Both the position numbers and the translations under genes were made by a program. The notes beneath the pieces were generated by a model that was given only the letters and a program-made list of their open reading frames with translations, did not search any database and was not told where the DNA came from. 64,000 nucleotides of DNA. Origin: Antedon mediterranea. Taxonomy: Eukaryota > Echinodermata > Crinoidea > Comatulida > Antedonidae. Of this stretch, positions 1 to 64,000 are shown in pieces. Position 1 is the stretch's first letter. The number at the start of each line of letters is the position of its first letter. The stretch lies in contig NC_092673.1 in assembly GCF_964355755.1 (NCBI RefSeq), positions 35,039,648 to 35,103,647 of the forward strand, read 5' to 3'.

Positions 1-1
1 A

Positions 2-492
2 GGGAGGTTTCGCAACCTTACGAATACGATAACGAAAACGGATACGTCATACATTTGTGAAACTTTTGAGCTGATCCCCATTTCATATTCGTAAAGGGTA
101 TTCGTGTTGACGAATATCACCAGTCATATTCGTAACTACAAAACGAGTAGGGCCTATAGTTTTTGATCTATTTTGCACATTTTGAATTTGAATTAGGAAT
201 GATTCATTATTATAATATAATTATAGATTTATTGAAAGTAATTTACTAAAGTAATTTACTAAATGCCAGGTCAATTTTGATAAAATAATAGCAGTTTTTA
301 AAGTCCTCACTCGCTTTGATGTTACGCTAGGCCTTGGCAGCCAAATTTACCGCAGTCATATTTTGGACGCGCCTCAATATTTCGTTGCCATGCGAAACAG
401 ATTTGTTTATAGCTTACGCTTACGAAAACGAATACGTGTGCGTGACGTATCCGTTTTCGTTATCGTATTCGTAAGATTGCGAAACCTCTCTA
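2..492. mobile_element. Terminal-inverted-repeat element (MITE-like)
   Basis: GAGGTTTCGCAACCTTACGA plus about 25 more bases near position 4 is matched by its complement ending near 490. The body is non-coding. The left end lies at the window edge, so the target duplication cannot be checked. Confidence 0.75.
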
Positions 493-970
493 ATATAATT
501 CAAATACGAAATTACAAATTTTCTGTCGTCCGATTTTGATAAAATAATTCGTAACTTTTTATAGAGGGCCGCGGCAAGAGCATTTGAATGAATTATCGTA
601 AATCTTCTAATTGTAACCCTGGGTTATTATTCTTTGATTGTTTTATAGGGTGGGTTACTATTAGAAGGGGGTTACTATTAGAGTAGTTGGTTACTATTAC
701 TAATCTTAAAATAGGAACCTGAAAATAGTAACCAACCTCCAACTTTTCCGGTCAGCAACTCATAGCAACCCCCACTCCCGAGATAAACATGCAAAGTTAT
801 CTCCTTATTTTCAAAATACGGCTGCATCATATTTGTTACTCTAATAATGGGTTACTAGAGTAGTGATCTATTATTATAGATTGCCTTTATAAGGTGTAAT
901 AATAGTGGGTTTACTCGGGGTTTACTATTAAAAGTGGGGGTTACTATTAGTATTAGAGTGTGGGTTACTA
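493..970. other. Non-coding, GGGTTACTATTA-rich
   Basis: Repeated GGTTACTATTAGAG-like words occur on both strands, an irregular low-complexity stretch. No gene is seen. Confidence 0.5.
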
Positions 971-1435
971 GGGAGGTTTCGCAACCTTACGAATACGATA
1001 ACGAAAACAGATACGCCATAAATTTGTGAAACTTTTGAGCTGATCCCATTTTCATGAGATGGTATTCATGAAACCTGGACTAAATCTCTTTAGTCCAGGT
1101 TTCATGAATACCATCTCAAGGATAGTCCAGGATTATCCTTAGTCCTGGACTAGATAGTCCAGGACTAAGGATAGTCCAGGACTAAAGATAGTCCCCTTTC
1201 ATGAATACCGGCCATTGTATTTAATTACCGTAAATCTTCTAATAGAGAGGTTTCGCAATCTTACGAATACGATAACGAAAACGGATACGTCACGGACACG
1301 TATTCGTTTTCGTAAGCCAGTAAAAATCTATTTCGCATGGCAACGAAATATTGAGGCGCGTCCAAAATATGACTGCAGTAAATTTGAGCGAAGCGCAGGT
1401 ACGTGTTGCTTGGTGCTTGGCTGCCTAGGCCTAGT
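971..1435. mobile_element. Two partial copies of the same TIR element, with hairpins between
   Basis: 973-1050 repeats the left end of the element at 2-492. 1242-1432 is the complement of its right part (about 310-491). Between them lie TAGTCCAGGAC-rich hairpins. Confidence 0.65.
1055..1118. repeat. Perfect 30-bp-arm hairpin
   Basis: TGAGATGGTATTCATGAAAC and ten more bases are perfectly complementary to 1089-1118 across a 4-base TCTC loop. Confidence 0.93.
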
Positions 1436-2265
1436 CCAGTAAAGATAAGTCAAAAATAGGGTGAACCTAGAACAAATTGCAACAGAATTTTTTTTTTTTT
1501 TGTCTGGTAAATATGGTTCAAATGAATATCATATCCGAAGTTTACCAAAATCGGACATCGGGAAGTGGGTTAATTAGCATAAATTCAAAATGGCCGCCAT
1601 TTGCTATTTTGAAGCCTCATATTTCTCTAACGGTTGGATTTAGACCACCTAAGTGCATTACGAGTAGATATAAATGTGATATTAAACATTCTAATTAGCA
1701 TATTTAAATTTCCATATGACGTACTTATGACGTCATATGGTAGTTGTGACGTCATATATTATGTTATAACTGTTTAAATGACATTATACTATTCAAACAA
1801 TTTAGGGACTGCAAGAAAACATGGTTCTTGACATTCTCCTTGTTAAAATGAACATTATTTCCAAAGTTTACCAAAATCGGACGTCAGGAAGTGGGTTAAT
1901 TAGCATACATTCAAAATGGCCGCTATTTATCATACCATTTTGAAGCTCCATATCTCCTTAACGCTTGGTTTTAGACCACCTAAGTGCATTGAGAGTAGAT
2001 ATAAATGTGATATTAAACTTTATAATTAGCATATTTAAATTGCCATATAACGTACCTATGATGTCATAAGACATATGACGTCATGTATTTTGTCACAATA
2101 ATGCTCAATTGGCATTATTCTAAGGGGAAAATATAGAAACCGAAAGGAAAAAATGTTTTTAATCTCATGAAAATAGTAGAACATTTACCACATCCAGGTT
2201 AAGATCATGGGTATCAGAAGTTATTCGGCCACCCTTCACAACATGCAATAGAACATTTTATATAA

Positions 2266-2405
2266 CACCTATATAAATTCCTGTCATTTGATTGGACGAA
2301 TGTGGGTCACATGGCGTGCAATAGTACGCACTATTCAACGATCGTTAAATAGTACTTTTTGAAACATTTTTGTGTACGAAAAAAAAACGTCTAGATGTTA
2401 TATAA
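2266..2405 (+). repeat. ~140-bp dispersed repeat, copy 1
   Basis: CCTATATAAATTCCTGTCAT, GTGGGTCACATGGCGTGCAA and CGATCGTTAAATAGTACTTT appear in complement at 50600-50740. Confidence 0.88.
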
Positions 2406-2575
2406 AACAAATAATGAATGTTTTGTATTCGTGTAATGGTACAAATAATGGCACTTGGTGAATGATGAAAGGTTATATCAACTCGGCTTTGCCTCGTTGA
2501 TATAACCTTTCATCATTCACCTCGTGCCATTATTTGTACCATTGCACTCATAAACATTCATTATTTGTATACTAG
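2402..2575. mobile_element. Hairpin MITE with ATAATGAATGTT ends
   Basis: The arms meet near 2485-2492. AATGGTACAAATAATGGCAC and the following bases are complementary to the right arm with about two mismatches. The outer ends read AAACAAATAATGAATGTTTT and its near complement. Confidence 0.82.
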
Positions 2576-4536
2576 TTAATTTTCTGCAACTGCAACTTTT
2601 TATAACTGCATATATATCTCATATATCTCATATTTAAAAAAATAGGATTCTTAATTAAGTAATGAGTCTGGGATTTAATAATTCGACCCCATCCTAAATA
2701 TGGAGTTGGATCACAGTAAGTTTCCAATCCAAAGTACATACATAGAAAATGTAATGTTGGCGCCGTCAAAATACTTCCACCATACATGTAGGCACAGCAA
2801 GTCTACTTCATTGGCTTTTCTGATGTCTTTTTAAATTTTGGACCAAACAGTTCTTGCTTCGAATAGAATGCATTCCCCTGTTTCTTTGCAAGTGCAGAGC
2901 ATTACAAAGATGTTGCAAATTTGCTCCTTAAGATGTTTTCTTTAAGTACCAATTATTCCACTATTTTTTGCTTCTTCTGTCTTAAAACGCAATCGCTTTT
3001 TTTAATTATGGCAAAGTAAGATATTTAATAGATCCCCATCTGCATTCAAAGTTTCTATTCCATTTTTCTGACATTTTTTGTCAAGGAAGTTGAATACTGT
3101 CTTGTCGAAAAATAAAATACTGTAATTAGTAGTGGCAAGTTTGAAAATTACTGTATTACCTTAACAACCCCTTTTTGGATTCCGTTGATGTGTATCTTTT
3201 AACTGATGGTTCTTCATCCTAGTTAACACTAGGATGAAGTGTCCTTGTTATATGCTCATTGAATCTTGGAAACAGCATTCAAAAGATAAACATTATATAA
3301 AACATCATAAAAAGTTGTTGTCTCATAAATGATCGACACCAAACAGATGCAATGAAAACTACAGTATGACATTTATCATTTTCATTTCAATTGAGATGAG
3401 TTTGTGGGAATGATGGGTTTGAATAGCCTGACCCACAATCAATCGCCTCATTACAATATTTTTTTTATTCCTTTACCAATTTAAAGAGATAAAGTTCTAA
3501 AAGATGTAGTTTTAGAAAACACAAAACAAGATGTGCGCTTGAGTACAAATCAGTTTCGGAAATACAGTTGATGATCACCTTTCATACGGTTCTGTAGAAT
3601 ATCTATTTTCATAAGATTTTGTAAATGGAAACTTAATAATAAATTTCAATGGTTTTTACATATATATCTACTCGTAATGCACATAGGCTGTCTAAACCCA
3701 ACCGCTAAGGAGATACAGGGCTTCAAAATGGTATTTTGAATTTATGCTAATTGACCCTCTTGAAGTCTGATTTTGGTGAACTTAGGATATCATGTTCATT
3801 TCAACAGGAAATTGTTAGAAAATTGTTTTCCTGCAGTTTCTACATTTTTTAGCATGGGATAATGCCATTTAAACAGTTATAACATAATATATGACGTCAC
3901 AACTACCTTATGACGTCATATTTACGTCATATGGTAATTTAAATGTGCTAATTGGGAAGTTTAATGTCACATTTATATCTACTCGCAATGCACTTTGGTG
4001 GTCTAAAACCACCATTAAGGAGATATAGGGCTTCAAAATGATATAGTAAATAGCGGCCATTTTTAATTTATGCTAATTAACACACTTCCTGACGCCCGAT
4101 TTTGGTAAACTTTGGAAATTATGTTCATTTCAACAAGGAGAATGTTAGGAAACTTGTTTTTCTGCAGTTTCTAAATTGTTCGCATAGTATAATGTCATTT
4201 AAGCATTTATAACATAATTTATGACGTCACAACTACCATATGACGTCATAGGTACGTCCTATGGAAATTTAAATATGCCAGTTAGAATGTTTAATATCAC
4301 ATTTATATCTACTTGTAATGCATATAGGTGGTCTAAATCCAACCGTTAAGGAGATATGGGGCTTTAAAATAGCAAATGGCGGCCATTTTGAATTTATGCT
4401 AATTAACCCACTTCCCGATGTCCGATTTTGGTAAACTTTGGATATGATGTTCATGTTCACCATATCAACCAAATAAAACAAAAAAAAATTCTGTTGCAAT
4501 TTGTTCTAGGTTCAACCATATTTTTACTGGACTACC

Positions 4537-5173
4537 AAGTTTAATGGCAGTTAACTGTAATATTATGATAGCCAAGTTTAACGGCGGTTAACTGTAATAT
4601 TATTTCATGTTGCTTTAAAAAGAACGATACCACTCTCTCCTTCATATGAATTGTTTAAAATAATCTTTGTTAGGCTTATCTTTCGTATTGATATTATTAA
4701 AGTGGTCAAGGCAAGGGTGCCACAAACCATAGCCATAAAACGGCATAGGTTCAAGTCTCTTTGACCATAGGACAAGTGTTTTGGAAGGATATACAAATGT
4801 GGCAATTTTCAGAAGAGTAGAGGGAACTTTCCCGGTGTCCTGTTTCAGTTCGGTCCTGTCATTATGGACAGAAGAATTAATGATGTGTTTACATAAATAT
4901 TGTATGTGTCGTCCACACCTGTGCACAATTCAGCCAAGTTAGGTTGCAAGACACAGCTCAGTCCCCAACATGTATTTAATATTGGATCAGATTAATGTAA
5001 AATTATTAAATTATTTGTTTTATCAATTCAGAATGTCCAGTTATTATCACAATTTATTTCACCAAACACTGGACATATCTACGGTCAGCATATAACAAAG
5101 TTATGTAGACGGCAACAGAAGAGAATTTCTTATGAAATAAAAAGATCTAGACGAATGGGTAGGTATAGAATGC
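4537..5173. other. Intergenic, nothing recognised
   Basis: Short minus-strand frames at 4605-4926 show no known motif and no splice context. Confidence 0.4.
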
Positions 5174-5320
5174 AAGCTCTGTCTATACTAGCAAACTAGT
5201 TTGATGAAATCAACTACCAAATATGGTACTGGAATGCCCAAATATGGTAATGACATCATCATGTCCATATATGGGCACATCACATTTTTTTTGACAAAAA
5301 ATGAAGTGTAGACAGAGCAT
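5174..5320. mobile_element. MITE, CTGTCTACACTATCAAAC family, copy 1
   Basis: The ends are AAGCTCTGTCTATACTAGCA and the complement of GAAGTGTAGACAGAGC. The core has ACCAAATATGG, GACATCATCATGTCCATATA and TGGGCACATCAC. Confidence 0.8.
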
Positions 5321-5627
5321 AGGTTCATTCAACGGTATTATAAGCTTCTCGCCAACAAGTTTTTGGGACTAATCAGGGGACTTTAAATTAAATATATTGA
5401 GGTTTAAAAAGCTTGAAGTATTACAGTGATTATGTAAATATTGTTTACACCACCATTAATTAATAATAATGCTGTGTATATACATTGTCAGGGTCCTAAT
5501 ATGACGATCCCTTGCTTCTTGTGTGGATCAGTTATTGTGTATGAGAATAAAATATTCAACAAATTGAATATCTTGGAGGAGTGCTGACTTATTGAATGGA
5601 ATAATTGAATAAATAGAACAGTAGGTG

Positions 5628-5745
5628 TGTTATAAAACAAATAATGAAGGTTTATATTGTCAAATTGTGAGCATATTTCATTCGTTAAGATTGGCTGCTC
5701 TGTTTAGACTCCACTCTTCTCATATTCATTCATTATTTGTATTTT
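5628..5745. mobile_element. Short TIR element next to the unknown terminal exon
   Basis: The ends ATAAAACAAATAATGAA and TTCATTATTTGTATTTTAT resemble those of the hairpin element at 2402-2575. The element ends 12 bp before the splice acceptor of the exon at 5758. Confidence 0.6.
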
Positions 5746-5757
5746 ATTTTCTTTCAG

Positions 5758-5960
5758 GATACATGCCAGTAATGTACCGCGATACAATCTTCTTGAAGGA
5801 TCCAGATCTCTTTGGTTCCCATTACGCTGGAGAGGTGAACATTGGTGACGCTGTTCGCTTAGAGCCTAGGCCACTGATAGACTCACCTGTACAGAAAAAA
5901 ACAGAAAAGAAAGAAAGATTTAAAAGATCTACCGAAAGCAAGAAAACTAAAAAGAAATGA
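5758..5960 (+). CDS. Terminal exon of an unrecognised gene, lysine-rich C-terminus
   Basis: A good acceptor (TTTTCTTTCAG) is followed by an open frame of 66 residues entering with one base carried from an upstream exon that I could not locate. It reads YMPVMYRDTIFLKDPDLFGS, then HYAGEVNIGDAVRLEPRP, then a tail of Lys/Glu/Arg/Ser ending SKKTKKK and TGA. The conserved-looking N-terminal part and the basic tail suggest a genuine C-terminus, perhaps of a nucleolar or nucleic-acid-binding protein, but I do not recognise the family. A short inverted-repeat element with ends like AAACAAATAATGAA lies directly before the acceptor (about 5628-5745), so the splice site sits at its edge. Confidence 0.5.
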
Positions 5961-6170
5961 TAAATGGAAAATTGTAATGGAAGGTAAAATTAAGTTAATG
6001 AAAAAAATATTAGAACATATGCCTGGTTAAATTCTTCTTTGAGTTTATTCAGTTGGTAATTAGTCCATTTATGTAATAACTTGTATATGTTTTTATATCT
6101 GTTAGTTTGTCCATATAATTCATGCAACGGTAAAGGTTTTTATATGCCATTGCATTGTCTAAATGGTATA

Positions 6171-6425
6171 TGCAATAGTAGATTGTTTAATCTACCATTG
6201 CATGACCCAATCATGATTCATGCAATAGTAGATTGTTTAATCTACCATTGCATGACCCAATCATGATTCATGCAATAGTAGATTGTTTAATCTACCATTG
6301 CATGACCCAATCATGATTCATGCAATAGTAGATTGTTTAATCTACCATTGCATGACCCAATCATGATTCATGCAATAGTAATAGTAGATTGTTTAATCTA
6401 CCATTGCATGACCCAATAATGATTC
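6171..6425 (+). repeat. 50-bp tandem array with internal hairpin
   Basis: Five units of TGCAATAGTAGATTGTTTAA, TCTACCATTGCATGACCCAA and TCATGATTCA. TAGATT-GTTT-AATCTA inside each unit forms a small hairpin. One unit carries an extra ATAGTA. Confidence 0.92.
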
Positions 6426-6429
6426 ATTC

Positions 6430-8215
6430 AATGGTAAAGGTGTTTATCTGTTATTTATATAATGGTGCGGGTGGTAGATTTGTTTTGCCTTTGCACAAAC
6501 CAACCATTACATAAACCAATCAGTCCAGCGTATTAATATACAATGATACATTTGGTTGGATCTACTGTTGCACGACCAAGACCAAACATGCAGTGGTTGA
6601 TGTTTTTGCTGTATTTGTTTGGTTTATTTTATTAAATGAGATTTGATAGATGAGTTTTGATGGATGTTTGTGGTGGTATAGATACCGCATCCCTTAAAAG
6701 AAAAGATCTGAAAGGCTAATTTGCCTCAAACAATCCGCAATCTAGCCTTGTATATTGATTATGATGCAGTCAATAGGAGAGAGAAGAGTTACTATTTAAA
6801 CGGATTTGAACATACCATTAAAGCCCCATTTGTGTACTTTTGGGGATTTTAGTATTGGTGCAGATCCGTTGGGTGGGAGAAGCAGTCGGACATCCAGTAT
6901 TCATGCAGTTTCAATATTTTTTGTTCAAAATTCTGTGCACGTTGCACGAATCGATGAAGAAAACAATATTTTTCGTCCTCAACACTCAACGAGGAAAATT
7001 GTCATCCCTACCAAGGCCCTCTTCCCCATTCCATGATATCATCATTTAACAAAATATATTGTACTGGCAAAAAATACATAATACGATTTACATAAATGAA
7101 GAGAATTTTTCTGCTTGTTTGTATCAATAAAGTAATAAGTTATTTCTCAATGTTTGCATAAACAGTTGATTTATTAGTAAAAATAAGAAATAATGATTGA
7201 TATTACATAATAAATAAATGACATAATATTGAATACTACTACTACATAAGATTGATCACTGGGCTATTTTGACACCTGCATCGCATTAACAAATTAAAAA
7301 TAAATGATGATAATATTATGATAATGAAAACCAAATAAACTAGAGGCACGAATTAACTATGTAAAATAAATAAATATTGTAATCGGCATATTTACGCCAA
7401 TTAACTGCAATCAAGCACAGATGATTCAGTCTGACCAGGACGATAGCTAGATACACTATTTAAGGAGATCAATGCAAACATTTTAAGTCGATTATTTACC
7501 TTGAAGATTTCGATTTATTTTGGAGTGAACTATTACCAGTTATCATCTTGTTCAAACATTGTTAGCATTCTCCGCGATTGTTACCGTCAATACGCTCATT
7601 CACGGTTTAGACCAGTAATTTCCCTATTTTATTTGTTGACTAATATTATTAACACGATAGCCACTTCTGTACAAACATGTGGCCAAAGCTAATGTCATTA
7701 CCGCGCTGTTTCGTTGCTATGTCTTTCATATCATTCTTTACGTTGGATAAAAATTACCGCTTATTACGTATAGGAGACTACTTAAGACATATGTACATTA
7801 CATAAATCGCCGTTAGCCAGTCATCCGCAGTTTGTTCGTGTACTGACATACTACGGAATCTAGTGTATCTCGTTTACAAATTAAGGGTAATGAGTGAGAC
7901 ATCTTCAAAACTAATTGGTTTGTCATTTTAGTCCGGTGATACCATTCAAGCACTAGTTACAAGCGATGTAATAAGTGCACGTAATGTATTTCTTTGATCG
8001 TGGAATATTGATTTTCACTCTGTTTAACTAAATATCTTTACATTGTAAGTACAGCGGATACCGTTTGGCTTTTTATGAGGCGGTGTAACTACCAATGATT
8101 TTCTAATTTATATAACACTTGAGAGTGATGCTATGATTCTTAACGTTGCAAGGTGGTCGTAAACTTGCCTCTTTTATTTATCGTGACAGAGAAGATATGA
8201 TGGACTTGTTATAAG
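6430..8215. other. Intergenic and upstream region of the cyclase gene
   Basis: No exon is recognised. It must contain the cyclase promoter and any 5' UTR exon unless these lie further upstream. I cannot point to a TATA box or initiator with confidence. Short frames at 6806-7049 lack motifs. Confidence 0.4.
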
Positions 8216-8894
8216 ATGATGCTTCATAAATGTTCGATATGGCCAATCATAATAGTCTTGTTAAACGATATATTATTCTGTGGATCGAATGAGCTCTTAG
8301 TAGTAAATATTTTTCTACCGTGGAAGTCTACCGAAAAAGAAGCATACCCGTTTTTAATTGATCGAGTTAAGCATGTTATACCGCTTGTGGAAAGTCGAGC
8401 AGCAACCAGCCTAGGATCAGGACATCTGCAAATTAATGTACACGATTCTGCTTGCGATACGAGACAAGCCCTTGGTAAAACTGTCGAATGCTATGCAAAT
8501 TCAACCGATATCATCATAGGTCCACCGTGTACCAAGCCCTGTATGAGCGTTACCGACTTAACTAGTTATTGGAATTTACCTTCGATTTCTTGGTTTTGCG
8601 GAGACAAAATTTTATTTTCAAATAAAACTATTTACCCAACGTTCGTTCGAATCGTACCACCATTTTATAAAATCGCCATATTGACTCAAAATGTTATGAC
8701 ATTCTTCGAATGGAAAAGGGCATGTATTATCACTAAAATTGGTTCATTGTACGAGTCTTTAGCAAATGCGATCCAGGTACAAGGCTCGCAAGAAAATTCA
8801 ACCTTCGAGATCATTAGCATTGAAACGTACGCACGCGGTATTAGCCGAGCTTTAGCAAGTAAAATATTAAAGAATATCAAGACCGTTTGTACAG
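8216..8894 (+). CDS. Guanylate cyclase exon 1: signal peptide and N-terminal ligand-binding domain
   Basis: It encodes residues 1-226 plus one base. A hydrophobic leader ends near FCGS. The ANF-receptor pattern follows: [11 protein letters not shown], then [13 protein letters not shown], then [14 protein letters not shown] and NKT sequons suggest glycosylation outside the cell. The donor is GTAAGT at 8895. Reading through the donor would add 13 residues and stop, giving a truncated 239-residue product. Confidence 0.93.
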
Positions 8895-11842
8895 GTAAGT
8901 GGATTCGATTATTTGGTAGTATAGTATCACAGTAAATAATAAATATGTGTTATAGTTTTGAAAATGGTGAAAAGGATGGGTTGTACAACAACTTGATCGA
9001 GTACGTTTGACAAACTGTTATGACATAGTTGACAAGTACATGACATAGTCGACAAGTGTATGATGTCCAATTTGTGACTCCGTGGTGTCAAAAAATCATG
9101 AGTATCTTAAAATAATAATAAAATATGGGCCTAATTAAAAATTAGACAAGTTAATTTCGCATCGATTGCGGTAAGTTTAATAAAATGCTTGTATTGGTAT
9201 TCTTTACTGTGATTATTATTCTTGACTATAGTATTATACATTTGAAAAAGATGATGAATCGTAAGCACGCAAGGTCAACATCGAGACAGAGTGCGCCGAT
9301 CATGCCTCAGGAGATTCTACATCATCCAGATGTAAGCTCCCATCGGGTTGCAAAAGGTTTTCGCAAAATGAATGAATGTATTGCTGTCTTCTTTAAATTG
9401 TATGTACCGGATAATAACGATAAATGAACGCCCACAATATCGTGACAGAGTGTCCGGCATGTAGCCTCTGTCTCGAAAGAATAGGCCTATGCAACAACAT
9501 CCATATAATGTTGTTCTGTATGACTATACAGGTCATTTAGATAAACCCGTATGTATAAATCAGAAATGAACTTTGAAAATCGCGACAGGAGAGTTCCCGT
9601 GTTATGTGCTCATCGGTGACTGAGATTGTTGATCATCCAAAATTGATGATGCAAGTTACCTATAACTATAATGCGTTCATATGATTTGAATTATTTTTAT
9701 TCTTTCTAATTTGCATAACTCTAAATTTAATGACACCTGTATAATACTATCTAAGAATAAAGATTATTATAATGTGTACAGAACACTTTAATGTACGTTT
9801 CTGGTAATGTTCAACATTTATCCAATTACACCTATTGCAATGGAAGTTAATTTAACAATCTTTACCGTTGCCTCGCGTGACATACATTTCGAAACTCGAA
9901 GAAAAGTCTTATTTTGTTGACGCACTATAAAATCAAATTCGAGTACTATAGGCCTACAGTATGCGGTTCGTAGTAACACATTTTAAAGTATTAATACTCC
10001 TATACATTAATTATGAAAAGGAATATGCATTGCTTCGAATTTAATTAGAGATTAACATGGAGTCATTTGAAGATTACATTTAAATTACGTGTAATCTGAA
10101 CAGTTCATGAATTCTTATTTCAGAATATTCATGGAAAAATAATTACCAAACGCTTTAGCACATTAAACATGTGGCAGCTGCTTGTCACGTATGTGACGCA
10201 TTCGACACAAATAAATCTAGTTTAGAAATTACACTATGAGCAAACGATTAAGTATGCTTTTCACTGTACTTAACTTGTTGGTCATTTTATTACACTTGTA
10301 AACTGGATCATTAGCATTTCCATCCACGTGATCAATCGCGTCGAGCGTAGTGCGCGTTTAAAAAAAGTTAATGAATATTCTAAAGTATCAATATCTATTT
10401 CTTGATATCTTACTTAAATCGGCTTATCTTATCTTATCTTATCTTATCTTCCACCGAAATAACAAGATTAGTCTTAGCATGAAACAACAAATATTGATAA
10501 TTTAAAGCAAGGTTCCAGGGTGGAAAACCCAAAAAATCACGGAATAGAAAATAAAATATGAAAGAAAGGAAGAAAACTTTTATTGGACATGATATTTTAT
10601 GACTTATTTCCCTTTAAAGATATATTGTTCCCCCTGAAAAAATAAATGTTTTTGTTGAATATGCCATTTTAATGTCACATGCATAGTAGTTATTCACTTT
10701 GACCAAAAATGAATTGTTTACCTGAAAAAAAAAACCCGCAAACAATGACATATTGACTGGAAGTCAATGGGTTTTTGTTTCAATCTGTTTTTTATTTTGT
10801 CTTTTTATAAGTAAAAACATTTTTTTTTCTACGGAAGTGATTAACTTGATAAAACCACGGAATGACCTATTCAAAGTTTTTTTTTAAATAATAATCTTAA
10901 TTTTTCATGTTTTTTGAAGAAAATAAATCTTTAACCTCTCATTCAAAAGTTGTTCAAAAGTCATGGAATTTTTGGCTAGAAATTACTGTTAAGAAATTAC
11001 GCTGGATTACATGACCACAAAAAGACAGCAACGTAGATCATACAATGGTATAATGCTTGAACTTATAATTCAATAAGTGACAATTATCTTAAAAGCCTTG
11101 TCTACACTATCAAACTTTATGTGACAAAAACATGTGACCATATATGGACAAGATGATGTCATATCCCTATCATATTTAAGCATATATCACTACCATATTT
11201 GGGCACATCACACTTTTTTGTTGTCAAACTAGTTTGATAGTGTAGACAAAGCTTAAAGATGTATTGTCCCTTGAAACACAAAAAAATGAAGGTTAAAATA
11301 TTCTAAATTTAAAGTGGCCATATCAAAGTAATATTAAAGTTATTCACTTTAAGTCGAAAATGTGAGCCAAAAACAACAAGTTTACGTAATTAACAGGTAA
11401 ATTAGTTTGATTACATTTCATCTGGAAAATCGTCATGAGCGAAAGTAAACAAAGATTTCAAACCATGAGTACGCATTATGCATATGCTAAATTAGGATTG
11501 TTTACAACTCGTCACGGTTAAGAAGGTATTTCCACACAGATCATTAGGAAGTTTTATGATTATGCATACAGAGTAGCCAAACAAGCGCGTTTCATTATGG
11601 GATATGTTTTGATTGAAAACTTTGACTGGAAGTCAGAGTTATTTTTTTAACAAAAAAACGTCTGTATTTCAGTAAAAAAAATTTTTTTTCGAAAAATTTT
11701 TGGTGATAGTTAATAACTATTATGATACTTCAAAATGACGCACCTTTTTTCGAAATCTATTATTTTTTATTTTTTTGGAATTAGTCAAAGGGACAATACA
11801 TCTTTAAGTTTCACAAGTTTGACGGTCGCAAAAACAACTTAC

Positions 11843-11904
<62 letters not shown>

Positions 11905-14900
11905 CGTCAACATGATTTACAAAAAAAGTAGCCTAAAGTTTTTTTTATCTTTGCCCAATTTTTCAGTTTAGGAATGATTAGTCATAGGCCTACCATTTAA
12001 AACAGTTTTTTAACATTTTAGTCTATATGTTGTATCAAACAGTAATGTTTTATTCCGTGCAGTTATCTGGTTGATAGTTGGTGGAGTAACTATATTGTAT
12101 TAAACAGTAATGTTTTATTCCGTGCAGTTATTTGGTTGATAGTTGGTGGAGTAACTATTATATTAAACAGTAATGTTTTATTCCGTGCAGTTATCTGGTT
12201 GATAGTTGGTGGAGTAACTATATTGTATTAAACAGTAATGTTTTATTCCGTGCAGTTATTTGGTTGATAGTTGGTGGAGTAACTATATTGTATTAAACAG
12301 TAATGTTTTATTCCGTGCAGTTATTTGGTTGATAGTTGGTGGAGTAACTATTATATTAAACAGTAATGTTTTATTCCGTGCAGTTATCTGGTTGATAGTT
12401 GGTGGAGTAACTATATTGTATTAAACAGTAATGTTTTATTCCGTGCAGTTATTTGGTTGATAGTTGGTGGAGTAACTATTATATTAAACAGTAATGTTTT
12501 ATTCCGTGCAGTTATCTGGTTGATAGTTGGTGGAGTAACTATATTGTATTAAACAGTAATGTTTTATTCCGTGCAGTTATTTGGTTGATAGTTGGTGGAG
12601 TAACTATATTGTATTAAACAGTAATGTTTTATTCCGTGCAGTTATTTGGTTGATAGTTGGTGGAGTAACTATTATATTAAACAGTAATGTTTTATTCCGT
12701 GCAGTTATCTGGTTGATAGTTGGTGGAGTAACTATATTGTATTAAACAGTAATGTTTTATTCCGTGCAGTTATTTGGTTGATAGTTGGTGGAGTAACTAT
12801 TATATTAAACAGTAATGTTTTATTCCGTGCAGTTATCTGGTTGATAGTTGGTGGAGTAACTATATTGTATTAAACAGTAATGTTTTATTCCGTGCAGTTA
12901 TTTGGTTGATAGTTGGTGGAGTAACTATATTGTATTAAACAGTAATGTTTTATTCCGTGCAGTTATTTGGTTGATAGTTGGTGGAGTAACTATTATATTA
13001 AACAGTAATGTTTTATTCCGTGCAGTTATCTGGTTGATAGTTGGTGGAGTAAGTATATTGTATTAAACAGTAATGTTTTATTCCGTGCAGTTATTTGGTT
13101 GATAGTTGGTGGAGGAGTAACTATTATATTAAACAGTAATGTTTTATTCCGTGCAGTTATCTGGTTGATAGTTGGTGGAGTAACTATTATATTAAACAGT
13201 AATGTTTTATTCCGTGCAGTTATCTGGTTGATAGTTGGTGGAGTAACTATTATATTAAACAGTAATGTTTTATTCCGTGCAGTTATCTGGTTGATAGTTG
13301 GTGGAGTAACTACAAATGAGGAAGATGTCCAGATGTTTATGTTGGCGTCCAGTGATCTCGGAATGACGTCAGGAGAATTTGTATTTATTCACTTTGATCT
13401 GGTTCCCGAGTTGACAAACATGACGAAACGATGGCAGACTATCGGTCCGATATTGAATCAGAACAACGAAAGAAAAATAAGGGACGCATTCGACACATTG
13501 TTAACCATTACTTTCAAGTAAAATAATTTTTCATATTTATTTGTTATACTGTAGTTTAAAAGTAAAGACACAACCTACCCCACTCAGTACGAATGAAAAT
13601 GCTTCTTTGATGAGATTTGAACTCATGTTTACAGATCACTTACCTGGAATCATTACGTCCTATCCCCCTTCCTCCACCTATAATTTCTAAACCGTTGTCT
13701 GATAGCTTTTTGGAAGTCATTCTTTATTAATAGGCCTCTGTAACTTACAAATCTATCCTACAACACAAATCATGCACGCACCTTTTTTCCTAGTTTAAAC
13801 TAAATAGCAAATATACAATCACGAAGAAATAATATATATAATAACTTATTTCCAATGAGTAGTCAAGCAATTATGTACTAGGCATTAGCCTATTTGTATC
13901 TGCACGTTACTTAAAGGTTACCAACAGACGGTCGAATTGAGAACATGAACGACGTACAACCTCAGGCACAGGTAGTAGAAGGTCATTTATGACGGTTATT
14001 AGTTATTGAAATAATATTTTAGTACCTTATATGTGTGTAGATGATGGATGGTGATTATGACGACGTAATTACAATGATGATGATTAAGCTGACGATTTAT
14101 TATTTTCGATACAAACGCTAATGATGAAACTAAAAATGTGTAAATAATAAATACATAAACAATAATGATAATTTAATAGATTCATAGTTCAGTGTTTTAT
14201 TTAAACCACCACAGTATTAAACTGCAGATGCATTTAAATAAAATGAAAAATATAGACTTCGATATAAACAATTAAATTTAAATCTTAAATTCAAAATAGT
14301 TTATTCTGAAGACTTTGAAAGATTAGTTTCCTATTGTTTCTAAGCCGGATCGAAGCTAACTTATTATAATCAGAAACAATCGTAACCAACAACGTTATAG
14401 ATTCTTTCATTTAGGCCTAAATTGCTATTTGACAACGTTTAAACATTTTAGACAGTTATTGTACTTGCGTCACTGTTTAATAATCACTGATTGTTATATG
14501 ATTAATATACAATGTTTACCACCTCCACTACATGATAATGGCACACTCATGAAAGGTTAAAGAAAAAAAAATTACAGAAAATATAGTTTTATCCGGTTAT
14601 GAATGCGGTTGGCTGAAAATCAGTAAATCTTTACTTTCATTTTTGAAAGCGCAGTTTTTAATAGTATAGGAGTAGTTCGATCTATCAAACTTCAGGTGAC
14701 AAAAAAATGTGATGTGCCCATATATGGACATGATGATGTCATACCACTACCATATGTGGGCATATCACTACCATATGTGGGCATATCACTACCATATTTG
14801 GGCACATTTTTTGTTAAACTAGTTTGATAGTGTAGACAGACCTTTTAGTAGCATTATAAAAGTTTTCGCAACAAATGTTTTCTAACAATATGTAATCCGG

Positions 14901-17900
14901 AGTTGGCCTTTGTCTTTTTAGAATCCCAGTATTATGGCCGCTTATCTATACGATGCTGTTATACTGTATGTAAACACAGTTTCAAGTAGCTTATCGTCAC
15001 ACGATGGATACATGGTCGGCAAGTCACTCAAGACCACAGCATTTGAAGGTGTGTACTGTACAAATACTTTTTAGTTCAAAAAGGCCCAATTGTTAAGTTA
15101 TAGATAGTCCAACAAGACAATACTTTATTATATTCACATAATCTTATTTTTAATACAATTCGTAACAACAAGAATTAAACTATGCATCGCGCAATTTTCT
15201 CTATAGCCGGATCCAAATAAAAATTAAAATAACAATAAAACATTTTTATTATTCGGTTAAACCACAACATTTGAAAGTTTATACAAATACTGTTGTTTAT
15301 TTAGATCAATGAACAGGCCGAATTGTTGGCACAACAAAACAGGTACTGTGATTTACAAAATCGAAACTTATTTTTCAATACAATCCGTAAACAACAACAT
15401 TTAACTGTGCATGGCAAATACGTTTATCTCTATGGCAGGATCCAAATCAACTTAAACAAATAACAATAAAATAATTTTATTATTCGGTTAAAACCTCAAA
15501 TTTGAAGGTTTATACCAATACTGTTGTCTAATTATCTCAACATTACAGCTATTGTATGCCCTACTGTAATTTTAAAAATCTGAACTTATTTTTTAATACA
15601 ACTATTATTAATTAACTGTACATCGAAAATTTTATAGAACCCAAATTAACAAAAAAAGTAAAAATAATATTATTCGGTTCAAATGCACAGCTTTGATAGT
15701 GTCTGTGTTACTGAAAAAGTTTAGCAGGACCTCAAGCAATACAATATGACTGTGTATTCCTTCCGTTAATTTAAGCACTTTACTTATATTTGGAACCAAA
15801 CCTGGACCGCCACTATTTCCTGTACAGCCTTGTTGCCGACGAGAGGTCCTCACAACATTTCTCCATTCGTTTCTTTTCTGTGAAATTGCTTTTATTTTTG
15901 CCAGATCCGCCACTACTTTATAGACTTATGCGATTAAATGCTTTTTAACTGTGTATTACTGACTGTCTACTCCCTGTCTTTAATTATTAACCACAAATGA
16001 ACAATTTGTACTCAACAATATGTAGAATTAAACTGTATACTCGATGATAAAAGGTCTGGTTGGCTAATCTTGTCAGTGTGCTTATCTATCAGGAACATCA
16101 GATGCAATATCAATTTGTGTTTATTGTGATTGTAATTAGAATTTTATGCGACGAACACGAAACAAATCGTTCCCTCAAGACAGTGTTCAGTTATAAGAAT
16201 AACATATTAGTATCAAAACTACTTATATATGTTGTAATGCTGTAAAAATTAATACTTTTGGCTGTAAAATCATAATTGTTAACTTCGTCTATTCGTCCGA
16301 AATTGTTCTATATTTTCATTATCAAAAACGTTTTCTCCATATACTCTTTTGGTATTTCATTGGATTAATTTATTTAACGGCCTAAATCTTTCTTTCAACG
16401 ATGCTTTACAATATACAGTACTGTATTTAGAGTCTATTTATATTTATGCCAAATTTCATTTTTTCATTTCATTTATTCCACATTTATTTAGTCATCAATT
16501 ACAGTACATCATAATTACAGTACAACTGAAAACAGGGATCCTGCATAAAAAAGCTGTAGCTTCGTTTTTTTGTAGGACCCTTTTACATAAGAACAAGTAT
16601 ATAGAACTTAAATAAACAAAGGTGTTGTTAATCAGCATATAGTGATAAAAAGTATTTTTTGACCTGTTTTTTTATACATTTATTTTGTTTATTTAAGATA
16701 ACCGGTTTATTACCACCATTACAAGTGAATTCTTTCCACAATTTTGGTCCATATATGTGTATAAACTGTTGACTGCAAGTTAGTCTTGTGAAGGGAATTT
16801 CGAATTTCGATATGTAACTATATCGTTTTAAGAATGAAATTTTATTGAATATTATGCATCGGTTTGTAATTCATGAATACGTTCATAACTGAAAATGAGA
16901 AGAAATTACAATAAAGATGGGTGATTCCTACGAAAGAAGAAAAAGTATTTAGAATAGGCTATAAGAACATTTATTATTTATTATTACAGGAATGACCGGG
17001 CATGTTGCGTTTGATGATGACGGTGATCGGATCTCCGACTACGTATTGATGGATTTTCAGGTAAGCTACAGCAATTATCAGTCTTTTAGTTGTAACCATC
17101 CAACACGTTACCTCAGTCGGAACATTTAAGTAGGCCTAGTAAGCAAGATAACAAAATCTAATATGTAGACATATAAATATAATGTAGACATATACAAATC
17201 TGTGTGTTAACAACGCGAGACACTATACTAGTATTTTTCCACAATTGTAATCATTTTGTGTAAGTATTATGAAGGTCTTTTTTTGTTTGCAAGACCTTTT
17301 TTCGTGTGAATTAGAAAGGATGATTTTCTTTTACCTATAACGTAATCTTATTTTTTCCACATAAGGATTGCTAACAACCGGCTACATTTTGAGGTGGTTC
17401 AGGGTTTTTTGGGGGTGTGAATTATTTTCATATTTAAAGAGAACATTTATCAATATATTTGAATAAATTTACTATTCAAATTGCAGTAGGGAATAAGAAT
17501 GATTTTACAGGGAAAAAAAGAGTTGTGGACTCTGTATAATGTACCGGTACTGTATAATGACAATAATACTGTATATGACAAATCCCAACCTTACCTGATA
17601 CAGTCAACATGCACGTGAAATGTATTATGATACTAAACAACAGTATTGCCATATGCGAAACTTAAATGAATAGGTAATCTGTTTATATGGTTTACACAAA
17701 TATGTATTTTTAAGGGTGTTACACACTATAACGATAACGATCGACGATAAATATATACATAGGTATCCTATAATAGTTTGTTCGATTTATTTTATTTGTG
17801 TGTAAAAACACATATTTATCAACTTCTCGTCGATCGTTATCGTCCATAATATAATTGAGTCTTTTATTCTATTTCAATCACTTTCCATACAGGATGCTTA

Positions 17901-18712
17901 TCGATTTGCACCGGTAGCGACGTTTTTTTATTTGAATAAAAGCGTCACAAGTTTCGGCACAATATTATGGCCGGGAAACATAAAACCAGGCGACACAGTT
18001 ATAACAAAATCGGGTAAGTATTATTATAGCGCTATGGTTTATGTGTAATGATCATTAAACTTTATAATCATAGTGTGCCACATACTAATATCTCATAGAC
18101 TCCCCCAAAGATACACAGATGTTGATAAAAACATTTGTCCGCCTAGCTACTACTATCAACATTAATATTTTGTATGCACATGTACATAAATGCATACATT
18201 TGTTTTAGTTTGTACGAGTACTATACGTACCAAAATACATTGTTATAACATTATTCTATACATGCTGTATTATCAGCATTTTACGCATGCATCAAGTGTT
18301 TTTGGCTGATACTAATAATTTAAAGTGGTAGACCTACACGTGAACATTTTTTTTAGTGATAGCACTTTAAATACTGTAGGCCTATTATTAGTTTTAAAAA
18401 ATGGTTATAATATGGTTTTCTTTAACAGATTGGTGGATAATCTTGGTAGTAGCTGTTATAGGTGTAGCTGGAATAGTTATCATAATGGCAGTCCTATGGT
18501 TAAGGTAGTGACATTATCTTTAACTTCTGATTTTTAATGTGTGTTTCTTTTTTTCTTCTGTTTGTCGGTTTCTTGAAATTAGGAGTCAAAATCGGATCAA
18601 ACGAAACGTGACCGAAATCATTTGAATTTAAATTATAAACCAATTATTTAGAGAAAACTATTTGTATTGAAAATATTATTGTAAATCAAAAAGTTTTGGC
18701 ATAGACAGACGC

Positions 18713-18744
<32 letters not shown>

Positions 18745-21700
18745 AATACGCTATACCTCTATTATATATTAGCAGAGAAGATTTGTCAATTTTAATCGTT
18801 ACTTTAAATTTCCGCTAAAGGAATAGTGACTTAGTTATTTTAATCAGAAAATAAATAATTATTTATTCGTATAAACTACCTCTTGAAACAATGAAGACAA
18901 TACTGCTACCTTAAATTAAATAACGTAATCTTTCAATTTGTTCACAGCGCGAAATATCGTAAGTATATCAACAGGAAAGATTGGCTGATAAAGTTTGACG
19001 ATTTGATACCATTATATCATCACAATTTACTAGCGGTAAGATTCAACGCATTAAGGCCAATTTACACTGACGAGCCGAGATACATATTCTACGTGGGACA
19101 AGCTACGCGTTTTTCTGCTTACCGTTACCACTCGTCTGTGTAAATTGGCATCCGATAGCATGGCCAACATAAGTGTGACCTTATGTTGTTTTGTTCTCGC
19201 GTTGTTGTGTGTAAATGGTCATAAAAAATAGGCGCGTCCGTATACTGTAATTTAATTGGTTGAAAGTTGTTTGCGCTGAGCCAAATTGATCAAATTAAAA
19301 TATGTATATATTTTTATTCAATGTGTTTTTAAAAAATAACTTATATGTTCAATACGATCATTTTTTGTTTAATTTATTTTTTTGTCGAGTATTTTTGCGG
19401 TTATGAAGTAAACCTTATACATTTACAGACAACCTGTTTGCCGTCAACCGTGCAGCTTCATCAGACGTCATCCGCTGGCCAGGCCGAGGCATCGTTGTCA
19501 TTGGATGTTGGTGATTTAGCGGCTGAGTTACGTCATGGTACTCAAACGGTAGCTATTTATAAAGCGCAATACGTAGCGGTTTTGACAGGCCAGCTGAAAA
19601 ACTTTCATCTGAATAAGGTCACAAAGAAAGAACTGCAAGCGGTAATAATATGTTAATCATAATTAGATTGTTCTGAATAATATGACGACTAACATTATGA
19701 TGATGATAATGATGATGATATTAATAAAGATCAGTAGAGTATCCAGAGTGATGATGATGATGATATTAATGAAGATCAGTAGAGTATCTAGGATGATGAT
19801 GAAGATATTAATACAGATCAGTAGAGTATCTAGGATGATAATGAAGATATTAATACAGATCAGTAGAGTATCTAGGATGATGATGAAGATATTAATACAG
19901 ATCAGTAGAGTATCTAGGATGATGATGAAGATATTAATACAGATCAGTAGAGTATCTAGGATGATGATGAAGATATTAATACAGATCAGTAGAGTATCTA
20001 GGATGATGATGAAGATATTAATACAGATCAGTAGAGTATCTAGGATGATGATGAAGATATTAATACAGATCAGTAGAGTATCTAGGATGATGATGAAGAT
20101 ATTAATACAGATCAGTAGAGTATCTAGGATGATGATGAAGATATTAATACAGATCAGTAGAGTATCTAGGATGATGATGAAGATATTAATACAGATCAGT
20201 AGAGTATCTAGGATGATGATGAAGATATTAATACAGATCAGTAGAGTATCTAGGATGATGATGAAGATATTAATACAGATCAGTAGAGTATCTAGGATGA
20301 TGATGAAGATATTAATACAGATCAGTAGAGTATCCAGAATGATTCGGGAGCTTTCTATTTCCGATGACCAAACTATGTCAGTGTCACGTTAATTCATTGT
20401 GCGCATGCGGAGATATTAGGACGTTTTTCCTCACTGACGGTTTCTACTGAAGGTCTAGGCGACGACGACGATACATCGATTGACCTGATCGCAAATCAAA
20501 AGATCCGCAATGTCTGCGTACTGCGTCCAGAATTCTACATTAAGATCATGGCGGCGATTGCACGATCATTCAGTGTCGGTGACGTCACGAAATATGTACT
20601 GCCTATAAAGTAATAAAGTACCTTAGTCACTACTCCTATAACGTCCTATTCAAATAACACTACTCCTACTCATTCTAATGCCAACTAATGCTAACGCAAT
20701 CATTGGAATCGTATAGGCCTAATCATATAGGCCTAATCATATCAGAAATGCGAACCTCTGTAATATTAATAGCTCTATATTTCATGAACCGCCCGTTCAA
20801 TATACGGTAACAACCATAATGCAAGTTTTCCATCACCAGGTAAGGGCATCAATTCGATATTGGAGTGACACGAGGAATTTGAGTCGCATATACGTACGCG
20901 CGATTTAATTGGTTGCACAATCGGCAAAAAAAGTTTGTTTAAATGTATCCACAGAAATCTGACGTTATTCGCGCGAAATAAGGTGAAAACACCGCCTAAC
21001 AAATACATATCTTAACGTTTTTTTGCAGTTACGCTGGCTGGTTCACGACAACATAAACCGCTTCTTAGGAATATGCTTCCCTCCTAAAGACGATGAAATG
21101 CTTTTATACTTAACCGAACATTGCTCAAAAGGAACGCTTCGTGTTGTGTTAGATAATGACGATATCAAGCTTGATTCTACGTTCAAAATGTCTTTTATAA
21201 ACGACTTAACTAGAGTAAGAAATGTATGGTAAAACGCTAAGACTTATCTACAGATAGTAATGTATGTTGAAATGCTAAGATACATTAGCAAGCTATAATT
21301 GTTTGTCTTCCGTTTTCATTATCAATAATTCATATAATTGCATCAAATTTCTACGAATGTATTTTTGCAATTAGGTCTCAATATGAATTTTACACTTAAG
21401 CCTAACCTCTGTATCTTGTAGTTAGGCCTCGCCTCACTTTGGATATTGGATTTAAGCCTCCTTTGGTTTTGCAATTAGGCCTATACATTCAATTATAGGC
21501 CACAGAATACATCTAGTAATGCCATGTAGATTAAGAAATCTGTTTAGTGTATTTAAATTTGACGTTTTATTTTTATTTAATCGTCTGTTTTTGTTATAGT
21601 TTGTTATCCCTGAGTAGGCCTACAGGGTACAGACAGTTATACAAAAAATATGGGCATCGCCTACTAGATTTTAGATTTAAGCCTCGCTCTGATATTGCAA

Positions 21701-24700
21701 TAGGCCTACACTCTGTCTCCTGCATTTAACTACTTTGTGTATTTTGTCCATGCTTTATAGGGTCTTCAATACATTCATAACTCAGAGATTAAGTCACATG
21801 GTTTATTAACGTCAAGTCTGTGTGTAATTGATAGTCGATGGGTGTTGAAGATTACGGGAATTGGAACGATTGCACATCAAACATACAAAGACAATTTATA
21901 TAAATCCGAACCATCGTACAGATTTTCCAGTAAATATATTTTTTTAAGTTGTTATTGCATTTTTGGAATTCATGTTTTATTTATTTTGTATTTCTAATAT
22001 ATTTTCTTTATCTAGAGAAAACTTACAAACTCAACAAAAAGGCCTACTTTAAACAAATTAAAAATACTAAATATTTTTTAAATACGTTTAACAATAATAG
22101 CGCATTTTTTTTAATGTAAAGATTGGTTTGCAACGCAACGACCGAAGCGCAACGTACGTGAGTTGACCAATCACAAAAGACCAATCGCGTCGTGATAGGC
22201 CAAATTATGTCCAGCTTTAAGCGTGGTAACCACTAGAGGTGCAACCAATGACGTAGACGCATGTTTTTGTTTTGTTGCATATTATCATTGCAGCCAAAAC
22301 TGAATTACAGAATATTTACATCAACATTTATAAAACAAACTAAATATAGGCCTACACAATACATGCATATAACAAGTTTAGCAATGACAAGCGACAGTTA
22401 GAATCATCCATCGCGTGTGATTGGTCAGATGGCTTTCGTTGCGCTTACGTCATTGCGTCCTAGTGGAAACCACGCATTACTCCCACAATTACCAGTTAAC
22501 TATTTGAAAAAATATCTTTTGGAATAATACATTTAATTTAACAGTGTCAATTTATCAAGAAGTCATGACTGCTCAGGATGATACTAGAATCACTCATCAC
22601 TAAAAACACCTAACCTAGCTAACCCCTGATGCTTTATTTGTAATAATTAGTTATTTTATTTCCCGTAGGAATGGTGTGGACAGCACCCGAGCTGCTGCGA
22701 CAAGAAATCCCCATCAAAGGCAGTCAGAAAGGAGACATCTACTCATTAGCAATAATATTATATGAAATAGTTTCACAAAACAATCCTTATGCAATATATG
22801 AAAAATCACCGAAAGGTACAGTTCACATTGCACGCTATTTGCTATTAAAGCGTGGTTCCCACTAGCGACGCAACGCAAGGACGTAACGCAACGCAAGTGA
22901 ATTGACCAATCACAAGCGATGGCTTATTCGCTTGTGATTGCCAACTGTCTATAACTTCGCTTGTCATTGGTTAAAACGCTTGCGTTGCATTTACGTCCTT
23001 GCGTTACGTTCTAGTGGGAACCAAGCTTAAAGGTTGAACCATTCAGTTATCTCTTTCTCGTTCTTCCTAATTTCCAGTTCAGTTCCCGGTTAAGATAAAG
23101 TAACAATTACCGTATATCACTAGTCATCATGTTATGGTGGCGATGTTAAATGTCGGCAAATAATTACAAAAATAGACATATGACGTCAGAGAGCTGATCA
23201 TCATTTTTTCATACGGTATCATACATATAATATCACTCATAAACAAGTAGAAATTGTTTTTATCTAAATTTAAACGAAATTTATTTATTTAAAACGTGTG
23301 TTCATTTGTCACGTAGGCTAATCGCTGAAATAAAACGGTCTTTATTTCAGAGGTGATACGTCTGGTGATGAAGCGAGAGGAGCCTCCATTTCGTCCAATG
23401 AAACAAAGTCATTTTTCTGAAATAGCCAGTGATGGAACTCTAAACGGCTTACCCACTGAACTACTAGATTTCGTCAAACAAGGATGGGAAGAGCTTCCCG
23501 AAGACAGACCAGATATACACTCATTTCGTCAGAAACTCAGGATCGTCAGGAAAGGCCGGTAAATCATGTGCTTGTGAAATTATGGTATAAAGGAAGGAAG
23601 GTAGTTTTCTGAAGGATAGTTATGCGTCCCTGGGGTAGTGGCACAAGGAGTAGTTGCACAGGGGGTAGTTGCACAGGGAGTAGTTGCACAGGGTGTAGTT
23701 GCACAGGGTGTAGTTGCACAGGGTGTAGTTGCACAGGGGTAGTTATCTATGAATTTTAAAATATATTTACACATTTTAGCAAAGTTTATTTTCATACTTT
23801 AATTTGTTAATTTTTTTAATTTTTTTATTTATTTTTTTTTTTTTTTTACAAATGCTAAGTTTGGTTTATTTTAGGTCTTTCATATTATTAATTATTTTAT
23901 CATTGTAAACAACACTTAACTGTTACATGGAGGTTACTTCTTAAAATTTATATTCATTATAAATCTCAAAACATAAATCATGATTGTTCTAAGATAAAAA
24001 TGTTAATAAAATACAAACATAAATAATTAAAAAAAATAGTACCACTGTAAATTAATTACTAACCACGATTAACTTTCATAATAATACAGTATTAACAAGA
24101 ACATAAATAATAAAATAATAATAAATAATATAAAAGATTATAAATTTAATAATATCCTCAATAATAGCCTAATAAAATTTCTTTAAACAATAAGATATTA
24201 ATAATGTTGATAATAATAATAATAAATAAATATACTTATATAGGCCTATACTCCATCAAAAGTTAAGTGTTGTACTTTTTCACTATTGTATAATTCATTT
24301 TCTTTTCTTTTTCTTTAAACTTATGAACGCACCGTCATAAAACGTGTGCCGCTGTTCTAAAAGCGTCTGTTCAATAAAGTTATTATTATTATTATACCTA
24401 TTTTATTTGCTTTTTTAAATATTGTTTAGAAAAGAAAGTATAATGGACACAATGCTGGCGAAAATGGAAAAGTACACGGACAACCTGGAGAAGGTTGTAT
24501 TGGATAGAACAGGACAACTACTAGAAGAAAAGAAGAAAACAGATGAATTACTTTACAGAATGCTGCCACCGTACGTACTTTACTTCAGTCTGTGTTTTTC
24601 ACGGGGCGCCGTTTGGAACATTGTTTAAAGGGCTTCTTTTGTTAACGAAATGGGAATATTTCAAACGGCACCCGGTACATAAATCAGACCCTTTATTTTT

Positions 24701-27700
24701 GTGCCGGCAAATCTGAACAGCAAATCAAGCGTGCGGTACGGTGCAGAAATTGATTTTTTAATTTTTATTGTTCGCACTAAAATAAAAAGAAGTTATTTTA
24801 TCAACAGAATTATAAATAGTTTATCAAATATGAATGATTTGGTATTGTATAGGCCTAAACTGAATATCCTTTATGTTGTAGTTCTGTTGCAGACTCACTG
24901 AAGCGTGGCAATGTTGTAGAAGGCGAGTTTTATCAAAATGTGACCATTTACTTTAGTGATATTGTCGGATTTACACAAATATCCGCCGAAAGTAATCCTC
25001 TTGAAGTCATCGATTTCTTGAACGATCTTTACACTTGTTTTGATGCAATAATTGGGAAGTGTGATGTATACAAGGTTGGTAGGATTTGATACAACATAAC
25101 ACGAAAACACAAGAACAAAACGGGATATGACCGGTTGGGCCGCCGACAAGTTGAGCCGCCGGTGATTTCTATGAAACGCCCAGTGCATGCGTCTTTTACG
25201 AAATTTCGCGTAGTGATTAGGATGGTGTCCTAGTACATAAGTTCATGGTCTTGGTTTATTGTGTCATGAAAATAAATAATATATAATTACATAGGCCTAT
25301 TACAATTAACACAGCAAAGGAAAGTAGTAATATTTAATAATTTAATTGTTTTTAATCTTTCGAGGAAAAAATTCAGTGCACTCATAATTTTTCTCGCGTG
25401 TAGGTGGCCTACCACATAAAGTCACGTTGTCTCTCAGGACTAATTATTAATAGAGTATTAACATTTTTCGAATGAGGTTAAGTAAATATTATTTTTTATT
25501 TACGAATCTTTTAATATCATATTTTATTGAATTTTAAAATGTTAATACACAAAATATTTTACTAAAAAACGTGATTTTATGTAATTATTTTACCGAAAAA
25601 TGGAGTAGGCCTACTTCATACAACTGCCGACTGAATGAGGGGCAACATGTTTACGTCATTTTTGGCTAAAAACGATCACTTTCGGTGATGTTTTATATTT
25701 TGGAATCTACAAGCCAGAGTTTCATAATTATTTCTTTAATTATAATATTTAATAATATATATACTAAAAACCATGATATATAAACGTTTGAATGTACATC
25801 GTTATCACTAACATAAATTGAACGAGCATCGGCGAAAGTTAGCATTTGGCGTTCCATAGAAAATAACGTTTTTCTGGCGGCGGCTCAACTTGTCGGCGGC
25901 TCAACTTGGCCTAATCCAATAAAACATAGGCCTACTAGGTGTTCGTTTTCGCGCGCACGAGAACGGGAAAACGGGAGGCTGCAAATTACGTATTCGATCG
26001 TCAGCATGTGATTGCACTTGAATCTACACTATTTTACGGTTTTAAGTAACTGTGATAATTAAATGATTTAATATTTATAGCAAAATATCAATCAATTTGT
26101 ATGAATCTAAATAAAAGGCCTTTAGTCAACTTTATTTTTGTTGCATTATACTAATACAATAGTAATATAAAAGTAAATAGACGATTTGTTATTGTACTTA
26201 ATGAATGTATTGTAAAATAGGTTGAAACAATAGGGGATGCGTACATGGTAGCAAGCGGTCTTCCTAAGAGAAATGGCGACAGACACGCGAGTGAAATAGC
26301 TAATATGGCACTTAATATTCTGGACAGGGTGAAGACATTTATAATTCGACATATGCCAGAAAGACAATTGGAAACACGAATAGGGATCAACTCTGGTAAG
26401 TGTAAAGAAAGCCGATTTTCGGTAGGCCTACTGTATCATAGGTTATTTGGTAATACAGAAGCACATGTGTTTCGCATGTACAGCATCGCCTAGTATCGTG
26501 ACCATAACCTAACCCGTAACCTACTGTATTCTTACATGATACAGGCGCCACATGTGATACAAATGAGATGCTGTATTACCGAAATTCCTATGATACTGGG
26601 TAAACATTGTTGTATATAGAGATACAACACTGGTAATCGGGTAAAAAAAAGTATCAAGAAACCTATTTAAACAGTTATAAAATCAAGTATTAGAAAATGA
26701 GATACAGATTCTTGATATAAGTTTATTATTTTGATTAAAATGTTTCTAGGCCCTATAGTGGCGGGTGTTGTCGGATTAACGATGCCTCGATATTGTCTCT
26801 TTGGTGACACTGTTAACACAGCTTCAAGAATGGAATCAAACGGCCTACCTCAACATATACACATAAGTGAAAGCACTTACAATATTCTGAATACTATCGG
26901 AGGTTATAGAATGGATAAACGAGGTGATATCAAGATAAAGGTATGAGTTTTCTGTATATATAGTTATCACAACATGGCAGGGCAATTACTGTACTTAGTA
27001 TTGGCCGTTTGTTACGGGGCGCCATACTTAAATAAATGATAACGTATTACACTGCACCCCATATATATAACACTTTTCTATGGTCAAATAATTTATGTCC
27101 ATATACATAGATATGTTAACTTCTGCAATTCTAGAGTGTTTTCCACCCGCTGCCAATATGCGTCTATTTGTGAACACGGTGGTTATCTTATTTCGCAGTG
27201 AGTCAGGGGCGCAGCCAGTGGGGGGGTCACGGGGGTCCTGACCCCCCCTTTTTTTTAGAAAAAATAAATAAAAACATGAGACAACAATACAGATCAAATC
27301 ATCCTGGAGATACTGTGGAAGATTACTACCGAGCAGTATTACCAAATCAACTTCTTGATCATTTACAAACCGAGTTAAAAACCCGTTTTTCTGCCGATAA
27401 CAGGCCATGCTTTAAAATATTTGGCGTAGCACCCGAGTCTATCGTGAAGTGTAATGTTGAAGAAGTCTTCAAGGAACTTGAATTTGGTACGGTGATCTGC
27501 CAAGACACGAACATCTTCATTCCGAGCTTCAGTGATGGAAGCGACTGTGTAAAATTAGCGGATCCAGATGTGTTCCCGAATGTGCGTGCAAGTACTTAAG
27601 TCTTCTAATCGCGTAGGCCTATGCCCGTAACGTCTGCTGAAGCTGAGCGGAGTTTTTCGACTTTGTGGAGAACGAAAACCTGTTTGCAAAATCACATGTC

Positions 27701-29023
27701 TTATGAGCAGCTTTCGGGATTGTGCCTCATGAACATACACTTTAACATGAACAATAATACAGAGAATGTCATTCGCGAATTCTGTCTCCAAGCCAAGAAG
27801 AATGTTCCAAACTTATGTTTAAAGATGCATCACGCGATGTCTAGAGCGCCGTTATAGTAACTAACGTAAAATGTATGATAATAATTTAGAAGTTAGTTAT
27901 TACAATTATGTATAAGATATCACCTATACTATACATTCGAACAAAATAGGTATATTTTTAAACAAAATATTGTATGTACTGGGTATGATAAGCGTCTCAC
28001 ATACACACGGAGCCAAGATAGCTTCTTGGACTTGCACAGTGTATGAACTCTAAACTTACGGTTCTCATTTAATAATATCACTCCATGCTATCATTCTAAT
28101 TTCTTTTTTCAAACTTTTGCAACTCTACGTTCATTTCATGCAACTTTTGTATTGGTGAAAAGGGAGGAATTCAAATAATTCTTCCTCTGAGTTTACAGCC
28201 TCTCTACACAAATCAACAAACAAGCAAGAAAAAAAGTGTTTGTCTGTGGCAGCCTGGAATATAAAAATGTTATGTAATGAAAATGAGAGTTGTTTTTTGT
28301 TTTCTTTGTTTCAGTTTATTAGTGTTAACGTTGTCATATTTGTGTGTGTGTAAACCGATTCAAATGATCTAGATGGCGCTAGACCGCCAAAGCTTCCAGG
28401 GGGCTTCGCCCCCTGGACCCCGACCGGGGGCCCTTGCCGGCCCCCTGGCCCCCAGCCCATGGTTGCTCGCTTCGCTCGCAAAATACTCACATATTTGGTT
28501 GACCCCCCCTTTAATTCTTTGTTGGCTGCGCCCCTGGTGAGTTATATATTTGTATTTATTTTAGGGGAAAGGAAGCATGACAACGTATTGGTTGTTCCGA
28601 TCTGATGAAGAAATACTTAATTCTCAAGAAAATATATACGACGCACAGGATGAATTCAATAAAAAAATGTGAGAAAGTAGATTGGTTTTTAAAAATGATA
28701 TTCTTTAATTCACTCGGTTAAGTTAAGCATGCATTTCCGTGTAGGCCTACTTTTGAACAATCATAATAATATACTAATGTAATAGGCCTATTGTTTTATG
28801 TTTCATTTGTTATTGTATAATATCCTTTAGCTCTACAGTGTCAGAAGTAAGCAATGACAGTCTTCTCAGCCCACCATCCAGAAAAAAACCAGCGGCGAGC
28901 TTCTTTGAATCGCATTCCATACCAGAGTATCCAGAATCGATCAAATCAACACGCTCTATCCCGGGTTATATTGTCGAAAATGACAGACAATCTCAGCTCT
29001 TAAACACACAACGTAACAACTAA
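8216..29023 (+). CDS. Receptor-type (membrane) guanylate cyclase, natriuretic/sperm-peptide receptor family; whole gene, 18 coding exons
   Basis: The predicted 1102-residue protein converts GTP to cGMP at the plasma membrane in response to an extracellular ligand, probably a peptide. Joining 18 exons by GT/AG borders gives 3309 nt with every phase consistent. Domain order: signal peptide (about 1-24), ANF-type ligand-binding domain (about 27-400), single membrane helix (about 411-433), kinase-homology domain (about 480-765), dimerisation helix (about 775-825), class III cyclase (about 830-1020), Ser/Pro-rich tail. The start is supported by an in-frame stop at 8198-8200 and a hydrophobic leader; ATG at 8219 is an alternative. 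The cyclase core has both metal Asp residues ([15 protein letters not shown]), the Glu and Cys of guanylate specificity (KVETIGD, RYCLFGD) and NTASR. The kinase-like domain lacks the HRD Asp and the VAIK Lys, so it is a pseudokinase. The length is close to vertebrate natriuretic receptors and sea urchin sperm cyclases. The ligand cannot be told from the sequence. Confidence 0.95.
10605..10740 (+). repeat. Partial copy of the AAAGATGTATTGTCCC element
   Basis: It begins TTTAAAGATATATTGTTCC and shares CCATTTTAATGTCAC and GTTATTCACTTTGACC with the copies at 39366 and 50803. Confidence 0.6.
11093..11254. mobile_element. MITE, same family, copy 2 (intron 1 of the cyclase)
   Basis: The ends AAGCCTTGTCTACACTATCA and GATAGTGTAGACAAAGCTT are inverted copies. 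The core carries the CCATATTTGGGCACATCAC stretch. Confidence 0.88.
11260..11812. mobile_element. ~550-bp TIR element in intron 1
   Basis: The ends CTTAAAGATGTATTGTCCCT and AGGGACAATACATCTTTAAG are exact inverted copies of 20 bp. The inside is non-coding. Related single ends occur at 10611, 39366 and 50803. Confidence 0.85.
11842..11901. repeat. (TA)n microsatellite
   Basis: An uninterrupted TA run of about 28 repeats in intron 1 of the cyclase gene. Confidence 0.95.
12022..13282 (+). repeat. 63/65-bp tandem array built from the exon 2 splice acceptor
   Basis: Nineteen copies of a unit precede the true exon 2. Each contains AATGTTTTATTCCGTGCAG (the acceptor) and the first ~23 exon bases (TTATCTGGTTGATAGTTGG...). 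Types A (65 bp, ATC), B (63 bp, ATT) and C (65 bp, ATT) occur in the order A-B-A-C-B three times, a 321-bp higher-order repeat, followed by A', B' and two 63-bp D units next to the exon. Confidence 0.95.
13283..13517 (+). CDS. Guanylate cyclase exon 2: ligand-binding domain
   Basis: The single G left by exon 1 joins TT to make Val and continues in frame with [10 protein letters not shown], then [20 protein letters not shown], a pattern typical of the ANF-receptor fold. The acceptor is TTCCGTGCAG; it and the first ~23 exon bases are duplicated 19 times upstream. The donor is GTAAAA at 13518, leaving two bases. The choice of the 3'-most acceptor is inferred, because upstream copies 17-19 would also keep the frame. 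Confidence 0.88.
14675..14845. mobile_element. MITE, same family, copy 3 (intron 2 of the cyclase)
   Basis: The left end is decayed (GTTCGATCTATCAAACTT). The right end GATAGTGTAGACAGACCTT is intact. An internal CACTACCATATGTGGGCATAT unit is duplicated. Confidence 0.8.
14930..15048 (+). CDS. Guanylate cyclase exon 3: ligand-binding domain
   Basis: It encodes [15 protein letters not shown] and a GYMVGKSL stretch, the usual YDAV region of ANF-type receptors. The acceptor ending CCCAG is required by the phase of exon 2; the alternative TTTTTAG nine bases upstream would break the frame. The donor is GTGTGT, leaving one base. Confidence 0.85.
15049..16989 (+). other. Intron 3 of the cyclase
   Basis: AT-rich sequence with loosely repeated blocks (TTATTCGGTTAAAACC, TTGAAGGTTTATACAAATAC near 15240-15560). 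No gene is recognised. Confidence 0.6.
15630..15913 (-). pseudogene. Possible LINE C-terminal scrap in intron 3
   Basis: A 93-codon minus-strand frame begins with [20 protein letters not shown], which resembles the R-x-E-W-R-x-x-V-R closing motif of endonuclease-type LINEs. The rest shows no homology that I recognise. Confidence 0.3.
16990..17060 (+). CDS. Guanylate cyclase exon 4: ligand-binding domain
   Basis: It encodes [20 protein letters not shown], the G-x-x-G-x-v-x-x-D-x-x-G-D-R signature that precedes the membrane-proximal end of the ANF-receptor domain. The acceptor is ATTACAG and the donor GTAAGC. It ends in phase 0. Confidence 0.93.
17715..17860. mobile_element. TIR element in intron 4
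   Basis: AACGATAACGATCGACGATA near 17728 is inverted at GTCGATCGTTATCG near 17832. Confidence 0.65.
17893..18013 (+). CDS. Guanylate cyclase exon 5: membrane-proximal extracellular segment
   Basis: The translation begins [20 protein letters not shown] and runs to ITKSG, with an NKS sequon and the ILWPG motif common before the membrane helix in this family. The acceptor is CATACAG and the donor GTAAGT. It ends with one base over. Confidence 0.92.
18429..18504 (+). CDS. Guanylate cyclase exon 6: transmembrane helix
   Basis: The exon is almost entirely one membrane segment, [15 protein letters not shown] followed by more aliphatic residues and WLR. It is flanked outside by Asp-Trp-Trp and inside by basic residues, which fits type I topology. 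The acceptor is TTTAACAG and the donor GTAGTG. Two bases are left over. Confidence 0.92.
18948..19035 (+). CDS. Guanylate cyclase exon 7: juxtamembrane segment
   Basis: It encodes a basic stretch, [19 protein letters not shown], matching the juxtamembrane W-x-I-x-x-D-D-L region that links the membrane helix to the kinase-homology domain. The acceptor is TTCACAG and the donor GTAAGA. It ends in phase 0. Confidence 0.9.
19050..19152. mobile_element. ~100-bp TIR element in intron 7
   Basis: GGCCAATTTACACTGACGAG and its near complement CTCGTCTGTGTAAATTGGC bound a non-coding core, 15 bp after the exon 7 donor. Confidence 0.75.
19429..19641 (+). CDS. Guanylate cyclase exon 8: start of kinase-homology domain
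   Basis: It encodes 71 residues ending in TKKELQA. The [15 protein letters not shown] segment aligns with the first strands of the kinase fold, but the usual VAIK lysine is Leu here. The acceptor is TTTACAG and the donor GTAATA. It begins and ends in phase 0. Confidence 0.9.
19720..20345 (+). repeat. 42-bp minisatellite in intron 8 of the cyclase gene
   Basis: About 15 units of GAAGATATTAATACAGATCA plus GTAGAGTATCTAGGATGATGAT. Because 42 is a multiple of three, a frame of 236 codons stays open through it ([14 protein letters not shown] repeated). It is an artefact of the period and has no coding signal. Confidence 0.93.
21029..21214 (+). CDS. Guanylate cyclase exon 9: kinase-homology domain
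   Basis: Its motifs are HDNINRFLG, then [19 protein letters not shown] and [11 protein letters not shown], matching the N-lobe and hinge of the family. The acceptor is TTTTGCAG and the donor GTAAGA. It is in phase 0 at both ends. Confidence 0.95.
21761..21929 (+). CDS. Guanylate cyclase exon 10: pseudo-catalytic loop
   Basis: It encodes [20 protein letters not shown] and WVLKITGIG. In an active kinase the HRDLxxxN and DFG motifs sit here; SHGxLxSSxCV and KITGIG replace them, as is usual in receptor cyclases. The acceptor is TTTATAG and the donor GTAAAT. One base is left over. Confidence 0.94.
22120..22480. mobile_element. Element related to the 22.85-kb MITE (intron 10)
   Basis: GCGCAACGTACGTGAGTTGA and ACCAATCAC near the left, and TTGCGCTTACGTCATTGCGT with CTAGTGGAAACCACGC at the right, mirror the ends of the element at 22846-23032. 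Confidence 0.5.
22669..22815 (+). CDS. Guanylate cyclase exon 11: kinase-homology C-lobe
   Basis: It encodes [10 protein letters not shown] and [20 protein letters not shown], the conserved APE and DxYS segments of the C-lobe. The acceptor is CCCGTAG and the donor GTACAG. One base is left over. An inverted-repeat element starts within 50 bp of the donor. Confidence 0.94.
22846..23032. mobile_element. TIR element in intron 11
   Basis: TAAAGCGTGGTTCCCACTAG and CTAGTGGGAACCAAGCTTA are inverted ends; GCAACGCAAGGACGTAACGC is mirrored inside. It starts about 30 bp after the exon 11 donor. Confidence 0.85.
23351..23558 (+). CDS. Guanylate cyclase exon 12: end of kinase-homology domain
   Basis: It encodes EEPPFRP, then [20 protein letters not shown] and RKGR, the terminal helices of the kinase fold (W-x-x-x-P-x-x-R-P). 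The acceptor is TTTCAG and the donor GTAAAT. Two bases are left over. Confidence 0.94.
23630..23740 (+). repeat. 15-bp minisatellite in intron 12
   Basis: Seven to eight units of GTAGTTGCACAGGGT with small variation lie about 70 bp after the exon 12 donor. Confidence 0.9.
24430..24570 (+). CDS. Guanylate cyclase exon 13: dimerisation helix
   Basis: It encodes [20 protein letters not shown] and [17 protein letters not shown], the signalling coiled coil that holds the cyclase dimer together. The acceptor is TTGTTTAG and the donor GTACGT. Two bases are left over. Confidence 0.95.
24882..25074 (+). CDS. Guanylate cyclase exon 14: first half of cyclase catalytic domain
   Basis: It encodes [18 protein letters not shown] and [20 protein letters not shown]. 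The Asp of FSDIVGFT binds the catalytic metal. The acceptor is GTTGTAG and the donor GTTGGT (a weak match, but the frame join to exon 15 is exact). Confidence 0.95.
25132..25915. mobile_element. ~780-bp TIR element in intron 14
   Basis: GGGCCGCCGACAAGTTGAGC at the left and CGGCTCAACTTGTCGGCGGC at the right are inverted, about 25-30 bp each. The body is AT-rich and non-coding. Confidence 0.82.
26221..26395 (+). CDS. Guanylate cyclase exon 15: catalytic domain, guanine-recognition Glu
   Basis: It begins [19 protein letters not shown]. The Glu selects guanine and the Asp is the second metal ligand. It ends at ETRIGINSG. The acceptor is AAAATAG and the donor GTAAGT. One base is left over. Confidence 0.95.
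26750..26940 (+). CDS. Guanylate cyclase exon 16: catalytic domain, guanine-recognition Cys
   Basis: It encodes [20 protein letters not shown] followed by [10 protein letters not shown]. The Cys of RYCLFGD marks guanylate rather than adenylate specificity, and the Asn/Arg pair of NTASR completes the active site. The acceptor is TTTCTAG and the donor GTATGA. It ends in phase 0. Confidence 0.95.
27204..28536 (+). mobile_element. hAT-family DNA transposon remnant in the cyclase gene
   Basis: The terminal inverted repeats are CAGGGGCGCAGCCA (27204-27217) and TGGCTGCGCCCCTG (28523-28536). GTGAGT flanks both ends directly (27198-27203 and 28537-28542), the remaining part of a target duplication. 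It is inserted in the last-but-one intron of the guanylate cyclase, with the right end about 30 bp from the exon 17 acceptor. The element is internally deleted and carries a broken transposase. Confidence 0.85.
27273..27857 (+). pseudogene. hAT transposase fragment
   Basis: The translation shows [18 protein letters not shown] (middle of a hAT transposase) and, after two in-frame stops near 27598-27610, [19 protein letters not shown] followed by [10 protein letters not shown], the conserved C-terminal dimerisation domain of hAT proteins of the ZMYM/52-kDa-repressor type. The N-terminal zinc finger and most of the catalytic domain are absent. Confidence 0.88.
28565..28668 (+). CDS. Guanylate cyclase exon 17: end of catalytic domain
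   Basis: It begins [11 protein letters not shown], the conserved GKGxxxTYWL end of the cyclase fold, and then enters the acidic tail. The donor GTGAGA overlaps an in-frame ATG TGA, so reading through would end the protein after one more Met. Splicing to exon 18 keeps the frame. Confidence 0.9.
28831..29023 (+). CDS. Guanylate cyclase exon 18: C-terminal tail and stop
   Basis: It encodes 63 residues, rich in Ser, Pro and charged residues ([30 protein letters not shown]), ending QLLNTQRNN and TAA. It is not part of the catalytic fold. The acceptor is TCCTTTAG. The last ~6 codons and the stop are the first unit of the tandem array that follows, so the present C-terminus may derive from repeat sequence. 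Confidence 0.8.
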
Positions 29024-29662
29024 ATCGATCAGCACACTTTATTCTTGATTCTGTCGTTGGAAGTGATAGGAAGGTTCAGCTTTCACACAACGTAACAACT
29101 AAATTGATCAGCAAACTTTATCCCTGGTTACGTCGTTGGAAATGATAGGAAGGTTCAGCTTTTACACAACGTAACAACTTAACTAAATCGATCAGCACAC
29201 TTTCGGTTCTGTCGTTGGAAATGATAGGAAGGTTCAGCTTTTACACACAACGTAACAGCCAAATCGATCAGCACACTTTATTCCTGGTTCTGTCGTTAGA
29301 AATGATAGGAAAGTTCAGCTTTTATACACAACGTAACAACTAAATCGATCAGCACACTTTATTCCTGGTTCTGTCGTTGGAAATGACAGGAAGGTTCAGC
29401 TGCTTTACACAACCTAACAACTAAATCGATCAGCACACTTTATCCCTGGTTCTGTCGTTGGAAATGATAGGAAGGTTCAGCTTTACACAACCTAACAACT
29501 AAATCGATCAGCACACTTTATCCCTGGTTCTGTCGTTGGAAATGATAGGAAGGTTCAGCTTTTATACACAACGTAACAACCAAATCGATCAGCACACTTT
29601 ATTCCTGATTCTGTCGTTGGTGGAAATGATAGGAAGGTTCAGCTTTTATACACAACGTAATA
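29000..29662 (+). repeat. ~80-bp tandem array starting in the last codons of the cyclase gene
   Basis: About eight units contain CACAACGTAACAACTAAATC, GATCAGCACACTTTATTC, CTGTCGTTGGAAATGATAGG and AAGGTTCAGCTTTTA. The first unit holds the gene's stop codon, so the rest should lie in the 3' UTR if transcription continues. Confidence 0.9.
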
Positions 29663-30203
29663 GGCCATAAGAGTAGCTCAAAAGATGCCTAGAACATGGA
29701 TTTCGTTCCCACCTCTTGGACCTACATTTTGAAAGTTGATATAATTGTGAAATGAATATGTTACACATACTATATCAAAAGTTCTCCATGAAATACTTGT
29801 ACACACTTTAGAGCAATGGCCTCTCAAAGGTACCCCACTACTTTAAAAAAGGCACTTTTTGAGGTCTGGAGGTACTTTTATGGGCCAATATCTTTAAAAG
29901 TCTTTGTCCAAATGCAATTGTCTTTTCTCTGTGAGTAGTCCAGTATATTGTGAACACTTATCCAAAATGTAAAATTAAAAAAATAAGTATGTTGTATGTG
30001 AGGAAAACTGAAAAATTACAATTATTTAGTTGTAATTGAACTTTTCAAGATTTTTAAGACACAATAATTATCTTCGTAACTAATTGACATACCATATTTA
30101 TATTTTTTCCCAACTATCTGAGAGGGTTGTTAAACAAGATTCAAAGTTTCAGCTTGTCAGCTTCAGGGAGGTTTTATTTATGAAGATGCAAAAACTGAGA
30201 TTT
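29663..30203. other. Downstream of the cyclase gene, nothing recognised
   Basis: AT-rich sequence; no gene is seen. An AATAAAGAATAAAG pair further on, at about 30728, could serve as a polyadenylation signal. Confidence 0.4.
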
Positions 30204-31625
30204 GGCCAATTTTATAGATAATTTTAATATCTTTTAGTCGTTTTTTGAGCAGTTATATTTTAATAATCAACTCTCACTATGTATTTATATTCATGCAATG
30301 GGTATCCTAGTGAGTTAGTGACACACAAGTGAAGTTTCAACGCAAAAGAAATTATTATGCAATAATTATGATTTAACTTGCATTGCATTTTTTTTTGTTT
30401 TTAGTGCCAATTTTGTGTTAACTCGACTCAAAACCGTAAAAGGCACCTGAATAAATACTATGCCTTTTCTGTACAACTACCCGAGAGGGTTGATAAACAA
30501 CCTTTTCAAACCAGCTTGATGATTTTTTTTATATAGGAAGATGTCTTTAAAAAAAATAATTCTTTAGATATTTTTAACTGTAATTTTTCTCAATTTAAAT
30601 GTACGTATTATTAATGACATTATTTAAATAATCTTTTTTCATTTTGTATATATTATATTGGCTCATATTTTATAGTTTAGTTATTTATTTTCAACCTGTT
30701 ATTGGTGTTTTACACTGTTGGTTTGAAATAAAGAATAAAGAATGCACTGCACCAGCTGAGAATTTGCTAATTTTATAGATAATTTTGATGTTTTATTTGT
30801 TTTTGAGGAGTACTAAGCCTACGTGATTTCTTAGAAAGTCATAATAATATTTATATTCATGCAATGGGTATGCTAGTAGGTTAGTGAGCACCTGAGTAAA
30901 TTTTCAACACAAACAATAAATTATTATGCAATAACTTATTTATTGTAACTTAAAGACCCCTTCCCTGCAATTTTGGACGTTTTTAGGAAAATAATACATA
31001 TACTGTATATCACTTTAAAAACATTAAACCATGTCATTCCTTGTCTTAAATGTACGTACGTTTTATGGTAAATTATGATAAAAAGTGAGAAACAATGCAC
31101 TACCTAAGTAGCTCGCGGCGATCGACCTCTCGTGGACGGTCTTAGGCCTAGCCTAGCTAGGCTTAGTTTTGTAGGCCTAGCTGGTAAACATCGGTAACGT
31201 ACGAACATCGTACGCGAGCTATATACCTAGCCTGACGTTGTATTAGTTGCTGCATTAATTGTCTTTCTATTTTTGCCAGACTCCGTTGATACAAATTGGG
31301 GAAAACCCGGTATTTTCGCTGAAAAGTTAGGAGTCTTCCATTTGTTTTGGCCTCACGATCGATCGAAAAGTGGGCGAATTACAGGTGAAAAACAAAAATA
31401 TCAATCCGCGCGCAATGCATTTTGGGATTTATAGCGGGCCGCTATAATTATTAGAATCGACTTATTTTTCACATTTTTAACCGTTTAAAGACGAAAAAAG
31501 TTATCGCAATAGGACCATATAGTATTATTTTTACATTAAATATAGTTTGTGATCTTAAATTAGATCTAAAAAACGTAGGGAATGGGGCTTTAAATATTGC
31601 ATTTTTTAGGAGTTTTTAGTGCCAA
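30204..31625 (+). repeat. Pair of direct repeats
   Basis: AATTTTATAGATAATTTT, TATTCATGCAATGGGTAT and AAATTATTATGCAATAA occur near 30204-30363 and again near 30765-30940. TTTTTAGTGCCAATTT follows both copies (30402 and 31613), the second after the inserted element. Confidence 0.7.
30951..31594. mobile_element. ~640-bp TIR element nested in a direct repeat
   Basis: TTAAAGACCCCTTCCCTGCA and GTAGGGAATGGGGCTTTAA are imperfect inverted ends. It interrupts the second copy of a repeat whose first, uninterrupted copy is at 30204-30420. Confidence 0.65.
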
Positions 31626-33005
31626 TTTAGGCCAGGAGCTTCCATAAAAACAACCCCCTTTTTTCTGTGAAACACCAGATAAGTAGGCCTGCCAGCCCAT
31701 TTTTACTGTTGTTATATTGATAACATGAATGCAACTCTTGTGGAGAGAACTATTATTGTTGATAATGATATGAAATGGACATATTATTATCAACAATTAG
31801 AAAACAGCCTTTGAAGTTTAGTGGACCATTACCTTGGTCCTATTCAATATCCACAACACATTCTCCTTGCTTGGATACCATTAGTTATTATTAATGGATC
31901 TACATGAAATTGTACACACTTAAACAATGAATACGAATAAAGATTACACTTTAATTTCTTTCAATTTTATTATCATCTTCATATATAAAATCAACATTAT
32001 TAAAAATGCATAATTATGTTGATTAATGGATTATTTTGAGCTACTCTAGGCCAGATCATGATTAGGCCTATACAAATTCTTACACATTCTTCTTCGTTTT
32101 CAATAACTATCCTCGCCGTCAGAATCTTCGTCTATCCCCATCCAGTCTTTAGTATCCTCCTCCTCATCCTCATTTACCCCATTTTCTTCAGCCCCTCACC
32201 GAGTAACAAAATTATGAATGTATGTAGGCCTAGCTAGTCGCTGAACCAAAGATTGTATCGTAGCGGCGCTATACAATCTTTAGCTGAACAGGCAAGAAGG
32301 CCAGCATTTAAAGCGTCAGCTATGACTTTTTCCGATCGTTCATTATCAGAATCAGACATTTCTATTAATTATATCAAACTATTAATTTGAATGATGCAAA
32401 CGAATTATAGTATAGTTTATTAAAATATAGTAAATTATAACACGAAAGTAGGACAATAATGTAGCACACTGTAAACCTCGTGCGAACAGCTTACCAAGGA
32501 AGTAAACAATACGTCTACGCATGCTCACATGTGATTGACCAATCACAGGACGCGATTAGTCCCTTTTGTTTGGCTGTATCTAAGGCCGAAGCCTTTATAA
32601 AAGTGATTGGACTATGATTGCAAATATAAGTTTATTCATGATATTCTGAAAGATGACGTTACAAGCTTTAAAGGTCAGGTACAGGCAAAACATTTCTATT
32701 GATCATACATTCCAATAATTATCGATCTATAGTTTCCCCTATGTTTCATAATTTTTGGGAATTTATTTGTGTTACACGAGCTTCATGAAAATAAGCACTT
32801 TCTTATCAGTGGGATAGTTACACAGTAAAATCTCTATTCTTTTGTACACAAATTTTGTAAATAGAGAGGCATTTTAAAAAGCTATGAAAAATAAACAGTG
32901 TGGTAAAAAATGTTATCAGATGACTAAATATAGGTAATATAACTTGAATATTACATTTCTGGTATTTTTATTCAACTTCAGATTTTTATTTTCATGCTAT
33001 AGCAA
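31626..33005. other. Intergenic between cyclase gene and copia element
   Basis: AT-rich; only the possible acidic-peptide remnant at 32100-32359 stands out. Confidence 0.45.
32100..32359 (-). pseudogene. Possible remnant of a minus-strand acidic protein
   Basis: 32359-32234 encodes a 41-residue frame beginning MSDSDNERSEKVIADALNAG. Downstream on the same strand 32199-32100 encodes EDEEEDTKDWMGIDEDSDGE and a stop. They lie in different frames with stops between. They may be the two ends of an internally deleted transposon gene or two exons. I do not recognise the family. Confidence 0.25.
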
Positions 33006-33010
33006 CAATT

Positions 33011-33193
33011 TGTTAAGTTATCCCCTCATATATAATGCACCTTTGACGTGCCATACTATCATTATTCGCGGGTCCCTTTTTGTGCTGAAACCTCGTGAGA
33101 TGATAAATTAAACACACTTTGCTCTTTAATTTCCGTAGTTTCTGTATTATTATTTCTATATATTCCCGATTCCAGGTTACAATGGATTCAACA
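33011..33193 (+). repeat. 5' LTR of the copia element
   Basis: It is a direct copy of 36556-36738 and starts at TGTTAAGTTATCCCC. It contains ATATATAA near its start as a possible TATA box and AATTAAAC near its middle (AATAAAAC in the 3' copy) as a possible polyadenylation signal. The ATG of the element's gag frame (33182-33184) lies 12 bp before the LTR end. Confidence 0.93.
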
Positions 33194-36100
33194 GGTTATG
33201 GGCCCAGCCGTTTTCAAAGATTGCTTTTTAACGGAGATGAAGAAAAATATGAACTTTGGGAAGTAAAATTTCTAGGGTACCTAAACACACTAAAACCAGC
33301 GTTAAAAAGCACGATTACGTCTACACAGCCGGAGCCAGCCACCGACGATGACAACCATAAAAATGAAAAGGCGTATTCGGAGCTGATACAATTCCTGGAC
33401 GACAAGTCATTATCGTTGATCATTAACGATGCAACTGATGACGGGAGAAAAGCTCTGTCTATTTTAAGAACCGAATATTCTAGCAAATCTAAACCAAAAG
33501 TGGTGCAACTTTACACCAAACTAACAACACTCGAAATGGGTGAGGAGGACTGCACGTCGTTCATTATCAGAGTGGAAAAGATTATCACATCATTACAAAG
33601 AGCAAAAGAAACACCTAGTGACGCACTTCTAACAGCAATGGTATTAAAAGGTTTGCCTGGAGCATACGCTCCATTTAAAATATACATAAATACACAAGAA
33701 AAAGACATATCTTTTGTAGAATTTAAAACATCCTTAAGAAAGTTCGCAGAATCAGAGAAACTAAATACACCAGAATCTAATAACGACAGAGTGATGAAAG
33801 TTGGAAACCCACAAAACTCCAGAAAATGCTACGAGTGCGGATCACCTAACCACTTGATAAAAGATTGCCCTACAAAAACCTGTAAATACCACAAGAATGC
33901 CAATCACCTTGACAAGGACTGTTTCAGAAATAAACCAAAGGACCAAATAAAGAAAGCGGAGGATGGATTTGAACATTCCTTTTTCTTTCAAGTGTCAGAA
34001 AACATAACATGTCAAGATGGTATTTTAGTAGACACTGGCTGCACCTCACATGTAGTAAATGACCGAGAGAAATTCTCCAGTTTCGATCCAACCTTTAAAA
34101 GCCTTAATCATACTATTGAACTTGCGGATGGTAGCGTAGCAAAAGGTGTTGCAGTAAAGAGAGGACATGCACACATAAACCTGATAGATGAAAACAACGA
34201 GAAAGTAGAAACTGTCTTAAAAAATTCCCTGTACATACCAACGTATCCACACAACATAATGAGCGCAAGAGCTGCAACGACAACAGGAGCAAGAGTAACC
34301 CTTAGTAAAGAAGAAAACACAATCACTAATGCTGGAAGAACATTCAAAATGAGTATTATTGACAACCTATACTACTTACCAACCACAAGTGCACCTAGAG
34401 AAGTAGATAAATTAAGCCTTGTTAAAGATTTACAATATTGGCATAGAGTCCTCCTAGGACATTGTAACTTTGACGATGTACTAAAATTAGAAAAGGTAGT
34501 GGACGGCATGGAAATCAAAGGTAGTAAAGTTAAGGAAACATGTAACATATGCACTGAAGGTAAATTTGTTAATGTAAGAAATAGAGAACCAGACAAAAGG
34601 GCAAATTGTCCATTAGCCTTAGTACATTCTGATCTGGCAGGGCCAATATCACCATTGGCTAAAGACGAATTCAAATACGCCATATCATTTACTGATGACC
34701 ATTCTGGTTTTGTTTTTGTTTACTTCCTCAGAATGAAAAGTGATGCTGCAGCAGCTACCAAACAATTTCTTTCTGACTGTGCCCCAATAGGCAAAGTTAA
34801 GTGCTTGCGAACTGATAACGGTGGTGAATATGTCAGTTCTGACTTCAAAAGCCTAATGACAGATAGAGGTATTAAACATGAGTTTTCATCTCCAAATTCA
34901 CCCCATCAAAATGGAACCGCGGAACGTAATTGGCGCACTCTTTTTGAAATGGGTAGATGTCTTTTGCTGGAATCTTCACTGCCAAAGTCCTTATGGACTT
35001 ATGCAGTAAGAGCAGCGACCTATATAAGAAACCGTTGTTTCAACCAACGCCTAAATAAGACTCCTTTTGAGACCATGACTGGCTATAAACCAAATTTGGG
35101 AAAAATGCACATTTTTGGAAAACCTTGCTACGCATACATACATAACTCAAAGAAACTAGAACCTAAGAGTAAGCGTGGTATATTTCTGGGATATGATTCA
35201 TCTAGTCCAGCATATTTAATCTATGACCCAAACACTGGCAAAGTTCAGAAATTCAGATTGATAAAAATTATATCTGACCAAACATCTAACACCAACCAAC
35301 AAACACAGACAGATGAAAGTGACGAAACAAATGTAAACTTGGAGGATAATGAGAACACAAATGAATCCCAAATTATTGAACATGAAAATACCCCAAATGT
35401 TAATAATTATGATAACTTAGAGGAAAATGACAACAATGGGGTAGATATTGATGATGCCCACAGAAGGTACCCTCAAAGGGAGAGAAAGTATCCCAATTAC
35501 CTACAGGAGTATGAGACTGAATTTGACAGTGATGATTCGATCTATCATATGTCATGTCAAAATGTTCCCTTAACATATACAGAAGCTACAAATTCCCAAT
35601 ATTCAGAAAGTTGGAAAAGGGCAATGGATGAAGAATTACAATCATTGAAAGATAATAACACCTTTAAGATAGTCACATTACCCAATGACAAACACCTCAT
35701 TGGCGGAATATGGGTATTTGCTATAAAGGAATCGGCCGAGGGTAATCACACGTACAAGGAAAGATACGTTGCCAAGGGTTTTAACCAAATAAAAGGCATA
35801 GACTATCATGAGACATTCTCGCCCACAGCCAATTTGACCTCAATTAGAACATTAATGCAAATATCTGTACAACATAACCTTATAGTCCACCAGATGGATG
35901 TGAAATCTGCATACTTAAATGCAGATATTGATACCGAAATATACTTAAGCCAACCTGAAGGTTACGAAATTAAGTCTGAAAATGGGGAAAAATTAGTATT
36001 AAAATTGAACAAGTCATTATACGGGCTTAAACAGTCAGGTCGAAATTGGAATCAGCTGCTGCACAACCACTTGAAGAGTAATGATTTTAAAAGAAACCCA

Positions 36101-36472
36101 GCAGACTACTGTGTATATACAAAACGCAACAAAGATGACTTAGTAATTGTTGTAATATGGGTTGACGATATATTAATTGCAGCCACAAATGAGAATGTAC
36201 TTAGTGATTTTAAGGCAAATATGAAAAATGAGTTTAAATGTGCTCATATTTCATGTGATAACCAAGGTGCTATAGCATTAAGCAGAAACCCAGTGCAAAG
36301 ACAAAGGTCTAAGCATACAGATATACGGTATCATTTCATAAGGGATGTCTTAAAAGATGGACAAATAGATATCCAGTATTGTCCAACAGAAGACATGGTG
36401 GCAGATATTTTAACCACACCAGCCACCAAGGTTAAACTAGAAAAATTCAAAATATTTCTATTTGGAGAATAG
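33182..36472 (+). CDS. Copia gag-pol polyprotein (1096 aa from the likely start), RT/RNase H deleted
   Basis: One open frame encodes gag, a zinc knuckle (CYECGSPNHLIKDC), an aspartic protease (VDTGCTSHV), a GAG-pre-integrase segment (YWHRVLLGHCN), an integrase with its D-D-E residues (HSDLAGPIS, RTDNGGEY, SPHQNGTAER) and a reverse transcriptase with VHQMDVKSAYLN, SLYGLKQ and the catalytic WVDD. Near 36240 the frame jumps from the RT palm (MKNEFK) straight to the RNase H end (DNQGAIALSRNP). Roughly 170-200 residues that copia proteins normally have, including most RNase H catalytic residues, are absent. The frame stays open, so the loss was in frame. The frame extends upstream to 33119, but the ATG at 33182 is the likely start. 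Autonomous transposition is unlikely. Confidence 0.93.
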   Translation: MDSTGYGPSRFQRLLFNGDEEKYELWEVKFLGYLNTLKPALKSTITSTQPEPATDDDNHKNEKAYSELIQFLDDKSLSLIINDATDDGRKALSILRTEYSSKSKPKVVQLYTKLTTLEMGEEDCTSFIIRVEKIITSLQRAKETPSDALLTAMVLKGLPGAYAPFKIYINTQEKDISFVEFKTSLRKFAESEKLNTPESNNDRVMKVGNPQNSRKCYECGSPNHLIKDCPTKTCKYHKNANHLDKDCFRNKPKDQIKKAEDGFEHSFFFQVSENITCQDGILVDTGCTSHVVNDREKFSSFDPTFKSLNHTIELADGSVAKGVAVKRGHAHINLIDENNEKVETVLKNSLYIPTYPHNIMSARAATTTGARVTLSKEENTITNAGRTFKMSIIDNLYYLPTTSAPREVDKLSLVKDLQYWHRVLLGHCNFDDVLKLEKVVDGMEIKGSKVKETCNICTEGKFVNVRNREPDKRANCPLALVHSDLAGPISPLAKDEFKYAISFTDDHSGFVFVYFLRMKSDAAAATKQFLSDCAPIGKVKCLRTDNGGEYVSSDFKSLMTDRGIKHEFSSPNSPHQNGTAERNWRTLFEMGRCLLLESSLPKSLWTYAVRAATYIRNRCFNQRLNKTPFETMTGYKPNLGKMHIFGKPCYAYIHNSKKLEPKSKRGIFLGYDSSSPAYLIYDPNTGKVQKFRLIKIISDQTSNTNQQTQTDESDETNVNLEDNENTNESQIIEHENTPNVNNYDNLEENDNNGVDIDDAHRRYPQRERKYPNYLQEYETEFDSDDSIYHMSCQNVPLTYTEATNSQYSESWKRAMDEELQSLKDNNTFKIVTLPNDKHLIGGIWVFAIKESAEGNHTYKERYVAKGFNQIKGIDYHETFSPTANLTSIRTLMQISVQHNLIVHQMDVKSAYLNADIDTEIYLSQPEGYEIKSENGEKLVLKLNKSLYGLKQSGRNWNQLLHNHLKSNDFKRNPADYCVYTKRNKDDLVIVVIWVDDILIAATNENVLSDFKANMKNEFKCAHISCDNQGAIALSRNPVQRQRSKHTDIRYHFIRDVLKDGQIDIQYCPTEDMVADILTTPATKVKLEKFKIFLFGE
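33194..33209 (+). promoter_or_regulatory. Primer-binding site of the copia element
   Basis: GGTTATGGGCCCAGCC directly abuts the 5' LTR. The same core follows the LTR of Drosophila copia, where an internal part of initiator-Met tRNA is the primer. Here the site is also codons 5-10 of the gag frame. Confidence 0.75.
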
Positions 36473-36555
36473 TTGATGTTAAAAATGTTACATTGTTGTA
36501 TTGAATTTTGTGTGTTATTTTTGTAGTGGTTTAAGATTATGAGGTGATGTGGGGG

Positions 36556-36738
36556 TGTTAAGTTATCCCCTCATATATAATGCACCTTTGACGTGCCATA
36601 CTGTCATTATTCGCGGGTCTCTTTTTGTGGTGAAACCTCGTGAGATGATAAATAAAACACACTTTGCTCTTTAATTTCCGTAGTTTCTGTATTATTATTT
36701 CTATATATTCCCGATTCCAGGTTACAATGGATTCAACA
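36556..36738 (+). repeat. 3' LTR of the copia element
   Basis: It is 183 bp and matches the 5' LTR except at four sites. It is preceded by the polypurine tract and followed by the CAATT target duplicate. Confidence 0.93.
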
Positions 36739-37069
36739 CAATTATCCACTGTATATCCACCATCTTTTTTCACCTTCTAGGGAGTCACCAGACATGTTAT
36801 TACATTAGGTTAACTACCTAACTACTGAAAAAAAGTCTTTCTGGTTTTTATGGAAGAATTTTGCCAACTTTTGTATTTGACCATATTTATGTTTTTTCGT
36901 CTTGATTTCTGTTACAAATATTTGATTTTATGTACATTTAACCAAATATATTTAAAATTCATGCCTGTACCACCTGAGCTTTAAAACCATACCAGTTGTG
37001 ACGGGTTTCCCATTTGGGAAAGGCGAGAACATTCGATTGAAAAATAGGGTAGATTTTTGGCCGTTTATA

Positions 37070-38703
37070 GTCATAGTCATATATACTTTATTGTCCATTT
37101 AAAAAACAGAAATGTGATTTGAAAACTGGCAAAATACAAAAATATAAAATACAATTTACAAAAACACACACAAAAAGTTAAGAGGCTAAAAATTGTTAAA
37201 ATTAGATAAAAATTATCGGTTACAATTACATTTTACCTTTGTACTCTGGAGTTATATAAGTGTATAGCATTAGGTACAAACGAGCACCTAAACCGTTTTG
37301 TTTTGGTATTAAGTGCACGTAGTCTTATGCCAGAATTCATGAGAGCAAATTGTTTGTGAAGAGGATGTGTTTCATCATCAATGATACTTTTTACTTTTTT
37401 AACACATTTTCTTTATACAAGGATTCAACATCAGGTAAGTGCTCTCCTAGTCTAATTGCTCTATTTCCTATTCGATTAAGTTTAATTTTATCTTTTTGCA
37501 TTGTATTACCATAAAAACAAACATTACAAAAAAGTATTACACTGAGAATTACAGAGTTATAAAACAATTTAAGTATAGTTTTGTCAATTTGTAGGTACTT
37601 CATTTTTCTTAAAATAAACATCCTTTGGTTGGCTTTGCATGTGGCTTTATTTACATTATTTATCCAATTTAGCTTATTGTCAATTATACAACCCAGATAT
37701 TTGTACTCATTTACTACTTCAATCTCATTTTCATTTATAATCAGAGGTTCTAAGGGTTCTTTAATTTTCCTAAAATCAATTTGCATTTCTTTTGTTTTCT
37801 TTATGTTTAGTTTCAGGTTGTTATTGCAGCACCAGTGATAAAAATCACATCCTAGTTGTCTATAGCTTGTTTCATCATTGCCAGTAATGTATCCAGTGAT
37901 GACTGTGTCATCTGCATATTTTACTATACAACATTCATTTGAATTGGCTCTGAAACTGCTGGTGAACAGTGAAAACAACATTGGGGAGATAACAGACCCT
38001 TGTGGCATGCCAATGCTAACAGTTCTTTTATCAGATAAAATACCGTTTAGTTTAACATACTGGAACCTTTTTGTTAAGAAATTATATATCCATGAAGTCA
38101 ATGTGTCGTTTACGTTCATTTCTTTAAGTTTGCGTACTAATGAACCAGGTTCAACGGTATTAAAAGCACTAGAAAAATCTATATACAAACATCTTACATA
38201 TGATTTAGGCACATCTAAATGTTGGTAAATATTATGTAAGTGGAAGAGCACAGCATCTTCAACACTTCTATTACTCTGATAGGCAAATTGGAGAGGATCG
38301 AGAAACAATTTGGTCTGATCAAGCAACTGCCTAAGTACAATCTTTTCTAGGCACTTACCAACATTGGATGTGATAGCTATTGGCCTATAGTCATTAAGTT
38401 CCTTGGGATTTTTTATCTTAGGAATAGATGAGATACAGGCCGTTTTCCATTGATTGGGCACTGTACCACTTGCTAAACTCTCATTAAAAAGTTTGGTATA
38501 TATCGGTGCCAACTCTTGGTTGCAGTATTTAATAACACGATTTCCAATTCCATCAGGGCCAGTACTTTTACCAGGCTTTACTTTGGCGAATACATTACGC
38601 ACATCAACTACATTTATGACTGCATTGTTTACTAATGAAGTCTCATTTTCGCGGATTTCTGTGTCTTCATTTTCATTTTTGGTAACTAAACGACTGAAAC
38701 CGT
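37070..38703 (-). mobile_element. 5'-truncated LINE (Rex1/Babar-like, CR1 superfamily)
   Basis: The minus strand holds a reverse transcriptase frame ending near 37391, then a 3' untranslated part ending in an ATGACTATGACT-type short tandem tail near 37070. Homologous coding begins abruptly near 38703, after an in-frame stop, so the endonuclease region is missing as expected from 5' truncation. The family is inferred from motif wording, not from a search. Confidence 0.85.
37391..38702 (-). pseudogene. LINE reverse transcriptase, truncated but open
   Basis: A frame of over 400 residues carries the RT landmarks in order: GPDGI, LNDYRPIAIT, QFAYQSNRSVEDA, YIDFSSAFNT (motif A), GMPQGSVISPMLFSLFT (motif B), VKYADDTVITG (catalytic motif C), LKLNIKKTKEM and YKYLGCIID. 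The catalytic aspartates are intact. There is no start codon or endonuclease domain, so it is a dead fragment although no stop interrupts it. Confidence 0.88.
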
Positions 38704-39957
38704 CAGAATTTCACACAAAACCTTACAACATTGTCTATAAAAACGTCAAAATTTATGTATTTTGGAACAAAATTAAGTTTTAATAATTAAGGACAAGTAA
38801 ACTATAATAGTTGAATATGTCGAATATGTAAAAAAAAAAAAATTATTTTAAGTCAAAATTGACTATTCCAACTTTCAAAGCTAATTATAGCAATTTAGCT
38901 TTTGCGACACAAGGCTCCTTTCGTGTGGTGACGCGACCCATATGAGTTTATTCTGCGCCTCCTTCATGAACCACGATTGATAAGCAGACTAACGACAGAT
39001 TTTGATTCTAGATTTGCATGTGTTTGTAAAAAAACCGCTGTAGAGGCCTACGTGAGTAAACTTAGTATCTTGAAATAAATCACTTTTGATAAAGTGATAT
39101 TTTGTTTGTGTTTTACTAATAACTAAATTATAACCAGGGAGTTGTTAGTAACCAATGAATGCCAGTAAAGTAATGCTGTAGACTACTATAGTGTAGCAAT
39201 CGAAAGGTTGAGACATATAGGCTAGGCGGGAAGGCTAGGCCTACTATATTTTATAGGCCTAGGCCTAATTATGAAATCGTTAAAAAGTACAAAATAGTAT
39301 TCTTTCCCGTTACTACTGATAATTATATAAATGTTATATACTGTAGTTGCAAGTGATTGTATGTATTAAAGATGTATTGTCCCCCTGAACAAATAATTGT
39401 TAAAAATATTTTTGTTAAATAGGCCATTTAATGATACATAAAAGTTATTCACTTTGAAATAAAATTTGATGGAAAAAAATGTTTATTTACCTGAGAAAGT
39501 CGTAATTTAAAGTAAAAAATAGTCAACCGGAAGTCGGTTGGCTGGCAGCCAGCTGGCTTTTTAGGTGCATGATGAAGAGGTAGTATAATAGTCTCAATAT
39601 GTCTAAATGGGATTCCGAAGTATTTTATTCTATTTAAAATCAAGTAGGCCCTAGTTGAGAGTTGAAACACTGAGTATCACTACAAGTTAATTACAAAGGT
39701 CCTATGGGAAAATGCTTTACCGGTCGATTATTAGTCGATTGGAAATTGATCGTTCTGTTTATTCAACTTAATAATAACAATAATAATTTTCTGGAGTAAG
39801 CAAAGGCCACGCGCCCTAATGTTTATTCCAACATTACCAATAAGATAATAAAAAAAATTGAAAAAAAAAACAAATAAAAACCTAAATGTAAATAAGCATG
39901 AATATACTTGTTTAATCAATTAGCATCTCAGTAAATCCTTCGACAATAATGATTATT
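38704..39957. other. Intergenic, nothing recognised apart from one repeat copy
   Basis: Several TAGGCCTA words near 39240-39265 and a partial repeat at 39366. No coding signal. Confidence 0.45.
39366..39545 (+). repeat. Partial copy of the AAAGATGTATTGTCCC element
   Basis: It begins ATTAAAGATGTATTGTCCCC and continues through GTTATTCACTTTGAAAT and TTTACCTGAGAAAGTCGTAA. I see no right end. Confidence 0.65.
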
Positions 39958-40816
39958 AGTATTAGTTTCGTACTAATTTCACTTGTGTTCGCCACTCTGT
40001 ACGTCTTTGAGCAAGCATGTGGATAGGTCTGCATGTGAAAAGTTCTGTTTCCTTTTTTATGTTTGCCATCCATGTTGTTTTTGGTCTTCCTTTTGGTCTT
40101 TCTCTGAGCCTCTCCGAGTGCAATCTTAGCTGATGAGTGTTTTCATTTAAACGAACCATGTCAGTCTTCTTTTCCTTATATTCTTACTCCACTCAATCTC
40201 TCCTGTTTTGTTTGTACAATTCTTCATTTTTTATTTTCACCGGCCACCTTATACCTATTATTCCCTAATTTTATTGGGAAGACATCGATTTCACGCTGTA
40301 TGTAGTGATACTGTCATTGTGCACAGTTCACAATTATACAAAAAGATGTTTTACTTGTGATGTACTGTATACTCTACGTTGAAAACTCTCAATTTCAGGT
40401 TTATTGTTATTTTTTCTATTTTAGAGTATGTGATTTATCTTGCTGAATGCTGCTAGAGACATTTTCTGTTATTTACATCCTCTCTGGTTCACAACTTGCT
40501 TCCAAGGAATTTGCAGTCTCGCCAGTTTTCATTTCCCTTCCTTTTTATTTTGAAATCTTCTGTTTTGACAACTTTTAGATTATTGCCATGAAGATATCGT
40601 GCAATGCATTTATTTCATTTATGTATTCTTGTGAGGTAGATACAAAAGATATGTCATCTGCATATTGAATGTTTAATGTGATCCGGTGTATATTGTTCTT
40701 GTCATTGCTCTTTATATGCATATTTGTGTAGGATATGTTCTAGATGTAGTAAAGATAATGGGAATAATAATAATCTGTGGTACTCCTATATGGAACGCCT
40801 CCTCTGCCTTCAGTTC

Positions 40817-41180
40817 ACAATGGTCATGCAGTACACACCAATCGTCATGCAGTACACACCAATGGTCATGCAGTACACACCAATGGTCATGCAGTACACA
40901 CCAATGGTCATGCAGTACACACCAATCGTCGTTCACATTTATCATGCAGTACACACCAATGGTCATGCAGTACACACCAATCGTCATGCAGTACACACCA
41001 ATGGTCATGCAGTACACACCAATCGTCATGCAGTACACACCAAACATCATGCAGTACACACCAATCGTCATGCAGTACACACCAAACATCATGCAGTACA
41101 CACCAATGGTCATGCAGTACACACCAATTGTCATGCAGTACACACCAATCGTCATGCAGTACACACCAATCGTCATGCAG
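40817..41180 (+). repeat. 21-bp minisatellite, left arm of foldback element
   Basis: About 17 units of CATGCAGTACACACCAATSGT vary mainly at the last bases (ATCGT, ATGGT, ATTGT, ACATC). The array is broken once by TTCACATTTAT near 40930. Confidence 0.9.
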
Positions 41181-41511
41181 TGAAATATTGCGTAATTTAT
41201 ACCGCCACCTATCGACAAAATCGAATATCACGTGACGTTTATTAGACGGCTGTAAAACTAGGCCATCGACTCTAAGATTTCTTTTATGTTTGACATACTG
41301 TACTTATTTTAACCGCTACACATCTCTGTGAATGCTCTGTTTTTTATATATACAATAATTTATTATGCGAGACACAGGCGCGGCTAGGAGGCCATTGCAA
41401 TTATTGAATTCCATAAAAGAAGTTTAAATAGTCTTAGTTTTACAGCCGTCTAATAAAACTCACGTGATATTCGATTTTGTCGATAGGTGGCGGTATAAAT
41501 ACGCAATATTT

Positions 41512-41892
41512 GACTGCATGACGATTGGTGTGTACTGCATGACGATTGGTGTGTACTGCATGACAATTGGTGTGTACTGCATGATGTTTGGTGTGTACTG
41601 CATGACGATTGGTGTGTACTGCATGACGATTGGTGTGTACTGCATGACGATTGGTGTGTACTGCATGATAAATGTGAACGACGATTGGTGTGTACTGCAT
41701 GACAATTGGTGTGTACTGCATGACCATTGGTGTGTACTGCATGACGATTGGTGTGTACTGCATGACGATTGGTGTGTACTGCATGACGATTGGTGTGTAC
41801 TGCATGATGTTTGGTGTGTACTGCATGACGATTGGTGTGTACTGCATGACGATTGGGGTGTACTGCATTACGATTGGTGTGTACTGCATGAT
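41512..41892 (-). repeat. 21-bp minisatellite, right arm of foldback element
   Basis: This is the complement of the left array (GCATGACGATTGGTGTGTACT), about 17 units, with the same interruption (ATAAATGTGAACG) near 41670 and a second one at the end. The order of variants is not identical to the left arm, so the arms have changed separately or exchanged units. Confidence 0.9.
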
Positions 41893-42230
41893 AAATGTGA
41901 ACTGAAGGCAGAGGAGGCGTTCCATACTCCTATGCTTGATTCGATAGGGTTCTGAGATCTACTTGTTCTATTAAGATTTTTATGATTCTTCTGGTTCAAG
42001 GATGTGATATATTATATCAATTATATTAATTTGTCCTGTCTACAGTATCAAAAGCACTGGTCATGTCTAACATGAGTACATTTATTCCGTAGTCTGATGA
42101 TTTTATTGCTTTTTCTGATGTAATTGCTTTTTTTCGTACTAATAATTATAGTAATCTCTTCTTGTTCCATAGTGTTACCATGGTAATTCTAATGAGAATG
42201 TTTATCTATATACTATGTTTTTTTCTTAGA

Positions 42231-43810
42231 ATGACTGAAACTCAAGTAGAATGCCCTTCTTCAAGTTCTGATGTAATAGAAAGTAAGTTATTCTACTATC
42301 TGTAATATACATACTTGTTAATAACCGGAAATTCCCATAATGAGCTTTATTTAGTGATAACCGTCTTGATCTTTATCTTCAGTAAATTAACGTGACTTCC
42401 AGATTCATAAAAAACAGCAAGAAAAAGAACCATAATAAGTCTTTAGGAACAAACCTATATCAGAACCGTGCATTCAAATGGTAGGCCTACAATAAATCTA
42501 TTAATCTTTTCTACTTGCATTGTAATACTTCTTCGTTATTTATAATAGGTAGGATACGTAAGGGAAAGAAGCGCCATGCAGTAGATGATTTTAATGGTAA
42601 AATTACAATGTTATTTTCTTTAGTTTTTATGGTTAATTCTGACATAGGCGAGCACAATGGAAAAACTTCGGTACAAATCTCTGCCTTGAATACCTACCTG
42701 ATCTATCTCAGATGTACCGTGAAATGTAAATTTGATAACATTAGTTTTCACTATTACGATATTGTTCCATATTTCTATCTTAGGAAGATATTATAAAGAG
42801 TTTTTAAAGAAAATTTCTGATTTAATCGGTAGAAACTCAATTTCAATTGTACGCGGGTCGAAGTATTTTCCGGGTTCACAATGAGTTCACATTGCAACCA
42901 GGGAGGTGAAAATATAATGTATACCTCCCTGTTGCAACAACCTGGTTTCAACTAAGTCGGCCGTTATTTTTGTTTATTTTCGGAACAGACCGCGCGTATG
43001 TGAAGGTACAGTATAGTTTAAAAAAAAAAAATATTTTATCGTGTATATTTACAGTATAGAATTGTTATTTATTTAATCTATACAGTAGTACTGCACAATG
43101 AATTTGCTATATATTGTTAACTAGCGAATATGATCCATTAAGAAAGGGCTGGCATTAAATAGCATTTTATCCACGATATTGTCCAATAAATTAAATTATA
43201 AAGATTAGCTAAATAAAATGAAATTGGAAAAATGTGATTTCAAGTCATGTGTGATACTTATAATCATCATTTTTATATCTCTAAAGAACATTCTACAAAA
43301 CATTTCGATGATCTGATGGTTGATGTTAATTCATTCTGGAAAAAGTATGGAAATGTTAGTTTACTAAAGTTGTTACTCTTGGAGTTTCAAGGACAAACAT
43401 CAGTAATTGCAATAGAGAAGGGATCGAAGGCAGATGATCTGTTCAAACTACTAGTTGGTCCAGGAATTCTCAACGATTCCGATGTAACAGTTCTTATTGA
43501 GGCTGTCTATCTGAGTTGTTTAGTGGGTTTAGAATCAAAGATCAAGAATAGAGTACCGTCATTTAAAGGATTCCAGAGTTTTGTTGTTTGTAAATTCTCC
43601 AAGCATCGACAAAATTTAGTTGAATTGGGATTCACAATAAGCTCTGCAAAAATGGAACGCATCAACGAATTTTACGATGTTGAGCCAAAAGACCAATGGG
43701 ATTTGATCTTCAAAATTGAAATATTAGGTAAATTGCCATCTTTAGTTGAAAAACTTAAACAAGAAAACATGATGGAGGAGTATGAAATCATAACATCATC
43801 GGATAACTAA
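42231..43810 (+). CDS. Death-effector-like domain protein, three coding exons (221 aa)
   Basis: Coding exons 42231-42282, 42549-42596 and 43245-43810 join in phase (one base carried over at both junctions) and end at TAA. The first 34 residues are polar and then basic (RIRKGKKRH). The main exon carries two helical blocks resembling tandem death-effector domains: about residues 50-120, with ADDLFKLLVGPGILNDSDV, and about 130-215, with WDLIFKIEILGKLPSLVEKL then EEYEII. The hydrophobic L-x-x-L-x-x-x-G-x-L spacing is that of DEDs. No caspase or other catalytic domain follows. DED proteins usually act as cytoplasmic adaptors in apoptosis or innate signalling; that role is inferred from the fold pattern only. 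A strong pyrimidine tract before 42230 suggests an upstream non-coding exon. The acceptor at 43244 is weak, so the main exon could instead start alone at ATG 43247 (187 aa). Confidence 0.6.
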
Positions 43811-44789
43811 ATTGTGTTTAGTGCCAGTCTAACAACTTTGGTTATATGCCTATACATTAATGTCATTAATATGTTTTAGTATAGAAAGCTTGGGGTTCAG
43901 TAGGCCCTATTATTGTATAACTTTTATTTTTTTTTATTGTATTACATATCTTGTATATTGCTCGTTTGTAACTGTCATACTGTAAATGTCCTCATTTTAT
44001 AAAACATTATGCAGAGACAAGAGTTTACAATTTTTTTTAACAAAAATTTGAAAATGTAAAAAAAAAATGTACTAAAGCGCTGCAAGTTTAAAATACAAAA
44101 TAAACTGAATCTAATCGTGATAAATGAATTCATACAGCAGGTAAACAATTCAAAACAATTCAACTAATTGTAACAAGAACAAATCTATTCAATGTGTATA
44201 TTTAAATTTAATGGCTCTATTACAATTTTTAGTTAGGTAATTTATTTTTACTACAAATACTTTTACAATAAAGATATTCGTTTTCCATGATGTGTATGAA
44301 AGTTTCTTAACTATTAAATTAAATGGCAAATAGTATTATATTTTACAATTTGCAATGTAATTTAATATTCAAGACACTTTCTATAAATTTGTAACAACTT
44401 TTGCTTGACTTAATATTCTTCGTCATTCCACGGGATAAGGAAATTTTTCTAGTTTAATTATTTAGTAAGTATACATTTTTAAATTAAATTTAACTCTATT
44501 TTTGTAAATATAAATATTTTTGTAATTTTCTGTGTTACTTACCAGCAATTCTATATCAACATGAATTTATTTGGGACAGACAAAATAAAGTAAAAATAAT
44601 TTTAAATTTGTTAAGTTAATAATAGATTTAGTCCATGGACCAGACATTTTTTCAGTATCAAATTGGTGGCAAATGCTACCATACATTTTTGGAAAGCTTA
44701 ATATGTCTACTTTTCAGAAATCCATGATAGCAATGCCAATTGTACAGCTTAATAGTCATTTTTTAGGATTATATACTGAAAATATGCAA
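43811..44789. other. Downstream of the DED-like gene
   Basis: Very AT-rich. AATAAA at 44267-44272 is a candidate polyadenylation signal for that gene. Nothing else is recognised. Confidence 0.45.
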
Positions 44790-46440
44790 CAAAAAATTTT
44801 GGGGTAGGGGTAACACTTTTGCTAATAACTTTGGATTTAATTAACATATTTGCATTTTCTTGGTATCAATATGTAGTGTATAGGTAATATATTTTTCTAA
44901 GTAAATCCAACAATTATTGACGTCATTAGAGGTCAGAAGGTCATTGAACTTTAATAATAAAAAAAATTTTTTTTTTTTCTAATTATAACTTTCAGTTTGT
45001 AACAAAAAAAAATACAATAGATGTTATGCAAACTGATGTTTTCATGAACATATAGATCCAACAAACAGGAAAATTGAAGTTAAAGATAAAAAAAATATGA
45101 ATATGATGTGTATTATGAAGAAATTTGTTGTTTCTAGTAATTTGTAATCGTTTACAATTATGGGGTAGGGGGTAACATTTTTACGAATAACTTACAATTT
45201 AGTTAACAGATTTGCATTTTCTTGCTATCAGTATGTAGTGTATAGATTTCCTAATTGTAATATACTTTTTAAAAATGAATCCCGCATTTATTGACATCTT
45301 TAGAGGAAAAAAAGGTCACTGACCTTTAATCAAAAATGCAATTTCTTCTAAAATAGCTTATAAATTTACACAAATACAGGAAATCTTATGCAAACTAATG
45401 TTTTCTTAAACCTATAGACACAATAAATAAGAAAATTGAAGTTTACATTTTTTCAAAAATGAATATGCTGGTCATTATAAAGAAATGTTTTTGTCATTAG
45501 TAATTTGTGACAATTATGGGGTAGGGGGTAACATTTTTGCAAATAACTTAAGATTTAGTTAAACAGATTTACATTTTCTTGTTATCAGTATGTAGTGTAT
45601 GGATTTCTTTATTGTAATATGCTTTTAAAAAATGAATCCAACATCTATTGATGTATTTTAGAGGTCAAAGGTCAATGACCTTTAATCAAAAATGCAATTT
45701 CTTCTAAATTAGCTTATAAATTTCAATTTTAAACACAAAAATACAAGATATCTTATGCAAAGTAATGTTTTCTTAAACCTATAGACACAATAAATAAAAA
45801 ATTGAATTTAACAAACAAATATTCTGTGAATTTATGAGGACATTCTGTCTGTTAATAGTAATATATTATTAACAATTATAGGGTAAGGGTTACATTTTTC
45901 CTAATAAATTTGTATTTAGTGATCACATTTGCATATTTTTTGTATTAATATGTACTGTGTAGGTTGCCTAATTGTTATATTCATTGTGAAAAAATAAAAC
46001 GTAACATATATTGACATCTTTGTAGGTCAAATGGTCATTGAACATTTAAAGAAATGCAATTTCGTCCAAATGTAACATTAATAAAGTTTCAATATTTAAC
46101 ACAAAAATACAGCAAATCTAACCTTTTTTTTCAACCTATAAAGACAATGGACAAGAAATTGAAGTTAAAGATTAAAAACAAATAAACATGTGTAATAATA
46201 TTAGGAAATATGACCGTAATAGTAATTTGTAATTATTAAAAATTATGGGGTAAGAGGTAACATTTTTGAATTTAGTGAACAGATTGTGCATTTCTTGGAA
46301 CCAATAAGTAGTATATAAACTGTTTAATTGCTATATATTAAAAAATTATCAATTTTAGAAAAAAATTCACCATTTAGTATTGTTATGGGGTACAAAATAA
46401 CATAATGCATTACTTTTTGGGGGGTATACATTATTTGATT
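44790..46440 (+). repeat. Decayed ~360-bp satellite, five units
   Basis: GGGGTAGGGGGTAACATTTT or a close variant recurs near 44803, 45162, 45517, 45880 and 46246. Each is followed by GATTTGCATTTTCTTG, a TATCAGTATGTAGTGTAT block and a GGTCAATGACCTTTAA-like block. The last unit is the most degraded. Confidence 0.88.
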
Positions 46441-46724
46441 TATTATTAATTAAAATAAATTAATTTTAAATATGAGGGTAATAAATATATTTTTGATGTT
46501 TCATTGTTATTAGCCTACATATTGATAATAATAAACATATCCAGCTCCTGTGTTGTAAATTGTTTTTTATAATTTACATATTCCAAACATTCAATTGTCT
46601 ATAGTAATCATAGAAATGACAATTGTTTAGATTAACAATTATATCTTTTATTTGTAACTGATAAGATATTCTAAGGTTATAAATGTTCATCTGGTTTGCA
46701 AAAGCAAATGATATTTTTCTAAAC

Positions 46725-47380
46725 AAAACTTGTCAGCTGCATTTGACACCATCGACCATGCAATACTTCTTAAACGCCTTTCAACTCTCGGTATTACAGG
46801 AAGCGCACTTTCCTGGTTCCGCTCATACCTAACCAACAGGCTCCAATCAATAGTCGTCAATGACAAAACATGTGACCCGAAACCTTTGCATTTTGGTGTA
46901 CCACAGGGGGTTTTGGGCCCTCTGCTGTTTACCATCTATATTTCACCCCTTGGACAACTCATTAGACGCCACAATTTAAGATTTCACCAATATGCCGATG
47001 ATAATCAACTGTACCTGCCATTTGTTAAATCGGATTCTAGCTCTGCTGTCAGTTCTGTTGAACAATGTGTAAATGAAATTAAGCAATGGATGACCGTTAA
47101 CAAACTTAAACTTAACGACCAGAAAACAGAAGTCATTCTTATTTGCTCTTTGACATATCACCTCTCCCATTCGACCATATTAACGTTGGCAGCTCAACTG
47201 GGTGAAATCAGCAAAGAATATTGGCGTCACTTTTGATGAAAGACATACCTTTAAACAACATATCTCTAATACTTATCGAGCGATTTACTTTTATCTCAGA
47301 AAAATTAACCACATCAGGAAATATTTATCTCCGGAATCATGTAAAACCATAATTACTCTAGTAGCTAGATCAACTTTCGT
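46725..47380 (+). pseudogene. LINE reverse transcriptase fragment (L2/CR1-like), frameshifted
   Basis: It begins abruptly with LSAAFDTIDHAILLKRL (motif A), then ITGSALSWFRSYLTNR, FGVPQGVLGPLLFTIYISPL (motif B lacking the usual Ser), FHQYADDNQLYL (motif C) and VNKLKLNDQKTEV. After a frame change it continues KNIGVTFDERHTFKQHIS and YLRKINHIRKYLS. It is truncated at both ends and frameshifted, so it is inactive. Confidence 0.9.
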
Positions 47381-47433
47381 ATGCACTTTGAGGTCCAGAG
47401 AATTTGACTTCAGAAATTGGTTTAGGGTGGTCA

Positions 47434-50400
47434 AACAATCATTTTTGGCTTGGTTACACATTTTGAAAATGTGGCGAAAGGTCAAAAGGTCAGGGTGAAA
47501 GGTCATAAGACCAAACACCAATATGTCCTTAAATCTCAACAACTACTGGTCACAGCGAAGTAATTTTGGTCTCAAATTGATCAGAAGGTATACATTTATA
47601 TTCAGTCTATTGGGACATTTTAGTCAAAAATGACCGGAAATGCCATTTCTGACCTTTGACCCACACCTCAGGGCATGTATGTATCTCCGTAACTACTGAT
47701 CGTAGACACTTAAATTTGGTCTTAAATTGTTTGAAATAAATATTTATTAGTTATAGCACATTTTTAAAAATGTTACAAAAGGTCAAAGGGTCAAGGTCAG
47801 AGGTTATATGAACAAATAAAAATAGATACTTGTATCTCGGCAACCATTCGTCGCAGCAAGTCAATTTTAGTCTCAAAATGTTCAGAAGGCATGCTTTCAT
47901 ATTCAATCTAATGGGACATTTTAGTCAAAAATTATCAGAAATGCCATTTCTGACCTTTGACCCACATATCATGGCATCTTCATATCTCTGTAAGTACTGG
48001 TCGTAGAAACTTAAATTTGGTATCAAATTGTTCGAAATATACATATTTACATTCATTTTAATAGAAAATGTGGTTAAAAGATGAACAGAAATACTATTAC
48101 TAATGTTTCAAACAAAAAACATATCTCTACATAACTTATCCTTAGACAGTAATGTTATGCAATAACTGATACTTTAAATTGTTTCAATTTCAAGTACTAG
48201 TTATTGCTGACCCCAAGAACATTGATAGAAACGTCAAGCTCAACAGTTCTTTTCAGAATGCTAGAAGTAACTTGCCATGTGTATCCGATTAAACTCCCCG
48301 GGCATTTATTGTTCAAAGGGGTTTTTAGGGGCAGGGGAGGCATCTTTATTTGTGGTATAATATGGTAATATGTATAATCAAATAAATACCACCTAGATGT
48401 AAAAAAAAATACAGCACAATTAATATCAAAAAGTGAAAAAAATGCTTGGTAAATTGTAGATTATGGTAGTTAATGTAATGTGTTGTGATACAATTATTGT
48501 GTAAATGCATGTGGCGGGCGTATTCCACATGGTGTTCTATTAGAGGGAATGGTGGCGTTTATTTGAGAGAGGCTTTTATTCAAAGCGGGTGTTAATTCGA
48601 ATAAATACTCTAATTTTAATAATTATAATTCGTTTCTCAACTGATAAAAGGTACTTTACATGTTTCTGTCTTTTAGAATAAAAGTGACACTGTCATAGAT
48701 AACATTAAATGGATCTTCTCTTCCAGGTGCCAGTATAATGATATAAAACAATGACACATCATTATCCTGACACAATTGCACTCATAATGGATCTTCATTC
48801 TATCATCTGTTTGTTTGTGACTACAATTTGACAACAATCTTTTGCATATTTTTAAATGCCAATACATAGCTTCATTACTATTGTACAATATGTCCAGCTT
48901 TCCTGAAAACACCCTTGTGTACTGTAGTACAGTGTTGTAGTATGATTTTATCATGATAACTTCTGATGCTTTTATTGGCAGTACCTAAAACATGTCAAAG
49001 TTTCTAGTGGTATTGATAATAAATCTCCAGAAACATATATTGTTTTATTATCTACACTGGGAACAGACGTGTATAATATACACCGACAAAACTTATACAT
49101 ATTATAAGTTTTGTCGGTAACATTCAAAAATATTATGCAACAGTGTTACGGAATATTGACAATGAATTGGTCTATTATAGTTGTCTGTGATACCTTTTAT
49201 TACATGATTGTACTTGCAACAGGATAGAATGAGGTTTAATCCAGTTATTATTCTTATTATATTAATTTTTTTTTTTATCTGGGGTGTATTTATTTGATTA
49301 TACATGTTACCATTATTACACCCAAACAAAATAAACGCCTTCCCTGAATAACTAAATGCCCGGACCTTTTATTCGGGTAACTATAGTAAGTTACTTCTAG
49401 CATTCTTAACTGTTGAGCTCGAGTATTTATTCGAATTAACACCCGCTTTGAATAAAAGCCTCCATTCCCTCCAATAGAACATCATGTGGAATAAACGCTC
49501 CGCCACATGCATTTACAAAATAATTGTATTACAACACATTTCATTAATTACCATAATCTACAATTTACCAAGCATTTTGACATAATGTTATCATTTTTTT
49601 ATATTAATTGTGCTGTATTTTTTTACATCTAGGTGGTATTTATTTGATTATACATGTTACCATATTATACCCCAAATAAAGATGCCTCCCCTCCCCCTAA
49701 AAACCCTTTTGAACAATAAATGCCCGGGGCGTTTAATCGGATACACATGGCAAGTTACTTCTAGCATTCTGAAAAGAACTGTTGAGCTTGACGTTTATAT
49801 CAAAATGTTCTCGTGGACAGCAATAACTAGTAGGCGTACTTGAAATTGAAACAATTTAAAGTATCATATTGCATAACATTACTGTCTAAGGATAAGTTGT
49901 GTAGAGATATGTTTTTTGTTTGAAACATTAGTAATAGTATTTTCTGTTCATCTTTTAACCACATTTTCTATTACAATGAATGTAAATATGTATATTTCAA
50001 ACAATTTGATACCAAATTTAAGTTTCTACGACCAGTACTTACAGAGATATGAAGATGCCCTGGTATGTGGGTCAAAGGTCAGAAATGGCATTTCTGATCA
50101 TTTTACACTAAAATGCCCCATTAGACGGAATATAAATGCATGCCTTCTGAACATTTTGAGACCAAAATTGACTTGCTGCGACCAGTGGTTGCCGAGATAC
50201 AAGTACCTTTATTTATTTGTTTATATAACCCTTGACCCTGACCCTTTGACGTTTTGTAACATTTTTCAAAATGTTTTTCATATAACAAAATATATATTTC
50301 AAACAATTTAAAACCAAATTCAAGTGTCTACGACCAGTAGTTACGGAGATAAATACATGCCCTGGGTTGTGGGTCAAAGGTCAGAAATGGCATTTCCGGT

Positions 50401-50602
50401 CATTTTAAACTAAAATATCCCATTAGACTGAATATAAATGTATACCTTCTGATCAATTTGAGACCAAAATTACTTCGCTGTGACCAGTGGTTGTTCAGAT
50501 TTAAGGACATATTGGTGTTTGGTCTTATGACCTTTCACCCTGACCTTTTGACCTTTCGCCACATTTTCAAAATGTGTAACCAAGCCAAAAATGATTGTTG
50601 TT
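47434..50602. repeat. Large inverted repeat, 1.18-kb arms
   Basis: Arms 47434-48610 and 49421-50602 are complementary with few mismatches over their whole length, ending outward at AACAATCATTTTTGGCTTGG and inward at GGGTGTTAATTCGAATAAAT. The spacer is 810 bp. Within each arm a ~300-bp block (AAATGCCATTTCTGACCTTT, GACCCACA...) is itself repeated. No transposase is seen. Confidence 0.87.
49082..49118. repeat. 16-bp-arm hairpin
   Basis: ACCGACAAAACTTATA and its exact complement surround a 5-base loop, in the spacer of the large inverted repeat. Confidence 0.9.
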
Positions 50603-50740
50603 TTATATAACATCTAAATAACAAACAAAAATGTTTCAAAAAGTACTATTTAACGATCGTTGAATAGTGCGTACTATTGCACGCCATGTGACCCACATTC
50701 GTCCAATCAAATGACAGGAATTTATATAGGTGTTTTATAA
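50600..50740 (-). repeat. ~140-bp dispersed repeat, copy 2 (inverted)
   Basis: This is the complement of 2266-2405 with almost no mismatches by eye, immediately outside the right arm of the 47.4-50.6 kb inverted repeat. Confidence 0.88.
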
Positions 50741-50799
50741 TATCATATATTATATTGCTTATTATAATATCACACTGAAAAGGGCAAATTGTTAAGAAG

Positions 50800-50955
50800 G
50801 TTAAAGATGTATTGTCCCCTGAAAAAATAATTCTTAAACATTTTTTTTTAATAGGCAATATAAATGTCCATTTAAACATAATAGTTATCCACTTTGACCA
50901 AATTGGATCGGGGAAAAAAAATGTATTTACCTAAAAAACTGTAATTTAAACAGAG
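50800..50955 (+). repeat. Partial copy of the AAAGATGTATTGTCCC element
   Basis: It begins GTTAAAGATGTATTGTCCCC and shares GTTATCCACTTTGACC and TTTACCTAAAAAACTGTAAT with the copy at 39366. Confidence 0.65.
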
Positions 50956-51179
50956 TTTATTAACATAGAACCATTGTTGCTTTTCAACCTTTAGTGGGAC
51001 CACCTCCATGTATTACAACAAATTGTTTCTGTATTGTTGTTGTGTAAAGTACGAAAACAAAAGAACGAACTAATTCAGAGAATTCTACAGCTGACCAGCT
51101 GAAATTAAGTTGTTGTTTGTTAAGACATGTTGAGAAACGTTGCCATGAAGAAGGGCAGAAATATTATATAATACGTAAT

Positions 51180-51930
51180 ATATACGTTTGAAATCGTTGT
51201 CCTTGCTCCAATTGAAGCAGGGCAGAAATATTATAGATACGTTGAAAATCGTTGCCCTTTCTCCTATTGAAGCAAGGCAGAAATATTATAGATACGTTGA
51301 AAATCGTTGCCCTTGCTCCTATTGAAGCATGCCAGATATATTATAGATACATTGGAAATCGTTGCCCTTTCTCCTATTGAAGCAAGGCAGAAATATTATA
51401 GATACGTTGAAAATCGTTGCCCTTGCTCCTATTGAAGCAGGGCAGAAATATTATAGATACGTTGAAAATCGTCGCCCTTGCTCCTATTGAAGCAGGGCAG
51501 AAATATTATAGATATGTTGAAAATCATTGCCATTGCTCCTATTGAAGCAGGGCAGAAATATTATAGACATGTTGAAAATCATTGCCCTTGCTCCTATTGA
51601 AGCAGGGCAGAAATATTATAGATACGTTGGAAATCCTTGCCCTTGCTCCTATTGATGCAGGGCAGAAATATTATAGATACGTTGGAAATCCTTGCCCTTG
51701 CTCCTATTGATGCAGGGCAGAAATATTATAGATACGTTGACAATCGTAGTCCTTGCTCCTATTGAAGCAGGGCAGAAATATTACAGATACGTTAGAAATC
51801 ATTGCCCTTGTTCGCAGAACGGAGCAGAAATATCACTTTGCATTACCTTACCAGAGTATAATCTCTCCGAGTAGGCTGCATAGCTGATTGATACGTTGAA
51901 AACCGTTGCCCTCGTGGTTCATTCACGGGG
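51180..51930 (+). repeat. ~55-bp minisatellite
   Basis: About 13 units of GATACGTTGAAAATCGTTGC, CCTTGCTCCTATTGAAGCAG and GGCAGAAATATTATA with point changes. No coding role is seen. Confidence 0.92.
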
Positions 51931-54589
51931 CAGAAATACAGAATACAAAGGAATCAGTCCTGCATTTATTATAATTTATGTATTTGTATATAATATGTTA
52001 AATACTGTTGCCTATATCATTGTTTTTTGTAGTATAACATAATTAATATTGTATTGTGTCCTCATATACAGTAAAATCTTTATTAATGGACACTTGTTGA
52101 CTAAATGAGAGAAAGTTGTACAACCTCAGTTTAAATTTATACTTAAAGAACACAATTTATTGTCTGAACAGGGCTAATACTTATGAAAACTGTTCTTAAA
52201 TATTCAGAAGTGTTATATGTATTGGTCTCAAAAGTGTCCCTTAAATAGGATTCTACTGTATATCTTAATTCTACTTGATTGTTATGTCAATCTCATGTCT
52301 GGTTTTTGTAGTTCAGTATGGTAATGATGTATATTTTGATACTCCCTCCAATACATGCTTTTAGTTTAAAGGTTTTCATAATAAATAAATACTAGTAAAG
52401 TTACAACTTCAGTACACCAATTGCTTTTAAAAGGAAATAGAGTTGAGTATGTCTTTTGGACCATTCCCCAAACAGACAGACAACAACAACAGAAATGTGT
52501 CCAGCAATACATTGTTTATTGGAAACACATTCTAATTTTCTCATTAATTAGATAATTATCTTCTAAAATTATTATCTTCATAAGTCACTTTGATGACATC
52601 ATCGTATTATAAATTGGATTAAAAAGTGGGTCTCGTAACTTCATCTACTGTATGCTACAACACTGTATATAACATATACAGTGCATTCTGTAAATACTGT
52701 AATGTGCTGTATGTTACAAAATAAGTACAGTCCAGCACTGTAAAACATATTTAATTCATGTCATAGGACGGCATTATTGTCGGCGTTCAACAATTTTAAC
52801 GTATGTGCATATGGCATTTTCGTGGATAACCCGAACTTGTCGAAGTGACAAGTTCAAATCTAGTATATCTTGTATTTGTAGTTAAGTTTAATATTGGTGA
52901 TGAATTATATTATATTTATACTGTGCACAGATCACTTACTTTTAAGTCATTTTTTTTCTGAATCTATATATAAATTATTATTAATTAAAACCTTGCAGAA
53001 AATGTTGTACAGTATTTCTATTAGATATGTTGAAGAGATAAATAAAAAATGATAAAATGTAAAGAAGGGTATATTGTTTTCTTTGTTTGTAATTTCCCTT
53101 ATCAAACAATATTTAGGCCTAGTTTTATTTATGTTGACGTTTTAGTTATCAATGACGACGACAGTATACAGAATCTACTACTGCATCAGTAAAAGTCCAT
53201 TTGTTTTCTAGACGTGATGTTTATAAATATTGACACATGGAGATTAGTATGCCAACAACAAGTTCTGTACTCATTTTCTTTGTTGCACCATCATCATGAT
53301 GATTGTTGTATATCATTGTCATCATTGTAAGAGGAACAGAAGGTCTATCTCCCCACATCATCTTTATCATCATCATTTTTAATATGCACTTCATCATTTT
53401 CATGTTCATAAATGTAATCATTGTTATATACACATAGTCGCGGGAGCTGAGGACCAAAAGGTCCATCACCCCTCATCATCTTTATCACCTCATTTTACCA
53501 TCTCCATTTCGTCATTATGTTTAACATTATTGAATCATCAATATTTTACCACCATCATTATCATTGGATTATCATTAATTTATTTATTATCTTCATTATT
53601 ATCGTGTTGGTGTCAATCTTACCTGTAGTAGGCCTACCATTAAACATTTAACATAATGTTTCCAGAGGGTAAAATCCTCTTTTTATGTAAATACTATTAC
53701 GGGAATGTTAAAAACATAGAGGGCAGACTCTCAAGCGGATGTTTAGTGGGAACCATTTTGGTCTCTGCATTGTGTTACTGAAAAGGAAATACGTCCCTGG
53801 ATGGACGTGTTATAAGTTCGTGTTGACAAGTTAGTTGAATAGGTTCTGTGGTTCTAACCTCAGTCGTCGTATTAATTAGGACTAGCCAAAGATAGTAGGA
53901 TTTTTTCATCTTTTAAGTCCATAAAGATTCACAGACGGTTGATGTAGGCCTAGGCTAAAATAATTTTAAAATAGCCTACATACATACACACAGCCCAAGC
54001 CAGCCCCTGGCTGCCCTACCTACAGTAAAGTCGCTATTAAAATTATGCTCTAGCTTTTGGGCCAGTCGGATTTTTTATATTTGATAGGCCTATGCCCAGC
54101 AGCTGAGCAGTGCCAGCCTTGGCCTACAGCATCTTAGTAGGCCCAGTCGACAATGTCCACCATATTGGACTGTGAATGATAAGGAAACGACTAAAAGAGT
54201 AAGACTAATATAATAATACTGTATAAATAAGATGACAGATCACCAGTAGGGTAAGTATGCATACTCCAACCAATAGCACTTTACCAGCAACGTAAACTAC
54301 AATTGAATTTTGAAAGTAAAAGTATTAGGCTACGCCCTTCCCACCCGGTGTAGATAATCTATACCCTCTCTAGACCTATATAATAATAATTTTATCTTTA
54401 TATAGTTCAACATTTTCTAGGCCGATCTTAACCATTTTATGTGAGAGGATCGCAAGTGTTATGTGCCATTTCTTCTGTTTCTACAGTAGCTTTATTTGCA
54501 GTTTTTTTTTTGCTAATTGGATAGAGAGGCAGCCTTTTTACACGTTAGTGAGTTTCCAAATATACACTATATGTTGGTAGGTTTTTTTT
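51931..54589. other. Intergenic, nothing recognised
   Basis: AT-rich with an ATC/ATT trinucleotide-rich patch (CATCATCATT) at 53280-53600 that opens short spurious frames. Confidence 0.45.
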
Positions 54590-55021
54590 TATTTTTATTT
54601 ATTTAAAAACATATTTATACAGGATAAAAACATATCAGGTATGATGTAGCACCTGTTTTACATATGGTCCTGTTTATAGAAAAGATTAACAACATGCATA
54701 AACATCTTTATTTGCTAAAACAGTAAAATAACAATACAAACAAAGACAAAAATATATGTATATTTACGATAAAAAGATTGGAAATACTACAAAAAGGAAT
54801 AAAACAAGTTTGTAATTGGCCTAAGCATGGATAGTGACTTAAAAAGAGGCAATAAAATAGTTTTAAGGAAACAATTTCTAAAATGAATCAATAAAAATGT
54901 TCACAAAATGTTAAAATAGTGAGGATTTATTGTGAAATATTTTTTTACAATTTGATTTAAAATTTAAATACTTGGATGATTCTTTTACTTCCTGCAGTAG
55001 ATCATTCCATACATGAGCGCC
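54590..55021 (-). mobile_element. 3' end of a second LINE, opposite strand
   Basis: On the minus strand 55021-54911 encodes GAHVWNDLLQEVKESSKYLN then FKSNCKKIFHNKSSLF and a stop, the same W-N-x-L...F-K closing pattern. An untranslated part runs to an A-rich tail (AAATAAATAAAAATAAAA) near 54590. It lies back to back with the plus-strand fragment beginning near 55080. Confidence 0.55.
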
Positions 55022-55079
55022 TCATGAAGTGAAGTCCTCATTATTTTAACATTCGACTTAGGGGAACCATATTATCCCA

Positions 55080-55396
55080 CGTGTTACCAGAATTTGGAAT
55101 AACTTACCCAGTGAAATCCGCAACTTAAATATTTCTGTTAGTTCTTTTAAAACCAAATTACTTAATTATCTCAATATTTATTTTTAAAATAATTTTGATA
55201 TTGAAAATGTGTGTAGTTGGTCGCTTTCTTGTCGATGCTTTCATTGTAGAACGTAATTTATTTATTTTTCTCTGTTCTGGGTTGACCAACTAGCATAGGT
55301 GTTTAGCACCTGTTTTGTCTTTCCGTGCCTCCTTTTATAATTGTTTTGTCTTCTTTGTTATGTATATGGCAGAAATTGAAAAAATAAATAAATTAA
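55080..55396 (+). mobile_element. 3' end of a LINE (C-terminal coding and tail)
   Basis: 55080-55187 encodes RVTRIWNNLPSEIRNLN then SSFKTKLLNYLNIYF and a stop. The x-I-W-N-x-L-P-x-x-I-R...F-K-x-x-L pattern closes many CR1-like reverse transcriptases. An untranslated stretch follows, ending in an A-rich AAATAAATAAATTAA-type tail. Confidence 0.65.
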
Positions 55397-57059
55397 GAGT
55401 ATCAGATTGTCTAGTATTATATCCATGTCTATCAAACGCCATTTCTATATCATTGAATAGTCTTGAAGGTGCAGTACCATTAAAACGTTTGAGCATTAAA
55501 CATCTTATCACATAATTTCTTCATATTTGAAATGTTTTCCAAAATAGATCATTTATTATGTCATCGCCACATGTTGTTTTATAATTAAAATTGTTTTTAA
55601 CGATGCATGCATCTGTTTTTTGTAATTAAAAAACCTAAATTTGTTTTAATTGTCAATAACTAATTGTCTAGCTTAACATAATAAGTGTTATGTTTTGTAT
55701 TAGGAACGTGTTAAAAATCAGTATCGACATCATGTAGCAATTTATATACCATCGTGTAAAAATGCTAGAAGTTATGCGCGATTTACTGAATTTTGCCCTT
55801 ACGTAAATTTATATATGAAAAAAGCCCATTTCAAGTCCAGCCTTCTATTCAAGATAGTATTGACATTTATTTTCGTGAGATATTTGAATGTCATTGTCAT
55901 TGTCAAAGATCATGTTATCATATCAGTATAAAATGACCTAACAACCATTAATTATCTCAATAATCAAGCCTTGTATATTTAATATACAATTATTGTTTTC
56001 CAAATGGTACTGTGATTGCATCTTGTATCTTCTCTTGTCTGCTTCCTTGCCATGTTCTATGTACAGTTGGGACCTATTCTATTTACATTCTTTGATGCAA
56101 TGGAGCTTTTATGGACAATGTTGAATCTCTAATGCCAATAGCCTTATATTAAAATATTCCTTTTACACTGCCAGCAAAAAAATTTAAGATTATACAGATT
56201 TGTATAATCGAATCACATGAAAAAATACATAATTAGTCTAGTGTAAAGATCACCTAAAGGTTATAAATGAAATTACCTTTGAGAGAAAATAGAAATAGAC
56301 CCACATAGATACTACATAAAATGAATTACACACATAAAAAACAGGAATTCTTATAAGATTAAGATAAAACTTTAGAATTCTGCAATTGTATTTAATTATG
56401 GTATATTACAGTATTAGTATACATATAGCTAAAAAAATACCTTAAAAAATGTTGTATTTATATATATTGTTTAAAACAGGTCGGTAAGATAATTCTTAAG
56501 GTTATTAAGCTTAAAACGATTATTTTTTTTAATTAAATAATAATTGGTCACAGCTGATCCACAGGCAGGTTTCTGAAATGTGGAATATTACTGAGAAAAG
56601 GATGTTGTTAAAGAAATACAGTAATATTGTTATTGTTATTAAATAATAAATTAAAGTAATATGTCACTGTCAACCGGTCTACTTGTTGTTAAAATCTTTT
56701 TCTATCGTATCATTTATCCAATAGTTCATTATATATAAACCATAGGCTTTCTGAACTTTTATTTCTATTTCTATCTCTTAAATGGCTTAACAAATAATTA
56801 TATGGATCATATTACGGAAATAATATTACAGGTTTATTTTGCACTTATTTTAAACTGTTTCTGTTTTAGAACAAGTCCTTGTTTTGTTTTTAAACAATGA
56901 TTCAATTCTTGCATACCTGGAAACAGGTATTAAATGATGGAAACACAAGCATTAACAACTTTGTCCAATCATGATTCAGCTACGATGTCAGACAGAAAAT
57001 AACAACTTAGAACCAGTTTGAGGCATTCATTAAGGAGTGGCTTGTTGCATGTCAAGCAA
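55397..57059. other. Intergenic, nothing recognised
   Basis: AT-rich, no long frame, no clear repeat pair. Confidence 0.4.
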
Positions 57060-57222
57060 CACATTTTCAGCAACTTATAAAGATGTATGCTGTACATCAA
57101 TATACCTGATTGAGCCTTCTTTGCATGTGAATGGTAACCTTAGTGCAACTTATCAAGATGTACGCTGTACATCAAGATACCTGAGCCTTCTTTGCATGTG
57201 AATGGTAACCTTAGTGCTACAA
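57060..57222 (+). repeat. Tandem duplication, ~75 bp
   Basis: GATGTACGCTGTACATCAAG, CCTTCTTTGCATGTGAATGG and TAACCTTAGTGC occur twice in a row. Confidence 0.85.
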
Positions 57223-58704
57223 GTAACAACATCTGCATCAATACATTGTAAGTAGATATTGTTGTGTATACTATTTTAAAGAAGTTGATTGTAATTGTGT
57301 TTCACGTATAATTGTAAGTTTGCGTTGTATTAATTTGACAACTGTATAGGCAAAGAAAGCCAATGCAAATATAAAAAAGCGATCAGATTTATCAAATTTT
57401 ACTTAGAAAAAAGCGCATCTAATTTTGTCGATGATTCTGTTTGTCAGTTTACTATTGGTAATCCTTAAACACATGTGCCTAAGACATAAACAAACACATT
57501 TTTTTTTTTGGTTATCATTCCTAGATGTCAAAGTCCATTCTTAAAGTAAAAAGTACTTGCTTGATAAAACAAAGACTAAGTTTTTCACTTAAGCGCTGCT
57601 TATCTGGTAAGAAATATTTATTAATGCTAACCCAGTACTATATATGTTATATTTATGATGTCACAAGAAATACTTTATTTCATTTTAATTCTTCACATAC
57701 AAAAGTTAATCAAATAACAAGAACATACTGTAGTAATGTTTAAAAACGTTTAAAAAAAACAGTAAATAAGTAAATAAATAAATGTTGAGTTGAGATAGTT
57801 GAGAAAAAATGACAAAGGCAGAATTTTATGCCTAAAAGCAAATAAAACAAAACAGAAAACGGTAAAAAAAACACCATAAAAAAATTAATAAATGTAATGT
57901 AATATGTTTTAGGATCCTTCTGAATTTGAGTCAATAAGATTTTTAGCATAAAAAACAACTGGAACCACAAATAATTTTACCCAACTGCTTTACTAGTTTT
58001 AATATAAAAGACATTTTTATTTATAATAATTCATAGTAATAATAACAATAGTTATATATTATGTTATTATTTTTTCTATTTCCTTTGTATGACTGTACTA
58101 CTGGTAATTTTTGTCCTTGTCATTTTGATGTGATTTGGGCCTTTATATTTTTATATGGTTGCAAATTCATTAACAAAATCTATCGCAGTTCAGTTTTACT
58201 GGGAAGATGATTTTAATAAATATACCACAAACCCATTTTATAATACACCTATTACGTATCACATGCCATGCATTATTTGGATCCTTCCTCAATTTGGATG
58301 GAGTACAGTACATTATATGTTGCATATGTTTATGTAAACATTGTGCAACATTAGGCTGGGGTGTTAAATGCATTCCAATTCTGAACAGGATTGTTTTTCA
58401 ATTTCACGAGCGCGTTATGCATAAGTCAGGTTAATTCAACACCAAGCGATGGTGCCAAAGAGGCATCCCGGACGCGTTTTGATTTTATCTGTTGGTGCAT
58501 GTTTTTTTATGACACCAAAAGAGTGCCACAACTTCCATGCTTTTCAACATTTATAACATTTTGGCATGCATGCATGGAGAATTAGGGATATATTTGAAAT
58601 TAGGCCTATCATTGTCTATTTTATCTACAATTTACGAAACTATCCTTTTTTTTTAAATGTTATATACTGCATTTATTTGACTATTGAATTTGAATTGAAT
58701 TTTT
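57223..58704. other. Intergenic, nothing recognised
   Basis: Short overlapping frames on both strands at 58155-58763 have no motif and AT-rich codon content. Confidence 0.4.
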
Positions 58705-59000
58705 CATTAGGGTTTTTAGCGGGGCGTTTATATTCGAGGAAGGCGTTTATTTTTTGGGTGTAATGTGGTAACATGTATAACAAAATAAGTACCCCTAGAT
58801 ATAAGAAAATACAACACAATTAATATCTAGGCCTAGACTTGATCAAATACAGTAAAAATACTTGTTAAATTGTAGATCATATCAATCAATGAATACTACA
58901 AATAGAAATGTAGTATATATGCATGCGGCAAGACGTTTATTCAAAATGATGGAAGGGGGTGGGGAGGTGGCGTTTATTTGAGGGAGGTATTCATGTATAG
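58705..59000 (+). repeat. Third, diverged copy of the inner part of the 48-50 kb inverted repeat
   Basis: GGTAACATGTATAACAAAAT, TACAACACAATTAATAT, AAATTGTAGATCAT and GGTGGCGTTTATTTGAG appear in the same order as at 48290-48570. Confidence 0.7.
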
Positions 59001-59834
59001 TGGTCACTGATGAGTGCGGATAAGACACCATATTCACTTATTAGCTCTGATTTTAAGGTAAAAATAAGATGGCCAATCATGGTTTTGGACGAATTTGTGA
59101 TACGTGTTGGATCGTTAATTAGCTGCGTCATTTGAAATGCTCATTAAAGTGAATCACTATCATTTACTGAACTTATTAGTAGACTAGGCCTATACTATGT
59201 AATTGAATATTGTCATTACTATACGATACAGAAATACTAAATGTACATAATTATATAATACTAGTAACGTATTAAGAGTGTAAAAACCAGCCGGCTATTT
59301 AAATATGTCCAAGTTTTTGCACTTTATAAACATTCAACTGTGGTACTACTCAGGTCAACGATGTACAAAACAGGAAGACATTTACCACCGATTTGTTGCA
59401 ATAAAGTAGTTCCTTGTTACATAATTTTTCAAAGAACAACTGAATGAGCTCTTTGTTTGTTCATGGTATCTCTTAACTTAATGCGCTTTGTACGTAAGTT
59501 GAAAGATGCCAATAAATACTGCATTCAATCGTTTTTCTATTTTTGCATTTAGAAAATTAATTTATTATACAGAAAAATATATATATATACATATTCTCCT
59601 CCCTACCATATGCCTTAATGCAGTGTAAATTGTAGCCAACATACCAAGTCTACAAGTAAAAATCAGGCCTATTTTCCATCCCAATATAGCCAGACATTTT
59701 CAAAGTATACAGTGTAATTTCCGACAACCTAGCAGCTCTATTTTTTAAAATCCCCCCCCCCCCTTAGCCCCAACCATGGTTGTGCTGAGATACAACTCAC
59801 AAATGTTGTCTAATTCAAAGTAGAAGTGCAATTT

Positions 59835-59940
59835 TCGGTGACCTATTTTTGCACCCACTGACGGATCCTAGGGCTCTGTGATGCATTTTCGGGACCTGTT
59901 TTTGCACCCACTGACGGACCCTAGGGCTCTGTGATGCGGC
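59835..59940 (+). repeat. Tandem duplication, ~55 bp
   Basis: TTTTTGCACCCACTGACGGA followed by CCTAGGGCTCTGTGATGC occurs twice. Confidence 0.88.
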
Positions 59941-60144
59941 TAGCGCCGCCCCTGGACCCCCTAGACAGCCCCAACCAATGAATACTAGGTTCGCGCGCAT
60001 GATGAACACTTTGTTCCTGGTATCTCTTAACTTAAGGAACAGAATACGTTGGTTTACTTGTAAAATCAATGTTATTTGTTCTTCTTTATAGTAATCTATT
60101 TGGCTAAATATAAAATCTGGAAAAAAGAAGAAGAAAAGAAATGT

Positions 60145-61535
60145 TTCTTTTTTAATTTTCTACTAAAGATCTATCAAGTTATTTTAAAATATCATGAACA
60201 ATAAACAAAGCATTCGTTCATAGTTGTTTTCATTGTTATTTGATTTAATATGAAACCAATTCAAACTGATTCCCAGAAAACTGAGGCTTGGCTTCCTGTT
60301 TTTTACATTGTTGATCTCCATATCAAAGTTGAATGTTTGCTTTTATTTCAAAGTACAAACAATTTGATAAAGCAAAAAAAAAAAAATATTGTATTGGCCA
60401 CTCCTGACCAACTCTGACTTGACCGTTCTCAGTAAACTGGAAACAATTTAGATTACAGTAGGTCCTTTACTGACCCATTGCCTACCAAGATAGTATATAG
60501 TACTAGATAAGATAAATAAACAAAACAACTTATAGTACTACTTTATTAAAAATAAACCAGTCTGCTATTATTATATTTATTATGATTATTATGATTTTGA
60601 TGATATTTTTTTGCACTTAGTATAGTAAGCATTCAACTCGGGTTCTTCTCAGGTCAACGATGTAAAAAACAGGAAGCCATTACCACCGATTTGTTGCAAT
60701 AAAGTAGTTCCTTGTTAAATTATTTGTTCATTGTATCTCTTAACCTAATAGACCTTGTACAGTTGGGATGGTTCAAATGTAGTACATGTTCAGTATCCCT
60801 GATCTTTAAATATCACCATATATTTTAAAATGTATTTTAAAATGTATCTTCCCAGTAGAATATGTTGACCCATCATTCCCAACCCACAAACTCTCAGTGG
60901 TAGCTTTCAAATTCAAAATGAAAGTTTTCATTTTAGTATCCCATATACAGTATATGGTTACGTGCAATAACAAAAAAATGGTATAAAGAACAAACATCCT
61001 AAAGCTCTGTCTACACTATCAAACATTATGTGTCAACAAATGTGATGTGCCCAAATATGGTAGTGCTAATGCATCAATATGGTAGTGATATGGGCACATC
61101 GCATTTTTGACACACAAAGTTTGATAGTGTAGACTAGGCTTAAGTGGGGAATTTTGGCAGATAAATTAAATCCAAGGTGGTGGATTATATTGAAACGTCA
61201 TACAATTCTGGTCACTTTGATACCCCATGTGTATGGATGCGTGCAAGCAATACAAACATTTGTAAAACAAACAAAAACGTACAAACTCTTTCTCTTTTAT
61301 AATATATAAACATGTTGCTATATAATTATCAAAGTTTTTGCACTTTGAAATAAAAGCAAACATTCAACTTTGGTATTGAGATCAACGATGTAAAAAACAG
61401 GAAGCCAAGCCTCAGTTTTCTGGGAATCAGTTTGAATTGGTTTCATATTAAATCAAATAACAATGTAAACAACTATGAATGAACGCTTTGTTTATTGTTC
61501 ATGATATCTTTTAACTTAATAGATCTTTAGAAGGA
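60145..61535. repeat. Inverted repeat, ~200-bp arms
   Basis: 60164-60370 (TTAAAATATCATGAACAATA ... CTGAGGCTTGGCTTCCTG) is complementary to 61327-61530. Related direct copies of the CAACGATGTAAAAAACAGGAAG part are at 59350 and 60655. Confidence 0.75.
61002..61142. mobile_element. MITE, same family, copy 4
   Basis: The ends AAGCTCTGTCTACACTATCA and GATAGTGTAGACTAGGCTTA are inverted copies. The core has GTGATGTGCCCAAATATGGT. Confidence 0.88.
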
Positions 61536-61709
61536 AACTTAAGAAAAAAGATTTTTTTTTTCAAATTTCACAATTACCAAAATAGATTACTTGAGAAGAA
61601 GAAATGATAACATTTATTTTACTGTGATATTTTTTTTAACAATTTTCTTCACAGAATAAATACGATTGAATATAAGGAAGTTAGTTGTGAAGTTTAACAT
61701 CTACAGTAG

Positions 61710-62800
61710 TTGAACAACATGGCATCTACCAAAGGTATGATATACAGTATGTAATGACCAACAAATAACTCTTAACATCATGGCATCTACCAAAGGTATG
61801 ATATACAGTATGTAATGACCAACAAATAACTCTTAACAACATGGCATCTACCAAAGGTATGATATACAGTATGTAATGACCAAACAAATAACTCCTAACA
61901 ACATGGCATCTACCAAAGGTATGATATACAGTATGTAGTGACCAAACAAATAACTCTTAACAACATGGCATCTACCAAAGGTATGATATACAGTATGTAA
62001 TGACCAACAAATAACTCTTAACAACATGGCATCTACCAAAGGTATGATATACAGTATGTACTGACCAAACAAATAACTCTTAACAACATGGCATCTACCA
62101 AAGGTATGATATACAGTATGTAATGACCAAACAAATAACTCTTAACAACATGGCATCTACCAAAGGTATGATATACAGTATGTAATGACCAAACAAATAA
62201 CTCTTAACAACATGGCATCTACCAAAGGTATGATATACAGTATGTAATGACCAACAAATAACTCTTAACAACATGGCATCTACCAAAGGTATGATATACA
62301 GTATGTAGTGACCAAACAAATAACTCTTAACAACATGGCATCTACCAAAGGTATGATATACAGTATGTAATGACCAAACAAATAACTCTTAACAACATGG
62401 CATCTACCAAAGGTATGATATACAGTATGTAATGACCAACAAATAACTCTTAACAACATGGCATCTACCAAAGGTATGATATACAGTATGTAATGACCAA
62501 CAAATAACTCTTAACAACATGGCATCTACCAAAGGTATGATATACAGTATGTAATGACCAAACAAATAACTCTTAACAACATGGCATCTACCAAAGGTAT
62601 GATATACAGTATGTACAGTAATGACCAAACAAATAACTCTTAACATCTACAGTAAAACAACATGGCATCTACCAAAGGTATGATATACCGTACAGTATGT
62701 AATGACCAACAAATAACTCTTAACATCTACAGTAAAACAACATGGCATCTACCAAAGGTATGATATACCGTACAGTATGTAATGACCAAACAAATAACTC
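61710..62800 (+). repeat. ~62-bp minisatellite
   Basis: About 17 units of ACAACATGGCATCTACCAAA, GGTATGATATACAGTATGTA and ATGACCAAACAAATAACTCTTA, 61 or 62 bp long depending on ACCAAAC/ACCAAC. The last two units carry an added ATCTACAGTAAA. Minus-strand open frames across it are artefacts. Confidence 0.93.
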
Positions 62801-63843
62801 TTTAGTTTTAACAAAACATAGAATTATGTATACTTTACTACAGTAGTATTCTGTAGTTTATATTTGATATATAGCTGCCTTTGTATGTTTACTGTTCTCA
62901 TTAAACTACTGGCTTTAGTTTTTACCTACAACATCTATTAATTTCATAAACATATTTAAAATTAGTTTTTTAGAATAAATACCAGTATAAAGTTTGTTAT
63001 TAATAAATAATGTTGTTGTTTGATAATAATTTAATTATTTTTACTAACGTAAACCATAAGCAGTTTTAGAATTTTGGACCACTTTTTAAAAGACAGGCAA
63101 TTACTATTAATTACAGTACTAGGTTAATCAATCATACTGCAAATGTTTTTTTTTAAATACCAAAATAGATACGTTTTTTTGGATCTAACAGTGTCCCCTT
63201 AATAGGGGTGTCCCCTGAATAGGAATACCATTATTAAGGGGTCACTAGCAAAAACCCTAAATTGTTCCCTTATTACAGGTTTTCGCTGGAAAAACAAAAA
63301 ACAAATACACCAAGATGAACAATAATTGATTATTAACGTTTCACCAATAAAAACTTTCATGTTTTATCATAATAATATTAATTTTTAAAATTCAAAATGA
63401 TAGAAATGAATATAATTATTCGATCTTCTTTGTTGTTTTTTGTGACAAAAAAAATATTGAACTTCAGTCTCCACAAGTTCAGTTTATTTTGTTGTAAATA
63501 TTGAAAAGGACTAAATACATAATTTGAACGAATACACAAAAACAACATTACAATTTTTTTTAAATGTAATAAAATAGTTTTTATGAATTTTAGTTTCATC
63601 TGGGATAACATTATAAAATTTGGTGCCACTTATGTTATTTTGGTTTGTGGATATAGGTAATTTTATGTTTAATTACGAAATGGAACGAGTTTGTGTCAAT
63701 CTGAAGTAATCTTATTTGACAATAAATTATTTTCTTATACCAGTCAAATTCATTCAATTCAATTTGAAAAACAAATTGTAATCAAAGGATAGTTTAAGAA
63801 AGCTAAGCTGCTGAGTCAGGATATTGCTCACAATTGAGATTCA
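62801..63843. other. Intergenic, nothing recognised
   Basis: AT-rich; a short GTGTCCCCTTAATAGG / GTGTCCCCTGAATAGG duplicate at 63190-63225 is the only visible structure. Confidence 0.4.
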
Positions 63844-64000
63844 TGTACTATATTGCAGTACTATATTCCATGTACTATATTGCATGTACTATATTGCGTG
63901 TACTATATTGCAGTACTATATTGCATGTACTATATTGCATGTATTATATTGCATGTACTATATTGCATGTACTATATTGCATGTACTATATTGCATGTAC
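63844..64000 (+). repeat. 13-15-bp tandem array running off the window end
   Basis: Repeats of TGCATGTACTATAT with shorter variants (TGCAGTACTATAT) continue to the last base, so the full array length is unknown. Confidence 0.9.

Follow-up and report, generated by a model that had tools for sequence, protein, structure and literature searches.

In a gene that is, judged by its predicted domains, a receptor guanylate cyclase, the intron 1/exon 2 junction has been multiplied into a minisatellite of 20 head-to-tail copies, 19 of them additional to the authentic one. We consider it probable that this array is a nearly neutral splice-boundary minisatellite of the kind known as a "mirage", and that its earlier acceptors are passed over in favor of the last ones. 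The window, by which we mean the whole 64-kb stretch that was analyzed (C4:35039648-35103647 of a 354-Mb genome), has animal gene content and a GC content of 0.327 (32.7%); it holds no N, and the length of the array is given as assembled. A second copy of the gene, on the same contig at a distance of 229 kb, has four such junctions vs. 20 in the window, the comparison being one of gene copies and not of alleles.

Anatomy of the array and its host gene

The repeat was delimited with TRF, which reports arrays with periods of 128, 193, and 321 that begin at 12026-12033 and end at 13312; at period 321, there are 4.0 copies with 98% matches, and the score of 2463 rules out a chance repeat. Anchoring on the acceptor gives 20 units of 63-66 bp, the last intronic bases falling at 12062, 12127, 12190, and so on up to 13219 and 13282, while the real boundary behind the units was placed by the reading frame, the splice signals, and the paralogs. 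The original prediction of 19 extra junction copies in front of exon 2 is borne out, with the extent moving from 12022-13305 to 12030-13312. In 20/20 units, 26 intronic bases ending TTTTATTCCGTGCAG are followed by an exonic part, TTATCTGG...GTAACTA, and by a spacer of 7-9 bases; the exonic part measures 30 bases (33 in unit 17) and not the approximately 23 coding bases first proposed. A tandem, minisatellite-like repeat that takes in both sides of a splice boundary and keeps the splice signals has the makeup of a mirage.

The units follow one another as (ABACB)x3, A', B', D, D, and then the true exon 2, and the three 321-bp blocks are letter-for-letter identical, so that the predicted order, with its 321-bp period, stands as proposed. 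The same is true of the near-identical acceptors: GTGCAG ends the intronic part in 20/20 units, all with equal matrix score, and column conservation finds every position from -26 to +4 invariant across the 20. At +5 after the acceptor, 10 units have T and 10 have C, a synonymous difference within an Ile codon. Because the units are so similar, they are uninformative on selection for intact acceptors. After 23 exonic bases, the donor-like site GTAAGT is present only in unit 16 of the 20, the others reading GTAACT. The coordinates of the array, its parts, and the exons of the gene are collected in Table 1.

Table 1. Features of the junction array and of its host gene (window positions)
Feature	Position	Strand	Basis and remarks
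Exon 1 (coding), with signal region and beginning of the ANF-receptor ligand-binding domain	8216..8894	+	Open frame; Pfam PF01094, E 1.6e-22
Array of 20 intron-exon junction repeats (the authentic copy and 19 further ones)	12030..13312	+	TRF, unit decomposition, column conservation
Three 321-bp blocks, each A-B-A-C-B (units 1-15)	12037..12999	+	Unit decomposition, frame reading; predicted early stops if used
Unit 16 (A')	13000..13064	+	Unit decomposition, frame reading; early stop predicted from its acceptor
Units 17-19 (B', D, D; 66, 63, and 63 bp)	13065..13256	+	Frame reading; in-frame +64, +42, and +21 residues if used
Authentic exon 2, 235 nt; further part of ANF-receptor domain	13283..13517	+	Open frame; donor at 13518
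Downstream exons; juxtamembrane, kinase-homology, and cyclase	17893..26943	+	tblastn; Pfam PK_Tyr_Ser-Thr, Guanylate_cyc

The identification of the host as a receptor guanylate cyclase, likewise part of the original prediction, agrees with its domain content. ANF-receptor, kinase-homology, and cyclase domains occur in the order of that receptor class (Pfam), and cyclase activity is predicted. Beside the ANF_receptor match of exon 1, the kinase-homology part matches PK_Tyr_Ser-Thr (PF07714) at 5e-24 when five exon peptides are joined, and Guanylate_cyc (PF00211) matches are found in three exons. Four exon peptides scanned singly gave no Pfam family, two of them belonging to the five joined kinase peptides. 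Exon 2 itself matches PF01094 over profile positions 185-240 with an E value of 0.00026 and 20.6 bits, which is under the curated cut-off of 25.4. Exon 1 is 679 nt long, and both donors are where they had been expected, that of exon 1 (GTAAGT) at 8895 and that of exon 2 at 13518. The gene model is partial, consisting of exon 1, exon 2, and nine exon peptides from 17893 onward, and the juxtamembrane label was assigned by eye.

Reading frame and the choice among acceptors

The array acceptors would not pass for weak sites. They score 5.95 bits, as against -2.4 to 7.4 for the nine other acceptors of the gene, and rank above eight of the nine in a leave-one-out comparison, the matrix being a thin one built from nine sites. 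By the same matrix, 3 of the 204 other AGs in intron 1 outscore them, and local strength alone therefore does not decide which acceptor is chosen. The consequences of the choice differ along the array. When exon 1 is read into exon 2, only acceptors 17, 18, 19, and 20 of the window copy hold the frame, and they add 64, 42, 21, and 0 residues, respectively; from acceptors 1-16 (16/20), a stop is reached no more than approximately 35 codons past the junction. All four acceptors of the twin copy are open, adding 63, 42, 21, and 0 residues. The contrast in this respect stems from units of 63 bp vs. units of 65 bp. Exon 2 would measure 235-427 nt if begun at acceptors 17-20 and 1455 nt if begun at acceptor 1.

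Most likely, splicing from exon 1 goes predominantly to the final acceptor or to one of the final few. These may be favored because exon 2 would be recognized together with its own donor and stays short only from acceptors 17-20; moreover, the last acceptor lies directly beside the whole exon. Splicing to acceptors 1-16 would produce truncated messages, and against the predicted use of the last acceptors it can be said that, if the first good AG after the branch point won, stops would be the result. A mostly normal message with some leakage is nevertheless what we would expect, given that published precedents point that way: in the human CBS allele 844ins68, a duplication of the intron 7/exon 8 junction, splicing strongly prefers the distal of two close sites (PMC2630376, in the part of the text available), and the mirages of amphioxus are reported, in the accessible portions of the two papers, to leave regular splicing undisturbed (PMC3087553, PMC3902484). 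The first of the amphioxus papers does allow, in its available text, that mirage units could serve as cryptic sites (PMC3087553). Functionally, the array is most likely close to neutral.

A different role would follow if the surplus acceptors acted as decoys, diverting some transcripts to early-stop messages in the window gene or to products with 21-63 extra residues in the twin, so that array length tuned the output or the form of the receptor like a splicing rheostat. The equality of the acceptors from -26 to +4 would suit such a device, as would the fact that 16/20 window acceptors lead to stops while 4/4 in the twin copy are open. We still consider it unlikely: the frame pattern follows from the 63- vs. 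65-bp units and can be chance, array length varies in other arrays of the region too, the insert would duplicate a hydrophobic segment within the ligand-binding domain, and the mirages in print, as far as the available text of the reports goes, leave regular splicing intact (PMC3087553, PMC3902484). Very unlikely, in our view, is that a rheostat of this sort has already set the two recent duplicates apart, the 20-unit gene producing a share of poison messages and the 4-unit gene adding 0, 1, 2, or 3 extra 21-residue modules to the ligand-binding domain. Together, 20 equal acceptors and a twin gene with four offer a natural experiment on 3' splice-site selection by the spliceosome, for which nearness to the upstream donor, the length of the exon, and its sequence are candidate criteria.

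The twin gene copy and the direction of change

The second gene copy was found with 321 bases around exon 2 as the query, the match at C4:34823363-34823683 being 99% identical and carrying a short array. The twin is collinear with window positions 4595-44628, apart from large indels and one stretch present in duplicate; collinearity resumes at 56813-62218, where the compared twin piece ends. The copies differ by 176 substitutions over the 21,192 aligned bases of 11 clean blocks chosen by hand (0.83%); this is a low estimate, since the choice passed over blocks with many indels or with arrays. Exon 1 differs at 5/679 bases and three residues, exon 2 at 1/235 bases and no residue; seven of the other nine exon peptides are the same in both copies and two have one residue change each, all nine being stop-free in both (tblastn). 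A degenerate pseudogene is unsupported, as exon 1, exon 2, and the nine further peptides are open in both copies. Elsewhere on the contig, a third, partial copy holds kinase and cyclase exons (those labeled K4, K5, and C1-C3) at C4:34878495-34881167, and its five compared peptides are stop-free.

Close similarity of the copies invites the suspicion that the length of the array, or the presence of a second gene copy, is a product of two haplotypes that were mis-assembled. The substitution difference is merely 0.83% across the clean blocks, and divergence of about that size also occurs between alleles in many invertebrates. On the other hand, the 183.9 kb around both copies contain no N, the left edge of homology at window 4595 is crossed without a gap, and the left flanks (18.5 kb and 24.6 kb) are unlike, with no common block of at least 400 bases at >90% identity. 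The partial third copy also tells against mis-assembly, and so does the array, which is found in both gene copies with different unit types. We hold such an artifact to be very improbable and take the second gene copy, on the evidence of sequence, for a true segmental duplication.

The array is a derived state, because two paralogs and a relict have a single junction in its place. The paralogs, L016 and L017 of the same genome, carry, at about the position seen in the window gene, a phase-1 intron that ends in a single acceptor; the 600 bases before that acceptor contain no TRF array (score of at least 80) and no repeated 14-mer. This rules out the array as a trait of the receptor family for L016 and L017. 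Exon 2 of both was picked by eye from the list of open frames, tblastn with the window exon 2 having missed them; the two exons match Pfam ANF_receptor over profile positions 180-262 (E 3.1e-07, above the cut-off) and 179-211 (E 0.014, below it), and in a three-row alignment, the window exon 2 is 27% identical to that of L016. The count of two paralogs is out of three fetched, L018 being left out with its exon 2 unrecognizable, and a fourth, weak match at C4:26484854 (E 0.0087) lies outside the comparison. The relict, on contig C5 (C5:11781800-11783800), retains intron 1, the start of exon 2, and intron 2 with large deletions; it has one junction, the acceptor AG of which has been lost. The first unit of the twin copy reads TTTTATATTCC, the other three twin units and the 20 window units TTTTATTCC, and the relict TTTTTATATTTC; given the form in the relict, the twin's edge unit seems to have preserved the earlier state. 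This resembles the sparing of cluster edges from homogenization reported for the amphioxus globin BflGb6 in the available part of PMC3087553.

As for its origin, we envisage that the mirage began when the intron 1/exon 2 junction was duplicated in tandem, probably through the 3-base microhomology CTA, which is present in exon 2 (within GTAACTA) and in the intron (within GTCTA). The unit spacer, CTATATTGTATTAAACAG, and the intron before the array, CTATATGTTGTATCAAACAG, are the same but for two lost bases and one change; breakpoints of the first duplication within CTA are plausible because the spacer fits them once the loss and the change are granted. Later growth may have proceeded through unequal exchange or slippage, first by single units and then by 321-bp blocks. 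With four units in the twin gene and 20 in the window, the array evidently changes in length over a period comparable to the age of a recent duplication.

Known arrays of this kind and other repeats in the region

Arrays of this kind are already known, as mirages and, in human CBS, as single cases, and they are little studied. The further statement of the original prediction, that no array of this kind was known from a cyclase gene, may hold, with no comparable array in such a gene among the literature matches listed; taken in a wider sense it does not extend to the design, which the available portions of the reports describe from amphioxus and from human CBS (PMC3087553, PMC3902484, PMC2630376). 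In amphioxus, the accessible text names Adh3, the globins BflGb6 and BflGb9, and TnC as hosts of mirages, with similar imperfect repeats in PGBD5, and states that many of the units carry splice signals (PMC3087553, PMC3902484). As described in the available part of PMC3087553, BflGb6 has the same design as the window array, the 3' end of an intron and the 5' part of exon 2 being repeated. It has six and three copies by haplotype, whereas here there are 20 and 4 units by gene copy; its units are 150-160 bp long vs. 63-66 bp, and block-wise growth and a receptor guanylate cyclase as host distinguish the present array. Mirages have so far been described in cephalochordates; the GC content of the window does not suggest amphioxus (about 41%), which may nevertheless be the source. 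Among marker sequences sought in the genome, COX1 gave no match although 8 of 14 controls were recovered, the GFP family PF01353 gave none and neither did any of its controls, and mir-2 gave none whereas let-7 was recovered at 62.7 bits; if mir-2 is confined to protostomes, this is a weak hint of a deuterostome.

CBS 844ins68 likewise duplicates an intron-exon junction, but with one extra copy vs. 19 here; the paper's term, in the text available, is "splice donor", though the intron 7/exon 8 junction is what it describes (PMC2630376). The same source, in its available part, lists a 31-bp VNTR in CBS, c.1444_1467+7(16_21), with 16-21 tandem copies that vary between people and span an exon-intron boundary by their notation (PMC2630376). 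Read literally, that notation places the repeat on the donor side (exon end plus seven intronic bases), whereas the window array repeats the acceptor side. Among the arrays compared, and as far as the available accounts give their counts (BflGb6 3-6, CBS VNTR 16-21), 20 is at the high end. The host gene, the high count, the pair of 20 and 4 units in one genome, and the asymmetry of frame seem to be new.

Hardly probable at all, finally, is an intermediate in the birth of an intron or exon, in which the acceptor and the donor-like GTAACT (GTAAGT in unit 16) of each unit could yield micro-exons or a new intron, along the lines of a model proposed for amphioxus globins in the available text of PMC3087553: GA/GTAAGT of unit 16, 23 bases past the acceptor, resembles the donor of one kinase exon, AGA/GTAAGA, but GTAAGT occurs in 1/20 units only, and inclusion of a micro-exon of 23 nt would disrupt the frame, since exon 1 leaves one base over.

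The mirage reading fits a wider tendency. Because variation in array length is common in the region, we infer that this genome grows minisatellites readily and that one of them caught a splice site. By TRF, a 50-bp array has 5.2 units in the window (6170-6436) vs. 19.1 in the twin copy (C4:34817156-34818111), a 42-bp array has 15.1 units vs. approximately 8.1 (with a 45-bp consensus in the twin), and an AT repeat counts 28 vs. 11. Two arrays of the twin copy, of 37 bp (27.2 units) and 18 bp (13.4 units), have no TRF counterpart at the matching places of the window. Equal between the copies are arrays of 81 bp (8.1/8.1), 38 bp (2.1/2.1), and 15 bp (7.4/7.4), and inside a 62-bp array at window position 61713, the compared twin piece ends.

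Some further repeats of the window deserve mention in their own right. The 81-bp array (29006-29660) starts within the final codons of an open frame at 28778-29023, and its first unit contains the stop codon of that frame, which matches no Pfam family. Two 21-bp arrays, at 40818-41181 and 41513-41891, lie approximately 330 bp apart, and the consensus unit of one is nearly the reverse complement of that of the other. An interspersed repeat at 2600-4560 has at least 86 matches in the genome, several of them 95-97% identical. At 33107-36472, a single open frame of 1121 residues presumably represents a polyprotein resembling those of Copia-type retroelements. The palindrome TAGGCCTA occurs 37 times in the 64 kb, where 0.59 occurrences would be expected from base composition alone.
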